From assembly GCA_038843675.1 (NCBI GenBank), contig JAWBRV010000008.1, forward strand, positions 1-64,000: a stretch of DNA of 64,000 nucleotides. The letters are read 5' to 3'. Shown here one piece after another: positions 1 through 64,000 of this stretch (position 1 is the first letter of the stretch; each line of letters starts with the position of its first letter). Source of the DNA: Candidatus Bathyarchaeia archaeon (GTDB lineage Archaea > Thermoproteota > Bathyarchaeia > 40CM-2-53-6 > CALIRQ01). Under the pieces are notes generated by a model. That model had not been told where the DNA came from and did no database searches. It saw only the letters and a program-made list of their open reading frames with translations. A program made the translations under genes and the position numbers.

Positions 1-366
1 ATCCTCAAGAATATCGATGCGATAGCCAGATTCGAAACGGCCTTCTTGGACGATGCCGATGTGATCGTTGTTTCATACGGGACCCCGGCTAGGTCGGCGA
101 AGAGCGCCGTGAAGGCGGCGAGGGAGGAGGACATCAAGGCCGGGTATGTTCGGCTCATAACCGTTTGGCCCTTTCACCACGAGAGGCTCAGGGCCCTATG
201 CGGCGGGGCCAAGGAGGTCATAACGGTTGAGATGAACCTCGGCCAGATCGTAGGCGAGGTGAAGAAGGCTGTCGCCTGTAATGCCCGCACGAGCCTCGTA
301 TCGAGCCCAGGTGTTGAGCCGCCGACCCCTTGGGAGATCCTCTCTAGGATAAGGGAGGTTGTCTGA
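1..366 (+). CDS. korA: 2-oxoacid:ferredoxin oxidoreductase alpha subunit, C-terminal part
   Basis: The reading frame is open from base 1, so the gene is cut by the window edge and only about 121 C-terminal residues are visible. They match the last domain of the alpha (pyrimidine plus C-terminal) subunit of 2-oxoglutarate/2-oxoacid oxidoreductases: a Rossmann-like segment (VIVVSYGT), then RLITVWPF and VITVEMNLGQ, which are typical of KorA. It is followed directly by the beta and gamma subunits on the same strand, with Shine-Dalgarno GGAGG inside its last codons. The enzyme would oxidatively decarboxylate a 2-oxoacid to acyl-CoA and reduce ferredoxin in the cytoplasm. Substrate (2-oxoglutarate or another) cannot be fixed from this fragment. 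Confidence 0.85.
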   Translation: MLKNIDAIARFETAFLDDADVIVVSYGTPARSAKSAVKAAREEDIKAGYVRLITVWPFHHERLRALCGGAKEVITVEMNLGQIVGEVKKAVACNARTSLVSSPGVEPPTPWEILSRIREVV

Positions 367-367
367 A

Positions 368-1204
368 ATGGAGATGGCGATGGAGCATCCGGCCCTGAAG
401 TATTTCAGGAGGGAAAGATTGCCGCATGTATGGTGCGCAGGTTGCGGAACCGGGCAAATATTCCATTACACGGTTAAGGCGATAGAGGAACTCGGCTTGG
501 ATCCGGATCGTGTAGTTTGGGTCAGCGGGATAGGATGCAGCGGCCGGATTGGGGCCTATTGGATTGGAGATAACATGCATACCCTTCACGGCCGGCCATT
601 GGCATTCGCGACGGGCATAAAGCTTGCAAGGCCGGAGCTTAAGGTAATAGTCCACGGCGGGGATGGGGACCTCGCCTCCATAGGCGGGAACCATTTGATC
701 CACGCCGCTAGGCGCAACGTGGGGTTAGTGACCATTTGCATCAACAACTTCAACTACGGCATGACCGGGGGCCAAGTATCGCCCACGACGCCCCTTGGCT
801 CCATAACTACGACGACGCCTTTCGGGAATGAGGAGCCCTCGTTCGACCTATGCGAACTCGTTGCATCGGCCGGGGCCACTTACGTGGCCCGGTGGACGAC
901 CTTCCACGCTAGGCCCGCCATAAACTCCATAAAGAAGGCCCTCCAAAGGGATGGCTTCTCCTTCATAGAGATCGTTTCCCAATGCGTCACCACGTACGGC
1001 AGGAGGAACCGGCTGGGCGATGGACCTCAGATGATGAGGACTTTCCAACGGATGTCCGTCACAAAGGAGCAGGCGGCTAGGATGTCGGAGGAGGAATTGA
1101 AGGGGAAGATAATCGTGGGGGAATTCGTCGATCGCCAAAGGCCGGAGTTCTCAGCGATGAAGATGGAGTTGATCAAGAGGGCTGGAGGGGGTGGCCTTGC
1201 CTAA
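368..1204 (+). CDS. korB: 2-oxoacid:ferredoxin oxidoreductase beta subunit
   Basis: ThDP-binding beta subunit of the 2-oxoacid:ferredoxin oxidoreductase. Near the N-terminus WCAGCGTG carries the cysteines expected to bind an iron-sulfur cluster. HGGDGDLASIGGNH followed by INNFNYGMTGGQ is the ThDP/Mg motif (GDG...NN). ATG at 368 is preferred over the in-frame TTG at 359 because GGAGG (354-358) lies 9 bases upstream and 359 would overlap the alpha gene. The gene overlaps the gamma subunit by 14 bases, so the three subunits are translationally coupled. The order alpha-beta-gamma is that of KorDABC enzymes; a delta (ferredoxin-like) gene would lie left of the window. Confidence 0.9.
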   Translation: MEMAMEHPALKYFRRERLPHVWCAGCGTGQIFHYTVKAIEELGLDPDRVVWVSGIGCSGRIGAYWIGDNMHTLHGRPLAFATGIKLARPELKVIVHGGDGDLASIGGNHLIHAARRNVGLVTICINNFNYGMTGGQVSPTTPLGSITTTTPFGNEEPSFDLCELVASAGATYVARWTTFHARPAINSIKKALQRDGFSFIEIVSQCVTTYGRRNRLGDGPQMMRTFQRMSVTKEQAARMSEEELKGKIIVGEFVDRQRPEFSAMKMELIKRAGGGGLA

Positions 1205-1757
1205 GGGCCGCACGGAAATATTGATCGCCGGGTTCGGCGGACAAGGGATAATACTCGCGGGCGTCATCTTGGGGAGGGCCATAGCGCTTTACGAGGGGAA
1301 GAATGCCATCCAGATCCAATCCTATGGGCCCGAGGCTAGGGGGGGTGCCTGCAGATCGGAGATCGTGGTATCGGAAGAGGAAATAGACTATCCCATGGTC
1401 ATTAGGCCGGACGTCTTCGTGGCCATGAGCCAAGAGGCCTTCGATAGGTACATAGGTCGCATGAAGCCCGAGGGGACTTTGATAGTCGATTCCAGCCTAG
1501 TACGCTTCAATGAGGATGATATCCGCCTTAAAGCCTATCGAGTCCCAGCTACGCTCGCAGCGGATGAGCTCGGTAGGAGGGTTGTCGCCAATGTGGTCAT
1601 GTTGGGGGCATTGGGAGGCCTAACCGGCTTGGTTTCCAAGGGGGCCTTGGAGAGATCCATCAGGGATACGGCGCCAAAAGGGACGGAAGAGTTAAACCTC
1701 AGGGCTTTGGAGAAGGGCTTTGAGATCGCGAAGGACCTTCGTAATCGCGATCATTAA
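1191..1757 (+). CDS. korC: 2-oxoacid:ferredoxin oxidoreductase gamma subunit
   Basis: Gamma subunit of the 2-oxoacid:ferredoxin oxidoreductase, about 188 residues, the usual size. The N-terminal GFGGQGI motif followed by a stretch around YGPEARGG is diagnostic of the family and contributes to the CoA-handling part of the complex. The GTG start at 1191 overlaps the beta gene and has GGAGGGGG immediately upstream. Last gene of the operon; downstream lie about 160 bases with a palindrome at 1870-1883 facing the convergent dehydrogenase gene. Confidence 0.9.
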   Translation: MALPKGRTEILIAGFGGQGIILAGVILGRAIALYEGKNAIQIQSYGPEARGGACRSEIVVSEEEIDYPMVIRPDVFVAMSQEAFDRYIGRMKPEGTLIVDSSLVRFNEDDIRLKAYRVPATLAADELGRRVVANVVMLGALGGLTGLVSKGALERSIRDTAPKGTEELNLRALEKGFEIAKDLRNRDH

Positions 1758-1869
1758 ATTCTAGAAGAATCATGATTTCAATTCTTTAAATGCGGATAGA
1801 AATCCTTCAATGCTCGTAGGAGGGTTTATTCGAAGGCCCTCACCAGAAAAGGATCTCCCCGTCCTTTCT

Positions 1870-1883
1870 CTCTATATATAGAG
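1870..1883. terminator. AT-rich perfect palindrome between convergent genes
   Basis: CTCTATATATAGAG is a perfect 14-base palindrome flanked by TTTCT and AAATA, sitting in the gap between the convergent korC and alcohol dehydrogenase genes. It could serve as a bidirectional 3'-end signal or as a protein site. The role is inferred only from position. Confidence 0.3.
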
Positions 1884-1916
1884 AAATACGAAGAAAGAGG
1901 GGAAATAAAGGGTCCT

Positions 1917-3044
1917 CTACATCCATGGATCTAGGACGGCCTTCACGACCTTCCAATCCCTGACCATTTCAACGGCCTTCGTCGTTTCCTCGAGCGGGAA
2001 CCTATGGGAGACGAGGTCCGCGAACTTGTATTTGGAATTGGTCCTCGCCATGAACCTCACGGCCCTCCAAGTATGCCTCGGCTCCCATGAGTAGGAGCCC
2101 TTGATCGTTATGTGCTTGAAGGTCACCCAGAACGGATGGAAGCCCTCAACGGGACCCGCGTCCATGAATTGGCCAACGACCACGTAAGTCCCACCGTCCC
2201 GGGCCATCCTAACGCCTTCCGCGAAGGCGTTCGGGACCCCGGAGCATTCGAAGACCACATCGGCGCCCTGTCCCCCGATCGAATACTCCTTCACGAGCCT
2301 TATACGCTCTTCCGGATCCTTGACCTCCGATATATCTATCGTATGATCCGCGCCCCACTTCTTGGCCAGCTCCAAGCGCTCCTTCGGTCCGCCGATCACA
2401 ATGACCTTATCCGCCCCCGACTCCTTGGCGATTATGGTTCCGAAGAGGCCCACGGCCCCGCTCCCTTGGACTGCGACCGTGTCCCCCTCCCTTATGCCCG
2501 CCCTCTCGGATGCGTGGATCATCGTCGGCGCCGCGCATCCGACTGCGACTAGGGCATCGGCCGGCAGGTCCTTCGGAAGCTTGAAGACGGCCGTCTCCGG
2601 GAAGAGGTAGCAATATTGGGCCCATCCGCCGGTGAAATGCGGGGGCTTATCGCATGAGAGCGCCGCCCCATATGTCCTCCTATTGAGGCATTTGTTTGGT
2701 ATGCCTGCTACAACGCAGTTATAGCATCGATAGCAATATCGACCTATCGTCGTGGGCCAAGTGATTCGATCACCGACCGATATGGGCTCCCCGGCCCAAT
2801 CTCTCTCCACACCCTCCCCGAGTGCTGCGATCTCCCCAACGTTCTCATGGCCCAATATGACCGGGAATGATAAGACCTTCCCGCCTGTATGGCCGAGCCA
2901 AGTGTGGACATCGGTGCCACAAATGCCCGCCGATAGCATCCTGACCAATATGGCGCCCGGCTCAACCTTCGGCAGCGGATATTCCCTGACTTCGAAAGGC
3001 TTATTGAATCCTACCATCACAGCGGCCTTTCCCTTCTCGGGCAA
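1917..3044 (-). CDS. Zinc-dependent medium-chain alcohol dehydrogenase
   Basis: Medium-chain dehydrogenase/reductase of the Zn class, 375 residues as usual. Visible features are the catalytic zinc ligands (CGTDVH at about 42-47, GHEN at 65-68), a structural zinc loop with cysteines at about 104, 107, 110 and 119, and the nucleotide motif GSGAVG near 194-199. It probably oxidises a secondary alcohol, polyol or sugar alcohol with NAD(P)H exchange; substrate cannot be read from sequence. The start is TTG with GGTGATC a few bases upstream, and an AT-rich box (AATTTATAATT) lies 40-50 bases before it. An internal ATG (residue 10) is an alternative start. It sits beside the creatininase-family gene on the same strand and may belong to the same catabolic island. 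Confidence 0.85.
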   Translation of the reverse strand: MPEKGKAAVMVGFNKPFEVREYPLPKVEPGAILVRMLSAGICGTDVHTWLGHTGGKVLSFPVILGHENVGEIAALGEGVERDWAGEPISVGDRITWPTTIGRYCYRCYNCVVAGIPNKCLNRRTYGAALSCDKPPHFTGGWAQYCYLFPETAVFKLPKDLPADALVAVGCAAPTMIHASERAGIREGDTVAVQGSGAVGLFGTIIAKESGADKVIVIGGPKERLELAKKWGADHTIDISEVKDPEERIRLVKEYSIGGQGADVVFECSGVPNAFAEGVRMARDGGTYVVVGQFMDAGPVEGFHPFWVTFKHITIKGSYSWEPRHTWRAVRFMARTNSKYKFADLVSHRFPLEETTKAVEMVRDWKVVKAVLDPWM

Positions 3045-3151
3045 GGACGATCACCATATATTGATCATAGGGCCAATAGGGCCAATTTATAATTCTTAAC
3101 AAGAAGATTAAAAGATAAACAATTTATGCATAGATAGGGAGGGGATGAAGA

Positions 3152-4042
3152 CTAGATCCTATCGTCGAACTCCCTGTTTTTCACCTCGACCTTCAGCTTC
3201 TTGACCTCCTCTATGAACTCGGCTAGCTTACCGGCCCAAATCCTGTATATCTTCTCCGCCTTCTCCGCGCTCGCGTTGGCCGGGTTCCCAACTATTCCCG
3301 TATCGCAATATTCGTGATGCTCCATCGGTAGGTAAATCATCTGGTCTTGGCCCTTGAAGATCACATAGGGGTTCCCAGCGTTCTTGCCGAATTTATCCTG
3401 CGGCAGGTACTTGGGCGCATGAACATCGCTCTTCTTCCAAACGGCCCTCTCCCAAGAGCAAGCCTCAGGATGGTACATCAGGCAGAGCGAGAACTCATCC
3501 TCGCCTGCGTGCCATCCGGGCCACTCATCCGGCGGGTTTTGTAATATAGCTCTAATCTCCGGCATCAATGGGGCGAACTCGGCATCGGCCCTGAAGAGGG
3601 CGGTGAAAGCCCCGGTCTTATATTTGATTATTCTGAGTATCGGGTCTATGACCTTTATGTTTGAGGTATGGCCCGTGACATAGATCAATTTGTTGAAGCC
3701 GTGGTGGATGAGGCTCCTCCCAATATCGTACATCAGGGCCTCATATGTGCTGGCCCTAACGGTTATCGTACCGGCTCCGGAGCCCGGCGGCCTCATATGA
3801 TGGGGTGAATAGCCGAACCAGACCAATGGGGTATGGAGGACCTGCGCCTTCTCAGCGGCCCATTTGGTCACTATCCATGCGCCTAGGCTATCCGTGGAGA
3901 GCAGGGCCGCGGGCCCATGCTGCTCGCAGCTCCCAACCGGTATCAGGCATATATCGGTTTTCTTGAGCCATTCGGCGACGTCGTAGGCGGTCATCTCGAA
4001 TATGTTGTATTTCGAATACCACCAATCCGGATATACGGGCAT
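3152..4042 (-). CDS. Creatininase-family amidohydrolase
   Basis: Creatininase/FAPy-deformylase superfamily metalloenzyme, 296 residues. Metal-binding residues of the family are visible: E40 and H42 in GSCEQHGP, D51 in STDSLG, and the HAGE motif near residue 180. Members hydrolyse cyclic amides or formamides (creatinine, mycofactocin precursor, FAPy). The residues do not define the substrate. It lies 107 bases upstream of, and on the same strand as, the alcohol dehydrogenase, and is divergent from the AOR gene, sharing a 115-base promoter region with it. Confidence 0.8.
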   Translation of the reverse strand: MPVYPDWWYSKYNIFEMTAYDVAEWLKKTDICLIPVGSCEQHGPAALLSTDSLGAWIVTKWAAEKAQVLHTPLVWFGYSPHHMRPPGSGAGTITVRASTYEALMYDIGRSLIHHGFNKLIYVTGHTSNIKVIDPILRIIKYKTGAFTALFRADAEFAPLMPEIRAILQNPPDEWPGWHAGEDEFSLCLMYHPEACSWERAVWKKSDVHAPKYLPQDKFGKNAGNPYVIFKGQDQMIYLPMEHHEYCDTGIVGNPANASAEKAEKIYRIWAGKLAEFIEEVKKLKVEVKNREFDDRI

Positions 4043-4120
4043 CCGCCATCACTTCGCGATGACTAAACGCCTCCCTAGTTAATATTCCTTTCCGAAATAA
4101 GCCCTTCGCGGAACGAATGT

Positions 4121-4130
4121 TTTATAAATA
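4121..4130 (+). promoter_or_regulatory. TATA box of the AOR-moaD operon
   Basis: TTTATAAATA is a near-perfect archaeal TATA box. Its centre is about 32 bases before the ATG at 4158, which predicts a transcript with a leader of only about 8 bases containing GAGGG. Confidence 0.6.
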
Positions 4131-4157
4131 ATTCCCAAACCCCTATTATCGAGGGAA

Positions 4158-6017
4158 ATGGCCATGGTTTATGGCTATGCCGGGAAGATTTTGAGGGTTG
4201 ACCTGAGCGCGGGGAAGACCAAGGATGAGCCGCTGGATATGGAATGGGCCAAGAAATTGATCGGCGGGGCCGGATATGCCGCGAAGATACTCTTCGAGGA
4301 GGTCGGCCCAGGGGTTGATCCATTGAGCCCGGAGAACAGGTTGATATTCATGACGACGCCCGCCATAGGGAGCGGCTTCCCATGCGGCAATAAGATGCAG
4401 GTAGTCGCTAGGTCCCCGCTGACAGGGATCTGGGGGGATGCCACCTTCTCGCCCAGATTCGCCCTAGAATTGAAGAGGGCCGGATATGATGGCATAGTGA
4501 TTCAAGGTAAGTCAAACAAACCCGTATATCTATGGATCTCTGATGGGAAGGTCGAGATAAGGGATGCAAGCAAGCTCTGGGGGAAGGAGACGTTCGAGAC
4601 AGTCGAATTGATCAGGAAGGAGCTTGGGGATGAGAGCGTCAGAGTCGTAGCGATAGGGCCCTCCGGCGAAATGCAGTTGAAGCTGGCCTGCATAATTAGC
4701 GACGATGGAAGGGCTGCGGGGAGGACTGGAATGGGCGCCGTTATGGGCTCGAAGAACCTCAAGGCCATAGCCGCCAAGGGCAGCGGGAAGATAGAGGTGG
4801 CGAACCCCGAGAAGATAAGGGCCCTATCCGCCGAGGCGATAAAGATATCGATGGAGAAAACTCAAGGCCTCAGGAATTTCGGGACTGCGGCCGGAGTCCT
4901 AACATTCGAGGAGATGGGCAACTTGCCGATAAGGAATTGGACTAGGGGGAGGTTCCCAGGGGCACCGAACATATCTGGCCAAAGGATGGCCGAGACGATC
5001 CTCACGAATAGGGAGGCTTGCTTCACCTGCCCGATCGCCTGTGGCAGGTACGTGGAGGTCAAGGAGGGCCCATATAAGATGAAGGGCTTCGGTCCGGAGT
5101 ACGAGACGATCGCCATGCTAGGCTCCGATTGTTGGATCGATAACCTCGAGGCCATAGCGAAGGCGAACGACATATGCAATCGCTATGGTATGGACACGAT
5201 ATCCGTCGGCGGTACGATAGCCTTCGCCATGGAGTGCTACGAGAAGGGTCTGATCACCAAGCAGGATACCGGTGGGCTGGAATTGACTTGGGGCAACCAC
5301 GAGGCGATGGTGAAGCTCGTTGAGCAGATGTGCAAGAAGGAGGGTTTCGGGGCCGTATTATGCGATGGCTCGAGGATCGCTTCACAGAGGATAGGGAAGG
5401 GCTCCGAGAAATACGCCATGCAAGTGAAGGGGTTGGAGCTCCCGGCCCATAACCCATATAGGTTCAAGACGATGGGCTTGAACTACGCGACGGGCAATAG
5501 GGGCGCCTGCCACAACAGGGGTTCGCCAGCTTATCCGGCGAGAGGGATCACGAGCCCTGAAATAGGCCTCGGAGAGAAATATGATGGGTTCTCCCCGGTC
5601 GGCGGCGGAAGGATCACCAAGATCCATCAAGATGCCTGCGCCCTAGTGGATTCCTTCGGGATGTGCAAATTCATGCAGTTCTTCGGCGGGCTCAACCTGA
5701 ATATGATGACCGAGCTCTACAACGCGATAACGGGACTCAATGCTACCCTTGAAGAGCTCATGAAAGCTGGGGAACGCATATGGAACCTGCAGAGGGCCTT
5801 CAGCGTCAGGATGGGCCTCACGAAGAAGGACGATAGGCTTCCGGAGCGCTTCCTAAAGGAGCCGCCGCCGGATGGCGCTATAGCCGGCCAAGTCGTCGAG
5901 TTGGATCAAATGCTCGAGGAGTACTATAGGGAGAGGAAATTGGACGCGAACGGCAGGCCGAGCGAGGAGAAGCTGAGGGAGCTCGGCTTGGACTTCGTGA
6001 TCAAGGCGCTTCGTTGA
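4158..6017 (+). CDS. aor: Aldehyde:ferredoxin oxidoreductase (tungsten pterin enzyme)
   Basis: Tungsten-dependent aldehyde:ferredoxin oxidoreductase family, 619 residues, full length. It opens with the family's GYAGKILRVDLS start. The [4Fe-4S] ligands are CFTCPIAC near residue 290 plus a late cysteine in DSFGMC near 500, giving the C-x2-C-x3-C...C pattern of AOR. The enzyme oxidises aldehydes to acids and reduces ferredoxin, using a bis-pterin W cofactor. A MoaD/ThiS-type gene follows after 6 bases, as often seen for AORs, and may help make or supply the pterin. Strong TATA box upstream. The physiological aldehyde is unknown; the adjoining dehydrogenase and sugar kinase suggest a product of sugar or polyol breakdown. 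Confidence 0.93.
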   Translation: MAMVYGYAGKILRVDLSAGKTKDEPLDMEWAKKLIGGAGYAAKILFEEVGPGVDPLSPENRLIFMTTPAIGSGFPCGNKMQVVARSPLTGIWGDATFSPRFALELKRAGYDGIVIQGKSNKPVYLWISDGKVEIRDASKLWGKETFETVELIRKELGDESVRVVAIGPSGEMQLKLACIISDDGRAAGRTGMGAVMGSKNLKAIAAKGSGKIEVANPEKIRALSAEAIKISMEKTQGLRNFGTAAGVLTFEEMGNLPIRNWTRGRFPGAPNISGQRMAETILTNREACFTCPIACGRYVEVKEGPYKMKGFGPEYETIAMLGSDCWIDNLEAIAKANDICNRYGMDTISVGGTIAFAMECYEKGLITKQDTGGLELTWGNHEAMVKLVEQMCKKEGFGAVLCDGSRIASQRIGKGSEKYAMQVKGLELPAHNPYRFKTMGLNYATGNRGACHNRGSPAYPARGITSPEIGLGEKYDGFSPVGGGRITKIHQDACALVDSFGMCKFMQFFGGLNLNMMTELYNAITGLNATLEELMKAGERIWNLQRAFSVRMGLTKKDDRLPERFLKEPPPDGAIAGQVVELDQMLEEYYRERKLDANGRPSEEKLRELGLDFVIKALR

Positions 6018-6023
6018 GCTCAA

Positions 6024-6287
6024 ATGAGGGTAAGGATAAAGCCGCTCGGGATCCTAAGGGATTTGGCGGAGAGCGCCGTCGTAGAGGTGGAGCTCAGGGA
6101 AGGGTCAACCGTGGGCGATCTTATCGAAGAGCTCGATCGTAGATATAGGGGATTCAAGGAAGCCGTCATGAAGCCATACGTGACGATAGCCGTCAACGGA
6201 AGGGAGATAGAATTCGCCAAGGGCCTCGAGACCGAGCTCTCGGATGGAAGCGTGGTGGCCTTCCTCCCGCCCTACGCCGGCGGCTAA
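6024..6287 (+). CDS. MoaD/ThiS-family sulfur carrier protein
   Basis: An 87-residue beta-grasp protein ending in the essential Gly-Gly (PPYAGG), the site that is adenylated and thiocarboxylated. Members donate sulfur to the molybdopterin/tungstopterin dithiolene (MoaD) or to thiamine. Its place 6 bases after the AOR gene argues for a MoaD role in tungstopterin supply. No E1-like or MoaE gene is visible next to it, so the activating enzyme must be elsewhere. Confidence 0.85.
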   Translation: MRVRIKPLGILRDLAESAVVEVELREGSTVGDLIEELDRRYRGFKEAVMKPYVTIAVNGREIEFAKGLETELSDGSVVAFLPPYAGG

Positions 6288-6326
6288 TCCCTTTCCTTCT
6301 TTATATTTCCATTCCAAAAGCTAGGC

Positions 6327-6336
6327 TTATATTTTA
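6327..6336 (+). promoter_or_regulatory. Putative TATA box of the FGGY kinase gene
   Basis: TTATATTTTA lies about 55 bases before the TTG start at 6388 and would give a leader of about 30 bases. It separates the kinase from the AOR-moaD unit although they run in the same direction. Confidence 0.35.
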
Positions 6337-6387
6337 TGAAAAGGGCTACTTCGGCCTATAATAAGAAGTAGCGGGGAAGATGCCGAA

Positions 6388-7929
6388 TTGGGCTATCTGT
6401 TGGGTTGCGATGTCGGTACGACCGGCTGCAAGACCCAAATATTCGATGCGGAGGGGAAGCTCGTTTCCCAATCCTATAGGGAGTACCCCCTGATCTACCC
6501 AAGGCTCAGATGGGTCGAGGCCGATCCGGAGGGACATTATTGGTGGGCCGTTAGGGAAACGTTCAGCGAGGCCATAAAGAGGAGCGGGATAAATCCGAGG
6601 GACATAGAGGGGATATCGGTGAGCTGTACAAATTGCATATTGGCGGTCGATAAGAACGGCATGCCCCTAAGGAACGCCATAATGCAATTGGATAAGAGGA
6701 TGGTCCCCCAAGCCGAGTGGATAAGGGAGCACATAGGGGCGAAGAGGATATTCGAGAAAACTGGCAATAGGATATCCGCCGGTGGGACCGCGGCGCCAAC
6801 GATACTATGGATCAAGGAGGAGGAGCCAGAGGTCTTCGAGAAGACGTATAAGTTCCTTTATCCAACGGGTTATATAGTACAAAAACTAACCGGGAAGTTC
6901 TCCATCGAGTACAGCAGGGCCTCATTCACGATATTATTCGAGGTCGGCGGGAGGAAGACTTGGTGCGAGGAGATATGCGAAGAGATGGGCATACCGATAG
7001 ATAAGCTCCCTGATATATACGCCCCTTGGGACGTCGTTGGGGAGGTCACGGAGGAAGCGGCGAAGGCCACGGGACTGGCCAAGGGAACCCCGGTCGTGGC
7101 CGGCATGGCAGATACGCCAGCGGCCGGCTTGGGGACCAAGGCCGCTAGGCCAGGGGACTTCTTCCACGTCATGGGAACGGTTGGCCGACCATCAATAATA
7201 ATGGATGAGCCGAAATTCGATGATAGGTTCGTTAACATCTGCCATGCCGTCCCGGGGACTTGGATGTCCTTCGGGGTAATGGAGGGTTGCGGGATCTCGG
7301 TGCGCTGGTTCCGGGATCAATTTGGGAAATTGGAATCGATCCTCGGGAACGATATAGGCAAAAGCCCCTATGAGCTATTGGATGCAGAGGCGGAACGCTC
7401 CCCACCGGGGGCTAGGGGCATAATCTATCTCCCCTATATAGCGGGCGAAAGGCATACGCCGATATGGGATCCGAACGCTAGGAGCGTGTTCTTCGGAATC
7501 ACCGCGAGCCATACGAGGGCCGATGTATTCCGATCTATATTGGAGGGCTTGGCGTTCGGGTTGAGGCATAACATGGAGATCTTCGAGAGCATCGGCCTGA
7601 GGATAAGGGAGATTTTGATAAGCGGTGGGGTATCGAAGAGCAAGGTGGGGATGCAGATACACGCCGATGTGACCGGAAAGCCTGTGATGAACGTGAATAT
7701 ACCCGATAGCGAACCATTTGGGAACGCCGTCTTGGCCGGGTATGGCGTTGGGGTTTATAAGGATATCCCGACGGCTGAGGACGAGTTGATAAAGATTGTC
7801 AGTGTCGTGAAGCCTAGGGCGGAATATTACGAACTATATAGTAAATTGTTCGAGATCTATAAGGACCTCTATTGGCACCTAAAGGAGGACTTCGAAAAGC
7901 TCAGCCGGATAGAGCAGGTGGCCAAATGA
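6388..7929 (+). CDS. FGGY-family carbohydrate kinase
   Basis: FGGY sugar kinase of the xylulokinase/gluconokinase type, 513 residues. N-terminal phosphate motif GCDVGTTGCKTQIF and the C-terminal ATP-site motif ISGGVSKSK are both present, so both actin-like domains are complete. It should phosphorylate a ketose, polyol or sugar acid with ATP in the cytoplasm; substrate class cannot be read from these motifs. The TTG start is chosen because the conserved N-terminus begins right after it. Downstream, 49 bases away, is the UPF0261 protein; upstream the AOR unit. The set looks like a sugar/polyol-derivative degradation module. Confidence 0.88.
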   Translation: MGYLLGCDVGTTGCKTQIFDAEGKLVSQSYREYPLIYPRLRWVEADPEGHYWWAVRETFSEAIKRSGINPRDIEGISVSCTNCILAVDKNGMPLRNAIMQLDKRMVPQAEWIREHIGAKRIFEKTGNRISAGGTAAPTILWIKEEEPEVFEKTYKFLYPTGYIVQKLTGKFSIEYSRASFTILFEVGGRKTWCEEICEEMGIPIDKLPDIYAPWDVVGEVTEEAAKATGLAKGTPVVAGMADTPAAGLGTKAARPGDFFHVMGTVGRPSIIMDEPKFDDRFVNICHAVPGTWMSFGVMEGCGISVRWFRDQFGKLESILGNDIGKSPYELLDAEAERSPPGARGIIYLPYIAGERHTPIWDPNARSVFFGITASHTRADVFRSILEGLAFGLRHNMEIFESIGLRIREILISGGVSKSKVGMQIHADVTGKPVMNVNIPDSEPFGNAVLAGYGVGVYKDIPTAEDELIKIVSVVKPRAEYYELYSKLFEIYKDLYWHLKEDFEKLSRIEQVAK

Positions 7930-7978
7930 GGCCGCGGACGGCCCCTTGGTTCCCCATCCGGGGAGTTTTTAAGGAGGC

Positions 7979-9220
7979 ATGCGTAAGGCATGGGCGGTGC
8001 ATGGTTTGGATAAAACGGTCCTGATAATAGCGACTTTGGATACGAAGGGGGAGGAGGTCAGGTACATAAAGGAGAGGCTCGAGGATAAGGGCAAGCGCGT
8101 ATTGGTCATGGATTCTGGCACGCGCGGGGTCCCGATCGGCGTTAGGGCCGATATATCGAGGGAGGAGGTTGCGAAGGCCGCTGGATACGATATAAAGGAG
8201 ATCAGCGAAATGAGGCGCGGGCCCGCCATCGAGGCCATGAAGAAGGGGATAGCCAAGATCTGTAAGGAGCTCTACGAATCCGGGAGGATCCATGGCATAA
8301 TGTCCCTTGGAGGAGCCGATGGCGCCTGTTTGGCATCGGCGGGCATGCAGGTCCTGCCCGTGGGCATTCCGAAGCTCCTCATCTCCCCGGTCTTCCAAGG
8401 CAAAGAGACTTTCGGGGAGTTCGTCGGGACAAAGGACGTAATATGCATGCATTCCATGATAGACATACTCGGGATAAACCAGTTCAGCAGGAAGATATTT
8501 GATAATGCCGTTGGCGCTATGATCGGTATGCTCGACGCCGACGTTAGCCCAAAGATCGAGAAGAGCAGGATGATCGGAACGACCATGTATGGGAATACGA
8601 CGCCGGCGGTTATGAGGGCCAAGTCGCTCCTCGAAAGGGATGGATTTGAGGTCCTAGTATTTCATCCGAATGGGACCGGGGGGAGGATAATGGAGCAATT
8701 GGCCGAGGAGGGTATATTGGCGGGCGTCCTCGACATTACGCCCCACGAGTTCGTGGACGAGATGTATGGAGGACAGCATGCGGGTGGGCCGAGGAGGTTG
8801 GAGGTCGTCGGCGAAGCCGGTGTGCCGCAGGTCGTTGCGCCCGGTTGCGTTGACTTCATACTATGGGGAGGGCCGTTGCCGGAGAAGTATAAGGGTAGGA
8901 GGACCTATCCCTTCAACCCATACCTGACGCTCGTAAGGACAACCATTGAGGAGGCGAGGGAAATAGGCGAGACGATGGCTAGGAAGCTGAACAAGGCTAA
9001 GGGGCCCGTCACCGTGGTTGTGCCGCTTAGGGGCATGTCCATGTACAATAGGCCGGGCGATCCAATATACTATCCCGAGGCGGATGCGGCATTCCTTAAA
9101 GCCCTGAAGGAGAATTTGGACCCAAAGATAAAGCTAGTCGAGGTCGATGCCCACATAAACGACCCGATCTTCGCCGATACATGCGTTTCTGAGCTGAAGG
9201 CGCTCCTCGGGATGGTTTAG
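7979..9220 (+). CDS. Tm-1-like ATP-binding domain protein (UPF0261)
   Basis: About 413 residues of the UPF0261/Tm-1 N-terminal-domain family. The conserved start IATLDTKGEE and the loop GGADGACLA are present. Plant Tm-1 proteins bind ATP and block tobamovirus replication; microbial members are poorly characterised and often sit in sugar-acid or lactone degradation clusters. AAGGAGG at 7971-7977 is only one base before the ATG at 7979, and a TTTTTAA box lies just upstream, so initiation at GTG 7997 or TTG 8006 is also possible. The function in this cluster is unknown. Confidence 0.8.
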   Translation: MRKAWAVHGLDKTVLIIATLDTKGEEVRYIKERLEDKGKRVLVMDSGTRGVPIGVRADISREEVAKAAGYDIKEISEMRRGPAIEAMKKGIAKICKELYESGRIHGIMSLGGADGACLASAGMQVLPVGIPKLLISPVFQGKETFGEFVGTKDVICMHSMIDILGINQFSRKIFDNAVGAMIGMLDADVSPKIEKSRMIGTTMYGNTTPAVMRAKSLLERDGFEVLVFHPNGTGGRIMEQLAEEGILAGVLDITPHEFVDEMYGGQHAGGPRRLEVVGEAGVPQVVAPGCVDFILWGGPLPEKYKGRRTYPFNPYLTLVRTTIEEAREIGETMARKLNKAKGPVTVVVPLRGMSMYNRPGDPIYYPEADAAFLKALKENLDPKIKLVEVDAHINDPIFADTCVSELKALLGMV

Positions 9221-9233
9221 CCGCCCTCCCTTT

Positions 9234-9911
9234 TCATCGCTTCAGGCCAAGCGCGCTTATTAACTCTTCGATGCCCTCCCCGGTCTTCGCGCTGGTCCTC
9301 ACGACGGTTATCCTTGGATTTATCCTCTTGGCCTCCCTCTCGAGGCCATTTGGATCTATGCCCATGTATTTCGCCATATCCATCTTGTTTATCACGGCCA
9401 CTTGAGAGGCCATGAATATGAACGGATGCTTAGCCACCATATATTCGCCCTCGGTCACGCTCACTACCACGACCCTCTTATGAGCCCCGAGCTCGAACTC
9501 CGCGGGGCAGATCAGGTTCCCGACGTTCTCTATGAATATTAAGTCCAAGGAGTCGAGATCCAAGGCCCTTAGGGCCTTCGCGACTAGGTTCGCGTCCAAA
9601 TGACATTCCCTTCCCGTATTCACTTGGATCGAAGTGATTCCTCTTTTTCGTATCCTCTCCGCATCGATCGAGGTCGTGACGTCGCCGGCTATGACGGCGA
9701 TCCTATATTTTTCCTTCAACGCTTCCGACAACAATTCCAATATTGCCGTTTTGCCCGATCCTATTGAGCCCATTACGTCTATGGCCACTATCCCCTTCTC
9801 ATCGAGAAGCCTCCTGTTAGAATTGGCTATCTCCCTGTTCTTCTTGAGTATGTCCTCCTCCAGCTCTATATCGAACACCTCCCCCTTCTCAGCGATTATG
9901 GGTTCCGGCAT
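9234..9911 (-). CDS. hypB: Hydrogenase/urease nickel incorporation GTPase HypB
   Basis: HypB, 225 residues. P-loop GSIGSGKT at about 48-55, the metal-site motif ECHLDANL, the switch segment IENVGNLICPAEFELG and the GTP specificity motif NKMD are all clear. HypB delivers nickel to [NiFe] hydrogenases with HypA. It lacks an N-terminal histidine-rich stretch. It overlaps the FmdE-like gene by 23 bases and is probably transcribed with it. hypA lies 6.6 kb away on the other strand, and no hydrogenase gene is in the window. Confidence 0.93.
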   Translation of the reverse strand: MPEPIIAEKGEVFDIELEEDILKKNREIANSNRRLLDEKGIVAIDVMGSIGSGKTAILELLSEALKEKYRIAVIAGDVTTSIDAERIRKRGITSIQVNTGRECHLDANLVAKALRALDLDSLDLIFIENVGNLICPAEFELGAHKRVVVVSVTEGEYMVAKHPFIFMASQVAVINKMDMAKYMGIDPNGLEREAKRINPRITVVRTSAKTGEGIEELISALGLKR

Positions 9912-10365
9912 GGATGAACGCTACTCCTCCACCCTTCGGCATCTTGCGAATCTCAAAAAGGTCGAGATCGCTTAAAGCCTTTATCTCCTCGACCGCCCTT
10001 TCGGAGAAACCCCTCTGGAGCAATTCCTTGATCATGCTCTCCACTTGGCCCTTCAATTCGATCTCCACGGCCATCCCATTGGCTTCAAATCTCCCCTTGG
10101 CCCTCCCGGAGTCCCGGATCCTTATATTCCCCTTGCCAAGCGTGCAAAGGGTCGAGACTTGCACCCCGTCGGCCACACAGGACAACGGCGGTTTTTGGCC
10201 CGTTTCCAGCGCCGCCGAGAGCCCATTCATTCCATTGGCCCCTAGGAGCGCCTTGGCCAAGAGCCCCATCCTCAAGCCGATGACCAAGTAGGGCCCCAGA
10301 TGGCCGTGGAACTCCGCCGCCCTAAATAAGAGGCTCTCGAAGGATTCATCAAATTTTGCCCTCAA
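9889..10365 (-). CDS. FmdE-like protein
   Basis: The segment FHGHLGPYLVIGLRMG near the N-terminus is the signature of the FmdE domain (named after subunit E of molybdenum formylmethanofuran dehydrogenase), with a further conserved cysteine region around PLSCVADGVQ. The C-terminal zinc-ribbon found in many FmdE proteins is absent. FmdE-domain proteins are often linked to metal or pterin enzymes, but their biochemical role is unsettled. A TTG at 10365 is preferred; an upstream TTG (10398) would extend it further into the neighbouring gene. Coupled to hypB by overlap. Confidence 0.7.
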   Translation of the reverse strand: MRAKFDESFESLLFRAAEFHGHLGPYLVIGLRMGLLAKALLGANGMNGLSAALETGQKPPLSCVADGVQVSTLCTLGKGNIRIRDSGRAKGRFEANGMAVEIELKGQVESMIKELLQRGFSERAVEEIKALSDLDLFEIRKMPKGGGVAFIHAGTHNR

Positions 10366-10888
10366 ACGGCCGAATCCCCCTCCTCCTAAGCGCCTCAACG
10401 ATTAAGAATCCCATGAACCCGCCCAAGGCCCCCCCGATCCCGTGGAGGGCCGCGAATATGAATATGCCGACCGCGTTCCCAATCCTCATCACCAAGGAGC
10501 CTATTATGAGCCCGGCGATGAATGCGCATGCTATGGAGGCGCTGATCGAGAAGGCCAGCGCTCCCACATCGCTCATGAAGAAACTCCTGCGCCTCCATAT
10601 GAATAGTAGGTCGAAGGCGATGCTGGCTATGAGGAAGCCGAGCATATGGAGCGCCTCCGGCCTTAGGGCCAAAGTCAATAGCGAAGATGCGATGCCCGTA
10701 GCCGTTGGGGCCCCGGGCCTACCTGACCAATATCCCACCAAGATTAGGGTGGAGAAGGTAAATATGTCGCACGCGAATGGCAAGCGGGTCAGGCTCCAGA
10801 ATATAGGCGCTACAGTAGCGTTCAGCACAACAAGGAGCGCTGAACAACTCGCCACGGCCACTGCGGTCCTCGAATCGATCCAGAGCAT
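10349..10888 (-). CDS. Small integral membrane protein, ECF transporter S-component-like
   Basis: A 179-residue protein with about five hydrophobic helices and short loops, resembling the substrate-binding S component of energy-coupling-factor transporters in size and glycine/alanine-rich helix composition. No definitive motif is visible and no EcfA/EcfT genes adjoin. It overlaps the FmdE-like gene and forms a unit with hypB, so transport of nickel or another metal/cofactor is an inference from context. The start is ATG at 10888, with an AT-rich promoter-like sequence 35-45 bases upstream. Confidence 0.5.
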   Translation of the reverse strand: MLWIDSRTAVAVASCSALLVVLNATVAPIFWSLTRLPFACDIFTFSTLILVGYWSGRPGAPTATGIASSLLTLALRPEALHMLGFLIASIAFDLLFIWRRRSFFMSDVGALAFSISASIACAFIAGLIIGSLVMRIGNAVGIFIFAALHGIGGALGGFMGFLIVEALRRRGIRPFEGKI

Positions 10889-11011
10889 TTTTATTATCTT
10901 TTTTCAGAATAGTATTACTCAGATTAATAAATTTTCCGGAAAGGATTTGCGCCCTTTCCCCTCTTACTTGGCCAACACTAAAGCTCACAATTCTTCACTT
11001 TACGAGTAAGC

Positions 11012-11019
11012 TTTTTATG
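11012..11019 (+). promoter_or_regulatory. Putative TATA box of the tct operon
   Basis: A CTTTTTATGG-type box precedes tctC. With the usual 25-base spacing transcription would start near 11040, close to the GTG at 11042 and ATG at 11051, so the mRNA would be nearly leaderless. Confidence 0.4.
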
Positions 11020-11050
11020 GAACTTTGGGCAAAAAATTTTGGTGCTCAAC

Positions 11051-12061
11051 ATGATTGATAGGAAAGTTATCGCCGCAGTAATAGCGATAGTGATAATGGT
11101 AGCCGTAGGCGCCGGATTTTATATAAGCCAACAAAGGCCAGTGCAACCCGCCTATCCCACCTCCAACATAAAGCACATAATGCCTTGGAGCGCGGGCGGC
11201 GGAACGGACATTGTGATGAGGGCTTTCATGAATCATGCGGAAAAGTATCTGCCGGTAAAAATTTACACAGAAAACATTGTTGGGGCCAGCAGTGGGACCG
11301 GGGTTTACGCATTAATGGGATCCAAGCCGGATGGATACACCATTGGAACTCTCACTTGGGACAGCGTAATCACGGTGCCATTCTTCGGGTTGGTTCCCGG
11401 ATACGACTTGAATAAATTGAAGTTCATATGCACTGTGACGGATCATGCCACTTTAATAGCCGTTCATCGCGACTCCCCTTGGAAGACCCTTAAGGAATTG
11501 ATAGAGGACGCCAAGAGAAGGCCTGGGGAAATCTCCGTTTCCAACGTCGGGCTTGGAGGCGTATGGCATTTGCCCGTTCTCGATCTCGAGAGGAAGGCCG
11601 GCATTAAATTCCGTCACGTACCGTTCCCAGGAGGGGCAGCCCCGCAGAGGGAAGCCCTCATAAAAAGGGAAGTGGAGGTCGCATGTATAAGCTATGGGGG
11701 GATCTTCCCCGCCATTAAATCTGGGGATGCCCGAGTTTTAGCGGTAATGTCGGAAAGCAGGATTCCAGAGCTTCCTGATGTACCAACCTTTAAGGAGTTG
11801 GGATATGATATCGTTTGGGGCAGCTTCAGGGTGATAGCCGTCCCGAAGGATACGCCGGACTATGCCGTTAAGGCTCTTGAAGAGGCCTTCAAAAAGGCGG
11901 CCAACGATCCGGAGTTCAAAAAATGGTTATCGGAGGCGGGCGGCGGGGGATGGTCTTGGAAGGGCTCGGCTGAAACAGAAAAATATGTAAGGGAGATGCA
12001 AAAAAGCGCCTTCTTGCTCTTGGAAGAGCTAGTAAAGGAAGGAGTGATCAAGAAGTCTTGA
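11051..12061 (+). CDS. tctC: Tripartite tricarboxylate transporter substrate-binding protein (TctC family)
   Basis: TctC/Bug-family extracytoplasmic receptor, about 336 residues. One hydrophobic N-terminal helix (IAAVIAIVIMVAVGAG) anchors it to the membrane, followed by the family motifs MPWSAGGGTD near the start of the mature part and VGLGGVWH in the middle. It would capture a carboxylate outside the cell and hand it to TctAB. Two upstream in-frame codons (TTG 11039, GTG 11042) are alternatives; ATG 11051 starts just before the anchor helix. First gene of tctC-tctB-tctA. This family is common in bacteria and uncommon in archaea. Confidence 0.88.
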   Translation: MIDRKVIAAVIAIVIMVAVGAGFYISQQRPVQPAYPTSNIKHIMPWSAGGGTDIVMRAFMNHAEKYLPVKIYTENIVGASSGTGVYALMGSKPDGYTIGTLTWDSVITVPFFGLVPGYDLNKLKFICTVTDHATLIAVHRDSPWKTLKELIEDAKRRPGEISVSNVGLGGVWHLPVLDLERKAGIKFRHVPFPGGAAPQREALIKREVEVACISYGGIFPAIKSGDARVLAVMSESRIPELPDVPTFKELGYDIVWGSFRVIAVPKDTPDYAVKALEEAFKKAANDPEFKKWLSEAGGGGWSWKGSAETEKYVREMQKSAFLLLEELVKEGVIKKS

Positions 12062-12126
12062 TAAGCCCTCTTAATTTTATTTATTTGATGTAATGTTGGA
12101 TAACAAGATAGGGTGATTCGGTCTTT

Positions 12127-12585
12127 ATGAATTTCAATCGGGATGTATTATCCTCTCTTATCCTCATTGGGATTGCCACCATTTATTTGACGCAGATTCT
12201 TTCCCTCCCCCCTCCCTTCATTACTGAGGAGCCTGGACCGGCCCTTTATCCATTAATGATAGTTTTTGTAATTTACACATCCTCTTTTTGGATTTTGTTA
12301 AAGGGATTAAAGGGTGGAGGAAAGGCCCTATTCATGAAGGGATTATCGCGCCCTCTTGCTTTTATAATCCTTTCCGTATTATACATATCCATTCTAACAT
12401 CTATTGGATATTTCCTGAGCACTACATTATACACTCTAACCATTGCCCTAATGTTCGATTATGGAAAGAGAAGAATTGATAAATCGCTCGCCTATTGTTC
12501 CATCGTAGCCGTCTTAGTGACGCTCATAGGATATGTCTTGTTCGAAATCTTATTCGGTGTGTCCCTACCAAAGTGGGGAATATAG
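12127..12585 (+). CDS. tctB: Tripartite tricarboxylate transporter small membrane subunit (TctB family)
   Basis: A 152-residue protein with four predicted membrane helices, the layout of TctB. It lacks strong motifs, as usual in this family, so the call relies on size, topology and its place between tctC and tctA. The A+T content is higher than in the neighbouring operons. It ends 3 bases before the tctA start. Confidence 0.82.
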   Translation: MNFNRDVLSSLILIGIATIYLTQILSLPPPFITEEPGPALYPLMIVFVIYTSSFWILLKGLKGGGKALFMKGLSRPLAFIILSVLYISILTSIGYFLSTTLYTLTIALMFDYGKRRIDKSLAYCSIVAVLVTLIGYVLFEILFGVSLPKWGI

Positions 12586-12588
12586 TAC

Positions 12589-14094
12589 ATGGCAATCGAA
12601 ATAATTAACTGGCTCATTGCCCTCCTCCAACCAATAGTGTTTATCTCCTTTTTACTTGGTTTCCTAATAGGCTTGATATTCGGCATAATACCAGGCCTTA
12701 CCGCGACGTTGGCGATAGCATTGCTCTTGCCCTTCACGTTCGGGATGGAAACAGTTCAAGCCCTTGCTACCTGCGTGGCGATCTATGCCTCCGGTATATA
12801 TGGCGGAGGGATAACAGGCACTTTGATAAATATACCCGGAACGCCAGGGGGAGCGATAACGACCTTGGAGGGTTATAAATTGACTTTGAGGGGGAAGGCC
12901 GCGAAGGCCCTAACTCATGGGGCATTTTCATCAATGATCGGGGGGGTCCTAGGCACAATCTTGGCAATCATCCTTTTGGAGCCAATCGCCCGCGCCTCCT
13001 TGGTCTTTCAAACACACGATAAATTCTCCCTCGTCCTAATGGCCATCGTTGTTGTTTCGGTCCTAAATACCGAATCAATCGTTAAAGGGATCATTTCAAC
13101 AGCTTTGGGCTTGATGTTGGCAACGATTGGTATCGACCCGCTCCTTCCGATACCTAGGTTCACATTCGGTGTGCATAGCCTGACTGAAGGCATTAGCTTA
13201 ATAGCCGCCGTGGTAGGGATGTTCGCTGTTTCCGAAGTATTGAGGCAGATCGAGGTTGGCCTTGATCTATCGGAATTGGCCAAGAGGGGCCATCAGAAGA
13301 TCTCGAGGAAGGAGCTTGTACCCAAGCGCGAAGATTTTGGAAAGATCGGGCTTAAAATATATCCAAAGAGCGCCCTGATAGGCTTTTTCGTCGGGGTTCT
13401 GCCCGGGGCTGGCGCTGCCATGGCGGCCCTCTTGTCCTATGCCGAAGCCAAGAGGAGCTCCAAGCATAAAGAGGAATTTGGCGAGGGATCCTTGGAAGGA
13501 ATCGTAGCCGCTGAAACTGCAAATAATGCCATGTGCCCCGGGGCAATCATACCCATGCTGACCTTCGGGATACCCGGGGACTCCGTAACGGCCGTGATGC
13601 TAGGCGTCCTGTTGATACATGGCTTGATCCCAAGTCCTTACATAATGTTTGAGAAGGGCAATGTAGTTGGGCCAATGCTTGTGGGACTTATCATAAGCTC
13701 GATAATGTGCTATGTATCATTACTAATCCTTGGACCGTTGTATGCGAAAATATTGAACCTCAAGGGAACCGTCTTATATCCCTTCATTGCTATGATAGCG
13801 TTCGTGGGGGTTTATACGGCTACGTTCTCGATCCCGCAGCTTTGGATGGCGCTCTTCATAGGGGTCGCTACCTATCTGCTTTCCAAAGCGGATTATCCGT
13901 CCGTTCCATTCCTTATGGGCTACATCCTCGGCCCAATGTTCGAAAATTATCTCAGGACATCGCTATCTATAAGTAAGGGAAATCCCCTCATATTCCTGAC
14001 CAGCCCGCTGAGCGCGATCTTTCTCTTGCTTGCTGTGATATTTGCATATTTCCTAGGCGTAAGACTGTCGCGCGTTATGAAATCAATTCAATGA
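12589..14094 (+). CDS. tctA: Tripartite tricarboxylate transporter large membrane subunit (TctA family)
   Basis: A 501-residue integral membrane protein with about 11-12 helices. The conserved GIIPGLTATLA motif lies near the N-terminus and the repeat-related GVLPGAGAAMAAL near the centre, both signatures of TctA. With TctB it forms the ion-driven carboxylate symporter. The 3' end overlaps by 12 bases the end of the convergent unrecognised gene at 14083-14520. Confidence 0.93.
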   Translation: MAIEIINWLIALLQPIVFISFLLGFLIGLIFGIIPGLTATLAIALLLPFTFGMETVQALATCVAIYASGIYGGGITGTLINIPGTPGGAITTLEGYKLTLRGKAAKALTHGAFSSMIGGVLGTILAIILLEPIARASLVFQTHDKFSLVLMAIVVVSVLNTESIVKGIISTALGLMLATIGIDPLLPIPRFTFGVHSLTEGISLIAAVVGMFAVSEVLRQIEVGLDLSELAKRGHQKISRKELVPKREDFGKIGLKIYPKSALIGFFVGVLPGAGAAMAALLSYAEAKRSSKHKEEFGEGSLEGIVAAETANNAMCPGAIIPMLTFGIPGDSVTAVMLGVLLIHGLIPSPYIMFEKGNVVGPMLVGLIISSIMCYVSLLILGPLYAKILNLKGTVLYPFIAMIAFVGVYTATFSIPQLWMALFIGVATYLLSKADYPSVPFLMGYILGPMFENYLRTSLSISKGNPLIFLTSPLSAIFLLLAVIFAYFLGVRLSRVMKSIQ

Positions 14095-14520
14095 TTTGCC
14101 TATGACTACCTCATCCTCCAACCTTAGGTTCAATTCCCTTCCAGTTTTATCATATTTCCCGAGCATCACGATGTTCAAATGATTTGGAAAATGCGTTTCA
14201 TCAAAACCTATTAATTCCCCAACTTCAGATCCACCAATCAATATCTTATCACCCACTAGGGCAACGCCCCCCTCAAAAACTTCGAAGAAACAAACATAGG
14301 TAGCGCTATCGATAAGACCCCCCGGTCCCGCATTAGGATCCTTGGTTACTATTAGCTCATGAATTTCTCTCTCTTTTAAAGCCCTAGAATGCTGTGCAAT
14401 AAGTTTAAGCTTTCTATTCGGGATCCTCAGATCGAGAATGGCCACAACGCGTCCCCTTATAGGGCGCCTTTTTATGAAAGCCGACTTAACATCGATATTA
14501 AACCTTGAATAAGGTTCCAA
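14083..14520 (-). CDS. Conserved-looking protein of unknown function
   Basis: A 145-residue soluble protein that I do not recognise. It has a regular alternation of beta-type segments, an internal HELIVTKDPNAGPGG stretch, and no signal peptide or membrane helix. It is followed upstream on the same strand (38 bases apart) by the ThDP-dependent enzyme, so the two are probably co-transcribed, and it converges on tctA with a 12-base overlap. A small accessory or substrate-binding role beside the ThDP enzyme is possible but unsupported. Confidence 0.6.
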   Translation of the reverse strand: MEPYSRFNIDVKSAFIKRRPIRGRVVAILDLRIPNRKLKLIAQHSRALKEREIHELIVTKDPNAGPGGLIDSATYVCFFEVFEGGVALVGDKILIGGSEVGELIGFDETHFPNHLNIVMLGKYDKTGRELNLRLEDEVVIGKSLN

Positions 14521-14558
14521 CGACCTTCCCCAAATGGACCTTAGCCACTGACCGGCGC

Positions 14559-16289
14559 TTAATACACGTATCTAAGCCCAAGCTCCCTCGCCTTTTTAGC
14601 CCAAGAAGGCACGGGAGGGACCAATTCGTCCTCCGGTTTAACCCTCACCTCCACTAATGCTGGCCCTTCATCAAAAGCGCTTTTTAGGACAGGCCCAATA
14701 TCATTGGGGCCACATATCCTATATGCCATTAAGCCGAACCCCTCCGCAATCTTCACATAGTCGACATCGCTGAAATCTGTCGCAAAATATCTCGGGCCGT
14801 ATCCGAATCGAAAAGCCGCCCTTATCCATCCGAAGCTAACGTTATTAAATAAGATTATCTTAATATTCCCGCCAATTCTTTTGATGGTTTCCAATTCTCC
14901 TGCCGTGAATCCAAAGCTCCCATCGCCGGTTAAAGCGACTATGCAAGCATTCGGTCTTGCGCAAATAGCCCCAACACTTGCGGGGATGGCGTATCCTAAG
15001 GCTCCCAAGGCATAATTGAATATGATGCTCCTTCCGGCATTTTTCACTTTATAAAATGCTGAAGCGTATATCGCGCTAGTTCCTGGATCCGCGAGTATTA
15101 CGACATCTTTTGGAAGGATGGCAGATAGTTCCCTTATAAGCCTAAGCGGGTGTACGGGTTCTTCTTCGGATTCCATAAAGTCTCTTATGTATTCACTATA
15201 CTTTCTATATTCTTCGAAAATTGTTCTAATCCAAACTTCCTTACGAGTTTTTTTTGTAATATCTTTGCTTGCTATCTCCATCATTGTCCTCAGCGTTGCC
15301 TTCGCATCCCCAATCAATATCACATCTGTTCGATAGTTATTGCTTGCCTCTGCCTCGCTGATATCCAAGTGTATGATCTTCTTTTCTGAGTCTTGGGGCG
15401 GGAGCCTCCAATTATCCGTCCCAGCGGAATCGGTATTGCATCCGATATAGAATATCAGATCGGAATCCTCTATCACCTTATTAGAAAAACCCGTGCCACC
15501 GCGGGCACCAACGACCCCTATGGAAAGAGGATGAATTTCCGCAATACTCCCTTTACCGGTCATAGTAGTTCCTACCGGCATCCCGAAGAACTCGGCGATT
15601 TCTGCAACCTCATCCCAAGCTTGGGAATATAAAACCCCTTGACCACATATCACTACCGGTCTTTCGCTATTGTAGATTAGACGCAACGCCTCTTTGATCT
15701 TTTCTAACTCTGCAATTGGCCTATGCCCAGGATATTTGGTGAAATCTGGGTGCGCGTATATATCCGGCTCCTTAACGTCCTCCTCTAGGACGTCGATCGG
15801 CAATCTTAGGTGGACCGGCCCTGGCTTACCGGTGGTAGCGAGCCTGAACGCTCTTCTTATCGCATGGGGAATCTCTGAGGCCTTCGTTATTGTTATTGTT
15901 TCCTTAGTTATCCCTCTGAAAAGCAATGTTTGATCGATCCCAGTGAGCGCATTCTTTTTCTCGAGATAGAGCGGGACATCGGTTGAAAAAATTACCATGG
16001 GAACCGAGGCCTTGTAAGCTTCCGCCACTCCTGGGATAACATGGGTTGAGCCCACGCTCGGGCTTTCATTAACTCCAGGTTTGAATGAGAGCCTAGCGTA
16101 AGCGTCGGCCATGAAGCAAGAGCTCCTCTCATCCCTAGCTAGGATGTGGCGGATCTCTGGATAATTTAGCCACTCCACATACAAAGGCAGAGTGGTTTCA
16201 CCACAAAAGCCGAATACGTATTCAACATTATGCGCCCTCAATGTTTCAAGCAGAACCCTTCCAGCCTTCAAGGAATTTCCCCTTTTCAA
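14559..16289 (-). CDS. Thiamine diphosphate-dependent enzyme (acetolactate synthase-like)
   Basis: A 576-residue ThDP enzyme with the three-domain layout of acetolactate synthase, benzoylformate decarboxylase and sulfoacetaldehyde acetyltransferase. The catalytic glutamate is E31 in GFCGETT. The ThDP/Mg motif GDGSFGF near residue 450 is followed by NNVSFG. No regulatory small subunit gene adjoins, which argues against biosynthetic IlvB. Its neighbours, a tricarboxylate transporter and an unknown small protein, suggest catabolism of an imported 2-oxo or hydroxy acid. The exact reaction is open. Confidence 0.82.
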   Translation of the reverse strand: MKRGNSLKAGRVLLETLRAHNVEYVFGFCGETTLPLYVEWLNYPEIRHILARDERSSCFMADAYARLSFKPGVNESPSVGSTHVIPGVAEAYKASVPMVIFSTDVPLYLEKKNALTGIDQTLLFRGITKETITITKASEIPHAIRRAFRLATTGKPGPVHLRLPIDVLEEDVKEPDIYAHPDFTKYPGHRPIAELEKIKEALRLIYNSERPVVICGQGVLYSQAWDEVAEIAEFFGMPVGTTMTGKGSIAEIHPLSIGVVGARGGTGFSNKVIEDSDLIFYIGCNTDSAGTDNWRLPPQDSEKKIIHLDISEAEASNNYRTDVILIGDAKATLRTMMEIASKDITKKTRKEVWIRTIFEEYRKYSEYIRDFMESEEEPVHPLRLIRELSAILPKDVVILADPGTSAIYASAFYKVKNAGRSIIFNYALGALGYAIPASVGAICARPNACIVALTGDGSFGFTAGELETIKRIGGNIKIILFNNVSFGWIRAAFRFGYGPRYFATDFSDVDYVKIAEGFGLMAYRICGPNDIGPVLKSAFDEGPALVEVRVKPEDELVPPVPSWAKKARELGLRYVY

Positions 16290-16534
16290 GGCTTCATTTC
16301 ATTTAATTAAAGTTTTGCGAAAGTTTTGACAATTCCCAAAGGATCTTAGAAGGCCTCGAAACGAATTTTTAAACCCCCAAAATGCTCCTCCGGGCCACTT
16401 CCGCCTCGCCATGATCTACTTGGCAAGGATCGATGGCATGCAACTCTCGGGCCTAGCCTATGGCAAATTTAAATCCAACCCTATTACATCCTAATGAAGT
16501 TCGCTCCCCATAAGGACTTGGCGGCGATTAGGGG

Positions 16535-16909
16535 TTGCATGAGTTCTCGACCATGCAATCGATCATTGAGGTCGTGTTGAAGGCGGCGAAGGAGAACGGG
16601 GCTGAGAGGATCTTATCCGTGGAGTTGGAGGTGGGGGAGATGACCTTGCTGAACCCGGAGCAATTGAGGTTCGCCTTCTCGATCCTCTCGAGGGGCACGA
16701 TCGCGGAGGGGGCCTCGTTGAGGATCGAGGTCATCCCATGCGTCATAAAATGCAAGAGGTGCGGTTATAGGGGTGGGGTTGGGCCCCCCATGGGCGAGGA
16801 TCACTTCATACCGATAATCCCTAGGTGCCCGAAATGCGGCAGCTCGGAGCTCTCCATAGAATCCGGGAGGGAATGCTCGATAAAGAGGATAAAGGTCAAG
16901 GTGTCTTAA
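16535..16909 (+). CDS. hypA: Hydrogenase nickel incorporation protein HypA
   Basis: HypA, 124 residues. The start is the TTG at 16535, because it places the essential nickel ligand at His2 (M-H-E-F-S); the later ATG would remove it. The zinc ribbon has cysteines at about 73, 76, 98 and 101 (CKRC...CPKC). HypA hands nickel to HypB and the hydrogenase large subunit. The gene is alone on its strand, 6.6 kb from hypB, with a cupin-like remnant directly downstream. Confidence 0.92.
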   Translation: MHEFSTMQSIIEVVLKAAKENGAERILSVELEVGEMTLLNPEQLRFAFSILSRGTIAEGASLRIEVIPCVIKCKRCGYRGGVGPPMGEDHFIPIIPRCPKCGSSELSIESGRECSIKRIKVKVS

Positions 16910-16969
16910 GGATCTAGGGACTACCAAGAGGGGCTTACCAAAATCGTTAATTATCTCAGGCGCCGATGA

Positions 16970-17175
16970 ATGGCTTCGAGGGGATGCTCCGTGAGGAAAT
17001 TCCATTATCTTGGGGACAGGACCCCCTTCCCGGAGGGGAGGGACTCGATCGCCTGCGAATCGGTCGAGGAAAGGTTCGGGCTAGGGGATGTGGCGTTCAT
17101 CCCGAACAACGAGTTACACCGGATCAATTGGGTAAAGGATCGTGGATTAGATTCCTTTGCTCAATACTGATCTAG
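16970..17175 (+). pseudogene. Frameshifted cupin-domain remnant
   Basis: The frame at 16970-17170 reads ...GLGDVAFIPNNELHRI, which looks like the second conserved cupin motif (G-D-x-x-x-I-P-x-N-x-x-H). The expected following strand (x-x-R-F-L-C-x-I) appears only in the neighbouring frame near 17145-17170 (GSWIRFLCSI). No intact cupin of normal length (about 110 residues) can be built. I infer a truncated, frameshifted remnant. A short real protein in either frame cannot be excluded. Confidence 0.4.
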
Positions 17176-17183
17176 AAAGCCAG

Positions 17184-17789
17184 ATGGTGAAAAGGACTTT
17201 GGTTAAAGTCATTGGGATATCCGGGAGTCCTAGGGCCGGCGGGAACACCGAGCTCCTGTTATCCGAAGCCCTTAAGGCGGTGGAGGATGAGGGAGGGAAG
17301 GCCGAGCTGATAAGCTTGGCCGGTAGGGAGATCAAGCCATGCGATGCTTGCCTATCATGTACGAGGACGAAGGCCTGCCGCATCGAGGACGACCTGCGGA
17401 TCATTTTTGAGAAAATGAGGAGTTGTGATGGGATAATATTGGCATCGCCCGTTTATTTCGGATCCGCGACGCCGCAGATAAAGGCCTTGATCGATAGGGC
17501 GGGGTACCTATCCAATGCCTTGGGGCGCGTCTTTGAGAATAAGGTCGGGGGGGCCTTGGTCGTGGGAAGGAGGGCCGGGCATAACTTCGCGCTGGCCCAA
17601 TTGCTATTCTTCTTCCTTCATCAAGGCATGATAGTCCCGGGATCCAGCTATTGGAACGTTGCTTTCGGCAGGGAAAAGGGGGAGGTCCTGAAGGACTCGG
17701 AGGGCATTAAAACCGCGCGGAATTTCGGGAGGAAGCTTTACTGGCTTTGTAAAGCGCTGGAGGGAACCCCTCAACCTAAGCTCGAATGA
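17184..17789 (+). CDS. Iron-sulfur flavoprotein-like NAD(P)H-dependent FMN reductase
   Basis: Flavodoxin-fold protein of about 201 residues. The FMN phosphate loop is SGSPRAGGNTELL, and CDACLSCTRTKAC matches the compact C-x2-C-x2-C-x5-C cluster motif of archaeal iron-sulfur flavoproteins. ASPVYFGSATPQ is the second FMN loop. Likely a cytoplasmic electron-transfer or oxygen/peroxide detoxification flavoprotein. ATG at 17184 places the fold at the N-terminus; an upstream TTG (17157) would add nine residues. It is convergent with htpX. Confidence 0.82.
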   Translation: MVKRTLVKVIGISGSPRAGGNTELLLSEALKAVEDEGGKAELISLAGREIKPCDACLSCTRTKACRIEDDLRIIFEKMRSCDGIILASPVYFGSATPQIKALIDRAGYLSNALGRVFENKVGGALVVGRRAGHNFALAQLLFFFLHQGMIVPGSSYWNVAFGREKGEVLKDSEGIKTARNFGRKLYWLCKALEGTPQPKLE

Positions 17790-17880
17790 ACGATCTCCCT
17801 ACGGGGCCACTTGAGCGAGCCGGTTGTAAACCCCCTTTTGCGAGCGAATAAAAAGAAAAGGTTGGGTATGCCGTTCCGCC

Positions 17881-18843
17881 TCAAAGGGATTGTATGGCCC
17901 TCAATCGCTTCACTATGTTCGGATGGGTTGAGAATAGCTCCATAATCCTGTCCAATATCGTGATCTCTCTGGACATAACCTCCCTGACCAATTGCTCATC
18001 CCTGAGGCCCCCCACTCCATAAACCTCGCGGAAGTCCTCCTCGGCCCGATCCGGATCGGTTATGAAGAGGCACTTGAAGCTCCCATAGGCGCCACCCATT
18101 CGCCCAGCGCCCCCCCTCCACGTGAAGGCCACGATCTTCGCCAAGGCCTCCGATAACTTCCTCCGACCATCCTCTACAATGCTGACGCTATGGGCATCGG
18201 CGTAGTACTCCCTCAATCTGCTGAGGCCTAGGACTATTAGGTTCAGGATCCAGTATATGGCTATGCTCGCTATACCTATTAGGATCGCGGGCGAGCTGCT
18301 CCTCTCCCTATCCCTATATCCCCCGTACCAAGAGGAGTACATCAGGGAATACCCCAAGTAATAGAATATGGCCGGCAGGACGGATAGGAACATCATGAAT
18401 TGCACATCCCTATGCTTCAAGTGCCCAAGCTCATGGCCGATGACGGCCTCCACTTCCTCCCTCTCCAAGACATTCAGGAGGCCCTTGGTGACGGCGATCT
18501 TGGGCCCACTCAAAGGGGAGCCGTATGCGAAGGCGTTGGGGATGGGAATATTGGCCAGCATCAACTTTGGCGCCCTCAACCCGCTCTTGGCGCTCAGCTT
18601 CTTTACGACCTCGCTGAGCCAATGCCTCCCCTCCGGTATCTCCTCTGCCCTATATAGGGCGTCTATTAGATACGGCGCGATCAACCATTGCCCAAGGTTA
18701 AATAGGATTACCATGAAGATCAGGGATAATATATTCAAGGCACCAATTAGGCTCAGCAATACGGCCATGAAGAGCGTGGAGATAGCTATCAGCAAGGTCG
18801 TTGTGCCGAGGATCGTTAACCTGAGCTTTAGTAACCCGCCCAT
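17881..18843 (-). CDS. htpX: Membrane zinc metalloprotease HtpX (M48)
   Basis: M48B protease HtpX, 320 residues. Two N-terminal membrane helices, then the catalytic HELGH (in VIGHELGHLKHRD), two more hydrophobic segments, and a downstream glutamate in LREYYADAHS as third zinc ligand. It degrades damaged membrane proteins. Single gene, with 390 bases of non-coding DNA upstream. Confidence 0.93.
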   Translation of the reverse strand: MGGLLKLRLTILGTTTLLIAISTLFMAVLLSLIGALNILSLIFMVILFNLGQWLIAPYLIDALYRAEEIPEGRHWLSEVVKKLSAKSGLRAPKLMLANIPIPNAFAYGSPLSGPKIAVTKGLLNVLEREEVEAVIGHELGHLKHRDVQFMMFLSVLPAIFYYLGYSLMYSSWYGGYRDRERSSSPAILIGIASIAIYWILNLIVLGLSRLREYYADAHSVSIVEDGRRKLSEALAKIVAFTWRGGAGRMGGAYGSFKCLFITDPDRAEEDFREVYGVGGLRDEQLVREVMSREITILDRIMELFSTHPNIVKRLRAIQSL

Positions 18844-19232
18844 GGTAATTTCCCTTTTGAGAGACTATTGATTGACGCGCTCAAGGCGCTCCCTAAAAAA
18901 TTTTGCCCCCGAAGGGCGGAGCTATGTCAAAAGCATCAACTCGACGAGGCTCGATCCGGCGCGGGCTTGGCCGCGCACTAGGCCATTAACCTCATGATGA
19001 GGGATAGCAAGGACTAAGTTACAGCGCTATTTTTTACTCCAGCGGGAATAAAGGCCTGCCTCGCCTCTCTGGCTCTCAAATGGTTATTTTTAAATTTACT
19101 ATTTGTGGTTATTCTTAAGTATACTACCATTAAGCCTATTCGAAATTAAAACATTAATCGGTCCTCTGGTAAGCTCAAGCGACGTCTTTAAATACTAAAT
19201 ATAACAATCAGTTAAATGAGAAGGGGAAAGCT
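18844..19232. other. Intergenic region with a 19-base imperfect direct repeat
   Basis: No gene is seen. The right half is A+T-rich. Two copies of a 19-base element begin with TGGTTATT at 19081-19099 and 19106-19124 and agree at about 15 positions; both contain a T-rich TATA-like core. A TTTAAATA box at 19187-19194 is well placed to drive the gene at 19233. Confidence 0.5.
19187..19194 (+). promoter_or_regulatory. TATA box for the diaminopentanoate dehydrogenase-like gene
   Basis: TTTAAATA matches the archaeal TATA consensus. The start codon at 19233 is about 43 bases downstream, with a purine-rich Shine-Dalgarno-like run (GAAGGGGAAAG) between them. Confidence 0.55.
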
Positions 19233-20276
19233 ATGGATAATGAAGTTAAGGTAGTTATTTTTGGGCTCGGCCCAATGGGGAAAATGATCGCGAAGGGAAT
19301 CCTTGAGAAAAAGGGGATAAGGATCATTGGCGCCGTCGATATACTCAAGGACATCGTTGGAAAGGATTTGGGGGAGGTCTTGGAGCTAGGTAAGAACCTA
19401 GGGGTGACGGTTACGGATGACGCCGAGGGGCTCCTCTCCAAGGTCAAGGCGGACTTGGCCATAATAGCAACCAAATCCTACTTGAAGGACGTTTATCCGC
19501 AAATAGCCTTATGCGTCAAGGCTGGAATTAATGTGATATCGACTTGTGAGGAACTCGCGTATCCATATTATAAACATCCGGAGCTCTCGGCTGAGATCGA
19601 TGCGATGGCTAAGGAACATGGCGTAACAATTTTGGGGACGGGCATAAATCCCGGCTACTTGATGGATGCCCTCCCAATAACCCTCACGGGGGTTTGCCAG
19701 CGCGTCGATTCCATAAAGGTCGTGAGGATGATGGACTCGTCGAAGCGCAGGATCCCATACCAGAAGAAGATAGGCACCGGCCTAAGCCCCGAGGAGTTCA
19801 GAAGGGCGATAGAAAGCGGCAGCATAACGGGCCATGTGGGCTTGGTGGAGTCGATAGCGATGATAGCATCGGCCCTTGGATGGAAGCTCGATGCCATAAG
19901 GGAGTTTCCGCCCGAGCCGGTATTGGCCGATAGGGAGCTGAGGACGCCTTATACGACCGTCAAGCCCGGCCAAGTGGCGGGCCTAAAGAGCGTGGCGCAT
20001 GGAATGAGGAATGGCAAGCCCGTTATCGTCTTGGAGTTCATCTCCCACGCTGGCGTCGAGGAGGAGTATGAGTCCGTCACGATAGAGGGGGTCCCGAACA
20101 TAAGCGAGAAGATAGCTGGGGGCGTCCATGGCGATATTGGGACAGTGGGCGTCATAACGAACATGATCCCCAAGGTTCTCAACGCCCCTCCCGGATTGGT
20201 CACGATGAAGGATCTGCCTTTGCCATCGGCCGTCACCGAGGACCTGAGGGTCTACCTCAATTGGAGGAAATCCTGA
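19233..20276 (+). CDS. 2,4-diaminopentanoate dehydrogenase-like / dihydrodipicolinate reductase-fold enzyme
   Basis: A 347-residue NAD(P)-dependent dehydrogenase. Rossmann motif FGLGPMG at about 10-16, then ATKSYL and the GTGINPGYLMD segment found in 2,4-diaminopentanoate dehydrogenase and relatives in amino-acid catabolism. The known enzyme (Ord) oxidises 2,4-diaminopentanoate during ornithine fermentation; none of the other ornithine genes is visible here, so the real substrate may be another amino acid. It is convergent with the D-glutamate-cyclase-domain gene, 9 bases away. Confidence 0.72.
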   Translation: MDNEVKVVIFGLGPMGKMIAKGILEKKGIRIIGAVDILKDIVGKDLGEVLELGKNLGVTVTDDAEGLLSKVKADLAIIATKSYLKDVYPQIALCVKAGINVISTCEELAYPYYKHPELSAEIDAMAKEHGVTILGTGINPGYLMDALPITLTGVCQRVDSIKVVRMMDSSKRRIPYQKKIGTGLSPEEFRRAIESGSITGHVGLVESIAMIASALGWKLDAIREFPPEPVLADRELRTPYTTVKPGQVAGLKSVAHGMRNGKPVIVLEFISHAGVEEEYESVTIEGVPNISEKIAGGVHGDIGTVGVITNMIPKVLNAPPGLVTMKDLPLPSAVTEDLRVYLNWRKS

Positions 20277-20285
20277 AGATCCATT

Positions 20286-21275
20286 TCACTTTCCTATAAA
20301 GCCCTCAAGCACCCTTATTATCGATGAATGAACCTTCATGGGAACCCCATCGACCGAAAGCTGCGGCTTTCCGGTAACGCCATCGACAGCCCCCGCCTCC
20401 AATGCATATTTAAGCATTTTTTCCTCCTCCTCGGGCGTATGAAGCGCCTCACCCTTCCCAGTCAATTCGGCGATGCAAGCCTCTATTCCATAGGCTCCCC
20501 AATTTGAGATCGATGCCACAACCAACTCATCGACCCTCGATTCGGCAGCGATCCCGCCTTTACATGGGCATTGGCAAACCTTTGCATAAGGGACGAATTT
20601 TTCCACGGCGCTCTTTATGTTCCCCATCCCAACTTCATTCCCACCGTCCCCAATCCCCACAGTTAAAATCCTGCGATTGCGAGCCCCCTCAATCAGCGGC
20701 TCTATCTTAGCATGAAATGGGCTTATGTTAATCCCCTTCATCGTGTGATATTCGCCCTTGGCGTTCCTTCCAGCCTTCTCTATCGCGAGGACAAAAGAAG
20801 GAGCGAACTTATCTAGTATCCTTTCCGCCTCAACCCTAGCTTCCCGCAATTCCGATGGAAAGCTTAGAACAAGGGCTGATTTTTTATCTGCAGGATCGAA
20901 CGCATCCTCGTCCTTTTTCACATCCATTCCTAATGCGCGCAAGGTTGAAGTCATTATTCCCCTTGACGGCTCCTCCGTAATGAGAATCGAGCCAACGTCA
21001 AACGCTACTGATAAGGATTTGGCTAAAGCAGCGGCTCCGAGGGGACCATCCGTTTCCTGTATTTTTTGTGGTAGAACTATAAAGCCAGTCGTTATAACAA
21101 CTGATCCGCCCTTTTTAACTGCCTCCTTAAGGCTTCTAGCAACCCTTAAGGCAATGGGACCACTAGCCAATTCTCGGGTAGCATTATAAAGATTGTATAT
21201 CACTCCCCTAGCCCTAATGTCTAAGGTAATCAGCCTATCGATTCCCTCCCCGATATATTCTATATTTTTTTCCAT
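20286..21275 (-). CDS. D-glutamate cyclase-like C-terminal domain protein (DUF4392)
   Basis: A 329-residue protein with the DUF4392 / D-glutamate cyclase C-terminal domain. Diagnostic segments are the early DGPLGAAALAKSL, AGRNAKGEYHTMKG near the middle, and GIGDGGNEVGMGN, the most conserved motif of the family. The mammalian relative DGLUCY turns D-glutamate into 5-oxoproline. Together with the adjoining amino-acid importer, dehydrogenase and racemase-family genes, it points to D-amino-acid or cyclic-amide catabolism, which is inference. Confidence 0.75.
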   Translation of the reverse strand: MEKNIEYIGEGIDRLITLDIRARGVIYNLYNATRELASGPIALRVARSLKEAVKKGGSVVITTGFIVLPQKIQETDGPLGAAALAKSLSVAFDVGSILITEEPSRGIMTSTLRALGMDVKKDEDAFDPADKKSALVLSFPSELREARVEAERILDKFAPSFVLAIEKAGRNAKGEYHTMKGINISPFHAKIEPLIEGARNRRILTVGIGDGGNEVGMGNIKSAVEKFVPYAKVCQCPCKGGIAAESRVDELVVASISNWGAYGIEACIAELTGKGEALHTPEEEEKMLKYALEAGAVDGVTGKPQLSVDGVPMKVHSSIIRVLEGFIGK

Positions 21276-21401
21276 AATCGTCCCAACAATTGGTATTGTT
21301 AACAGTTATTTAAACTTCCCCAATCATATTGCCGACAAATAGGCTTTCCCAATGGAGACATCGCCAAATCTTTTGAATAGATTCTCAAGCGCATTTGCCC
21401 C

Positions 21402-22106
21402 TCATATGCCCAAGTATGATTTTTTCATATATTCGTTATTCAAAAGGTGCTTTCCGGAGTCGCTCAACACAATCCTTCCAGTTTCCATCACATACCCCCT
21501 ATCGGCAATTTCTAGCGCACGCCAAACATTTTGCTCCACTAAAAGGATTGTGATACCTTGCCTATTTATTTCCCTGAGCAATTCGAAAACTTGGGCTACT
21601 ATTTTGGGAGCCAATCCAAGAGACGGTTCATCGAGCATCAATAGCTTTGGTTGTGACATTAAACCCCGCGCTATTGCCAACATCTGTTGCTCCCCCCCGC
21701 TCAGAGTTCCGGCTATTTGTTTCTTTCTCTCTTTCAAAATTGGGAAGAGTTCATATATCCATTTTAGGGTTTCATCCCTAGCCTTCCTCGCCTTTGGTGT
21801 GATAGCTCCCAGCTTCAAATTTTCCTCAACGGTTAAGCGAGTGAATAGCATTCTCCCCTCTGGAATTAAGGCTATGCCTTTTTTTACCCTCTCATGAGGC
21901 GGAATTTTCGATATATCTTCCCCAGAGAAAATAATTGTACCATTTTTTGGATACATGAGTCCTGCAAGCACCCTAAGCGTAGTAGTCTTCCCCGCTCCAT
22001 TTGAACCAACTATTACAATTACCTCCCCCTCTTTTACGTAGAAGGATATATTCCACAAAACTTGGACATCTCCATAGGAGGCGCTAAGGCCTTCAACGCT
22101 AAGCAT
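21402..22106 (-). CDS. livF: Branched-chain amino acid ABC transporter ATPase LivF
   Basis: ABC ATPase, 234 residues. Walker A GSNGAGKTT, signature LSGGEQQ, Walker B LLMLDEPSLGLAP. The SLGLAP ending is typical of LivF. It overlaps livG by 8 bases. Last gene of livK-H-M-G-F. The operon imports branched-chain or other amino acids or amides; specificity resides in LivK. Confidence 0.93.
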   Translation of the reverse strand: MLSVEGLSASYGDVQVLWNISFYVKEGEVIVIVGSNGAGKTTTLRVLAGLMYPKNGTIIFSGEDISKIPPHERVKKGIALIPEGRMLFTRLTVEENLKLGAITPKARKARDETLKWIYELFPILKERKKQIAGTLSGGEQQMLAIARGLMSQPKLLMLDEPSLGLAPKIVAQVFELLREINRQGITILLVEQNVWRALEIADRGYVMETGRIVLSDSGKHLLNNEYMKKSYLGI

Positions 22107-22821
22107 ATCTCTCCCCCAAATAAGCTTCGATAACTTTCTGGTTCTCGGCGATCTCCCTTGGCCTACCTTCAGCTATCTTCTCGCCATGATGCAACACTAT
22201 GATCCTATCAGCGATCGACATGATCAACCGCATCACATGTTCCACAACAAATAGCGTTATTCCGGCCTCCCGTATCCTTCTCAATAAGCCAACGATCTCA
22301 TCAATCTCCACGGGATTCAAACCAGCCACGACTTCATCCAACAATAATAATCTTGGCTTGGTAGCTAACGCAGATGCTAATCCAAGGCGCTTGCGATCCA
22401 CGATCGTCAAGCTATGGGCCGGGATGTTTTTCTTCTTCATTAAGCCTGTGAACTCAAGTACTTCCATGGCGATGCGCTTTGCCTCTTTCACATCCCTTGC
22501 TTTACATAGCGCGCCGGTTATTACGCTATCCAGAACGCTCATGCTATGAAAGGCTCTTACAACTTGGAAGGTCCTAGCGATGCCTTTCCTCGCAATAATA
22601 TGTGGAACTAAGTTGGTGATATCCTCTCCATCAAATATCACCGATCCCGCATCTGGGGAATGGAAGCCCGTGATGCAGTTGAACAGCGTAGTCTTTCCAG
22701 CCCCATTTGGGCCGATTAATCCCAAGATCTCCCCTTCTTTCACGTTCAAGCTCACATTACTAAGGGCTACCAACCCCTCAAAGCGCTTTGTCAAACCCCT
22801 CACTTCTAATATATCGGTCAT
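22099..22821 (-). CDS. livG: Branched-chain amino acid ABC transporter ATPase LivG
   Basis: ABC ATPase, 240 residues, with Walker A GPNGAGKTT and Walker B LLLLDEVVAGLNP, the LivG form. The ABC signature reads as HSLTIVDRKRL, in which the usual LSxGxQ is replaced by LTIVDRK; LivG proteins often have LSYGxQR here, so this is a divergent version. It overlaps livM by 4 bases. Confidence 0.92.
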   Translation of the reverse strand: MTDILEVRGLTKRFEGLVALSNVSLNVKEGEILGLIGPNGAGKTTLFNCITGFHSPDAGSVIFDGEDITNLVPHIIARKGIARTFQVVRAFHSMSVLDSVITGALCKARDVKEAKRIAMEVLEFTGLMKKKNIPAHSLTIVDRKRLGLASALATKPRLLLLDEVVAGLNPVEIDEIVGLLRRIREAGITLFVVEHVMRLIMSIADRIIVLHHGEKIAEGRPREIAENQKVIEAYLGERYA

Positions 22822-23825
22822 TCGGACCCCTCCGTAGGATATGGTAGGGCGCTAAGGATTTTGGCATAGGCCTTATCAAACCATTCAACAACCCCCCGAG
22901 GTCGCAGTATTGCTACCAATACCATGAGCACGCCCGCTACAACGTAATCCAGCCCAGCCCTTTTAGTATAGGCGATCACATATGCGCGAGTGAATTCGTG
23001 AATTGGCTGAATTATTGCGGCCCCGATGATCGGCCCAGCGATCGTGCCCATTCCACCAACCACGGGCCCTATGAGTATCTCGGTGGACATCCCGACTGGC
23101 ATGACAGTATCCGGAGCTATATAGAGAACGTACTGTGCATAGAACGTGCCAGCAAATCCAGTGAGGCCAGCGCTTATGATCATCGCTAGGAGCTTATATT
23201 TGAAAGTATTGATGCCCAAACTTTCTGCCATCGCCTCATCATCCTTTATAGCAACAAAGTAGTAGCCAAGCCTTGATCTAACTATTTTTAACTCGATTAA
23301 GATAATTGACAATAGCATGGCTAGCGCAATGTAATAATAAGGTAGCCTATTAACATGGAATTGAAAGTCATACCAAGAATCTGGAACAACGGGCATTAAA
23401 AGCCCCCATGCCCCTCCCATATCGGCCCAGTTTATGAAAATCACCCTTACTATTTCAGAGAGCGCTATCGTCGCTATAACTAGATAATGTCCTCCAAGGC
23501 CAAACCTGAAGAGAAATGCCCCACAGAATGCGCCGTAGGATGCCGCTAACAAAGCTCCAAGGAACATGCCAGCCCAAGGGGTTATTCCGTAGAGCATGTA
23601 AAGGGCGGTGGAAACATAAGCCCCTATTCCAAAGAAGGCGGAGTGACCCCACGCTAACTTCCCGGTATATCCGCATAAAATATTCCAAGCGGATCCCAAA
23701 TATGAAAATAAGGCGATCATGGTCATGACGTGAAGGAAAAATGGAGGCAAAAATGGTGGTATTATCGCCGCCATCATAAGAACGAGAAGGGGAAGATAGA
23801 GCTTCGGTGATAACTGAATCTTCAT
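22818..23825 (-). CDS. livM: Branched-chain amino acid ABC transporter permease LivM
   Basis: Permease of the LivM family, 335 residues, with 9-10 membrane helices. The segment GHSAFFGIGAY and the cytoplasmic coupling loop AIKDDEAMAESLGI are the family hallmarks. It follows livH by 6 bases and is coupled to livG. Confidence 0.93.
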   Translation of the reverse strand: MKIQLSPKLYLPLLVLMMAAIIPPFLPPFFLHVMTMIALFSYLGSAWNILCGYTGKLAWGHSAFFGIGAYVSTALYMLYGITPWAGMFLGALLAASYGAFCGAFLFRFGLGGHYLVIATIALSEIVRVIFINWADMGGAWGLLMPVVPDSWYDFQFHVNRLPYYYIALAMLLSIILIELKIVRSRLGYYFVAIKDDEAMAESLGINTFKYKLLAMIISAGLTGFAGTFYAQYVLYIAPDTVMPVGMSTEILIGPVVGGMGTIAGPIIGAAIIQPIHEFTRAYVIAYTKRAGLDYVVAGVLMVLVAILRPRGVVEWFDKAYAKILSALPYPTEGSE

Positions 23826-23831
23826 TACATC

Positions 23832-24707
23832 CTACACCTTCTTCTCGCCAAAAATCCCGGTGGGCTTAATAGCGAGTACTATCAAAAATACCGCCATGTA
23901 AATGGCTTCCTTCCATGAAGGACTCAGGACAAAAGCCCCGACGCCCTCCGAGAACCCCACAATCAATCCACCCGCTATTGAAGCTAAAACGTTGCCGCAA
24001 CCGCCCAGAACTACGACGACGAACATCCTGAGCAAGAAAACCGATCCGACAGTGGGGTATATGTAGTAGAAAGTGGAGGTGAGAACTCCAGCTATCCCTG
24101 CGCAGGCTACGCCTATCCCAAAAACTATTGCATATACTCTTTTAACGTTTATGCCCATCAACATTGCCGCCTCTCTATTTTGGCTCGTTGCGCGTATTAT
24201 TCTCCCGAAATCCGTCTTTGTTAGAATGAAGTAGAGTATAGCTATTATTAGTAGCGAACTTGCAAACGCTACTAATCTTGGAAAACTTAGGGATATGAAT
24301 CCGACATCTATGGTGGAGGTCGTGTACTCCGTCCAGATCATTCTATAGTCCTCCCTCCAGAACAATAGCGCCAAGTTCTGGATGGCATACCCTAGACCAA
24401 TCGTGGCAATCGCTTGGATAAAGAGCGGGGCTCCGAGCAACCTATCTATTACGACTCTTTGGGTGAGCATGCCCACCGCGAATAGAAGAGGTACTGCGAT
24501 GAAGGTCGCTAAAAGGGGATGGGCTCCATATAGTTCGAACATCCAAAAGCCAATATACATGGCGATCATCATCATGTCCGCTTGAGCGCAATTGATCACG
24601 TCCATGACCCCATATATCACATTAAAGCCGGCGGCAATTAAGGCGTAAACTCCTCCAAGGAGTAAAGCGTTCGCTATCACTTGCACAGGCGTCGCTATTT
24701 CCGCCAC
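23832..24707 (-). CDS. livH: Branched-chain amino acid ABC transporter permease LivH
   Basis: Permease of the LivH family, 291 residues and about eight helices. GGVYALIAAGFNVIYGVM near the N-terminus and the coupling loop RATSQNREAAMLMGINV are typical. Partner of LivM. Starts 27 bases after livK. Confidence 0.93.
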   Translation of the reverse strand: MAEIATPVQVIANALLLGGVYALIAAGFNVIYGVMDVINCAQADMMMIAMYIGFWMFELYGAHPLLATFIAVPLLFAVGMLTQRVVIDRLLGAPLFIQAIATIGLGYAIQNLALLFWREDYRMIWTEYTTSTIDVGFISLSFPRLVAFASSLLIIAILYFILTKTDFGRIIRATSQNREAAMLMGINVKRVYAIVFGIGVACAGIAGVLTSTFYYIYPTVGSVFLLRMFVVVVLGGCGNVLASIAGGLIVGFSEGVGAFVLSPSWKEAIYMAVFLIVLAIKPTGIFGEKKV

Positions 24708-24733
24708 TCGAGTTCAGCCCTCGTCGAAAGTCG

Positions 24734-26023
24734 TTAACTCCAAGGCGCCTTAACTGGCCACTTGTAAGGGGTTGTTGCGATCGTAAATGGCCATACCGTG
24801 CGCGCCTTTCCATCTAAGATTTGGACGATGATCCCCACCCCCTTAATATTTTGGCCGGTGTCATCGAATTTTATCCCCTTCCACGGCATCGGCACCTTTT
24901 CCTCGGGCCAATCGGTGGCCTTGAAGGCCTTTTGGATATCCTCAGGCTTTGTGGATCCCGCCCTCTCAAGAACGTCCACCAGCAATAAGGCTGCGGTATA
25001 GGCTCGCGCCATCGTCCCATCCATATCATATCCATAACGAGCTTTGAATTTGTTGTTTGCCTCCTTTATTGCGGGCTTCACGGCTCCAAGATCGGCACAG
25101 AATACTTCTCGGCTGAATACATAATCCGCGGCCTTTCCAAGGGTCTTAACATAATCCGGATGTATATGGCCCGCATCGTTGGCAATCCACAGCTTCGGCC
25201 AATATCCCAATTCCTTAAACGTCTTAGTAAATAATATCGCATCGGATAGATAAGAAGCCTGCATTAGGACATCATGCTCGGTAGCCTTGAGCTTCAGGAC
25301 CTCCGATGATAGATCGGTGGCTCCGGCTGGATAAGGCAAATCCAGCACTATTTGATACCCCAATGTGGGCGCGTATTCCTTTATAACCTTGGCAGAATCT
25401 ATGCCCCATAAGGTGTTTTCATATACGATTGCAATTTTCTTTAGGGATACGCCCTCTTTCTTCTCTATATCGGCCACCATATCGACCATGTTCTTAACGA
25501 GAATGGCATCATGCGGCGTCGTCCTGAAGAACCATTTAAAACCCCGAGCGGTAAGTCCTGGAGAAGTCGAATCTGGGTTCAGGAACGGTATACCATATCT
25601 TTCAGCGACTTCGCTACATGTGGCTGTCACGGCGCTCTGATATGCTCCCACCAAGACGTGAACCTTGGTCTCAGTTATGAGCCTCTCAGCCTCGGCGGCA
25701 CCGGTCTTCGGATCGCCTTTGGTATCTCCGAGGACTAGTTCTATTCTAGCTCCCCCGAGCGACTTTATGCCTCCGGCGGCGTTTACTTCGTCTATCACCA
25801 AATCGAATGCATTCACTTGATCCCTGCCTATAAGGGCCAATGCACCGGTAACCGGCCATAGAAGGCCCACTTTTATAACAGGTTTTGGAGCTGGAGGGGG
25901 TGGGCCGGGGGGTGGAAGCGTAGCATAATAAGCTATCCCAACGATTGCTATGATGACGATGATCCCTATCAAGATTGTGGCTTGGGTCTTTGTAATAGCC
26001 GATTTAGAAAGAATTTTCTTCAT
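24734..26023 (-). CDS. livK: Amino-acid ABC transporter substrate-binding protein (LivK family)
   Basis: Periplasmic-binding-fold receptor of the Leu/Ile/Val family, about 429 residues. An N-terminal hydrophobic helix and a proline-rich linker (LPPPGPPPP) anchor and space the receptor, as in archaeal binding proteins. The mature part starts with IKVGLLWPVTGALA. ATG 26023 (or the adjacent 26026) is chosen over a longer frame because the TATA box at 26053-26060 predicts transcription from about 26030. Ligand specificity cannot be read; context suggests an amino acid or derivative. Confidence 0.88.
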   Translation of the reverse strand: MKKILSKSAITKTQATILIGIIVIIAIVGIAYYATLPPPGPPPPAPKPVIKVGLLWPVTGALALIGRDQVNAFDLVIDEVNAAGGIKSLGGARIELVLGDTKGDPKTGAAEAERLITETKVHVLVGAYQSAVTATCSEVAERYGIPFLNPDSTSPGLTARGFKWFFRTTPHDAILVKNMVDMVADIEKKEGVSLKKIAIVYENTLWGIDSAKVIKEYAPTLGYQIVLDLPYPAGATDLSSEVLKLKATEHDVLMQASYLSDAILFTKTFKELGYWPKLWIANDAGHIHPDYVKTLGKAADYVFSREVFCADLGAVKPAIKEANNKFKARYGYDMDGTMARAYTAALLLVDVLERAGSTKPEDIQKAFKATDWPEEKVPMPWKGIKFDDTGQNIKGVGIIVQILDGKARTVWPFTIATTPYKWPVKAPWS

Positions 26024-26052
26024 CATTTCATTAATAAAGTGAAAGAGGAAGT

Positions 26053-26060
26053 ATTTAAAT
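26053..26060 (-). promoter_or_regulatory. TATA box of the liv operon
   Basis: ATTTAAAT, about 30 bases upstream of the livK ATG on the minus strand, within TATTTAAATATTT. The spacing predicts an almost leaderless livK mRNA. Confidence 0.55.
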
Positions 26061-26080
26061 ATTTCGGTCAATGAAAATAA

Positions 26081-26326
26081 TTTCTGGGAAGCGTTTGTGG
26101 AATTATAAACGCTTACAACGCCGTCCCCACGAATAACGGAACCCTCCTTGCGAGTGTATGGAACGGCCTTAAGAAGGCTGGGCTTAAACCTAGGATGATC
26201 GTGGCAACATCTCCCAATACCAGTTTGGCTGAAAGCATAGCCAGATTAAATAGATTCGATGGCGAGATCGTGTTACTAATAACTGATACCGCCCTGAAAT
26301 TTCCAACAAATCTTGGACAATCCTAA
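26081..26326 (+). pseudogene. Unidentified gene remnant with no start codon
   Basis: The frame from 26081 to the TAA at 26324 is open for 81 codons. It reads like a real protein C-terminus (segments NNGTLLASVWNGLKKAGLK, RMIVATSPNTSLAESI, DGEIVLLITDTALKFP) but has an in-frame stop just before it and no upstream start. A second protein-like stretch (NYGVHLVNDEEVKG) follows near 26385-26426. The fragment abuts the liv promoter, which suggests truncation by rearrangement. I do not recognise the family. Confidence 0.4.
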
Positions 26327-26478
26327 AAATACAAACTTTTCAATTATGGCATTAACATCTAAAAGCCCCTCGTAAGCTTTACTTCAATTATGGAGTCCAC
26401 TTAGTTAACGATGAGGAAGTCAAGGGGCGTTCTCGACGACCTTCCACCTCCTCCTCTATATGGTCATCAGCCACCCCT

Positions 26479-27180
26479 TTAATGTCTCTCAAGTAATTCT
26501 CCATAACCCTTAATTTTCATAGAAATGCCTATCTTTTTAAGCATAGCCCAAAGCGTTGCCGTGTTGCTCGAGATGACTGGTCTTTTGAGCTTCTCCTCAA
26601 GATCTTTAATCACTTTTATAGTTGGAAAATTGGTGCAACTTATAAAGATCCCATCGGCTTTATCCCAATCCAAATTCATAACCAAATCATGGACTACTTC
26701 GCTCTTTACCCTTCCTATTTCAAGGTTATCCGATAATTGTAATCCCTTTAAGTCCACGATACTGAATCCGTTCTCAATTAGAAATTTTTCCTCCAAATCA
26801 TTAATCTCGGAAATATATGGCGTTGCTACAGAAACATTCTTTATATTCATCTCCTTTAAAGCACTCACGACAGCTCCTGCTGTCGCTACAGCTGGCTTTC
26901 CGGAAGCTCTTTGGATTCTTTCCTCAATCATTTTATCATGACCCAATCCCCTAAATAAGCTCCCACTGGTACATCCATATCCGATCACCTCCACATCAGC
27001 ATCTGCCAACTTAATAGCCTCCTCTTCTATCCCCGCCTCCATTTCTGCCAAGCTCTCGAGATCCACTCTTTTGAGCCTTAATCGTCCCGTATGAATTGTG
27101 AAGCTGTGCGGCAACATCATACGAAACTCATACTCCATGGTTGTGTTTGAAGATGGAATTATTAAACCCAGCCGAGTCAA
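26479..27180 (-). CDS. Asp/Glu racemase-superfamily protein, maleate cis-trans isomerase-like
   Basis: A 233-residue protein of the maleate isomerase / arylmalonate decarboxylase branch of the Asp/Glu racemase superfamily. Family start LGLIIPSSNTTME, and the two catalytic cysteines in IGYGCTSGS and IFISCTNF. Members isomerise maleate to fumarate, racemise or decarboxylate. Lying beside the Liv importer, a D-glutamate-cyclase-domain protein and a diaminopentanoate dehydrogenase-like gene, it may process an imported amino or dicarboxylic acid. Transcribed alone toward the liv operon. Confidence 0.82.
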   Translation of the reverse strand: MTRLGLIIPSSNTTMEYEFRMMLPHSFTIHTGRLRLKRVDLESLAEMEAGIEEEAIKLADADVEVIGYGCTSGSLFRGLGHDKMIEERIQRASGKPAVATAGAVVSALKEMNIKNVSVATPYISEINDLEEKFLIENGFSIVDLKGLQLSDNLEIGRVKSEVVHDLVMNLDWDKADGIFISCTNFPTIKVIKDLEEKLKRPVISSNTATLWAMLKKIGISMKIKGYGELLERH

Positions 27181-27747
27181 TTATCCTCATAAAATTTGAG
27201 TAAAATGTGAAATTTTAATCTTTCGAGAATCCGGCCCCTCTCTAGACGTAATTATGTTTATATCCGGTGAGATAGTATTTTATTATTGCCAAAATATTAA
27301 CACTTTTGTGATAAAAAGGGTTTAATGGCCCCTTTTTCTCCCGGGCGAGAAACCTCCATTGAGTTCAAGAAAAGCAGAACCGGCCCTTTCGCGAATGCTG
27401 AAAACACCTTCCATGAGGGTGGAAGCTAGGGATGAATGCCGTGAGACCCCTTGAATAATGGAGGACCCTCTGGGATCAAGGGAGCTGGCCATCCTTGGAA
27501 ATGCTTGACGCATTGCCCAAATCCCAAATAGGTCGGTTATGGGCTCCGCCTTGAAGGGTTGAGGGAAAGAAATCCAACCATCGGATCACCACCTCATGAA
27601 CGGGGGAAGGCTGGGAATGTGGCGAAATTCCCAAGCCGGTGCCGAGATATGGCTGTTGGATTAAGATCGCCCGCTCCGCTCCGAAATATTGATAAGAGAG
27701 CTCGATGCGTAGGGGTGGATCAATTGGGCGGATGAAGGTGAAGCGAG
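27181..27747. other. 567-base region without an intact gene
   Basis: The left part is A+T-rich (27200-27330), the right part G+C-rich. A 42-codon frame at 27326-27454 may be a transposase end (separate entry). From 27455 to about 27700 there are G-rich stretches and short inverted motifs that could be RNA structure or transposon 3' end, but I find no SRP RNA, RNase P RNA or tRNA signature. The last 30 bases hold the ribosome-binding site of the L7Ae gene. Confidence 0.5.
27326..27454 (+). pseudogene. Possible C-terminal remnant of an IS605-type TnpB
   Basis: Directly after an in-frame TAA, a 42-codon frame ends with MRVEARDECRETP and a stop. Short tails of this composition follow the zinc-ribbon domain in archaeal IS605 OrfB/TnpB proteins. 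No zinc ribbon or catalytic residues are left, so this is a weak, recall-based suggestion. Confidence 0.2.
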
Positions 27748-28137
27748 ACGTCCAAGCCTTTCTTCGTCAAATTCGAGGTCCCCAAGGACCTCGCCGATAA
27801 GGCCTACCAGATAGTACAAGTGGCGAAGGATAGTGGGAAGATAAGGAAGGGGACGAATGAAGTCACTAAGAGCATCGAGAGGGGGATAGCGAAGCTCGTG
27901 GTGATAGCGGAGGACGTGGATCCCCCGCAGGTAGTGGCCCATTTGCCGATACTCTGCGAGGAGAGGAAGGTCCCATACCTTTACGTCCCTAGCAAACAAG
28001 AGTTGGGAAAGGCATCTGGGTTGGATGTGGCATCGGCGGCGGTAGCCATTATCGACTCCGGGGAAGCCTCGAAGGCCTTGGGCGAGATAATAGCGCAAGT
28101 TGAGCAACTCAAGAGGGGGAGCGGTAAAGGCAAATGA
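27748..28137 (+). CDS. rpl7ae: Ribosomal protein L7Ae with an apparent ACG start codon
   Basis: L7Ae binds K-turns in 23S rRNA, box C/D and H/ACA sRNAs and RNase P RNA. The C-terminal core ([38 protein letters not shown]) is typical. The family N-terminus S-K-P-F-x-V-K-F-E-V-P is encoded from 27751, directly after ACG at 27748-27750. A stop (TGA) lies three codons further upstream, and no ATG, GTG or TTG exists between it and GTG at 27820. GGTGA at 27737-27741, complementary to the 16S 3' end, is 6 bases before the ACG. So the start is ACG, or an ATG damaged by mutation or assembly error. Starting at GTG 27820 would delete about 24 conserved residues. First gene of the L7Ae-S28e-L24e-NDK operon. 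Confidence 0.85.
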
Positions 28138-28355
28138 GCGGGGCCAAGGGAGTTGAGGAGAAAGCCATCCCGGCTGAGGTGACGCAGATAATAGGGAGGA
28201 CTGGGGTCACCGGGGAAGTGACCCAAGTGAGGGTCAGGATAATGGAGGGGAAGGAGAAGGGGAGGATAATAACTAGGAACGTCAAGGGCCCCGTGAGGCT
28301 CGGCGACATCCTGATGCTCCGAGAGACCGAGAGGGAGGCTAGAAAAATAAAGTAA
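28134..28355 (+). CDS. rps28e: Ribosomal protein S28e
   Basis: S28e, 73 residues. The OB-fold core reads [20 protein letters not shown] and ends with the conserved [13 protein letters not shown] overlaps the L7Ae stop by 4 bases (ATGA), so translation is coupled. Order L7Ae-S28e-L24e-NDK-aIF5B is an ancestral archaeal gene string. Confidence 0.95.
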
Positions 28356-28369
28356 GGCCGGGAGGGCCG

Positions 28370-28564
28370 ATGGTAAGGCAATTGAAATGCTCGTTTTGCG
28401 GAAAATTGTTTCCCTCCTCGACAGGCTCCATATACGTCAAGAACGATGGGAGCATCTATAGGTTCTGCTCGTCCAAGTGCAGGAAGAGCTTGCTGAAGCT
28501 GGGGAGGGATCCTAGGAAGCTCAAATGGACGGAGTATTACGGCAAGAAGGAGAGGGGCAAGTGA
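28370..28564 (+). CDS. rpl24e: Ribosomal protein L24e
   Basis: L24e, 64 residues, with the zinc finger CSFCG...FCSSKC (C-x2-C...C-x3-C) and the conserved NDGSIYRF between the cysteine pairs. Binds 23S rRNA in the large subunit. Starts 14 bases after S28e and is followed 3 bases later by ndk. Confidence 0.95.
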   Translation: MVRQLKCSFCGKLFPSSTGSIYVKNDGSIYRFCSSKCRKSLLKLGRDPRKLKWTEYYGKKERGK

Positions 28565-28567
28565 GCC

Positions 28568-29020
28568 ATGGGGGAAATCCCTCCGGGGATCGAGAGGACC
28601 TTCTTCTGCTTGAAGCCCGATGCCGTTGAGAGAGGATTGATCGGGGAGATAATCTCGAGGATCGAGAGAAAGGGCTTGAAGATAATCGGCTTGAAGCTAG
28701 TGAGGATCACTAGGGAGCAGGCGGAGAGATTATACGAGGAGCATAGGGGGAAGCCCTTCTACGAGGGCTTGGTGGACTACATAACCTCGGGCCCCTCGGT
28801 CCCTATGGTCGTGAAAGGGGTGAACGCGATAAGATTGATGAGGAGCCTCTCCGGCTCCACCGATCCCTCGGAGGCCCCCCCGGGGACGATAAGGGGGGAT
28901 TACGCGCCAGGGATCCCCCCGGGGGCGATAATAAGGAACTTAGTGCACGCATCGGATAGCACGGAAAAGGCAGAAAGGGAGATCGCCATATTTTTTGGGA
29001 AAGGGGAAATAGTGGAGTAG
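28568..29020 (+). CDS. ndk: Nucleoside diphosphate kinase
   Basis: NDK, 150 residues. FFCLKPDAVERGLIG carries the nucleotide-binding lysine; the phosphorylated histidine is in NLVHASDS. It transfers gamma-phosphate between NTPs and NDPs. Between L24e and aIF5B, its usual archaeal position. Confidence 0.95.
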   Translation: MGEIPPGIERTFFCLKPDAVERGLIGEIISRIERKGLKIIGLKLVRITREQAERLYEEHRGKPFYEGLVDYITSGPSVPMVVKGVNAIRLMRSLSGSTDPSEAPPGTIRGDYAPGIPPGAIIRNLVHASDSTEKAEREIAIFFGKGEIVE

Positions 29021-29076
29021 GCTTAGGGAATATCCTTATCTTCTAATCCCTAGCCTTAAAGGCTTGATGAGGAGAG

Positions 29077-30861
29077 TTGCCACTGCGCCATCCCATAGTC
29101 GCTGTGCTTGGCCATGTCGACCACGGCAAAACGACCCTCTTGGACTCCATCAGGGGGACCTCCGTGGCCGCGAGGGAGCCTGGGCAGATAACTCAATGGA
29201 TCGGGGCCAGCATGATACCCGCGGCCACTTTAGCCGAGCTTTGCGGCGGATTGCTCAAGCGATATAGGTTCCAAATAAAGGTCCCGGGCCTGCTCTTCAT
29301 AGATACCCCGGGCCATGAAACCTTCTCCAACCTCAGGAAGAGGGGGGGATCGGCCGCCGACATCGCGATTCTCGTCATAGATGTGATCGAGGGCCTCAAG
29401 CCCCAAACGAAGGAGTCTTTGGAAATATTGAGGGCTAGGAAGGTGCCGTTCATCGTAGCTGCGAATAAAATAGATCTGATCCCGGGTTGGAGGCCAATCC
29501 CCGGGGCCCCCTTCGAGGATTCCTTCGCCCGCCAAAGCCCGGAGGTGAGGGCGGATCTGGAGAATAGGATCTATGCCCTAATGGGCGGGCTCTCCGGGCT
29601 CGGCTTCAACTCCGATAGGTACGATAGGATAAGGGATTTCACGAAAACCGTCGCCATCGTCCCAGTCAGCGCGAGGACCAAGGAGGGGCTTCAAGACGTA
29701 TTATCCATGCTCATCGGCTTGACCCAAGCTTTCATGGAGAAGGACCTAATGACCGCCATGGGTCCGGCTAGGGGCACGGTATTGGAGGTCAAGGAGGAGG
29801 TCGGGCTCGGCGTGACGATCAACGCGATAATCTACGATGGCGTCCTCAGGGAAGGAGATACCATAGTGGTCGGCGGCCTCAAGGGCCCAATAATCACCAA
29901 GGTCAGGGCAATCCTCGTCCCGAAACCCTTGGACGAGATAAGGGATCCCCGGGATAGATTCTCGACCGCCCGGGAGGTTGTCGCGGCCGCTGGCGTTAAG
30001 ATAGGGGCGCCGGGACTCGAGGGGGCCCTCCCCGGCTCCTCGCTGTATGTGGCCCAATCGCCGGATGAAATCGCCCAGTATTCCAAATTGCTCGAGGATG
30101 AGATCAAGGGTATAGTCATAGCGAGCGATAAGGAGGGGATAGTCCTGAAGGCAGATACGCTGGGCTCGCTAGAGGCTCTGATAAGCTCCCTGAGCTTGAA
30201 GGGGATCCCGATAAGGTTGGCAGATATAGGGAACGTTTCTAGGAGGGATGTGGTGGAGGCCGGAACGGTTAAGGAAAAGCTGCTCAGAGCCGTTCTGGCG
30301 TTCAACGTGAAGATATTGCCAGATGCCGAGGAGGAGGCCGCGGCTTCGGGGGTCAAGATCTTCAGGAGCAACCTCGTATACGGGCTTATGGAGGAGTTCC
30401 TAGAATGGATGGAGAAGGAGAGGGCAGAGGAGGCCTATAGGGAGTTCAAGAGCCTCATCCTGCCCGGGGTCATAAGGATCCTCCCCGGCTTCGTATTCAG
30501 GAGGAGCAAGCCGGCCATAGTGGGGGTTGAGGTCCTCGGTGGCAGGGTGAGGCCCGGGTATCCCTTGATGACCGAAGACGGAAAGCTCGTTGGGGAGATC
30601 CTCCGAGTCCAAGACAAGGGGAAAGATATTGAGGAGGCCCTAAGGGGGATGCAAGTGGCCGTTTCAATAGATAAGCCGACGGTGGGGCGCCAAATCTCCG
30701 AGGGAGACATCCTATACGTAGCCGTTCCGGATCCCCACTCCAGAGCGCTTTCCTCAAAGTTCAAGGAGAGGCTATCGAGCGAGGATCTGGAGCTATTGAA
30801 GAAGATCTCCGAGATCTCAAAGGGGCGCGATGCCCTGCGCTTCAACCCCCAGCCCGTATAA
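29077..30861 (+). CDS. infB: Translation initiation factor aIF5B
   Basis: aIF5B, the archaeal IF2/eIF5B GTPase that promotes subunit joining; 594 residues. G1 motif GHVDHGKTT at 12-20, G3 DTPGHE, G4 NKID, G5 VSARTKEG. The four-domain archaeal length is intact, with no intein or extended N-terminus. The TTG start at 29077 is preceded by GAGGAGAG and puts the G domain at the very N-terminus, as in homologues. Confidence 0.95.
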   Translation: MPLRHPIVAVLGHVDHGKTTLLDSIRGTSVAAREPGQITQWIGASMIPAATLAELCGGLLKRYRFQIKVPGLLFIDTPGHETFSNLRKRGGSAADIAILVIDVIEGLKPQTKESLEILRARKVPFIVAANKIDLIPGWRPIPGAPFEDSFARQSPEVRADLENRIYALMGGLSGLGFNSDRYDRIRDFTKTVAIVPVSARTKEGLQDVLSMLIGLTQAFMEKDLMTAMGPARGTVLEVKEEVGLGVTINAIIYDGVLREGDTIVVGGLKGPIITKVRAILVPKPLDEIRDPRDRFSTAREVVAAAGVKIGAPGLEGALPGSSLYVAQSPDEIAQYSKLLEDEIKGIVIASDKEGIVLKADTLGSLEALISSLSLKGIPIRLADIGNVSRRDVVEAGTVKEKLLRAVLAFNVKILPDAEEEAAASGVKIFRSNLVYGLMEEFLEWMEKERAEEAYREFKSLILPGVIRILPGFVFRRSKPAIVGVEVLGGRVRPGYPLMTEDGKLVGEILRVQDKGKDIEEALRGMQVAVSIDKPTVGRQISEGDILYVAVPDPHSRALSSKFKERLSSEDLELLKKISEISKGRDALRFNPQPV

Positions 30862-30912
30862 ACTTATAAAACGGTTTCCTTGCGCTATTAGCCGAAGGGC
30901 TGGTGCGCTCGC

Positions 30913-31302
30913 TTGGCGAAATTTAAGGTAAGCATAGCGATACCCGAGGCGAAGGAGGTTAAGACGGTGGAGCTGGAGGGGAGCAGGGCTGCGCCGTTGG
31001 TTGGGCGGGAGATAGGGGACATAGTGGATGGATCCCTCGTTGGGATGCCGGGGAAAAGGGTCAGGATAACCGGGGGGAGCGATAAGGATGGGATCCCAAT
31101 GAGGGGGGACGTGCACGGCGGAGGCAAGAAGTATGTACTCCTATCCGGCCCTCCGGGCTTCAGGCCGAAGATCAAGGGTCTCAGGAAGAGGAAGCTCGTG
31201 AGGGGAAGGATGATCACGGATGAAACCTATCAGATAAATATGGTCGTTTTGAGCGATTCCGAGGGAAGGCCAGATGGAGGCGAAGATCGTAAGGGAATTT
31301 GA
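30913..31302 (+). CDS. rps6e: Ribosomal protein S6e
   Basis: S6e, 129 residues, the short archaeal form without the kinase-target tail of eukaryotes. Conserved FKVSIA start and the GGSDKDGIPMRGDV and KGLRKRKLVRG segments. TTG start at 30913. It overlaps rps24e by 29 bases. Confidence 0.94.
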   Translation: MAKFKVSIAIPEAKEVKTVELEGSRAAPLVGREIGDIVDGSLVGMPGKRVRITGGSDKDGIPMRGDVHGGGKKYVLLSGPPGFRPKIKGLRKRKLVRGRMITDETYQINMVVLSDSEGRPDGGEDRKGI

Positions 31303-31579
31303 AAACCCGCTCCTTAGGAGGAAGGAACTCGAGGTCGAGGTTTATCATCCCGGGGCGGGCACGCCGAATAGGAAATCCCTAAGGGAGAAGCTTTCGGGCA
31401 TATTGGGGGTGCGGGCGGATATGGTATTCATTAGGAGGATCCTAACGGGGACTGGGCTTAATAAATCCCTCTGCAAAGCCGAGATCTACCGCGATCCCGA
31501 ATACGCGAGGATTGTGGTGCCGAAGCATATAATCGATCGCGACTCCGGGTCCAAGAAAGGAGGAAAAAGCGGGGGTTGA
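31274..31579 (+). CDS. rps24e: Ribosomal protein S24e
   Basis: S24e, 101 residues. Typical N-terminus EFENPLLRRKELEV and LREKLSGILGV; basic, low-complexity C-terminal tail. It overlaps both S6e (29 bases) and S27ae (stop TGA at 31577-31579 overlaps the S27ae start), so S6e-S24e-S27ae is a tightly coupled unit. Confidence 0.92.
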   Translation: MEAKIVREFENPLLRRKELEVEVYHPGAGTPNRKSLREKLSGILGVRADMVFIRRILTGTGLNKSLCKAEIYRDPEYARIVVPKHIIDRDSGSKKGGKSGG

Positions 31580-31767
31580 TGCTGTTGGCGAAGAAGAAGG
31601 CTAGGCTAAGCACGATCTACGAATACGATCCACAAAAGGGGACGATAAGGTTAAAAAACAAGAAATGTCCCAGATGTAACAACATAATGGCCCATCACGA
31701 AAAACCCATACCTAGGTGGGCTTGTGGATCCTGTGGCTTTACGGATTACGAGCGGCGAAGGAGTTAG
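31579..31767 (+). CDS. rps27ae: Ribosomal protein S27ae
   Basis: S27ae (eS31), about 62 residues, zinc ribbon CPRC...CGSCG and the conserved tail GFTDYERR. The free archaeal form without ubiquitin. ATG 31579 and TTG 31585 (giving M-A-K-K-K) are both plausible; homologues favour the second. Its stop overlaps by 3 bases the stop of the convergent DPCK gene. Confidence 0.92.
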   Translation: MLLAKKKARLSTIYEYDPQKGTIRLKNKKCPRCNNIMAHHEKPIPRWACGSCGFTDYERRRS

Positions 31768-32288
31768 CCTTCTTCGATCCGTTCCATCATCTCAATCAAG
31801 GATTTGGCCCGCTCTTTTGAGGCTTTATCGACTTTGACGATAACTATGCCCTCATTCGGTTGGCCGTAAACCACCAAAGCCCCTTCTGGGGCCTCCAATA
31901 TCGCCGGGAGGGCGAGGAGGTCCTCCTCTCCATCGATTATGATGAGCCCTCCTCCGCATGAGATGGCCTCCCTCACGGCGCCCCAAGCGGGGAACCCTAT
32001 CATACCCGGGGGATTCCTCGCCTTGAAAATCCTCCTATGCTCCCTATGGACCACATCGGCATTTCCCCTCATTATTCTCCCATCGACGATCCTAATATTC
32101 ACATTAATTCCCTTTTCCACGAGGTCCTTCGAAACCACGTCCCCAACCGATATTAGGAATTTAATGCAATCCCTCTCGATCAACTTCGCGACCTCGTCGT
32201 ATTCGGATCCCCCGGCGCCGCGCAGGAGCGTACCAAGTGGCTCCTTGAGGATCGTCCTCAAGCGATCGTCGGGTCTGAGCCCCTCCAA
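31764..32288 (-). CDS. GTP-dependent dephospho-CoA kinase
   Basis: DUF359 protein, 174 residues, the archaeal GTP-dependent dephospho-CoA kinase that makes CoA in the last step. Conserved motifs ISVGDVVS, the hydrophobic IDGEEDLLALPAIL and the C-terminal VVYGQPNEGIVIV. It starts directly after spt4 (no gap), the usual archaeal linkage Rpo7-Spt4-DPCK. Confidence 0.9.
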   Translation of the reverse strand: MEGLRPDDRLRTILKEPLGTLLRGAGGSEYDEVAKLIERDCIKFLISVGDVVSKDLVEKGINVNIRIVDGRIMRGNADVVHREHRRIFKARNPPGMIGFPAWGAVREAISCGGGLIIIDGEEDLLALPAILEAPEGALVVYGQPNEGIVIVKVDKASKERAKSLIEMMERIEEG

Positions 32289-32474
32289 CTACCTCACTTT
32301 TATGGCGTATCTCCCGCTCCTCTTTATGCCTATCATCGAAGCTATCTTGGAAGACTCTGGATCCAATATTACCAATAGACCCGACCAATCATCGCTAAGG
32401 TTCGAGGATTTGCAATTCGGGCAAATCGGCCCGTTGCTGAGGGCCCGGCAATCCCTGCAAGCCTTAAGAGGCAT
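32289..32474 (-). CDS. spt4: Transcription elongation factor Spt4 (RpoE'')
   Basis: Spt4, 61 residues, one zinc ribbon with CRDC near the start and CPNC about 11 residues later, and the conserved ending GRYAIKVR. With Spt5 it forms the archaeal processivity factor on RNA polymerase. It overlaps the rpo7 end by 11 bases. Confidence 0.93.
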   Translation of the reverse strand: MPLKACRDCRALSNGPICPNCKSSNLSDDWSGLLVILDPESSKIASMIGIKRSGRYAIKVR

Positions 32475-33057
32475 CCGCGATCTGCTCCTTTGCTCCGCCC
32501 TTCACCTTGCTCACATCCTCCTCTATCCACTCGAGCTTCCCCAAGAACGGCTGCCTAACCGTTATCCCTATCTTTCCGCCCATGCCCCCCCTTGGGAAGC
32601 TCACGGCTATGATCCTCGCCCTCACCGAATCCCCCTTTCCCAACTTCCTTTGCGATTCCTTACCGATCAGGATTCCATGCTTCTCATCATAGTCTATGAA
32701 ATCGTCCATTATTTGGGATACATGGAGTAAGGCATCTTCAGGGCCTAGCCTGACGAATGCTCCGAAATCCGTTACCTCTACGACCTCCCCCTCGATAACC
32801 TCTTGGACCTCTGGGTAGAACGTCAGGAGCTTGAAGGTGGCCCTGTGATAGGTGGAGCCATCTCCGTGCAAGATCTTCCCAACCGGATCGACATTCACAT
32901 CGATAACGAGGATCACGTAGCCGAGATCTTCGTTCACGATGTTCTCATATTTTGCCCTAACCTGCTCCTTCGCCGCCTCCTGTATCGGCCTCCCCAGCTC
33001 CGCGGGCGGTATCCTTACCACATCCTCAACTTCCACGAGCCTGAACGTCGCGCGCAA
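32464..33057 (-). CDS. rpo7: RNA polymerase subunit Rpo7 (RpoE')
   Basis: Rpo7, 197 residues. N-terminal RNP-like domain, then an S1/OB domain with GEVVEVTDFGAFVRLGP. It forms the polymerase stalk with Rpo4. The TTG start at 33057 is preceded by a G-rich run in GAAGGGGG. Co-transcribed with spt4 and DPCK. Confidence 0.94.
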   Translation of the reverse strand: MRATFRLVEVEDVVRIPPAELGRPIQEAAKEQVRAKYENIVNEDLGYVILVIDVNVDPVGKILHGDGSTYHRATFKLLTFYPEVQEVIEGEVVEVTDFGAFVRLGPEDALLHVSQIMDDFIDYDEKHGILIGKESQRKLGKGDSVRARIIAVSFPRGGMGGKIGITVRQPFLGKLEWIEEDVSKVKGGAKEQIADAS

Positions 33058-33073
33058 CCCCCTTCATGATCGA

Positions 33074-33514
33074 TCAAAGATATTCGGGCTCCATCCCCTC
33101 GAGGCAGAGCCTCGAATTGCCCCTTAAATAAATGACTGGGACATTTATATTCCTTAACTTTTTCCTGAGGCCCGCATCATTTGTAGCCACGATTGCCCCC
33201 ATCTCCTTCGATGCCGCTATTAGGGCCTCATCGACCCCCCCGCCCCCAGGCGATTCGAAGCGAATTTTCTCGCACATTTCAGCCAATCGCATCGCCAACT
33301 TGGCCATTCGACCCCTTTCGCCGCCCCCTTGGGAGAGCCTCATCAACTCCTCACTAACCGGGCTTATCAAGATGAAGATGGGCTTTCTTGAGATGAGTTC
33401 CTCTATGCCCTTGAATGGGTCTATCCTGAACTTAAAGGGCATCATGAGGAAGCTAGAGTCAAGTAGAACCTTGATCGCTCTATCACGCTCGCGGGGGTTT
33501 GGGAATTTGCTCAT
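33074..33514 (-). CDS. PIN-domain nuclease, Fcf1/Utp23-like
   Basis: About 146 residues with a PIN domain. Acidic residues are at LLDSSFLM (first Asp), VDEALI and ATNDAGLRKKL. In many archaea a PIN protein of this type sits between aIF2-gamma and Rpo7 and is thought to process rRNA, like eukaryotic Fcf1. The ATG at 33514 overlaps the aIF2-gamma stop (ATGA). It is a chromosomal housekeeping PIN protein, not a toxin-antitoxin pair. Confidence 0.85.
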   Translation of the reverse strand: MSKFPNPRERDRAIKVLLDSSFLMMPFKFRIDPFKGIEELISRKPIFILISPVSEELMRLSQGGGERGRMAKLAMRLAEMCEKIRFESPGGGGVDEALIAASKEMGAIVATNDAGLRKKLRNINVPVIYLRGNSRLCLEGMEPEYL

Positions 33515-34737
33515 CTCACTATGCCGTATCCTATTAGCCTCCACCCGGTCATTATCTTCCTACTTATGGCGACCTTCATCCTAGGCTCAGCGCTGACAGG
33601 CCTCCTCAATGAGATCTCCACCAAATCGTCCCTGACGGATGTAACGACGCCGGAGGTAACGCTGGTTCCGACGTTCAAGACGAGGGCCTCGTTCATCCTT
33701 ATCCTCTCGGTTGGTATCTCCTCCTTCACGCCCACGACTTTCTCGAATAGCTTGACCTCGAGCCTAAGGGATTCCGAAAGGGGTGGCATCCTACCAACCC
33801 TTCCAACCAAGCTCCCAACCAATCCATCGGATTTGGTTAGGGAGGGATCGAGCTTCGTCCCCAAGGCCACCAAGCCCCCAGGCCCAGCTTCCTCAACGCT
33901 CCCGCGGCCTATGTGGATGCTCTCCACAGTGGTTATCAAGGGCTCATACTTGGGCCTTCCCCCCTCCTCAACCCTTATTCCCGGGATTATCTCTATTTCA
34001 TCGCCAACCCTCAACTTCCCTTGTATTATCGATCCGCCTATGACGCCACCGACGAGATCCTCCACCTCGGTGCCAGGTTTGTTCACCTCGAAGGATCTGA
34101 GCACGTACATCTTCGGATCTAGGGAGAGATCCCTCTTAGGAGTGGGTATCCGCTCCTCTATGGCTTCGATCAGGGAATCTATATTGATCTTCTTTTGGGC
34201 TGAGACTGGTATGATCGGCGCCCCCTCCGCCACGGTGCCCTTTATGAACTTCTCTATCTCAGCCTTATTCTCAAGAGCCCTCTCCTTACTCACTATGTCT
34301 ATTTTATTCTGAACTATGATTATCTTGTTTATGCCCGCTATCTCCGCGGCGAGGAGGTGCTCTCTATCTTGGGCCTGTGGGAACTTGGCATCGCTGGCCA
34401 CCAAGAAGAGCGCTCCATCCATGAGGGCGGCGCCTGAGAGCATCGTGACCATGAGGCTGTGGTGACCAGGGCAATCGATGAAGCTAACTCCCCTCAGGAA
34501 CTCGGCATCCCCTCCGCATTGGGGACACTTTGGCTCGCTCGTATAAACGGGGGGACTACATTTCGAACATTTGTAAAAATAAGCATCGGCATATCCTATC
34601 CTTATAGTGATGCCCCTCCTCAGCTCTTCGGAATGCCTGGAGGTCCAAACGCCCGTGATGGCTTGAACTAGGGTGCTCTTCCCATTATCAACATGTCCGA
34701 GCGTGCCTATATTGCATTCTGGCTGTATCGGCCCCAT
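33511..34737 (-). CDS. Translation initiation factor aIF2 gamma
   Basis: aIF2 gamma subunit, 408 residues, the GTPase that carries initiator tRNA. G1 GHVDNGKST, G3 DCPGHHS, G4 NKID, and a zinc knuckle CSKC...CPQC in the G domain. ATG at 34737 gives the family-length protein beginning close to the G1 motif; the open frame reaches further to 34899 but that extension runs into the kae1 region and is not conserved. Co-directional with the PIN gene and rpo7. Confidence 0.95.
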   Translation of the reverse strand: MGPIQPECNIGTLGHVDNGKSTLVQAITGVWTSRHSEELRRGITIRIGYADAYFYKCSKCSPPVYTSEPKCPQCGGDAEFLRGVSFIDCPGHHSLMVTMLSGAALMDGALFLVASDAKFPQAQDREHLLAAEIAGINKIIIVQNKIDIVSKERALENKAEIEKFIKGTVAEGAPIIPVSAQKKINIDSLIEAIEERIPTPKRDLSLDPKMYVLRSFEVNKPGTEVEDLVGGVIGGSIIQGKLRVGDEIEIIPGIRVEEGGRPKYEPLITTVESIHIGRGSVEEAGPGGLVALGTKLDPSLTKSDGLVGSLVGRVGRMPPLSESLRLEVKLFEKVVGVKEEIPTERIRMNEALVLNVGTSVTSGVVTSVRDDLVEISLRRPVSAEPRMKVAISRKIMTGWRLIGYGIVR

Positions 34738-34769
34738 TCCAAGCCCCTTTCCCAATCCCCCCGCCTCCT

Positions 34770-34777
34770 CTTTAAAG
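34770..34777. promoter_or_regulatory. Palindromic TATA box between aIF2-gamma and kae1
   Basis: CTTTAAAG is symmetric and lies in the 96-base gap between two divergent genes. With standard spacing it could start transcription both leftward (about 34748) and rightward (about 34800). Confidence 0.4.
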
Positions 34778-34833
34778 AAACCTCGCCACGGATAAATTTG
34801 ACTATCCCGGGGGAAGGAGGAGGGGCTTTCGAA

Positions 34834-35853
34834 TTGGCTCGCGGGAGGGATGGCGAAGCGGAGGAAGTCCTTTGTTTGGGGATAGAATCTACGGCGCATA
34901 CCTTCGGGGCCAGCGTGGCCAGCTCTAAGGGGGAGATCCTATCCGATATAAAGGAGGTCTACCGCCCCCCGATGGGAAGCGGCATACACCCAAGAGAGGC
35001 GGCTCAGCACCATTCGAAGATCGCTCCCAAGGTTGTTTGGGAAGCATTGAAGGTGGCTGGCAAATCCCCGGAAGAGGTTGACGCCATAGCCTATTCCAAA
35101 GGGCCAGGCCTCGGTCCGGTCCTAAGGATCGGTGCGACCGTTGCGAGGGCAATATCGGCTAAGTATTCCAAACCCCTCGTCCCCATCCATCACGCGATCG
35201 CCCATATAGAGATAGGTTTGCTCACCACCGGTCTTAGAAACCCCCTTGTAGTCCTAGTCTCCGGCGGCCATACTACTGTGGCGTTCTTTTCAAAGGGGAG
35301 GTGGAGGGTCTTTGGCGAAACGGAAGATATAACCCTCGGGAATTTGCTGGATGCCTTCGGGAGGGAAGCGGGAATACCTCATCCAGCAGGCCCGAATATA
35401 GAGGAGATCGCCTCCAAGGGGAGGAGGCTTATCGAACTTCCGTATATAGTTAAGGGAAACGACGTTTCCTACTCCGGGCTTCTCACGGCAGCCATAAAAA
35501 GGATACCGGATTCGGAGCTCCCGGACCTCTGCTACTCCCTTCAGGAGGTTGCCTTCTCCATGATCGTGGAGGTATCGGAAAGGGCAATAGCCCAGCTGGA
35601 GCGTGAGGAGCTCCTCCTAACCGGTGGGGTTTCTGCCAACCGCCGCTTGAGGGAGATGTTCGCCAAAATGATGTCCGATCGCGGGGGGAGGGCCAAGGCC
35701 GTGGATCCAAAATACTCCGGGGATTCCGGAGCCCAGATAGCTTGGGCCGGGGCTCTGGCATTTTCGAGCGGAGTTTCCGAGCGCTTGGAGAATAGCAAGG
35801 TGTTGCCGAAATGGAGGTTGGATGAGGTGGAGATCCCTTGGCGAAAGGGATGA
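34834..35853 (+). CDS. kae1: KEOPS subunit Kae1 (tRNA N6-threonylcarbamoyladenosine transferase)
   Basis: Kae1/TsaD family, 339 residues from the chosen start. The IESTAHTFGA start, iron ligands in HHAIAH, and the VSGGHTT and TGGVSANRRL motifs are intact. KEOPS makes t6A37 on ANN-decoding tRNAs. TTG 34834 is preceded by GGAAGGAGG; TTG 34876, next to the conserved IEST, is the main alternative. The longer frame to 34693 overlaps the aIF2-gamma start and is rejected. Overlaps the Bud32 gene. Confidence 0.92.
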   Translation: MARGRDGEAEEVLCLGIESTAHTFGASVASSKGEILSDIKEVYRPPMGSGIHPREAAQHHSKIAPKVVWEALKVAGKSPEEVDAIAYSKGPGLGPVLRIGATVARAISAKYSKPLVPIHHAIAHIEIGLLTTGLRNPLVVLVSGGHTTVAFFSKGRWRVFGETEDITLGNLLDAFGREAGIPHPAGPNIEEIASKGRRLIELPYIVKGNDVSYSGLLTAAIKRIPDSELPDLCYSLQEVAFSMIVEVSERAIAQLEREELLLTGGVSANRRLREMFAKMMSDRGGRAKAVDPKYSGDSGAQIAWAGALAFSSGVSERLENSKVLPKWRLDEVEIPWRKG

Positions 35854-36473
35854 CCTTGCTCAAGAAGGGTGCTGAGGCCGACCTATATTTGGGGGAGTGG
35901 TATGGCATGAAAGCTGTATACAAAGTGAGGGTTCGAAAGGGATACAGGATCCCCCAGCTGGACAGAAGGATAAGGGAGGAGAGAACGGCTAGGGAAGCCT
36001 CCATGCTTCATGAGGTAAAGCTATTGGGGGTTCCAGCCCCCTCCGTTTATAACGTCGACCTTCGCTCCAAGACCATAGTTTTGGAGTTCATCGAAGGCAT
36101 TAGGATGAAGGAAGCCTTGGAGCTCAAGGGATCTAAGCCGCTCCCCCTATTCGAGATCGGGGAATGCGTGGGGAGGATGCATTTCAATGGCATAATCCAT
36201 GGGGACCTCACGACCTCCAACATAATGCTTAGGGAGGAAGGCGGGATCGCCCTGATGGATTTCGGGCTTAGCTTCAGATCGAGCGATGAAGAGGACATGG
36301 GGACCGATCTACTCATATTGAAGAGGGCCTTAGGGAGCCTCCATCATGAGCGGGCGAAGGAGGTCCTTGAAAGGATCTTGAAGGGTTATCGCTCCATAAT
36401 TGGGTTCGCGGACGACGTCATCAGGAAGATGCTCGAAGTGGAGCGAAGGGGGAGGTACTTTTCCGAGAGGTGA
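35838..36473 (+). CDS. bud32: KEOPS protein kinase/ATPase Bud32
   Basis: Bud32, about 211 residues. Small RIO-type kinase fold with glycine-poor N-lobe (KKGAEADLY), catalytic loop IHGDLTTSNIML and DFG motif in LMDFGLS, and the basic C-terminal end. It stimulates Kae1. ATG 35850 overlapping the kae1 stop (ATGA) is an equally good start and removes four residues. In some archaea Kae1 and Bud32 are fused; here they are separate but coupled. Confidence 0.93.
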   Translation: MAKGMTLLKKGAEADLYLGEWYGMKAVYKVRVRKGYRIPQLDRRIREERTAREASMLHEVKLLGVPAPSVYNVDLRSKTIVLEFIEGIRMKEALELKGSKPLPLFEIGECVGRMHFNGIIHGDLTTSNIMLREEGGIALMDFGLSFRSSDEEDMGTDLLILKRALGSLHHERAKEVLERILKGYRSIIGFADDVIRKMLEVERRGRYFSER

Positions 36474-36479
36474 ACGGGG

Positions 36480-37076
36480 GTGAAGTTCCATGAGGCGAAG
36501 ATCTTCTTCCTAACGAAGAACTTGGGGAAGTTCGAGGAAGCATCGGAGGTCTTGGGCAGGTTCGGCATAGAGGTCCTGAGGCTATCCGAGGATAAGATTG
36601 AGATACAATCGGATGATCTCTGCGAGATATCGAAGTTCTCATCGCTTGAGGCCTCTAGGGCGCATGGGATCCCCCTCATCACTGAGGACGCGGGGCTTTT
36701 CGTGGATTCCTTAGGGGGATTCCCGGGACCCTATTCCTCCTACGTCTTCAGGACGATAGGAGTGAGTGGCCTACTCAAGTTACTCGACGGCGTTTCAGAT
36801 AGGGGTGCGGAGTTCAAGTCCGCCGTTTCCTTTTGCGCCCCGGGATTTGGCCCGCTGTGCTTCTTGGGCATTGTGCGCGGGAGGATCTCGGAGGAGGCCC
36901 GGGGTTCCCAAGGCTTTGGGTTCGATCCGATATTCATACCCGATGGCGAAGGGGATAGGACGTTCGCTGAAATGGGACTTGAGGAAAAGAATAAATACTC
37001 TCATAGGGCCAAAGCGTTGGAAAAATTCGCGAGATGGTTCAAGGGGGAATGGGCTCCCCAATCGCGATGCCGATAG
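36480..37076 (+). CDS. XTP/dITP diphosphatase (RdgB/HAM1)
   Basis: HAM1-family pyrophosphatase, 198 residues, which removes ITP/XTP from nucleotide pools. Conserved FLTKNLGKFEEA start, the ITEDAGLFVDSLGGFPGPYSS active-site segment (here split for brevity: TEDAGLFVD, GFPGPYSS) and the SQGFGFDPIF motif. GTG start at 36480, six bases after bud32. HAM1 next to Bud32 is common in archaea. Confidence 0.93.
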   Translation: MKFHEAKIFFLTKNLGKFEEASEVLGRFGIEVLRLSEDKIEIQSDDLCEISKFSSLEASRAHGIPLITEDAGLFVDSLGGFPGPYSSYVFRTIGVSGLLKLLDGVSDRGAEFKSAVSFCAPGFGPLCFLGIVRGRISEEARGSQGFGFDPIFIPDGEGDRTFAEMGLEEKNKYSHRAKALEKFARWFKGEWAPQSRCR

Positions 37077-37103
37077 ATGCGGAGACCGGAGGCCGAGAGA
37101 CCC

Positions 37104-37553
37104 ATGGCGAGGCTCTATAGCAGGAAGAAGGGGAAATCCGGCTCCACTAGGCCTGTGAGCAAAAAGCCACCGGCTTGGTGCAAATACGCACCGGAGGAAG
37201 TCGAGGCGCTGGTGGTCAAGCTCTATAGGGAGGGATATTCCCAAAGCGCCATAGGGACCATTCTGCGTGACAAGTATGGAATACCCTTGGTCAAGCAGGT
37301 GACTGGGAAAACCATTGGGGAGATCTTGAGGGCCGAGGGCTTGGCCCCGAGGATCCCGGAGGACTTGGGATCACTCCTTAGGAAGGCTGAATCCATAAGG
37401 AAGCACTTGGAGAAGCATAGATCGGATTATGTCAACAAGAGGGCCTTAGCGCTGATAGAATCGAAGATCCACAGGCTCTCGAAGTACTATATAAGGAAGG
37501 GGATCCTAGGCCCAGATTGGAAGTATGTCCCAGCGGTCGCATCAGTGACCTGA
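37104..37553 (+). CDS. rps15: Ribosomal protein S15 (S13e type)
   Basis: S15P/S13e, 149 residues. The family N-terminus [17 protein letters not shown] fixes the start at ATG 37104 rather than 37077. Conserved C-terminal [12 protein letters not shown]. Followed two bases later by the DHH nuclease, giving the known archaeal order S15-DHH-Pcc1-S3Ae. Confidence 0.94.
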
Positions 37554-37555
37554 AG

Positions 37556-38995
37556 ATGGCCGATCGCGCGGGCCTAATGGCCCGCATAGGGGAGATGGCC
37601 GATGCCATCAGGGAGGAGGCGGAGAAGTCCTCAAGCTTCTTGGTGATAACGCACTTCGATGCCGATGGACTCGGGGCCGGAGCAATCCTTTGCAAGGCTC
37701 TGATGAAACTGGCGATCCCCCTCCACATAAAAGTGGCCCAAGGCTTGGATGAGGATATACTCAAGGAGGCCTCAAGATCCCGCTATGATGTAGTGATATT
37801 CAATGAGATCGGCAGCGGTTACTTGGATCTAATAGGGGGGATCGACTTCCAAGGGAAGAGGGTTATGATAATCGATCATCATCAAACGGCTGGCGACCTC
37901 CCGGATGGCGTCATACATGTCAACCCCCACGAGTACGGTTTCGATGGGAGTAAGGACATAAGCGGATCCGGGGTCGTATTCCTGCTCTCAAAAACCTTGG
38001 ATGAATCGAATAGCGATTTGGCGCCGTTGGCGGTCGTTGGCGCCTTGGGCGATATGCAAGATGGCGGTCCTAGGCGATCCCTCACGAGCTTGAACGAGGA
38101 GATCGCCCAATTCGCTGCCTCTATGGGGAGCTTGGAGATAAGGGAAGATCTAATCCTATATGGGAGGGAAACGAGGCCCATCCACAGGGCCTTGGCCCAA
38201 ACGACTTCCCCCTTCCTTCCCGGGCTTACCGGGGAGGAGGATAAGTGCCTAGACCTGCTCGCATCTGCGGGCATAAGGATCAAGGAGGATGATAAATGGA
38301 GGGTCCCAGCGGATTTGGATGAAGAGGAGAAGCAGAGGCTCATCTCGAACATAATCAAACACCTATCATCAAAGGGCATCAATGGTGAGCTAGCCCTCGA
38401 GTTGGTCGGGAAGATATATACGCTATCGAAGGAGAGGCGATGGACCCCCCTTAGGGACGGGAGGGAATTCGCATCCCTTTTGAATGCCTGCGGGAGAATG
38501 GAAAGGCCGGGGCTCGGAATCTCAATTTGCATGGGGGATAGGGGCTCAGCCTTGGAGGAGGCGAATCGAACTTTGGCGGAATATAGGAGGAGCTTGGCCC
38601 AATGCATGGGGGAGATATACTCGAACCCGGGCAGGGTTAGGGAATTACGAGAGGCCTTCGTGATACTCGGGGAGGGCTTGATCGACGAAGGAATGACCGG
38701 CGCCGTTTCCTCCATGCTATCCTCCTCCGGAACCTTCAACTCGAAGAAGGTGATCGTTGTCTCCACGATCACCAAAAAGGGCGAGTTCAAGATCTCCGCG
38801 AGGTTATCGAGCCGATCCAAGGGGCTTGGGATAAATCTCGGGTCCATATTGAAGAAGCTATCGGCTAGGTACTCCGGGCAGGGCGGCGGGCACGATGTGG
38901 CCGCCGGGGCTCAGATCAGGGCGGAGTTGGCGGAGGAATTCTTAAGGTCCCTCGATGAGGAAATATGCAAGGCTGCGGGAGCGCATACGAGCTAA
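37556..38995 (+). CDS. DHH-family single-strand exonuclease (archaeal RecJ/GAN-like)
   Basis: About 479 residues. DHH motifs are visible: HFDADGLGAG near 40, IIDHHQ near 105, and the DHHA1 motif GQGGGHDVAAGA near the C-terminus. Homologues (GAN) associate with GINS in the replisome and degrade single-stranded DNA or RNA. ATG at 37556 is just after the S15 stop; a TTG at 37517 would overlap S15. Confidence 0.9.
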   Translation: MADRAGLMARIGEMADAIREEAEKSSSFLVITHFDADGLGAGAILCKALMKLAIPLHIKVAQGLDEDILKEASRSRYDVVIFNEIGSGYLDLIGGIDFQGKRVMIIDHHQTAGDLPDGVIHVNPHEYGFDGSKDISGSGVVFLLSKTLDESNSDLAPLAVVGALGDMQDGGPRRSLTSLNEEIAQFAASMGSLEIREDLILYGRETRPIHRALAQTTSPFLPGLTGEEDKCLDLLASAGIRIKEDDKWRVPADLDEEEKQRLISNIIKHLSSKGINGELALELVGKIYTLSKERRWTPLRDGREFASLLNACGRMERPGLGISICMGDRGSALEEANRTLAEYRRSLAQCMGEIYSNPGRVRELREAFVILGEGLIDEGMTGAVSSMLSSSGTFNSKKVIVVSTITKKGEFKISARLSSRSKGLGINLGSILKKLSARYSGQGGGHDVAAGAQIRAELAEEFLRSLDEEICKAAGAHTS

Positions 38996-39237
38996 GGATT
39001 AGCTTCGAGCTGCCTCGCGACCTCGCCGCGCCCATCGCGCGAGCCCTCTCCCCGGATTGCAAACGCCTCCCGAAGGGCCTGCGGGTCGAGGTAAAGGCGA
39101 AGGGGGAATCCATGGAGGCATTATTGCGTGCAAGGGACGCGCCATCCCTTCTGAACGCGGCCGAGGACATGTTTAGATGTGCGGAGGCCGCCTACGGCGT
39201 CTTGAAGGAGCTAGCGCGACTCGGCAAACCTTTTTAA
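38965..39237 (+). CDS. pcc1: KEOPS subunit Pcc1
   Basis: A 90-residue protein with the Pcc1 pattern: beta hairpin (LRISFELP), SPDCKRLPKGLRVEVKAKG, helix, then a C-terminal helix RDAPSLLNAAEDMFR. Pcc1 is the dimerisation subunit of KEOPS and binds Kae1. It overlaps the DHH nuclease gene by 31 bases and precedes S3Ae, its classical archaeal place. Confidence 0.82.
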   Translation: MQGCGSAYELRISFELPRDLAAPIARALSPDCKRLPKGLRVEVKAKGESMEALLRARDAPSLLNAAEDMFRCAEAAYGVLKELARLGKPF

Positions 39238-39238
39238 A
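39231..39238 (+). promoter_or_regulatory. TATA box of rps3ae
   Basis: TTTTTAAA at the very end of pcc1, about 44 bases before the S3Ae start, followed by GGAGG near the expected leader. Suggests that S3Ae has its own promoter. Confidence 0.45.
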
Positions 39239-39278
39239 CCCTGTGGGGTAAGATCGGAGGAATCCGGTGTAAAGGGGA

Positions 39279-39908
39279 ATGTCAAAGGCTCGAAAGGTCA
39301 AGGACAAATGGCATGCCAAGAGATGGTTCCCAGTCAGCGCGCCGGAGTATTTCGGAGAGCTAGAGGTCGCGAGCGTTCTCTGCGAGGATCCCCAGAAGCT
39401 CATCGGCAGAGTCGTGGAAACGACCCTTTACGATATAACCGGCGATATAACCCATCAATCAACGAAACTTTATTTCATGATCGTTGGGGTGGAGGGTGGA
39501 AGGGCGAAGACAATACTTAAACAGCACGAATATTCGACCGACTATCTCAGGAGCCTCGTCAGGAGGGGAAGCTCGAAGATAGATGGCATATTCACCGTGA
39601 GCTCTAAGGATGGCTATGTGGTCAGATATTCGATAGTGGCCTTTGCCAAGGGGAGGGCCAACTCTTCCCAAGCTAGAGCTATAAGGGCCATAATGAAGGA
39701 GGTATTGGAGGAGAGGGCTAAGAACCTGGATTATAGCCAATTATGCCATGAGGTGGTCCTCGGGAAGGTCGCATCCGACATCTACAACAAAGCGAAGAAG
39801 ATAATCCCGCTCAGGCATGTGGGCGTTAGGAAATCGAAACTCTTGGCAATGCCGACTCGGCCCTTCATCCCAGAGGAGGGTGTGAAAGCGGAGGCTAAGG
39901 CCACATAG
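39279..39908 (+). CDS. rps3ae: Ribosomal protein S3Ae (S1e)
   Basis: S3Ae, 209 residues. Conserved KDKWHAKRWFPVSAP start, GRVVETTLYDITGD, and the C-terminal KIIPLRHVGVRKSKLL. Essential small-subunit protein near the mRNA exit. Confidence 0.95.
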   Translation: MSKARKVKDKWHAKRWFPVSAPEYFGELEVASVLCEDPQKLIGRVVETTLYDITGDITHQSTKLYFMIVGVEGGRAKTILKQHEYSTDYLRSLVRRGSSKIDGIFTVSSKDGYVVRYSIVAFAKGRANSSQARAIRAIMKEVLEERAKNLDYSQLCHEVVLGKVASDIYNKAKKIIPLRHVGVRKSKLLAMPTRPFIPEEGVKAEAKAT

Positions 39909-39924
39909 GCCCCGCCCAGCCCCA

Positions 39925-40185
39925 TCACCCCCTCCTCGCCCTCTTAAGGATCTCGTCTACCTCCCCCTCAACCGCCTTAATCCTCTTCTCCAAATCCCGG
40001 AAGGCCTCCCTCCCCTCGCCAATCCTTGAGAGCTCGATCCTCAAGCGCTCTACCTCAACCTTGAGGTCATTATACTTGGCAAGCTCCAATGATTCCCTCT
40101 CGCTCTTCGCCAATAGCCCCAATAGATATCCACATATGGATCCTAGGGAGATCCCCAAGGCCAAGGAAAGCGGTTCCAGCGCCAT
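39925..40185 (-). CDS. Small membrane-anchored coiled-coil protein
   Basis: An 86-residue protein I do not recognise. One N-terminal membrane helix (LSLALGISLGSICGYLLGLLA) followed by a charged coiled coil with heptad-like spacing to the end. ATG at 40185, preceded by GGTGAAAAG, puts the helix at the N-terminus. Convergent with rps3ae, 16 bases apart. Confidence 0.55.
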   Translation of the reverse strand: MALEPLSLALGISLGSICGYLLGLLAKSERESLELAKYNDLKVEVERLRIELSRIGEGREAFRDLEKRIKAVEGEVDEILKRARRG

Positions 40186-40325
40186 CTTTTCACCAGCGCG
40201 CCCTCGATAATCGCTATTTGAGCTACCACCATTTAAAACTTCCAATGGCAATGCGTAGGAGAGATATCCATTTATGGGCTACCGAATAATCATGAATTTA
40301 GAACACATTCGATGGATGGTTCCGG

Positions 40326-41615
40326 ATGGCGCGCGCGATAAGGGAGGCAGCGATCCTAGCCGCCGGCTTGGGTACGAGACTGCTTCCCTTAACCGAGAAT
40401 AGGCCGAAGGCCATGATACCCGTTGGAGGTAAGCCATTGATTGATCACATCCTCTCTGCCCTGAAGGCCTCCGGGATAGGGAGGGCGATCGTTGTGATAG
40501 GACATGGAGGGGAAAAGATCACCTCCTTCGTTGGGGATGGTGGCAGATGGGGGATTGAGGTGGAATATGCCGTCCAAGGGAACTATTCCGGCACCGCCGA
40601 TGCCTTGAGGGTGGCCGGCGAATTTCTGCGCGAAGATCGCTTCCTTTTGGTCTACGGCGATCTCTTCGTGGGCTTCAGCTCCATAAGGTCCGTCCTCGAG
40701 GCTTGGGAGGGCTTTGGGGGATTCGCAGTAGTTGGCGCCGTCGAAGTCCCCGACCATCGGGACTTTGGCGTATTGATCGTGGAGGGGGATTCGCTTGTGG
40801 ACTTGATCGAGAAACCAGTTGGCCCTAAGCCGGAGCATGCCCTCGCGAACGCCGGTATCTTCGCCCTCTCCTCGGAGATCCTGAAGTTCGTTTCAAGGAC
40901 GGGGCCCTCGGAGCGTGGGGAGCTGGAGCTAACGGATTCGATCAGGATGGCTATAAACGAGGGCCATGAGGTAAGGATTTCACGCTTGGATGAATCGGAT
41001 TGGATGGATTTGGGAAGACCTTGGGATGTTTTGGAAGCGAACAGGAGGGCCCTTTTAAAAGCGGGCAGGAAGATCGAGGGTGAGGTCGAGAAGGGGGCGG
41101 AGATCCTCGGGGATGTGATCATATCGAGAGGGGCCGTCGTGAAGCGCGGATCCTACGTGGAAGGGCCCGCATTCTTGGGGGAGGGGGCGATCGTGGGCCC
41201 CAATTCTAGGATAAGGCCCTATACATCGCTCGGGGATGGGGTGAGGGTGGGGAACTTCTGCGAGATCAAGAACAGCGTGATCCAAAGGGGGACCAAGATC
41301 CCACACCTCTCGTACCTTGGGGATAGCATAGTGGGGGAAGATTGCAACTTCGGGGCTGGGACCATAGTGGCGAATCTTAGGCTCGATTCAAGAACGATAA
41401 GGATGAAGATCAAGGACAAAATAGTGGATACGGGGTTGAGGAAGCTCGGAGCCGTCATAGGCGACGGGGTTAAAACAGGAATCAATGTGAGCATAATGCC
41501 CGGGGTCAAGATAGGCGGAGGTGCGCTGATAGGGCCGGGCTGCGTAATCTACGACGACGTGGAGCCTAGGGCAAGGGTATTCTGTAAACAGGAGTTAATC
41601 ATCAAGCCTCCCTGA
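40326..41615 (+). CDS. Bifunctional sugar-1-phosphate nucleotidylyltransferase / acyltransferase (GlmU-like)
   Basis: 429 residues. The N-terminal half is a nucleotidylyltransferase with AAGLGTRLLPLT and RPKAMIPVGGKPL; the C-terminal half has the left-handed beta-helix hexapeptide repeats of acyltransferases (INVSIMPGVKIGGGALIGPG). This matches the archaeal dual enzymes that acetylate glucosamine-1-P and make UDP-GlcNAc, for glycans or N-glycosylation. ATG 40326 starts just before the conserved motif. Confidence 0.88.
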   Translation: MARAIREAAILAAGLGTRLLPLTENRPKAMIPVGGKPLIDHILSALKASGIGRAIVVIGHGGEKITSFVGDGGRWGIEVEYAVQGNYSGTADALRVAGEFLREDRFLLVYGDLFVGFSSIRSVLEAWEGFGGFAVVGAVEVPDHRDFGVLIVEGDSLVDLIEKPVGPKPEHALANAGIFALSSEILKFVSRTGPSERGELELTDSIRMAINEGHEVRISRLDESDWMDLGRPWDVLEANRRALLKAGRKIEGEVEKGAEILGDVIISRGAVVKRGSYVEGPAFLGEGAIVGPNSRIRPYTSLGDGVRVGNFCEIKNSVIQRGTKIPHLSYLGDSIVGEDCNFGAGTIVANLRLDSRTIRMKIKDKIVDTGLRKLGAVIGDGVKTGINVSIMPGVKIGGGALIGPGCVIYDDVEPRARVFCKQELIIKPP

Positions 41616-41624
41616 CTCGGACAA

Positions 41625-42815
41625 TCACTTCCTCCCCTCAGCGCTTACGATGGAGATAACGTCTCCATTCTTAAGTGGATAGTCGCCGCTTAGCCTCCTG
41701 CCGGTCTTCGCATCTACCGCGTATAGGAAGCCCTTCCCGAGCTCCGTATGGATCATATATGCCAGATCCCTTGCCGTCGTTCCTCCTCTTACCAAATAGG
41801 CATCGGGCAGGACCCGGCCTCGATGATCGGAGAGCTTTTCCACATCCTCCACGGGATAAACGACTATGGCATTCAAGAGCTCAAAGAACGCGGCGTTGAT
41901 CGCCTCTTGGACCCCGGTCCCTCCCCACTTCTTCAAAACCTTCTCCATTATCATCGCCAATGCGCGCTCCTGCTCATAGCTGAGCCCGGCTCCATCGAGG
42001 ATCTTGAATGAACCCATCCAAGGCTTATAGTTAGTTATCCCGCGCTGCGCAGACCTCCTCAAGGCCAGTTCGGCCTCAGCACAACAAGGGATCGCCCTTA
42101 ACCCCCTCCGCCTAAGCGCCTCGAGCCCCTCCTCCGCCCCCGGGAGATCCATCTTATTCGCCGCTATCAAGGTGGGCTTTGAGATCTCCCTCAAGCGACT
42201 CAAGAACCTCATCAGGTCATCATCCGTCCACTCGGCCAGCCTCTTATGCTCCAAACCCGAATCGGATATGGCCCTATCTATATGGGACCTCCCTATCGAT
42301 AGCCCGCTAAGCTTAGCCTCGAGGCCCGATCTCGCATCCTTGCCCTTTGAGATCTCCCTCCAATCCCTTTTCACTATCTGGAACAACCACATATCGATCT
42401 CCCTCATCAAGAAATCCACGTCCTCGACGGGATTGTGGGATCCGGGGGGACATGGCCTGCCCTCTAGGTCCGTTGAGCCTGAGGCATCGACGACGTGTAT
42501 CATCGCATCCGCCCTCCTTATCTCGTCCAAAAATCGGTTCCCGAGCCCCCTGCCCTTCCAAGCATCGGGGACTAGTCCGGCGCAATCCACCAACTCCACA
42601 GGTATCAGGCGGGTACCCTCATCGCATATTGAGTTCGCCGGATCATCCTTCACCCCGAACTCCTTGCATGGGCATTTCGCGGTCACATATGCGATCCCCC
42701 TGTTCGGCTTTATGGTCGTGAAGGGATAATTGGCGATCGGGACTTGGATGAGGGTCGCTGCGCTGAAGAAGGTCGATTTGCCCGCGTTCGGCTTCCCGAC
42801 TATTCCGACCATCAA
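41625..42815 (-). CDS. ychF: YchF-type GTPase/ATPase (archaeal Obg-like)
   Basis: A 396-residue TRAFAC protein. G1 motif GKPNAGKST, G3 DCAGLV, G4 NKMD, then a helical domain and a C-terminal TGS domain (ending PLKNGDVISIVSA). It matches the archaeal YchF/OLA1 relative, which binds ribosomes and prefers ATP in some members. Convergent with the GlmU-like gene. Confidence 0.9.
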   Translation of the reverse strand: MMVGIVGKPNAGKSTFFSAATLIQVPIANYPFTTIKPNRGIAYVTAKCPCKEFGVKDDPANSICDEGTRLIPVELVDCAGLVPDAWKGRGLGNRFLDEIRRADAMIHVVDASGSTDLEGRPCPPGSHNPVEDVDFLMREIDMWLFQIVKRDWREISKGKDARSGLEAKLSGLSIGRSHIDRAISDSGLEHKRLAEWTDDDLMRFLSRLREISKPTLIAANKMDLPGAEEGLEALRRRGLRAIPCCAEAELALRRSAQRGITNYKPWMGSFKILDGAGLSYEQERALAMIMEKVLKKWGGTGVQEAINAAFFELLNAIVVYPVEDVEKLSDHRGRVLPDAYLVRGGTTARDLAYMIHTELGKGFLYAVDAKTGRRLSGDYPLKNGDVISIVSAEGRK

Positions 42816-42895
42816 CTCTCGGAATACTTCCGAATGGATCGAGCTTTGGGGAATTTATAAAAAGGGATGGGATGGGCCTTTCGGGTCGGGCCCCG

Positions 42896-44245
42896 CTAAG
42901 GCGGGGGTTGCGCTATGAAGCCCTTCTCCATGAGGAACTTCGTTTCGTCCCTGGCCCTTTTGATGATCTCCATCGCCCTTTCATATAACTCCTTATAGCT
43001 TGGCTTCACCCTAGCGATGCCTTGCTCTATGGCCTTCGACCCAACTGCGGCGGCCTCCCTCGGGAATACCTCCCAATCGTCCATTGTGGGTATTATGAAA
43101 TCCTCCTTCAGCCCCCTCTCCTCGGCGACCTTGGCCAACTCGTTGGCCGCGGCTATGCACATCTCATCCGTTATGGTCTTAGCCCTAACATCGAGAGTCC
43201 CTCTGAAGATCCCGGGGAAGCCGAGCGAGTTATTGACTTGATTTGGGAAATCGGATCTGCCAGTCGCTACTACTTTTGCCCCCGCCTCCTTCGCCTCCCA
43301 AGGCCATATCTCCGGGATCGGGTTCGCGCACGCGAAGACTATGGCGTCGTCGTTCATCGACTTGACCATCTCCTTGGTTATAACCCCGGGCCCGGGTTTG
43401 GAACAACCTATGCATACGTCAACGCCCTTCATGGCTTCCGCCAAGCCGCCGGTCCTCCCCTCCTTATTGGTCTTGAGCGCCATCTCCCATTTCTGGGGAT
43501 ATTTATCCTTAAGGTCCGTCCTATCCTTATGGAGTATGCCCTTGCTGTCCACCAAAATCATGTTCTCGGGCCTCACGCCGGCGGCGATCAGTATCCTTGC
43601 TGCCGCTATGTTGGCGGCCCCGGCCCCCACCATTGTCACGGTCACTTGATCGATCTTCTTTCCAACAAGCTTGAGCGCGTTTATCAAGCCCGCTAGGATG
43701 ACGGTCCCGGTGCCCTGTTGATCGTCATGCCAAACCGGGATATCCATCTCCTTCCTCAACCTATCGAGGATGTAGAAGCACTTGGGCTGCTCTATGTCCT
43801 CTAGGTTTATTCCCCCGAAGCTAGGTTGAAGCCATTTCACGGCCGTTATTATCTCGTCAGCATTTTTCGTATCCAAGCAGATCGGGAAGGCATCGACGCC
43901 GCCCAAGTACTTGAAGAGCAGAGCCTTCCCCTCCATGACCGGATAGCCCGCCTCGGGCCCGATGTCCCCGAGTCCGAGCACCCTCGTCCCATCGGTCACC
44001 ACCGCCACGGTATTCCATTTATTCGTATACTCATACACCAGTTCCTTATCCTTATTTATGGCCTTGCATGGTTCGGCTACGCCTGGGGTATACCAAATTG
44101 CGAAATCGTCAAAGGTCCTCACGGCGACCTTTGGAACCACTTCTATCTTCCCTCGATAGAAGGGGTGATATTTCATGGCGAATTGGGCTGGCAACTTCGC
44201 CTTCTTCAAAAGCTCTTCAACGGATGTCAACCATCTCTCACCCAA
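42896..44245 (-). CDS. NAD(P)-dependent malic enzyme
   Basis: A 449-residue malic enzyme that interconverts malate and pyruvate plus CO2. Segments visible: YTPGVAEPC, GLGDIGPEAGYPVMEGKALLFK in two parts (GLGDIGPEAG, VMEGKALLFK), HDDQQGTGTV metal/malate site, and VGAGAANIAAARIL for NAD(P). Bacterial-type short form. It can feed the fumarase/fumarate reductase branch encoded further right. Confidence 0.94.
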   Translation of the reverse strand: MGERWLTSVEELLKKAKLPAQFAMKYHPFYRGKIEVVPKVAVRTFDDFAIWYTPGVAEPCKAINKDKELVYEYTNKWNTVAVVTDGTRVLGLGDIGPEAGYPVMEGKALLFKYLGGVDAFPICLDTKNADEIITAVKWLQPSFGGINLEDIEQPKCFYILDRLRKEMDIPVWHDDQQGTGTVILAGLINALKLVGKKIDQVTVTMVGAGAANIAAARILIAAGVRPENMILVDSKGILHKDRTDLKDKYPQKWEMALKTNKEGRTGGLAEAMKGVDVCIGCSKPGPGVITKEMVKSMNDDAIVFACANPIPEIWPWEAKEAGAKVVATGRSDFPNQVNNSLGFPGIFRGTLDVRAKTITDEMCIAAANELAKVAEERGLKEDFIIPTMDDWEVFPREAAAVGSKAIEQGIARVKPSYKELYERAMEIIKRARDETKFLMEKGFIAQPPP

Positions 44246-44492
44246 TATGATCCGATTTGCACATTCCGCTTCCTTGGGGATGTATATAACTTTTCCCTTT
44301 CGCCCAGATCCGAATTGACCATTTCACTCAGTTTCATCGCCCATGTTGGTAATATTACGCACTTCTCGAACTCCCTTTTTTGGTCCAATCCAGAAGGGAG
44401 CGCGATGCATTCCACAAAGGTTAAAAATTAATTAACGAAGATCGGCATCCGGCTGATAATAATCTAGCGGGAGTCTAAGAGAGGAAAAGGAG

Positions 44493-45665
44493 ATGGGGAA
44501 CTCCCCCGCGGCGAGATTCGCGTATGCCATATTGCTCATAAGCTGGTTCGCTTGGCTCTGGAACTTCTCCTATAGGATGATGGTCCCGGCCCTCCTGCCC
44601 TCCATTCAAGCCTCGCTCTCGCTATCCAATTGGATGGCCGGGGCCTTGGTCGGGGCCTTGAACTTCGGATACGCCATCTCGGCCTATCCCTCGGGCCTCT
44701 GCTCAGCCAAATTCGGGCCTAGGAACATCATAGCCTTCGGGATAGCCCTCTCGGCCGCATTCGCATTTCTCCTCTCGATCTCCACATCCTACCCTGCCAT
44801 TGTTATGTTCGCTTTTGTCGCGGGCTTGGGCCTAGGGGTTTACCTCCCGCAGGCCTTGGCGCTCTTATCGGAGTATTATGGAAGGCGGAGGAGAGGGGCG
44901 ATTATCGGGATCCATGAAACGGCCGCCCCAATGGGGCAGATGATCGGCCCCCTATGGGTCGGCGCCATGTTGTCCTCGCTTGGATGGGCTGGATGCCTAA
45001 GGGCTTGGGCGCTCCCCGGGGCCTTGATAGCGATCGCGTTCCTGATGATCGCCCCAAAACGGGGAGAGGGCGTCAAGAAGGTCGATAAGGCGCCTAGGGG
45101 AGGGGGATGGCCATGGTGCCTTTATATCCCAACCATACTATTGGTCAGCTTCGTATGGTCGGCAAACTTGGGCCTCATATCCATGATACCGCTATATATG
45201 GTCCGCTCCTCACTCGCCGACGCGGCCTTCGCCGCCTTTTTGATGGGAATCACGAGGTTCTCAGGGGCCCTCGGCCAACTCGCAGGCGGCCTCCTGTCGG
45301 ACATGATTGGAAGACTCAAGGTGCTGATGGCTATCGTCCTCATTACGGCCTTTTCCACGGTAGGGGTGGCCTTCGCCCCCTATGGCCCAGCGATGATCGC
45401 CTCCATGCTCGTTCAAGCTATGGCGGGCTCGGCCTTCTTTCCCGTGACCTATGCCGCCATCTCCGACAATACCTCGCCCGGGGATAGGGCCAAGGTCATC
45501 GGCGTGGTGAATACCTCGTCCGGACTCTTGGGAGGGACCCTCTCCCCGATGGTCATAGGCTATCTAGCGGACTCCTTTGGCTTCAAAGCGGCCTTCCTCT
45601 ACCCAGTGGTGGTGGGGTTCTTGGCGTGCCCTTTGGCCCTACAACTGAGAATCCGCCTCCATTGA
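44493..45665 (+). CDS. Major facilitator superfamily transporter
   Basis: A 390-residue protein with 12 predicted helices. The intracellular loop 2-3 reads SAKFGPRN and the loop 8-9 has GGLLSDMIGRLK, the classic MFS motif. Substrate unknown. Divergent from the malic enzyme (about 250-base shared upstream region), so a C4 or oxo acid substrate is a weak possibility. Confidence 0.82.
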   Translation: MGNSPAARFAYAILLISWFAWLWNFSYRMMVPALLPSIQASLSLSNWMAGALVGALNFGYAISAYPSGLCSAKFGPRNIIAFGIALSAAFAFLLSISTSYPAIVMFAFVAGLGLGVYLPQALALLSEYYGRRRRGAIIGIHETAAPMGQMIGPLWVGAMLSSLGWAGCLRAWALPGALIAIAFLMIAPKRGEGVKKVDKAPRGGGWPWCLYIPTILLVSFVWSANLGLISMIPLYMVRSSLADAAFAAFLMGITRFSGALGQLAGGLLSDMIGRLKVLMAIVLITAFSTVGVAFAPYGPAMIASMLVQAMAGSAFFPVTYAAISDNTSPGDRAKVIGVVNTSSGLLGGTLSPMVIGYLADSFGFKAAFLYPVVVGFLACPLALQLRIRLH

Positions 45666-45757
45666 GCTCGAGGCCCCTCAGTTCCTTCAAAAACCTTTTT
45701 TTTGGAAACTCAATAACTGAAAAGATCGGAAACAGCCAAGTGGAAAGGGGGATTGAA

Positions 45758-46675
45758 TTGGAAAAGACTGAAAAGATATGGATGGATGGCAAATTTGTCG
45801 ATTGGGATGAGGCCAAGGTCCACGTCCTCACGCATGCCCTCCACTATGGGACTGCCATATTCGAGGGCATGAGGTGCTATGAAACCGATGAGGGCCCGGC
45901 GATCTTCAGGCTCTGGGATCATTTAACACGATTTTATAACAGTGCCAAGATACATATGATGCGCATCCCATATGGGATCGAGGAGCTGGCCGGGGCAATA
46001 AAGGAGACTATAAAGGTCAATAGGATGAGGGAGTGCTATATCAGGCCCATAGCCTATTATGGATATGGGGAGATGGGCCTGAACCCGAAGAGGAATCCAA
46101 TCAATGTTGCGATAGCGGTCTGGCCTTGGGGGAGCTATCTCGGGGAGGAGGGCCTGAGGAAGGGGGTCAGGTGCAAGATATCCTCTTGGATCAGGATCGA
46201 TACCCGCATGCTCCCGCCGCTCGCCAAGGCCACTGCGAACTACTTGAACTCAGTCCTAGCGAAGCTTGAAGCGATCGAATGCGGATACGATGAGGCTATT
46301 TTGCTCAACTCGAATGGGTATATAGCGGAGGGATCTGGGGAGAATATATTCATCGTGAAGGATGGTATACTGCTCACCCCGCCCACGAGCTCTGGGGCCC
46401 TTTATGGCTATACTAGGGACTCGATAAAGGAGCTGGCCAAGGACCTCTCCATACCCCTCCTCGAGAGGGAGATACTCCGGGAGGAGCTCTTCACGGCCGA
46501 TGAGGCATTCCTGACCGGGACAGCCGCGGAGGTGACTCCGATAAGAGAGGTCGATGGACGCGAGATAGGCTCCGGCTCCATAGGGCCCATCACCAAGCGA
46601 TTGCAGGAGAAGTTCTTCCAAGTGGTCAGGGGCAAGGATCCTAGATACCGGAAGTGGCTCGAGCTGGTTAGATGA
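45758..46675 (+). CDS. ilvE: Branched-chain amino acid aminotransferase
   Basis: PLP fold-type IV aminotransferase, 305 residues from TTG 45758, matching the family length. Conserved WDEAKVHVLTHALHYG start, FEGMRCY, SGENIFIV and TADEAFLTGTAAEVTPI. The start is chosen by GGAAAGGGGG 6-10 bases upstream; the longer frame (45626) overlaps the MFS gene and is not conserved. Converts branched-chain amino acids and 2-oxoglutarate, and could act on amino acids taken up by Liv. Confidence 0.92.
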   Translation: MEKTEKIWMDGKFVDWDEAKVHVLTHALHYGTAIFEGMRCYETDEGPAIFRLWDHLTRFYNSAKIHMMRIPYGIEELAGAIKETIKVNRMRECYIRPIAYYGYGEMGLNPKRNPINVAIAVWPWGSYLGEEGLRKGVRCKISSWIRIDTRMLPPLAKATANYLNSVLAKLEAIECGYDEAILLNSNGYIAEGSGENIFIVKDGILLTPPTSSGALYGYTRDSIKELAKDLSIPLLEREILREELFTADEAFLTGTAAEVTPIREVDGREIGSGSIGPITKRLQEKFFQVVRGKDPRYRKWLELVR

Positions 46676-46739
46676 AGGGGGTTGCGGGCGCGGAAGCATA
46701 ACGGGAATGGGAGATTTGAAGGATCATCGACCAAGGAAG

Positions 46740-47495
46740 TCATTCGAAAGCGAACGCCGCCAAAACGGCGGCCGTGACTTGGAGCTCGCCGGGGATTATC
46801 GGGGTTATGGCCTCGGCCCTAATGGCGTATCTAGGCGCCGGAACCTGTATCGCCGCTTGCTCTACCCCCACGGGGCCCTTCAACCGAACCCCAAGCGCCT
46901 TCGCAATAACCTCCGCCCTCGCCCTCGCATCCTCGACAGCCATCTCCAGAGCCTTCTCGCCGAGCTTCCTCCCAAGCTCGGGGGATAGGGCGAACTCTAT
47001 CGACACGACCTGATTCGCCCCCGAGCTAACCGCTAGATCAACTATGGAGCCACATCTCTCGACTTCATTTACGGTTATCCTTATCTCATTTCGGCAAGTA
47101 TATCCCACTATGGCCGGGGGCTTCGATTGATAATCGTAGTTCGGGGCGAGGGAGTATCGGACCGTTTCGATGTCCGATTCCGAGAGTCCCGCGCCCCTCA
47201 ACGCCGAGATCACCCGGACCATCCTGTCGGCGTTATCCGCTTGGGCACCCTCGGCCGTTTTGGATATCGTTTCAACGGCTAAGTACGCGTAGGCCAAGTT
47301 TGGCTTAGAGGATGCCCTCCCCTCGCCGGAAACCCTTATCAAACGCTCGGCCAAGCCTGTTGAGTCGACCGTAGATGCCAACTGCCTTGCCGAGGGCTTG
47401 GCCAACGATGCCCCGATCACGAATCCCGCCAAGATCGAGAGCAAGAGGAACCCCGCCAATTGGGTTTTGGTTATCTCCAAAGTTTTCCGCCCCAT
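46740..47495 (-). CDS. SIMPL-domain (DUF541) exported protein
   Basis: About 251 residues. An N-terminal signal/anchor helix (LAGFLLLSILAGFVIGASLA), then the SIMPL fold with VSGEGRASSKPN near the start and YTCRNEIRITV and SSGANQVVSIEF further on. Function of the family is uncertain (named after an interactor of pelle-like kinase; periplasmic in bacteria). A TATA box on the minus strand at 47537-47546 favours ATG 47495; ATG 47528 would lie at or before the transcription start. Confidence 0.8.
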   Translation of the reverse strand: MGRKTLEITKTQLAGFLLLSILAGFVIGASLAKPSARQLASTVDSTGLAERLIRVSGEGRASSKPNLAYAYLAVETISKTAEGAQADNADRMVRVISALRGAGLSESDIETVRYSLAPNYDYQSKPPAIVGYTCRNEIRITVNEVERCGSIVDLAVSSGANQVVSIEFALSPELGRKLGEKALEMAVEDARARAEVIAKALGVRLKGPVGVEQAAIQVPAPRYAIRAEAITPIIPGELQVTAAVLAAFAFE

Positions 47496-47536
47496 CTTCT
47501 TGGCAATAACTTCTTGGCGCAAATTCATGAGGATCG

Positions 47537-47546
47537 GATATAAAAG
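47537..47546 (-). promoter_or_regulatory. TATA box of the SIMPL gene
   Basis: On the minus strand the sequence reads CTTTTATATC. The predicted start of transcription is near 47515, downstream of the longer ORF start. Confidence 0.45.
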
Positions 47547-47655
47547 TTTGCACATCACAGCAGGGATCATTTGGAATTGGAGCATCCTCATCGCTTGGGG
47601 AACCATTTATATTTGGGACGCGCCGTCGGCACAAGGATTGCCGGGGCTTGGCTAG

Positions 47656-48768
47656 ATGGGGTATGGGGGATCGAGGCGCCTTCCGCTATTCTTCCTTAGC
47701 TTCTCGGCACAATTGACGATGGATATGATTGCGATGACGGCCCCCCTTCTCGCCCTATCGCTATCGGCCTCGCCCTTCGAGATCGGCTTGTTGGCGACCT
47801 CCAAGGGGATCGTCTATGGGATCCTCCCATTCGCCATGGGGCACCTCTCGGATAGGGCGGAGAGGAGGTCTTTGTTGGCCTCCTCAATGTCGATTTATGC
47901 CATCGTGGCGATCCTATTCTACCTTTCCAAGAGCCCAATCGAGCTGATAGCCTTGAGATTCTTCGAGGGCTTGGCCATGGCCATCTTTTGGCCGACCATC
48001 GAGCCCCTATTCGCTGAGGCGCGGGGCATCGACATCTCGAAATCCCTTAGGGGATTTAACCTCTCATGGGGGTTGGGGCAGATTGTTGGGCCATTTCTAG
48101 GTGGGGTCCTGATAACCGCGTTTGGTGCGAGATCTCCGTTCCTCTTGGCCCTCCTTATGGCCATAATGAACTTGATATTGATCTCTCGGCTCGCGCCGAC
48201 CAAGTCAGCTCTGGGGATTCGAGAGCTGGGGCGATCGGCCAAAGGGGGACTGCCCATATCGCTGGTTTTAACAAATGCGATCTTGGGCGCAATACTATCG
48301 ATCTTCTTCGCCTTCTTCCCGGCCTTCGGCGTTAGGGCCGGATTCAGCGCCCTCGAGGTGGGCTCGTTGTTATTGCTCTTCGGCATCACCCGGCTCGCAT
48401 TCTTTCATATGGCTCCATCAATTAGGATAGGCTTGGAGCCTAGGATCGGGCTGGCCTCACTGGGCCTTGTGTTGATCCATATCGACGATAGGGCTGCGAT
48501 ATACTCAGGCGTGGTATTGAGCTCCGCGGCGGCCAGCCTGATATACGCCTATTCAATAGAGCGCATGCTGAGGACCGAGGAAGGCCGTTTGGGGCGCATG
48601 GCCGGGATCTTCGAGGGATCGCTCGGGATAGGCTTCGTACTCGGGCCCCTCTTGGCCGGGCCATTCGCGGGGCCGCGCTTTTCAATGGCCTTCGTCGTGG
48701 CATCCCTCTTGGGCGTAATCCTGATATTGGCCTTGGAGCTCAGGCAGCTGGGGCGAATGAGCGACTAG
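47656..48768 (+). CDS. Major facilitator superfamily transporter
   Basis: A 370-residue protein with 11-12 helices, the loop 2-3 motif GHLSDRAERRSLL and FFEGLAMAIFWP in helix 4-5, typical of drug- or sugar-efflux MFS members. Substrate unknown. Its stop overlaps that of the convergent hypothetical gene by 4 bases. Confidence 0.82.
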   Translation: MGYGGSRRLPLFFLSFSAQLTMDMIAMTAPLLALSLSASPFEIGLLATSKGIVYGILPFAMGHLSDRAERRSLLASSMSIYAIVAILFYLSKSPIELIALRFFEGLAMAIFWPTIEPLFAEARGIDISKSLRGFNLSWGLGQIVGPFLGGVLITAFGARSPFLLALLMAIMNLILISRLAPTKSALGIRELGRSAKGGLPISLVLTNAILGAILSIFFAFFPAFGVRAGFSALEVGSLLLLFGITRLAFFHMAPSIRIGLEPRIGLASLGLVLIHIDDRAAIYSGVVLSSAAASLIYAYSIERMLRTEEGRLGRMAGIFEGSLGIGFVLGPLLAGPFAGPRFSMAFVVASLLGVILILALELRQLGRMSD

Positions 48769-49580
48769 GCCATGCTCCTCCAGCGCCTAACTTCAACCTC
48801 GACCTTGTTCCCTATCCAAGCGCTATCGAATCCCTCCACCTCCCCGAGCTTCAGCTTAACGAACCCGACGACGTAGAGCTCCAGCTCCCGGATCGTGAGG
48901 CGGACGTCGGCGTTGTAGAAGAACTTTAGCGTGATCCAATTCCCGGGGCGAACGTAGCCGAGGTAGTTGTAGTTCTCGAAGAAGAAGGTGGCGCTCGATG
49001 TCGATTCCCTCACGATCGCCTCGCTAGGGGAGATGGGCTCGCGAACGATTATCGGGCTCTGAGGGGGGAGGAGGGCCAATGCCTTCACGCCCAGATACCT
49101 TTCCCCCAAGCCATCCCCGATGTATTGGGTCACCGTTGCGACCCTCCTCTCCTTGGGACCTAGGTCCGGGCTATGGACGCCGATCCAAGAGATCTCGAGC
49201 CTATCGATGCCATGAATCCCCATATAGCCGCCGTCGGCCTCGTCGAGGCGTATGCTGATAGCCAAAGTATCCTTTGGTAGTAACGTGACGTTCTCCCCGA
49301 TTACAGCCCAATACTTCCTTTGCAATAGCACCGTTTTGTTCAACTTATCGTAAAGCAGTTTATTGGATTGAAGCAAATCGCCGTGCATTTTGACTAGATC
49401 GGTATGGGTTTCGTTGAGCATCAGGTAGTTAGCTCTGATCGATTCCAGTTCCGAGAAGAGGCTCCGATTCTCGGCGATCAAGAAGGCGATTGAGGCAGAA
49501 AGGGCTGTGATGGCCAAGAGGAAGGCCCCAACGAGCTTCCTCTCCTTGGCGGAGAGGCTCACCTCCAAGACTATCCTCAT
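48765..49580 (-). CDS. Membrane-anchored coiled-coil protein of unknown function
   Basis: About 271 residues. One membrane helix near the N-terminus (LVGAFLLAITALSASIAFL), a coiled-coil stalk of about 50 residues (LFSELESIRANYLMLNE...), then a beta-rich C-terminal domain without recognisable motif. Probably faces outside the cell. ATG 49580 is preferred to the longer frame; it places the helix near residue 20. Confidence 0.6.
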   Translation of the reverse strand: MRIVLEVSLSAKERKLVGAFLLAITALSASIAFLIAENRSLFSELESIRANYLMLNETHTDLVKMHGDLLQSNKLLYDKLNKTVLLQRKYWAVIGENVTLLPKDTLAISIRLDEADGGYMGIHGIDRLEISWIGVHSPDLGPKERRVATVTQYIGDGLGERYLGVKALALLPPQSPIIVREPISPSEAIVRESTSSATFFFENYNYLGYVRPGNWITLKFFYNADVRLTIRELELYVVGFVKLKLGEVEGFDSAWIGNKVEVEVRRWRSMA

Positions 49581-49616
49581 CTTATTCCCCCTCAATCCAT
49601 GCGGAAATCCATACAT

Positions 49617-49925
49617 AATACTTAAGCGACCCTTCTCACGAGACTCAGCCCTCTATTAAGGTATGTGATTTGCGAATCCTGCAATGCCTCAAATAAGGAT
49701 CCCCCGCTCGGAGGCGCCAAATGGAGGGATTGGGGGTTGGAAACCATTTTAACCATAAAGATGACCTTTAAGCCATGATGAAAGATTGAGGGGCGGACTT
49801 ATGGCCGAAAATTGATTTGACTTTTTGGATCTTTGGACAACAAAATTCATTTTTAAGCGATGAATGATTACATTACAAACCGTCCTGAAATTCAAGCGAA
49901 ATACCCCTCATGTCGAAAATTTCAA
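49617..49925. other. Intergenic region upstream of the 48765-49580 gene and downstream of tRNA-Ala
   Basis: No open frame of interest. Contains isolated C-box-like (ATGATGA near 49774) and D-box-like (CTGA near 49883) motifs that are too far apart for a standard C/D sRNA. Otherwise unremarkable A+T-rich sequence. Confidence 0.4.
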
Positions 49926-50039
49926 TGGTGGACCGGGCGGGATTCGAACCCGCGGCTTTCCGGCCTATTGGCCCATTAGGGCTTGCAAACCGGACGTTCC
50001 TCGGCCCCCGAGGGGTATACCGGACTGAACTACCGGCCC
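49926..50039 (-). tRNA. tRNA-Ala (UGC) with two insertions, CCA encoded
   Basis: On the minus strand a cloverleaf can be drawn: acceptor GGGCCGG with CCGGTCC, including the G3:U70 pair that marks tRNA-Ala; D stem GTTC/GAAC; anticodon stem TCCGG/CCGGA with loop TTTGCAA, anticodon TGC; T arm GCGGG-TTCGAAT-CCCGC; discriminator A; encoded CCA. Two insertions interrupt it: about 18 bases after position 21 (D loop, around 50003-50020) with a CCTCG/CGAGG hairpin, and about 19 bases at the end of the anticodon loop. The second can fold as a bulge-helix-bulge: 4-bp GCCC/GGGC flanked by CAA bulges. That fold predicts cuts 15 bases apart rather than 19, so the exact exon ends remain open. Confidence 0.85.
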
Positions 50040-50632
50040 ATTGCCTCCGATGATTATTCTTCTAGGGGTTTTAAAACCCCGCCCCATATTTTTGCATGGT
50101 TGTAGCACTGACATTTAGACTTTTCCTATTTCTGGAGCGTTGGGTATAGATGAGGCCTCTCGGACCGAGCGACCTTGGCCCCAAAGCCCATGCACGCCTG
50201 CCTTGAACCCTCCCAAAAGGGCCTTGAGCCATTGCCCCGCATCCCCGGCCGATCCCTTTAAGGCCGACCTTCGCTCGAGGAGCGCGTATGATGAGTTCGT
50301 CCTACCCGCATAGCCTCTTGCATCGCTCGATCTCCAAACAATGGTCCTGCGCAGGTCGCTGTCCGCCTACCGAACCCAAGATTGGGTCATCCTACCCGAG
50401 GGGTCAAGCGCTTAGCGTATCTGATGGAAATAGGGACCAAATCCCTGCGCATCCCGGTAGTAGTGGATGTTTACCCGTTAATCGAATTGGCTTACCTAGG
50501 CCATTCCGGGCCTTTCCGGAGCAGCCTTGATTGAACGGCAAGGTCCTTCGCGGTGCACCTCTGGGTCGAAACGAAGCGACAAAAAGGAGTCGCTCTCGAG
50601 CGCGACCCCCTTCATTCTGTAAAAAATTTGAG
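50040..50632. other. 593-base region between two tRNA genes, possible structured RNA
   Basis: No convincing protein frame. 50272-50284 and 50591-50602 can form a 12-bp helix with one bulged G (both contain the CTCGAG core), enclosing about 330 bases. CTTTAAGG at 50256-50263 is TATA-like just upstream. A second hairpin AGCGAC/GTCGCT lies near 50574-50593 and competes with the long helix. Motifs required for SRP RNA (GGAA tetraloop flanked by the conserved symmetric loop) or RNase P RNA were looked for and not found. If transcribed, it would be on the plus strand. Confidence 0.35.
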
Positions 50633-50728
50633 GGCCGCCGCCGGGATTTGAACCCGGCCTCCAGGCTCCATTGGCCGGAGGGAATCCCCCTCAGGCCTGT
50701 ACGCTAACCAAGCTACGTTACGGCGGCC
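50633..50728 (-). tRNA. tRNA-His (GUG) with a 21-base intron
   Basis: Minus strand. Acceptor GCCGCCG/CGGCGGC preceded by G at -1 and followed by C73, the pair that identifies tRNA-His; CCA is not encoded. D stem ACGT/GCGT, anticodon stem CAGGC/GCCTG, T arm CCGGG-TTCAAAT-CCCGG, short variable loop of 4. Between the anticodon stem strands are 28 bases; removing 21 leaves CTGTGGA (anticodon GTG) only if the cut lies between positions 34 and 35. A cut at 37/38 would give GAG (Leu), which does not fit the short variable loop or the G-1:C73 pair. The insert contains a GAGGG/CCCTC hairpin. Confidence 0.8.
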
Positions 50729-50754
50729 ACGCACTCCATCCCGGAACTAATCGG

Positions 50755-50764
50755 TTTAAAATGT
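50755..50764 (-). promoter_or_regulatory. TATA box of tRNA-His
   Basis: ATTTTAAACC on the minus strand, centred about 30 bases before the tRNA 5' end. Confidence 0.4.
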
Positions 50765-50930
50765 TTTCCCAGAAGCGGCTATACTGAAGGGATATTTTCA
50801 AGGAAACAATGGATCCATATTCAACTGGGGATTGGCTGATCAGCAAAATTATTTAAGGATATCCACATATCCATAAATACGCAATTCGAGAGGATCGGAA
50901 TTGCCGGTATTAAGGGCCGATGTATATTTG

Positions 50931-51347
50931 ATGGCAAAACTAAAGGCCTTCGATCTCGATTCGACGAGCAAGAAGCTCTTCGGGGTCCTAAAGGAGCTCC
51001 CGGATATAGGGGATTTGAAGATGAGCAAGGCCGTAAAGGAGGTTGAGGAGGGGGGAAGGATAAGGATAAAGGAGTGGTACAACATGAGCGGGCGGATAAA
51101 GGTGCCCGAGGGGTCTAGGGCCTTTTGGGTCTTCGTCAAGAAATCCGACGAGGATGAGCCATGGAACGTAATGATGCGCCTCGATCGGAACGTAACCGCG
51201 GAGACCCATGAGGAAGCGATGGCTAAGGCCAAGGAATGGGCTGAGGAAACGATAGTGGAGGCCCTTAAGAAGAATTTCGATATCGAAACCGTAACGGTCG
51301 CCCCCTCTGAGGAGCTATCGGCCGTGAAGGCGAAGGTGGTGCATTGA
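50931..51347 (+). CDS. Unknown protein coupled to fumarate reductase
   Basis: About 138 residues, soluble, charged, no cysteine cluster and no membrane helix. It is not recognised. It begins M-A-K-L-K-A-F-D-L-D at ATG 50931 and ends by overlapping the start region of the flavoprotein subunit, so it is the first gene of the fumarate reductase operon. A role as assembly factor, small regulatory or electron-transfer partner subunit is possible from position only. Confidence 0.65.
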   Translation: MAKLKAFDLDSTSKKLFGVLKELPDIGDLKMSKAVKEVEEGGRIRIKEWYNMSGRIKVPEGSRAFWVFVKKSDEDEPWNVMMRLDRNVTAETHEEAMAKAKEWAEETIVEALKKNFDIETVTVAPSEELSAVKAKVVH

Positions 51348-51349
51348 AT

Positions 51350-53059
51350 ATGAAGTATGAAGTAATAGACACGGATGTGCTAGTAGTTGGGGCCGGAGGG
51401 GCCGGTTGCAGGGCCGCCATAGAGGCGTCAAATTACAACGTCCAAGTCATGGTCATAACCAAGGACATACTCGGAAAGGCCCATACGGTCATGGCGGAGG
51501 GTGGCATCAACGCGGCCTTGGGGAACTCAGACCCAAGGGACAGCTGGGAGAGCCACGGCTACGATACGGTCTCCGGGGGCGCTTGGCTCAACGATCAGGA
51601 GCTGGTGGAGATCCTCGTTAAACATGCGCCCGAGAGGGTTCTGGAGCTCGAGGAGTTCGGCGCGCTTTTCTCGAGGACCCCGGATGGTAAGATTGCTCAA
51701 AGGCCGTTTGGGAAGCAGAGCTTCCCGAGGGCCTGTTACGCGGCCGATAGATCTGGACACGAGATAATGGTCACCCTCGTCGACGAAATGAGGCGAAGGG
51801 ATATCGAGGTCCACGATGAAGTCTATGCCACATCCCTCCTTACCGATGGATCTACCATAGCGGGCGTCACGGCCCTTGACATCAGGAGGGGAGATTTCAG
51901 GGTCTATAGGGCCAAGGCCACGATCATGGCGGCCGGCGGAGCAGGGAGGATCTATGAGATAACGACCAACGCGCAAGCCGATGTGGGCAGCGGTTATGCG
52001 ATGGCCTACAAGGCGGGGGCGGAACTCGTGGATATGGAGCAATATCAATTCCATCCAACCGGCGTCGCCTTCCCGGAGTCCGCTAGGGGAATGTTGGTCA
52101 CAGAAGGAGTCAGAGGTGAGGGGGGCATATTGCTCAACAAGTTCGGGGAGAGATTCATGAAGAGATACCATCCCGATATGATGGAGCTGGCCGGGAGGGA
52201 TCAGGTCTCGAGGGCCATAGCCACCGAGATCCTCGAGGGAAGGGGGACCGAGCACGGGGCCGTATACTTGGACGTATCCTTCCTGCCTTCATCCTTGATC
52301 GAGGAGGTATTACCAACAATGCTTCATGACTTCTTGGACTTCGGCGTCGACATAAGGAACGAGCCTATGGAGGTGACCCCGACCGCCCATCATTACATGG
52401 GCGGCATCAAGATAAATGCGAGGTGCGAAACGAACCTGAGGGGCCTATATGCCGCCGGCGAGGTAGCGGGTGGAGTCCATGGCGGCAATAGGCTCGGCGG
52501 GAATGCGCTCGCGGATAATTTGGTCTTCGGGGCCATTGCGGGCAAATCAGCGGCCTCTTATGCGCTGAACAACGGCATGCCGAAGCTCGATAGGAAGCAG
52601 ATCGAGGCGGAATACGAGCGCGTTTTTGCGCCCTTGGAGAGGAGGGATGGGGTACGTCAATCCCAGCTCAAGAGGAGGCTCGCGAAGCTCATGTGGGACA
52701 AGGTCGGGATATTCAGGAACGGTCGGGACATGAGGAGCGCCCTCGACGAGATAATCCTCATGCGCACTAAGGATGAGCCGAGGATCTATACGGACAACAA
52801 GTCAACTAGGTATAATATGGAGCTCGTGGGGGCCTTGGAGATATCCGATATGTTGCTGGTTTCCGAGATCCTTACGCGGTCGGCCCTCATGCGAGAGGAA
52901 TCTAGGGGGGCCCATTATAGGACGGATTTCCCGAAGCCCAACCATGAGAAGTGGTTTGTTAATATATACGTCAGGAAGGAGGGTGGCGAGATGAAGCTCT
53001 ATACGAAGCCCGTTGTGATAACGAGATGGAAGCCGCCGTGGATGGAGAAATCCTCTTAG
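51350..53059 (+). CDS. tfrA: Fumarate reductase/succinate dehydrogenase flavoprotein subunit (TfrA-like)
   Basis: 569 residues. FAD motif VLVVGAGGAGCRAA, the HTVMAEGGINAALGN segment with the histidine that often binds FAD covalently, substrate site HPTGVAFPE, and GGVHGGNRLGGNAL near the C-terminus. ATG 51350 is used (TTG 51344 is in frame). The iron-sulfur partner with CCG domains follows after 15 bases, and no membrane-anchor genes are present, so this resembles the soluble thiol:fumarate reductase (TfrAB) of methanogens. Confidence 0.88.
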   Translation: MKYEVIDTDVLVVGAGGAGCRAAIEASNYNVQVMVITKDILGKAHTVMAEGGINAALGNSDPRDSWESHGYDTVSGGAWLNDQELVEILVKHAPERVLELEEFGALFSRTPDGKIAQRPFGKQSFPRACYAADRSGHEIMVTLVDEMRRRDIEVHDEVYATSLLTDGSTIAGVTALDIRRGDFRVYRAKATIMAAGGAGRIYEITTNAQADVGSGYAMAYKAGAELVDMEQYQFHPTGVAFPESARGMLVTEGVRGEGGILLNKFGERFMKRYHPDMMELAGRDQVSRAIATEILEGRGTEHGAVYLDVSFLPSSLIEEVLPTMLHDFLDFGVDIRNEPMEVTPTAHHYMGGIKINARCETNLRGLYAAGEVAGGVHGGNRLGGNALADNLVFGAIAGKSAASYALNNGMPKLDRKQIEAEYERVFAPLERRDGVRQSQLKRRLAKLMWDKVGIFRNGRDMRSALDEIILMRTKDEPRIYTDNKSTRYNMELVGALEISDMLLVSEILTRSALMREESRGAHYRTDFPKPNHEKWFVNIYVRKEGGEMKLYTKPVVITRWKPPWMEKSS

Positions 53060-53074
53060 CGGAGGTGAATGGGG

Positions 53075-54628
53075 ATGGCGAATGAGAAGGTAATCATCAA
53101 CGTTTCTAGGTACGATCCGGATAGGGACGACGCGCCGCGCTTGGAGAGGCATGAAATCCCATTCAAGAAAGGGATGACGATCCTCGATGCACTTCGCTAT
53201 ATAAGCGATAACATAGACCCTAGCTTGGCCTATAGGTGGAACTGTCGGACGGGACAATGCGGCTCCTGCGCAATTACCATAAACGACAAGCCGGGGCTGG
53301 CCTGCAGGACTAGGATCGAGCCAGGGCAGACGTATACGCTGAGGCCCTTGGAGCGGATGCCCGTGATAAGGGATTTGGCCGTCGACCTGAGCAAGGGTAT
53401 TAAGCGCTTGGAGAAGATAAGGCCCTACCTAGAGCGAAGGGCACCGCCAAAGAGGCCCGAAATACTCCTGCGCGAAGAGGTCGCCGATGCGGCCGAGCTT
53501 AGGTCCTGCATAGAATGCTTCTCTTGCCTCAACGCCTGCCCAGCGGCCGGGGAGGCTTGGCAGGAGTTCGCTGGTCCCGTGGTCATGGGGAGGATAGCTA
53601 GGTTCGAGCTTGATCCGAGGGATGCCGACGATAGGGTCCGCTTGGCATTCTCCAATGGCCTATACGATTGCACAAGCTGCGGCGTTTGTAAGGAGGTCTG
53701 CATGCCCCACCACTTGGATATACGTAGGAAGGCCATAGAGAGGCTCAGGGCACATGCCGTCGAAGAGGGGCTTGGCCCGCTCGAGGGCCATAAATCGTTC
53801 ATAGAGAACGCCTCGAAGACGGGCTATGCCATAGAGGTGATATCGACCCCGCTAGTTGAGATGGTGCCAGATGTAATAGAGCCGGAAAAGGCCGTGGACG
53901 AGGTATTCTTCTTCCCCGGTTGCCTGATAAACCTGAGACTCCAGAATACGGGCCTCAACGCCATAGAGGTCCTTAAGAGGAATGGGGTCAGGGTCCGCAT
54001 ACCAAAGGAATTCGTCTGTTGTAGCAGCGTCATGTTCAGATCTGGGGCTAGGAAGATGGCCTACGAGCTGGTCAAGAAGAACGTTGATTATTTCAGGAGG
54101 CTGGGCGTTAAGAAACTCGTCGGCCTATGCCCGGGTTGCATGTCTACCATAAAACAGGATTGGCCGATAGTGCTCCATCAATTGGGTGAGAAACCATACG
54201 AGTTCGAGGCGTACGACATAAACGAGTATTTGGTTAACGTCCTTGGCTTGAGTAGGATGAACGTGAAGGACCTGCGCCCATTGGACATGAAGGTGACATA
54301 TCACGCTCCATGTCACCTAAATAGGCATCAGGAGATAAGCCAAGAGCCAATAACGCTACTGAAGTTGGTGCCAAGCCTGAAGTACATAAAGACCGATGGG
54401 GAGGACCTTTGTTGCGGGGCTGGGGGAGGCGTCAGGGCCGGAAGGAGGGAGCTATCCTATAGGATAGCCGATCAAAAGGTCAAGCGCATGGCGAAGACAG
54501 GGGCCGATGCCTTCGTGACCTCGTGCTCCTTCTGCACAATACAGCTCATGGATGCCGTCAAGAGGCTCAATCTGCCGCAGAAGGTTTATAATGTGGCCGA
54601 CATATTAGCGATGTCGTACAAGGCCTAG
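53075..54628 (+). CDS. tfrB: Fumarate reductase iron-sulfur subunit fused to CCG domains (TfrB-like)
   Basis: About 517 residues with two parts. The N-terminal half is a standard SdhB: [2Fe-2S] CRTGQCGSC and CIECFSCLNACP plus CTSCGVCKEVC for the further clusters. The C-terminal half has two CCG domains (CCSSVMFRSG and CCGAGGGVRAG), as in heterodisulfide reductase HdrB and TfrB. Such enzymes couple fumarate reduction to thiol oxidation (CoM-SH/CoB-SH in methanogens); the thiol partner here is unknown. GGAGGTGA at 53061-53068 is 6 bases before ATG 53075, which decides the start over ATG 53069. Confidence 0.9.
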   Translation: MANEKVIINVSRYDPDRDDAPRLERHEIPFKKGMTILDALRYISDNIDPSLAYRWNCRTGQCGSCAITINDKPGLACRTRIEPGQTYTLRPLERMPVIRDLAVDLSKGIKRLEKIRPYLERRAPPKRPEILLREEVADAAELRSCIECFSCLNACPAAGEAWQEFAGPVVMGRIARFELDPRDADDRVRLAFSNGLYDCTSCGVCKEVCMPHHLDIRRKAIERLRAHAVEEGLGPLEGHKSFIENASKTGYAIEVISTPLVEMVPDVIEPEKAVDEVFFFPGCLINLRLQNTGLNAIEVLKRNGVRVRIPKEFVCCSSVMFRSGARKMAYELVKKNVDYFRRLGVKKLVGLCPGCMSTIKQDWPIVLHQLGEKPYEFEAYDINEYLVNVLGLSRMNVKDLRPLDMKVTYHAPCHLNRHQEISQEPITLLKLVPSLKYIKTDGEDLCCGAGGGVRAGRRELSYRIADQKVKRMAKTGADAFVTSCSFCTIQLMDAVKRLNLPQKVYNVADILAMSYKA

Positions 54629-54668
54629 ACAATCCATCCCCTTTCTTTCGTTATTCTTTAATATTCCG

Positions 54669-55565
54669 ATGAATTTTAAGAAATCGATAGTCCTATATGA
54701 TGCTCAAACCGATGGCATCGGAAGGTGCCGGCTATTGGGCCATAATAAGGAGGTAACCTTCGAGCTTCTCTTCATAGGGAACGAGTTATTGACCGGGAAG
54801 GTCCTGAACACAAATAGTCAATGGCTGGCCCGCCACATAACTTCCTTGGGTGGAACATGCAGGAGGATGACTGTTGTGGGAGACGACCTCGAGGAGATAT
54901 CGGGGACGATCAAGGAAATCTTGAAGCGCTCGCCCAAGTTCCTGATAACGTCCGGTGGACTAGGACCGACCTACGATGATATGACTCTGGAGGGGGTGGC
55001 CAAGGCCTTGGGCAGGCCCATTGAGATCAATGAAGAAGCGCTCTCTTGGGTGAATAAGAGATATGAGGACCTCCTCAGGAGGGGGCTGATAAAACCCTCG
55101 GTGGCCAGCGTGAGGGCCAAGATGGCAAAGCTTCCCCTTGGCTCGAGGCCCCTACGGAATCCGGTGGGCACCGCCCCAGGCGTTTTGATAGAGGCCGGCG
55201 CCACCAAGATAATCTGCTTGCCAGGCGTCCCAGAGGAGATGGAAGCCATATTCGAGGAAACGGTCAAGGAGGAGATATCCAAGGAGCTGAGTGGGCTTGC
55301 CTTCGTGGAATCGGGTTTTGTCGTCAAAGGCCTAGGGGAGAGCTTCATGGCTCCCATAATAGAGGAGGCTATGAGGATATACGCTCCATATGTTTATATA
55401 AAATCCCATCCGAAACACGGTACGCCCGAGCTCACAGTGGAGTTCACCATAACGTCCCGCGGGGCCGATGGGGAGGTCCTGAGGCAAAAGAACGAGGAGG
55501 CCTGTCGTTACTTAAAAGGAAGATTTGAGGAGCTGGGGGGAAAGATCCTGCCGTTGGAAGGGTAG
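54669..55565 (+). CDS. CinA/MoaB-like molybdopterin-binding domain protein
   Basis: Archaeal CinA-type protein, up to 298 residues. The MoCF_biosynth fold starts at FELLFIGNELLTGKVLNTN and carries TSGGLGPTYDDMT and PGVPEEMEAIF. In other archaea the family begins almost directly at FELLFIGNELL. Here the frame continues upstream; TTG 54735 or ATG 54669 are possible starts, TATA-like boxes at 54656 and 54672 favour the former. A perfect AAGGAGGT at 54747-54754 sits just before the conserved region but no normal start codon follows it. Role in pyridine nucleotide or molybdopterin handling. Confidence 0.8.
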   Translation: MNFKKSIVLYDAQTDGIGRCRLLGHNKEVTFELLFIGNELLTGKVLNTNSQWLARHITSLGGTCRRMTVVGDDLEEISGTIKEILKRSPKFLITSGGLGPTYDDMTLEGVAKALGRPIEINEEALSWVNKRYEDLLRRGLIKPSVASVRAKMAKLPLGSRPLRNPVGTAPGVLIEAGATKIICLPGVPEEMEAIFEETVKEEISKELSGLAFVESGFVVKGLGESFMAPIIEEAMRIYAPYVYIKSHPKHGTPELTVEFTITSRGADGEVLRQKNEEACRYLKGRFEELGGKILPLEG

Positions 55566-55666
55566 AAGCTTCAGGCCCTCACATCGCCGCTCGCATCCTC
55601 TGGTCTTAATTATTGGGAGTGCCTATTGTATAAAAATAATTTGGGCAATTGGATTGCTCAATCAAC

Positions 55667-56695
55667 TCATTGGAGTGGCAATTCCACGGGTTGCCCCCTT
55701 TCGGCAGATAGGTCCGCCGCTATGGTCACTTCCATGGCTCTTCGGGCCTCGATCGGCTTAACCAGCGGTTCGATGCCCTCGGCCACACATCTTATGAAAT
55801 GATCCGTTTCGATCTTTAATGGCCCCTCGAAGAAATCGCCCAAGCCCAAAATTTCGCCCGGCGTAGGGGATAAGGGGAAGTAAACTTTATCCGTCCTCAG
55901 GATCAAATCCCTGCGCGTATTATCCATCGTGAGAACGCCCTTGGTTCCTATGAACTCATGATACATTATCGATTGATGTGGCCATCCGGGGGGCAGGGTC
56001 CAATTCGCCCCTATTGTACAAAGCGCCCCGTTTTTCAAACCCATCATCAACCAGCTGGAGTCCGGAGCTCCATATCTCTCCTTCATCATGCCCCACGCAT
56101 GTTGAGCATAAACCTTCTCCGGGATCCCATCGGTGCACCAAAGCATATAGTCAATATAATGGGTCGCCTCCATGGTTATCGGGGTGAGCTTGACCCTCCC
56201 GGCTATCTTCTTGCCCAGCTCCAAGGTGATGTTTGTGTATGCAAAGGCTGTGGTGACCTTCCCGAGGGTGCCATCGCTTATGCATTTCTTGGCGAAGGCG
56301 TACTTCGGGATGAACCTCTTGGTATAACCAATCGTCAAGTATAGGTTATTTCTCTTGGCCGTTTCTATCAGCTCATCCGCCTCCTCCAGCCTTAGGGCCA
56401 TCGGCTTTTCCAAGAGGACGTGCTTCCCGGATTTCAATGCCTCCAAGGCGATTGGATAATGGGTCTCTTCGGGCGTCGTTGAAATTACGACGGCATCTAT
56501 GTCCTCGCGCTTCAATATCTCTTTATAATCCTTGGTCCAAAACGCGGCCCGATATCTCTGTGCCAGCTCCTTGGCCCTATCCTCCACTATATCGGCCAGC
56601 GCTAGGGTTTCAACGGTTGAGTTCAAGGAGGCCGCGAAGGCTCTCATCCCGCCGATCCATCCAACCCCTATTATCCCGAGGCCGATCCTTCTCAT
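55667..56695 (-). CDS. Gfo/Idh/MocA-family oxidoreductase
   Basis: 342 residues. NAD(P) motif IGLGIIGVGWIGG, the catalytic EKP in LLEKPMAL, and the later HYIDYMLW segment with a conserved histidine. Family members oxidise sugars, inositols and related polyols. Solitary gene beside two decayed sequences; substrate unknown. Confidence 0.9.
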   Translation of the reverse strand: MRRIGLGIIGVGWIGGMRAFAASLNSTVETLALADIVEDRAKELAQRYRAAFWTKDYKEILKREDIDAVVISTTPEETHYPIALEALKSGKHVLLEKPMALRLEEADELIETAKRNNLYLTIGYTKRFIPKYAFAKKCISDGTLGKVTTAFAYTNITLELGKKIAGRVKLTPITMEATHYIDYMLWCTDGIPEKVYAQHAWGMMKERYGAPDSSWLMMGLKNGALCTIGANWTLPPGWPHQSIMYHEFIGTKGVLTMDNTRRDLILRTDKVYFPLSPTPGEILGLGDFFEGPLKIETDHFIRCVAEGIEPLVKPIEARRAMEVTIAADLSAERGQPVELPLQ

Positions 56696-57284
56696 ACCTC
56701 ATCAGATAGAGATCATGTGATTTTGCTAATAAAACAAACGGTACCGGATTACCGGCTACTCGCCAAGGCAAACCTCCCATTGGCTTTATGAGCTCAGGCC
56801 CTCAAGAATTGGCGTCCTAGAGGAGGCTCATCGATTGATTCCAATCAATCTTAAATCACCGCGCATCCTAAGCCCCTTGGGGGAGGCCCTCGCCACTATC
56901 ATAGAGGTCGGCGACGCAATCCTGATCGCCATCCCGGGCCCGCCGAGGGAGTCGGAACCCTCTTCTTGAAGTCCATTCTGAGCGCGAGAACTGGAGCGCG
57001 TAGCCTTAAGCGCAAAGGCCATCATTTCCATGCGCGAATCGGAGATCTCTACTCGAGGAGATATCAAAGGAAATACCGGGCTTTTATCTAAAACCCTTTA
57101 GGATTATGGGCCCAATTCCGATCTCTCGATCGATATCCTCGCCTTTGGGACGGGGAAATCCGCCTGCGAGAGCAGGCTCATCTCGGTGGTTGAATACATA
57201 GGGGCCTTCGTGGAGGCTGGGGGCGGATATGACCTTGGTTAAGGGCATGCCCCGGGGGAGGGCCCGAGGCCCGAACCCTCCCAC
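56696..57284. other. 589-base intergenic region with decayed coding sequence
   Basis: No intact gene. The central 400 bases keep protein-like stretches in several plus-strand frames (see the pseudogene entry at 56834-57240). Confidence 0.5.
56834..57240 (+). pseudogene. Frameshifted P-loop ATPase remnant, KaiC/GvpD-like
   Basis: Starting near TTG 56834 the frame reads SPLGEALATIIEVGDAILIA and then IPGPP; the continuation of a Walker A region (GVGTLFLKSILSA) appears in the next frame from about 56947. Further right two other frames read LLEEISKEIPGFYLKPF (about 57040-57100) and LSIDILAFGTGKSACESR, LISVVEYIGAFVEAGGG (57120-57235). The order 'PLGEAL...GDAILIAGPPG-G-T' resembles KaiC-family ATPases. 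At least two frameshifts and stops make it non-functional. The family call is uncertain. Confidence 0.4.
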
Positions 57285-57668
57285 TTAGCCCCTCTTGAAG
57301 GCCCCCTTCCCCTTAAGCCTGAGCTCCTTCTCTGGGCCTGGGGGCGCATAGATCACTAGGTACCTCAATGGCTCCGGCCCAACCTTCCTTAGGCGATGCA
57401 TTGCGCCGGCTGGCGCGAACAAGGCCATGCCCGGCCCCACGTCGTACTCCTTACCCCCTATCGAATATTTGCCTCTGCCGCTGAGTATGAAGAACGCGTG
57501 CTCAACCTCGTGCGCATGTTCCGATCCCGTTTCGCTATGCATCTCGTTCAGGAGGAGGCTGAAGTTCCTCGCGCCCGCTATCTCCTCGTCCAATAGGATC
57601 CGGAACTTCCCTCCCGCCGGCAGATCCCCGGAGAACGCCTCCTCTTGGCTAACGACCATCTTCTTCAT
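57285..57668 (-). CDS. Cupin-domain protein
   Basis: About 127 residues, one cupin fold. Motif 1 HAHEVEHAFFILSGRG supplies His and Glu ligands, motif 2 GPGMALFAPAGAMHR the last histidine. AAGGAGGTG six bases before ATG 57668 sets the start. It precedes nothing on the same strand; the two fumarase genes lie upstream, 34 bases away, and may share a transcript. Ligand unknown. Confidence 0.8.
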   Translation of the reverse strand: MKKMVVSQEEAFSGDLPAGGKFRILLDEEIAGARNFSLLLNEMHSETGSEHAHEVEHAFFILSGRGKYSIGGKEYDVGPGMALFAPAGAMHRLRKVGPEPLRYLVIYAPPGPEKELRLKGKGAFKRG

Positions 57669-57701
57669 GGCCAGCACCTCCTTAAAATAAAAAATTGGGG
57701 A

Positions 57702-58304
57702 TTACTTGGATATCCCCAGCATGGAGTATACCTTTGGCCTATTCTCCTCCACGGCCTTGGCAATGTTCGCGTGGTGGCTGTTCCCATGCGAATCTATCGT
57801 GACCAGCAATGGCCCGAAGTCCTTGACCTCCAATATCCACATGGCCTCCGGGATGCCCAACTCGAACCACTCGACGCCCCTCACCCTCTCCACGGCCTTG
57901 GCCGCCAACACCGCCGCCCCGCCGGTGAAGTCGCAATAAACGGCTCCAAACTTTTTCATCGCCTCAGCGGTTTTCGGCCCCATGCCCCCCTTGCCCACTA
58001 TTATGCTCGGCCTGAAGGCCTCTATGAACTCCGCTTGGAACAACTCCATCCTAGTGCTGGTCGTAGGGCCAGCGGCGACCATCTCCCATTCGCCATCCTT
58101 CTTCTTGACGACCGGGCCGCAATGGAAGATCACGCCGCCCCTCAGGTCGATCGGTATAGGCTTCCCCTCCTTGTGAAGGGCCAAAGCCCTCCTATGGGCT
58201 TGATCCCTGGCCGTGACCATGGTCCCGGTTACGTACACTATGTCGCCGATCTTCAGTTTCCTCACATCGCCCTCCGGTATCGGTATCTTGAGCCTATATT
58301 CCAT
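57702..58304 (-). CDS. fumB: Class I fumarate hydratase beta subunit
   Basis: About 200 residues, the C-terminal/beta domain of [4Fe-4S] class I fumarases and tartrate dehydratases. Conserved GDIVYVTGTMVTARDQAH in two parts (GDIVYVTG, TARDQAH), GPTTSTRM and GKGGMG. GGAGGTGATT before ATG 58304 (spacing about 5) sets the start. The alpha gene is directly upstream, with the coding regions nearly touching. Together they hydrate fumarate to malate. The gene symbol is used loosely for the two-subunit archaeal enzyme. Confidence 0.88.
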   Translation of the reverse strand: MEYRLKIPIPEGDVRKLKIGDIVYVTGTMVTARDQAHRRALALHKEGKPIPIDLRGGVIFHCGPVVKKKDGEWEMVAAGPTTSTRMELFQAEFIEAFRPSIIVGKGGMGPKTAEAMKKFGAVYCDFTGGAAVLAAKAVERVRGVEWFELGIPEAMWILEVKDFGPLLVTIDSHGNSHHANIAKAVEENRPKVYSMLGISK

Positions 58305-58309
58305 ACGAA

Positions 58310-59188
58310 TCACCTCCTGTGCGAAAGGATCTCCACTCTACCATCCCTGTAAACCCTAGCCGTGGCCCTCCTAGCCGCCCAACATTGCGTATTGACCGCC
58401 ACCGGAAGACTAGCGGTATGGCAGTGGGCATAATCCGCATGGACGTCTAGGGAGGTAACGTTTCCCCCAAGCCCCATCGGCCCTATGCCGGTCGAATTTA
58501 TGGCTTTGAGGAGCTCCTCCTCGAGCTTTGCGATCTCCGGGTCGCTATGGCGTTGCCCAATGGGCCTGAGGAGGGATTTCTTCGCGAGCTTGAGCGCAAG
58601 ATCTGCTGTACCTCCTATCCCAACGCCTATTATTGTGGGAGGGCATGGCTGGCCGCCGGATGAGATTACAGAATCTATGACGAACTTCTTTATCCCTACA
58701 ATCCCCTCGCCGGGCTTCACCATGGAGAAGAAGGTCATGTTCTCGGATCCCCCTCCCTTCGGGAATGCCGTTATCTCCAAGTAATCCCCCTCGACGTAGT
58801 TCCAATTGAGTATGGGCACATAGGAACCGGTGTTATCGCCGCTATTCTTCCTCGATATTGGATGCACGGCGTTAGGCCTGAGCGGAATCTCCTCGGTAGC
58901 CCTTTTTGTCCCTTTAGCTATGGCCTCGGGGATTCCCTTCACAGACCCGAAGTCGTGGCCAACGTCCAAGAAGAAGACGATCAGGCCCGTGTCTTGACAA
59001 ACCGGCCTCTTCATAGATTCGGCAAGCCTTATGTTCTCCAATATGGCATTCAGGTTCGCCTTGGCTATATCGGACGTTTCTTTCTCCTTGGCCCTCTCCA
59101 AAGCCTCCTTTACATCTTTGGGGAGTTCTATGACGGCCAACCTGAGGAGGTCGACCGTCAAATCCTCGATCTTTTTCGCATCGATCAA
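58310..59188 (-). CDS. fumA: Class I fumarate hydratase alpha subunit
   Basis: 292 residues. Iron-sulfur cysteines are in RPVCQDTG, GGQPCPP and HCHTASLPV. TTG start at 59188. With the beta subunit it forms an oxygen-sensitive fumarase that links malic enzyme and fumarate reductase in this genome. Tartrate dehydratase is the alternative activity of the same fold. Confidence 0.9.
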   Translation of the reverse strand: MIDAKKIEDLTVDLLRLAVIELPKDVKEALERAKEKETSDIAKANLNAILENIRLAESMKRPVCQDTGLIVFFLDVGHDFGSVKGIPEAIAKGTKRATEEIPLRPNAVHPISRKNSGDNTGSYVPILNWNYVEGDYLEITAFPKGGGSENMTFFSMVKPGEGIVGIKKFVIDSVISSGGQPCPPTIIGVGIGGTADLALKLAKKSLLRPIGQRHSDPEIAKLEEELLKAINSTGIGPMGLGGNVTSLDVHADYAHCHTASLPVAVNTQCWAARRATARVYRDGRVEILSHRR

Positions 59189-59281
59189 ATTTCCACACCC
59201 GATTCCGATTTCGCCCTAGATGGGTTCGGGGTTTTATATAACGATTTAGGATCCAAAGCCAAATCCGGTGCCGAGGGGCCC

Positions 59282-60400
59282 CTACTTGGCCCTCGGAATA
59301 TATCTTGGGCCTATCAGCTCCTCCTCTTTGGCGAATTGGGAGAGCAACTCCCTCTGCCTTTGCGTGAGCCTCGTCGGCGTTTGCACAACGACCCTGACCA
59401 ACTCATCGCCCCTCCCGAAACCATCCAGCTTGGGCATCCCCTTCCCCTTCAGCCTGAAGACGGTCCCCGTTTGCGTCCCGGGTGGGATTCTCAACTTGGC
59501 TGGGCCGTCTAAGGTGGGGACCTCGATTTCTGCCCCCAAGGCAGCCTCCGAGAAGCCGATGCGAACCTCGCAGAGCAAATCGTCCCCATACCTCTCGAAG
59601 ATCTCATGGGGCTTAACGCTCAGGAATATCAAGAGATCCCCTGAAGGGGAACCGTCCTCTCCGGGATCGCCCATGCCAGCCATCCTCAGCCCATACCCCG
59701 TGTCAACCCCTCGCGGGATCTGGACCGCAATCCTCCTCATCCTCATAACCTTACCGGAGCCACCGCAGCTCGGGCATGGGAAATCGATCACCGATCCGGC
59801 GCCGCCACAACGGCCACAGGTCTCCACTTGGACGAACCTCATGAAGCCCCTTGAGCTCTCATATCTGACCTGCCCAGTGCCCTTGCATTCTGGGCAGGGC
59901 CTTGGCTTCGTACCGGGCTTGGCCCCAGATCCCCCGCAATGGTCGCAGGTTACATATGTGGGGATCTTGAGCTCTTTCTCGACCCCTCTCGCGGCCTCCT
60001 CAAGAGTTATCTCCAAATCGTATCTTATATCTCGCCCCCTCTTGGGCTCCTTGACGCCTTGTCGCCTTCCGAATAGAATGTCGAAGAGGCTTCCGAATCC
60101 CCCAAGGCCAAATCCCAAATCCCTGAATATATCCTCGAAGTCAGCTCCTCCGAAGATGTCCTCTTGGCTATATCTGCCCTCTATGCCCGCGTGGCCATAG
60201 AGGTCGTATTGCCGGCGCTTTTCATCGTCAGATAGCACGGCATAGGCTTCTGAGATCTCCTTGAACCTTTCCTCCGCATCGGGGGATTTATTCCTATCCG
60301 GGTGATATTGTAGCGCCAGCCTCCTGTAGGCCGCCTTTATCTCCTCCTTGGTTGCGTTCCTCGGGACGCCGAGGATCTCATAGTAATCCTTCTTGGACAT
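59282..60400 (-). CDS. dnaJ: Chaperone DnaJ
   Basis: Full type I DnaJ, about 372 residues. J domain with HPD in YHPDRN, a Gly/Phe-rich segment ([11 protein letters not shown]), four CxxCxGxG zinc repeats ([32 protein letters not shown]) and the C-terminal substrate domain. ATG 60400 starts the J domain; it lies 20 bases after dnaK. Confidence 0.95.
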
Positions 60401-60420
60401 TCGCGCATTACCGATCCTAC

Positions 60421-62253
60421 TCACTTCTTATCTTCATCAACTACCCTATAATCGGCATCGACAACCTTTCCGCTGGACCCACGCTCCCCGGAGGACCGTT
60501 GAGCCGCTCGTTGATAGGCTGCCATCCCGATCTCCTGCAGGACTTTAGAGAGCACCTCTGAGGATGCCTTTATCCTCTCCACGTCCTTCCCTTGGAGGGC
60601 CTTCCGCAACTCCTCGACCCCTTTATCGATCCTCTCGACCTGCTCCCCGCTCAACTTCAAGTCCTTCTTCGTCCTCTCTGCGGTATATATCAGCGATTCC
60701 GCTTGGTTCCTGAGTTCCGCCTCCTCCCTCCGCTTCCTATCTTGCTCGGCGAATTGCTCCGCCTCCCTGATCATTCTCTCCTTCTCCTCCGGGGATAGTT
60801 TCATGGAGGAGGTTATCGTGATCTTCTGCTCCTTCCCGGTGGCGAGGTCCTTCGCGGAAACGTGAAGTATCCCATTCGCGTCTATGTCGAAGGTCACCTC
60901 TATCTGGGGGACGCCCCTCGGCGCCGGCGGTATCCCGACTAGGTTGAACTTGCCCAGCGAGAGGTTATCCGCCGCCATCGGCCGCTCGCCCTGTAGGACG
61001 TGTATGGTCACGGTTGTTTGGAAGTCCTCGGCCGTTGTGAATATCTGGCTCCTTCTGACCGGTATGGTCGTATTCCTCTCTATGATCTTAGTGAAGATCC
61101 CACCAAGCGTTTCAACGCCGAGAGATAGGGGAGTCACGTCCAAGAGAAGGAGATCCCTTATCTCCCCCGCGAGCACCCCGCCCTGTATGGCGGCGCCTAT
61201 GGCGACGCACTCCATCGGATCCACTCCTCTCTCTGCCGGTATGCCGACTATCTCTTCCACCACTCTCCGGACCAATGGCATCCTCGTCGTCCCCCCTATT
61301 AGGATCAGCTTATCTATGTCCCGCGGCTTGAGCTTCGCGTCATCCAATACGCGCCTTATCGGTTCCTCGATCCTCTTGACGATTGGGAGCGCTATCTCCT
61401 CCAGCTTGGCCCTAGTTAGCGTATAATGGAGGTGCTTGGGCCCGCTGGCGTCGGAATATATGAAAGGCAAATCTATGTCGGTGGTCAGGAGGTTGGAGAG
61501 CTCTATCTTGGCCTTCTCGGCTGCCTCCTTCAGCCTCATCATGGCCATTCGATCATCCCTTAAGTCTATGCCCGTTTTGCGCTTGAAGTCGTCGAGCAGG
61601 AGCTCTACTATTGCGTTATCAATATCCGCGCCCCCGGTTTGGGTATCGCCGCTCGTGGCTAGGACTTGGAAGACGCCTCCGCCGAATTCCATGATCGTCG
61701 TATCATTCGTCCCGCCACCGAAGCTGAAGACCATGATCTTCAGCTCCTTATCCATCTTATCGAGGCCATACGCAAGGGCCGCTGCCGTCGGCTCGTTTAT
61801 TATCCTTACAACCTCTAGGCCTGCGATCTCCCCCGCATCCTTCGTGGCCTGCCTCTGGTTGTCGTTGAAATGCGCCGGCACTGTTATGACTGCCTTTTTT
61901 ATGGGCGTCCCGAGATAGGCCTCGGCATCCCTCTTTATCTTCTGAAGTATGAACGCTGATATCTGTTGAGGGGTATATTCCTTTCCATAGATCCTGACCT
62001 TGTAGTCGGTGCCCATCTTCCTCTTGATCTCGAAGATCGTACCCTCGGGATTGGTGATCGCCTGCCTCTTCGCCGGCTCTCCAACCAGTAGCTGACCATC
62101 CTTCGTGAAGGCCACGACTGAGGGGAACATCTTCCCCGCGATAGTCGGCCCCTCCGCACTGGGTATGACAACTGGCCTGCCCGCCTCTATGACCGCGGCG
62201 GCTGAGTTCGTGGTCCCCAAATCTATCCCGAGTATCTTCTCCTTCTTCTCCAT
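60421..62253 (-). CDS. dnaK: Chaperone DnaK (Hsp70)
   Basis: DnaK, 610 residues. [13 protein letters not shown] at the N-terminus, [13 protein letters not shown], and the linker/substrate domain with [18 protein letters not shown] (parts [17 protein letters not shown]). ATG 62253 overlaps... immediately follows the grpE end; the longer frame to 62286 lies inside grpE. DnaK is absent from many archaea and was acquired from bacteria; here the full grpE-dnaK-dnaJ set is present. Confidence 0.95.
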
Positions 62254-62254
62254 A

Positions 62255-62779
62255 TCAATCGCCCCCGCGCCTGACCGATACCTCAACTAGGCTTGGCCTT
62301 ATGACCTTCCCGTTCAAAATATATCCCCTCCTGAGCTCCCTTACAACAGTATTCTCCGGATAATCCGAGGTTTCGCATTTGGAAACCGCCTCGTGGAGGG
62401 ATGGGTCGAAGGGCTTGCCCAAGGCATCGATCTCGGAGAGCCCTTCGGACCCCATTACCTCCCTTAGATTCCTTAATACCATCTCCAACCCCTCCACCAG
62501 CGATTTGTTGCAACAATCCCTCCTCCCGGCATCCAAGGCCCTTTCTAAATCATCGAGGATTGGGACAAGCCTCACGATCAACTCCTCCTTCCCCCTCTTC
62601 ATGAGCCCGGCCCTTTCCTTCTCCATCCTCTTTATGTAATTCTCAAATTCCGCTTGGAGGTATTTCATGTGGTTTAGGTATTCCTCGGCCCTTGCCCTTT
62701 CCCTCTCGAGCCCTTCCTCTAGGGCCCTAACCTCATCCTTGGGCCCCTCCCCTGCGCTTTCCGATGCGCCCATTCCCAT
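62255..62779 (-). CDS. grpE: Nucleotide exchange factor GrpE
   Basis: GrpE, about 174 residues. Long N-terminal coiled coil ([20 protein letters not shown]), then the beta domain with [10 protein letters not shown] and a C-terminal [19 protein letters not shown] 62779 or 62773 follow a GGGGGTGG ribosome site; the open frame continues upstream but is not GrpE-like. First gene of the chaperone operon; a TATA-like GATTTATAGG lies about 90 bases upstream on the same strand. Confidence 0.92.
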
Positions 62780-63103
62780 TTCCACCCCCCGAAATGGGCC
62801 TTGGGCTTGCGGCTTTATTGAGAAAGGCTTCCCTATTCGGCTTAGAGAACGGGAAAGGGATTTCCCTATAAATCTTTTGCGCGGGTTGAGGTCTATTATT
62901 GGGCTAATGCCCGGCCTTGATTCCATAATCCTTCCGAGAACCCCCTATTTAATGGCTCCCGATTAGCCGATCTCGCTGCGAGGAGACGCATTAACCATGA
63001 GCCAGACCATCCAATCCCGTCTTTAATTCCGAGCATGTTTTAAGGATGCCAAGGGAATTTTTCAAATACCTAAGCCGTTGGCTGGTTTTTAGATCAGACC
63101 TCC
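62780..63103. other. Divergent promoter region between grpE and the MazG gene
   Basis: No gene seen. A minus-strand TATA-like sequence near 62870 faces grpE; a TTTTTAG box near 63085 faces the MazG-like gene. Confidence 0.45.
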
Positions 63104-63445
63104 ATGGAGGGAATGGGGATGGGAGAATTAACTGTGAATCAAGCTCAAAAAATTGTCGACGAATGGGTGGCCCAATTCGAGGAGGGATACTGGCCCCCAT
63201 TATCTATGTTAGCAGCCTTAGTGGAAGAGGTGGGGGAGCTGGCTAGGGAGATAAATGCCAGAGAAAGGATAAAGAGGAAGAAGGACACGGAGCCGGAGGT
63301 GGACATCGGCTTGGAGATGGCGGACGTCCTATTCAGCTTGATTTGTCTCGCAAACCATTATGGTGTGGACTTGGAGGATAAATTCAAGGAGGTCATGGAA
63401 AAATATTCTGAACGAGATATGGGCAGATGGACAAAAAGGCGATAA
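63104..63445 (+). CDS. MazG-like nucleotide pyrophosphohydrolase
   Basis: About 108-113 residues of the all-alpha NTP pyrophosphatase (MazG/dUTPase) fold. Metal ligands in LVEEVGELAREI (E-x-x-E) and GLEMADVLFSLI (E-x-x-D). ATGs at 63104, 63113 and 63119 are in frame; GGAGG at 63107 best serves 63119. Probably house-cleans non-canonical NTPs. Confidence 0.88.
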   Translation: MEGMGMGELTVNQAQKIVDEWVAQFEEGYWPPLSMLAALVEEVGELAREINARERIKRKKDTEPEVDIGLEMADVLFSLICLANHYGVDLEDKFKEVMEKYSERDMGRWTKRR

Positions 63446-63533
63446 TCCTAACGCCTCTTTCCCTCGCAATAATGGCTAGGAAATCCTCGCCCACGCTTGT
63501 TATAATGGAACGTTGGAGATTTCAGCCCAAGGG

Positions 63534-63542
63534 TTTAAATAA
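63534..63542 (+). promoter_or_regulatory. TATA box of the glycosylase gene
   Basis: TTTAAATAA, about 65 bases before the ATG at 63603, would give a 40-base leader. Confidence 0.45.
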
Positions 63543-63602
63543 TCCGTGCGCCAACGAGGAGCAGAGAAAATAATCGCTTACAATCGCGTAGCTGATGTCC
63601 GA

Positions 63603-64000
63603 ATGAGGCTATGGTCGATTCATCCTAAATACCTAGACGCTAAGGGCTTAGTTTCCCTTTGGAGGGAGGGCCTTCTAGCAAAAAAGATTTTGGAGGGTCG
63701 AGTAAGGGGGTATGCAAACCACCCCCAACTTATAAGGTTTAGGATGTACGAAAAGCCCATCATTTTGATTAATGCATACTTATATCAAGTATTTCTTGAA
63801 GCGAAAAGGAGAAAATATAAATTCAATCCATGCAAAATAGAGCCTATAAAATTAACAAAAGGAATAACGGTGACCAGAGGACAGCTGGGACTTGAGCTCT
63901 CCCACCTGCTTAAAAAGCTTGAGAAAAGGGATAAGAAAAAGTTTGAGGAATTGAAAAATTTAACAATCTGCGACATAGAGCCAAACCCGATTTTCAAAGT
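63603..64000 (+). CDS. Pyrimidine-dimer DNA glycosylase family protein, 3' end outside the window
   Basis: An open frame runs from ATG 63603 to the window edge (132 codons). It starts MRLWSIHPKYLDAKGL and continues LWREGLLAKKILEG, then NHPQLIRF, the signature of the Pyr_excise family related to T4 endonuclease V. Such proteins cut the glycosyl bond at UV pyrimidine dimers and nick the AP site. The gene is truncated by the window edge, not by mutation, as far as visible. Confidence 0.85.
   Translation, partial: MRLWSIHPKYLDAKGLVSLWREGLLAKKILEGRVRGYANHPQLIRFRMYEKPIILINAYLYQVFLEAKRRKYKFNPCKIEPIKLTKGITVTRGQLGLELSHLLKKLEKRDKKKFEELKNLTICDIEPNPIFK

What the first reader, a model, noticed from the sequence alone, without database searches (positions are those of the whole stretch)
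1917..9220. Aldehyde oxidoreductase, MoaD, sugar kinase and UPF0261 in one catabolic island
A tungsten-type AOR with its own MoaD/ThiS protein is followed by an FGGY kinase and a UPF0261 protein, and is flanked by a Zn alcohol dehydrogenase and a creatininase-family hydrolase. This combination does not match a pathway I know. It could break down a polyol, sugar amide or lactone via an aldehyde that AOR oxidises. UPF0261 proteins are poorly characterised, so the cluster offers functional clues.
Basis: inference. Interest (0 to 1): 0.5.

Follow-up and report, generated by a model that had tools for sequence, protein, structure and literature searches.

The report
Archaeal sugar-acid island with UPF0261 kinase
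This is a six-gene set in one genus of uncultured Bathyarchaeia that most likely breaks down a sugar or sugar acid; its 'unknown' protein looks like a small-molecule kinase that travels with a metal hydrolase in many bacteria, a partnership I found nowhere in the papers I could search.

Summary
ADH, creatininase-family hydrolase, AOR, MoaD, FGGY kinase and UPF0261 lie at 1917-9220. All six are under strong purifying selection between two species (dN/dS 0.025-0.071). But 'island conserved across archaea' fails: the block is in 2 of 256 genomes searched in its class, both of one genus.

What is new here: (1) UPF0261 is no longer without a function. Its solved relative 9MPY (Saro_1862) binds acetovanillone, and is very probably MarK, described in print as a single-component kinase. 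The window protein has the same fold and MarK keeps 20 of 23 family-invariant residues. (2) UPF0261 proteins form two main clades, one linked to PEP-hydrolase-like proteins, one to this creatininase subfamily; the window's copy lies in the second. 27 of 80 UPF0261 loci carry that hydrolase within 1.5 kb on the same strand. (3) AOR relatives sit beside aldolases, and sometimes FGGY kinases.

Best reading: a sugar/sugar-acid route with two kinases, a hydrolase and a dehydrogenase, whose aldehyde product AOR oxidises. Substrate unknown. New variant of a known kind.

The parts
1917..3044 (-). Zn-dependent medium-chain dehydrogenase (ADH)
   Evidence: PF00107/PF08240; best PDB match 1vj0, Zn alcohol dehydrogenase, 231 bits; below all NCBIfam equivalog cut-offs, including IolM 143.5 vs 450; dN/dS 0.042
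3152..4042 (-). creatininase-family metal hydrolase of the UPF0261-linked subfamily
   Evidence: PF02633 174 bits; E40, H42, D51 in 36 of 36 rows and H125 in 35 of 36, S127 in 36 of 36 where creatininase has Glu122 (ligand numbers of creatininase recalled); dN/dS 0.025
4158..6017 (+). tungsten-type aldehyde:ferredoxin oxidoreductase (AOR)
   Evidence: PF02730+PF01314; 488-505 bits to solved AORs 1aor, 9g7j, 9mqx with the cysteine cluster motif, the later Cys, Glu and His all aligned (roles of these residues recalled)
6024..6287 (+). MoaD/ThiS-like protein ending in Gly-Gly
   Evidence: PF02597; TIGR01687 70.5 bits, cut-off 49.5
6388..7929 (+). FGGY carbohydrate kinase, xylulokinase-like
   Evidence: PF00370+PF02782; best NCBIfam XylB 346 bits, below the 380 cut-off
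7979..9220 (+). UPF0261 protein, probable ATP-dependent small-molecule kinase (MarK/Tm-1 fold)
   Evidence: PF06792+PF23189; AF2 model pLDDT 93; Tm-1 Z 41.5, 9mpy Z 33.1; creatininase-linked clade
11039..14094 (+). TctC-TctB-TctA uptake system, possible but doubtful part
   Evidence: PF03401 TctC; same parts beside UPF0261 and creatininase in Thermus, TctC 34% and TctA 34% to it; but decayed in G002 and of different base composition

Best explanation
A catabolic island for a sugar or sugar acid. UPF0261 is an ATP-dependent kinase that phosphorylates a hydroxyl of a keto compound. The Zn-dehydrogenase makes the keto group and the creatininase-family hydrolase opens or cleaves the oxidised compound, as IolN does in inositol breakdown. 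The FGGY kinase phosphorylates a ketose-like intermediate. An aldolase encoded elsewhere cleaves the phosphate, and AOR, supplied with cofactor through its own MoaD, oxidises the released aldehyde to an acid with ferredoxin. Shown: the genes, their families, conservation and selection, the UPF0261 fold, the UPF0261-creatininase partnership, and AOR-aldolase-FGGY linkage in relatives. Inferred: every reaction and their order, and the substrate class.
For: UPF0261: 9MPY solved with acetovanillone; MarK, a single-component kinase, starts acetovanillone catabolism in the same organism (passage); 20 of 23 family-invariant residues kept in the 9MPY protein. Partnership: creatininase subfamily in 29 of 80 UPF0261 loci, 27 on the same strand within 1.5 kb; label changes 4 on the tree against 20.2 in shuffles, 0 of 500 as low, and no creatininase beside any of the 60 rows of the other large clade. 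Sugar context: in Thermus the pair stands with class II aldolase, Zn-dehydrogenase, TIM-barrel isomerase-like protein and TctCBA; in L102 and L145 with DHDPS-type aldolase and transketolase parts, in L102 also RpiB; the UPF0261 paralogue on G000:C5 and its orthologue in G001 are followed 35-36 bp on by a class II aldolase. AOR: Chloroflexota L100 runs UPF0261-creatininase-Gfo/Idh-LarA-unknown-DeoC/LacD aldolase-AOR; aldolase beside AOR in 4 of 9 archaeal neighbourhoods; FGGY with class II aldolase near AOR and MoaD in G052.
Against: No aldolase or isomerase in the island itself. G002 has the island but not the C5 UPF0261-aldolase pair, so that aldolase cannot be a fixed partner. The one UPF0261 protein with a known ligand binds an aromatic ketone, not a sugar. 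MarK lies outside both large clades on a long branch. I could not read the MarK paper; MarK = Saro_1862 is my inference. The island's creatininase is 4 kb from UPF0261 and on the other strand, and its 95% copy in G001 sits at a different place without UPF0261 beside it. ADH and creatininase fall far below IolM/IolN cut-offs. 5 of the 9 AOR neighbourhoods show no aldolase next to AOR.
Confidence: 0.5

Rival explanations
1. Aromatic route: UPF0261 acts like MarK on a lignin-type phenolic ketone, with the other enzymes finishing side-chain breakdown; AOR handles an aromatic aldehyde.
For: The only ligand known in a UPF0261 protein is acetovanillone. T. roseum has UPF0261 near PEP/pyruvate-binding and PEP-utilising proteins.
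Against: No biotin carboxylase, phosphatase, CoA ligase or beta-ketoacyl hydrolase, the later steps of the Hpe pathway, is among the island's genes. An FGGY sugar kinase sits in the same run. T. roseum's protein belongs to the other clade.
Confidence: 0.12
2. Cyclitol route like Thermotoga inositol breakdown: ADH as IolM, creatininase as IolN, followed by kinases.
For: Both IolM and IolN models match (143.5 and 83.7 bits); bacterial partners include xylose-isomerase-like TIM barrels.
Against: Cut-offs 450 and 245 are far from met; HpnZ, Tdh and creatininase models score higher. No other inositol gene seen in the island.
Confidence: 0.13
3. Two unrelated operons that merely abut: AOR-MoaD-FGGY-UPF0261, and creatininase-ADH.
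For: Divergent, and the creatininase has paralogues in the genome at 76, 55 and 50% identity, and a 95% copy in G001 standing next to an MFS-like gene.
Against: The window UPF0261 is in the creatininase-linked clade and its closest bacterial relative L071 also carries this creatininase, 54% identical, upstream. Matches of 47% or more occur in the class only in the three genomes that have this UPF0261 clade, though these are one genus, hence one event.
Confidence: 0.2
4. UPF0261 here is a regulator or binding protein, as Tm-1's virus-inhibiting role might suggest, not a kinase.
For: Tm-1 inhibits a plant virus (PMC5028733 passages).
Against: Family-invariant residues are kept and the genes lie in catabolic surroundings.
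Confidence: 0.05

Closest known systems
MarK / Saro_1862 (PDB 9MPY), N. aromaticivorans
   Same: Same two-domain UPF0261 fold (Z 33.1, 34% identity); 20 of 23 family-invariant residues
   Different: Not in the same clade, aromatic substrate; MarK = Saro_1862 inferred, paper not read
Tomato Tm-1 N-terminal region (3WRW)
   Same: Closest solved fold, Z 41.5
   Different: Tm-1 is fused to a PEP-hydrolase-like TIM barrel; the window copy is alone and in the creatininase clade
Thermus thermophilus plasmid pAA2-2b cluster (L153)
   Same: Creatininase 47.5%, UPF0261 37%, Zn-dehydrogenase 32%, TctC 34%, TctA 34%
   Different: Class II aldolase and isomerase-like protein instead of AOR, MoaD and FGGY; its UPF0261 is a long branch not placed in the clade
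IolM/IolN of Thermotoga inositol catabolism (NCBIfam NF041097/NF041098; organism recalled)
   Same: Zn-dehydrogenase plus creatininase-family hydrolase
   Different: Scores well below both cut-offs
Kinase-aldolase-AOR sets in other Bathyarchaeia (L057, L179)
   Same: FGGY kinase and AOR within about 1-3 kb
   Different: These carry a class II aldolase; no UPF0261 was seen beside them

Membership tests
UPF0261 / Tm-1-like | Both Pfam domains over cut-off | tested here: met
   172 and 254.7 bits, cut-off 27
UPF0261 / Tm-1-like | Tm-1 fold | tested here: met
   Z 41.5 to 3wrw, 384 aligned
MarK-type kinase | Family-invariant residues shared with 9MPY | tested here: met
   20 of 23; the rest L20Q, E239D, E325D
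MarK-type kinase | ATP-dependent phosphorylation | not testable with these tools
   needs an assay
MarK-type kinase | Same clade as MarK | tested here: inconclusive
   MarK on a long branch outside both clades, support 84/49
IolM/IolN inositol enzymes | NCBIfam equivalog cut-offs | tested here: not met
   143.5 vs 450; 83.7 vs 245
Creatininase (creatinine hydrolysis) | TIGR04448 cut-off 235 | tested here: not met
   89.8 bits; Glu122 is Ser
Xylulokinase XylB | TIGR01312 cut-off 380.25 | tested here: not met
   346.3 bits, best of the FGGY models
AOR (tungsten aldehyde oxidoreductases) | Both domains, Fe-S cysteines, Glu and His at the metal site | tested here: met
   residue roles recalled
GAPOR | NF040818 cut-off 1300 | tested here: not met
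   41.8 bits
MoaD | TIGR01687 and C-terminal GG | tested here: met
   70.5 vs 49.5; ends AGG

The most novel reading that the evidence does not exclude
UPF0261 plus this creatininase subfamily is an undescribed catabolic pair of bacteria from many phyla and one archaeal genus. UPF0261 is a further, unrelated type of sugar-acid kinase beside FGGY and DUF1537 (the latter recalled), and the creatininase, with Ser in place of Glu122, is a C-C or ring hydrolase acting before it.
Probability: 0.35. Interest if true: 0.7.

Novelty: new variant of a known kind. Interest (0 to 1): 0.48.

Why it matters
UPF0261 is found in bacteria, archaea, fungi and plants and is mostly annotated as unknown or 'Tm-1-like'. 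A probable kinase member and a recurrent hydrolase partner make its function testable in culturable hosts such as Thermus thermophilus. It would also give Bathyarchaeia a defined, aldehyde-producing sugar route tied to a tungsten enzyme.

Tried and rejected
Filing ADH/creatininase as IolM/IolN: cut-offs not met. Filing the kinase as XylB: just below cut-off. Treating TctCBA as an assured part: G002 keeps only two TctA fragments and no TctC/TctB match, while all six core genes are intact; GC3 is 0.44-0.58 against 0.68-0.74 for the core; none of the 80 loci showed a TctC or TctA match at 1e-6. Treating the C5 class II aldolase as the missing step: its UPF0261 is absent from G002. F_bP_aldolase: none in the genome. 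DUF1537-like fold for UPF0261: no such entry among the rows shown; not an exclusion. Bacterial promoter/terminator scan: counts at chance (9 vs 6.5; 7 vs 6.8).

Greedy ORF picking hides true genes under longer opposite-strand frames; it hid the C5 aldolase until. Neighbour lists from those calls are therefore lower bounds. L071, L075 and L153 fell out of the tree (a stop codon in the matched stretch) and were put back. The tree rows include 80-locus matches plus archaeal and plasmid loci; rows under 330 matched residues were dropped. AOR-FGGY co-location was read by eye from two truncated lists, so no rate is claimed. In print: the searches showed no paper on a UPF0261-creatininase pair; most subscription papers are not in that library.

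Full report
Observation. Two operons diverge from the 4042-4158 gap: creatininase then ADH on the minus strand, AOR, MoaD, FGGY and UPF0261 on the plus strand. A TATA-like stretch lies before AOR (around 4121) and another between MoaD and FGGY (read by eye), so FGGY-UPF0261 may have a promoter of its own.

Spread. The window is from a 1.36-Mb genome. A same-genus relative, G001, seems to be Candidatus Bathyarchaeota archaeon RSWS8: the contig listed under that name (L090) has the length and match of G001:C11. G002, also same genus, has the six genes in the same order at 93-97% identity. dN/dS is 0.042 (ADH), 0.025 (creatininase), 0.050 (AOR), 0.057 (MoaD), 0.057 (FGGY), 0.071 (UPF0261); neighbouring KorB, HypB, HtpX, IF5B, IF2-gamma, Bud32, DHH and a nucleotidyltransferase range from 0.060 to 0.130, with dS alike. 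UPF0261 was found in 5 of 256 genomes of the class, 8 of 398 of the phylum sample and 5 of 101 relatives. The AOR has no close match in G001 (best 46%) and FGGY none.

What UPF0261 is. The model (pLDDT 93) matches tomato Tm-1 (Z 41.5) and 9mpy (Z 33.1), titled 'Saro_1862, a UPF0261 domain protein ... with bound acetovanillone'. The next matches are UDP-GlcNAc 2-epimerases, mostly over the N-terminal domain (Z about 13). A 2026 paper states that acetovanillone catabolism in N. [quoted passage not shown] Its source, Hall et al. 2025, is not held, so I have read nothing of it. That MarK is Saro_1862 is my inference from organism, ligand and date. Of 23 positions invariant in 58 UPF0261 sequences, the 9MPY protein shares 20.

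The creatininase partner. The window creatininase has a match of 140 bits or more in 29 of 80, on the same strand within 1.5 kb in 27 and within 400 bp in 22, in Thermodesulfobacteriota, Planctomycetota, Chloroflexota, Acidobacteriota, Spirochaetota, Rhodothermota, Bacteroidota, Actinomycetota, Bacillota, Poribacteria, Balneolota and Atribacterota (record titles and tree labels). On a tree of 100 rows, one clade of 60 (weak support, 84/39) is linked to PEP-hydrolase-like proteins in 42 rows and to the creatininase in none; a clade of 28 (support 100/96) has 23 rows with the creatininase. The window, G002, the C5 paralogue and G001 fall in the second clade. Rebuilt with L071, window and G002 stand next to that Thermodesulfobacteriota protein (58% identity), whose contig also carries a 54% creatininase. 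The pairing of UPF0261 with the PEP-hydrolase-like ('TBST') proteins is known (PMC5028733, passages); the pairing with creatininases I did not find in print.

The subfamily keeps the metal ligands and has Ser127 in 36 of 36 rows (the window counted twice) where creatininase has Glu122. In the class, matches of 47% identity or more occur only in the three genomes of this genus; in the listed rows the best full-length match outside it is 39%. These three also are the only ones found with the creatininase-clade UPF0261; as one genus they are one event. Against a fixed unit: the genus has several such creatininases away from UPF0261, and in G001 the 95% copy is at the place where G000 and G002 have a 76% one.

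Other companions. In Thermus thermophilus pAA2-2b: creatininase, UPF0261, class II aldolase, TctC, TctB, TctA, with a divergent Zn-dehydrogenase and TIM-barrel protein. In the window's own genome a UPF0261 paralogue on C5 is followed by a class II aldolase, as in G001. In L100: UPF0261, creatininase, Gfo/Idh, LarA, an unknown, DeoC/LacD aldolase with ferredoxin domains, AOR, TauE. In L102 and L145: DHDPS-type aldolase, creatininase and transketolase parts. Many Chloroflexota loci have instead a GlcD-like oxidase, a protein of about 360 aa without Pfam match and a TIM barrel.

AOR and FGGY. AOR matches classical AORs best. Its 58-60% relatives are six places in five genomes; a class II FBP-type aldolase is adjacent in three of the six (L174, L175, L176), and in L179 a 50% AOR follows a class II aldolase, with a TIM-barrel protein and FGGY kinase on the other strand. 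L173, L177, L178, L180 and L181 show no aldolase next to AOR in the lists read. FGGY's nearest relatives, in G052, sit with class II aldolase and a hydroxyacid dehydrogenase 2.5 kb from AOR, MoaD lying between, with a Zn-ADH-like gene (L056), or with a DeoC/LacD aldolase and an ADH-like gene (L058).

Conclusion. A maintained, genus-restricted catabolic set. AOR's role as remover of an aldehyde is supported by context; UPF0261 as a kinase is likely by homology; the creatininase link is strong statistically but its reaction is unknown; the substrate is open. I rate it a new variant of a known kind, of moderate interest, mostly for UPF0261.

Noticed in passing
window 11039-14094; L046 1134-2272: TctCBA is decayed in the sister species G002: only two TctA fragments remain, no TctC or TctB match.
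   Followed up: partly
window 9234-10888: HypB, FmdE-domain protein and a 179-aa protein without Pfam match stand together on the minus strand between UPF0261 and TctC, and are kept in G002 at 81-90% identity.
   Followed up: no
window 19233-27180: A block with an ABC transporter and several amino-acid-type enzymes (names by eye) is missing at the syntenic place in G002.
   Followed up: no
L008 10229-12139 (G000:C5): UPF0261 paralogue followed 36 bp on by a class II aldolase; same pair in G001, its UPF0261 absent from G002.
   Followed up: yes
L166 1875-2765; L167 8815-9708; L168 8323-9183; L169 8449-9294: Creatininase family expanded in this genus; G001 has at the C2-type place a copy 95% identical to the window's, G000 and G002 a 76% one.
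   Followed up: partly
L100 1390-10599: Chloroflexota run UPF0261-creatininase-Gfo/Idh-LarA-unknown-aldolase with ferredoxin domains-AOR-TauE.
   Followed up: partly
L071 231-3678: Second creatininase-family gene and a DUF169 gene beside the closest bacterial UPF0261.
   Followed up: no
window 14559-16289: Thiamine-diphosphate-type enzyme (by eye) downstream of TctA on the other strand; not tied to the island.
   Followed up: no
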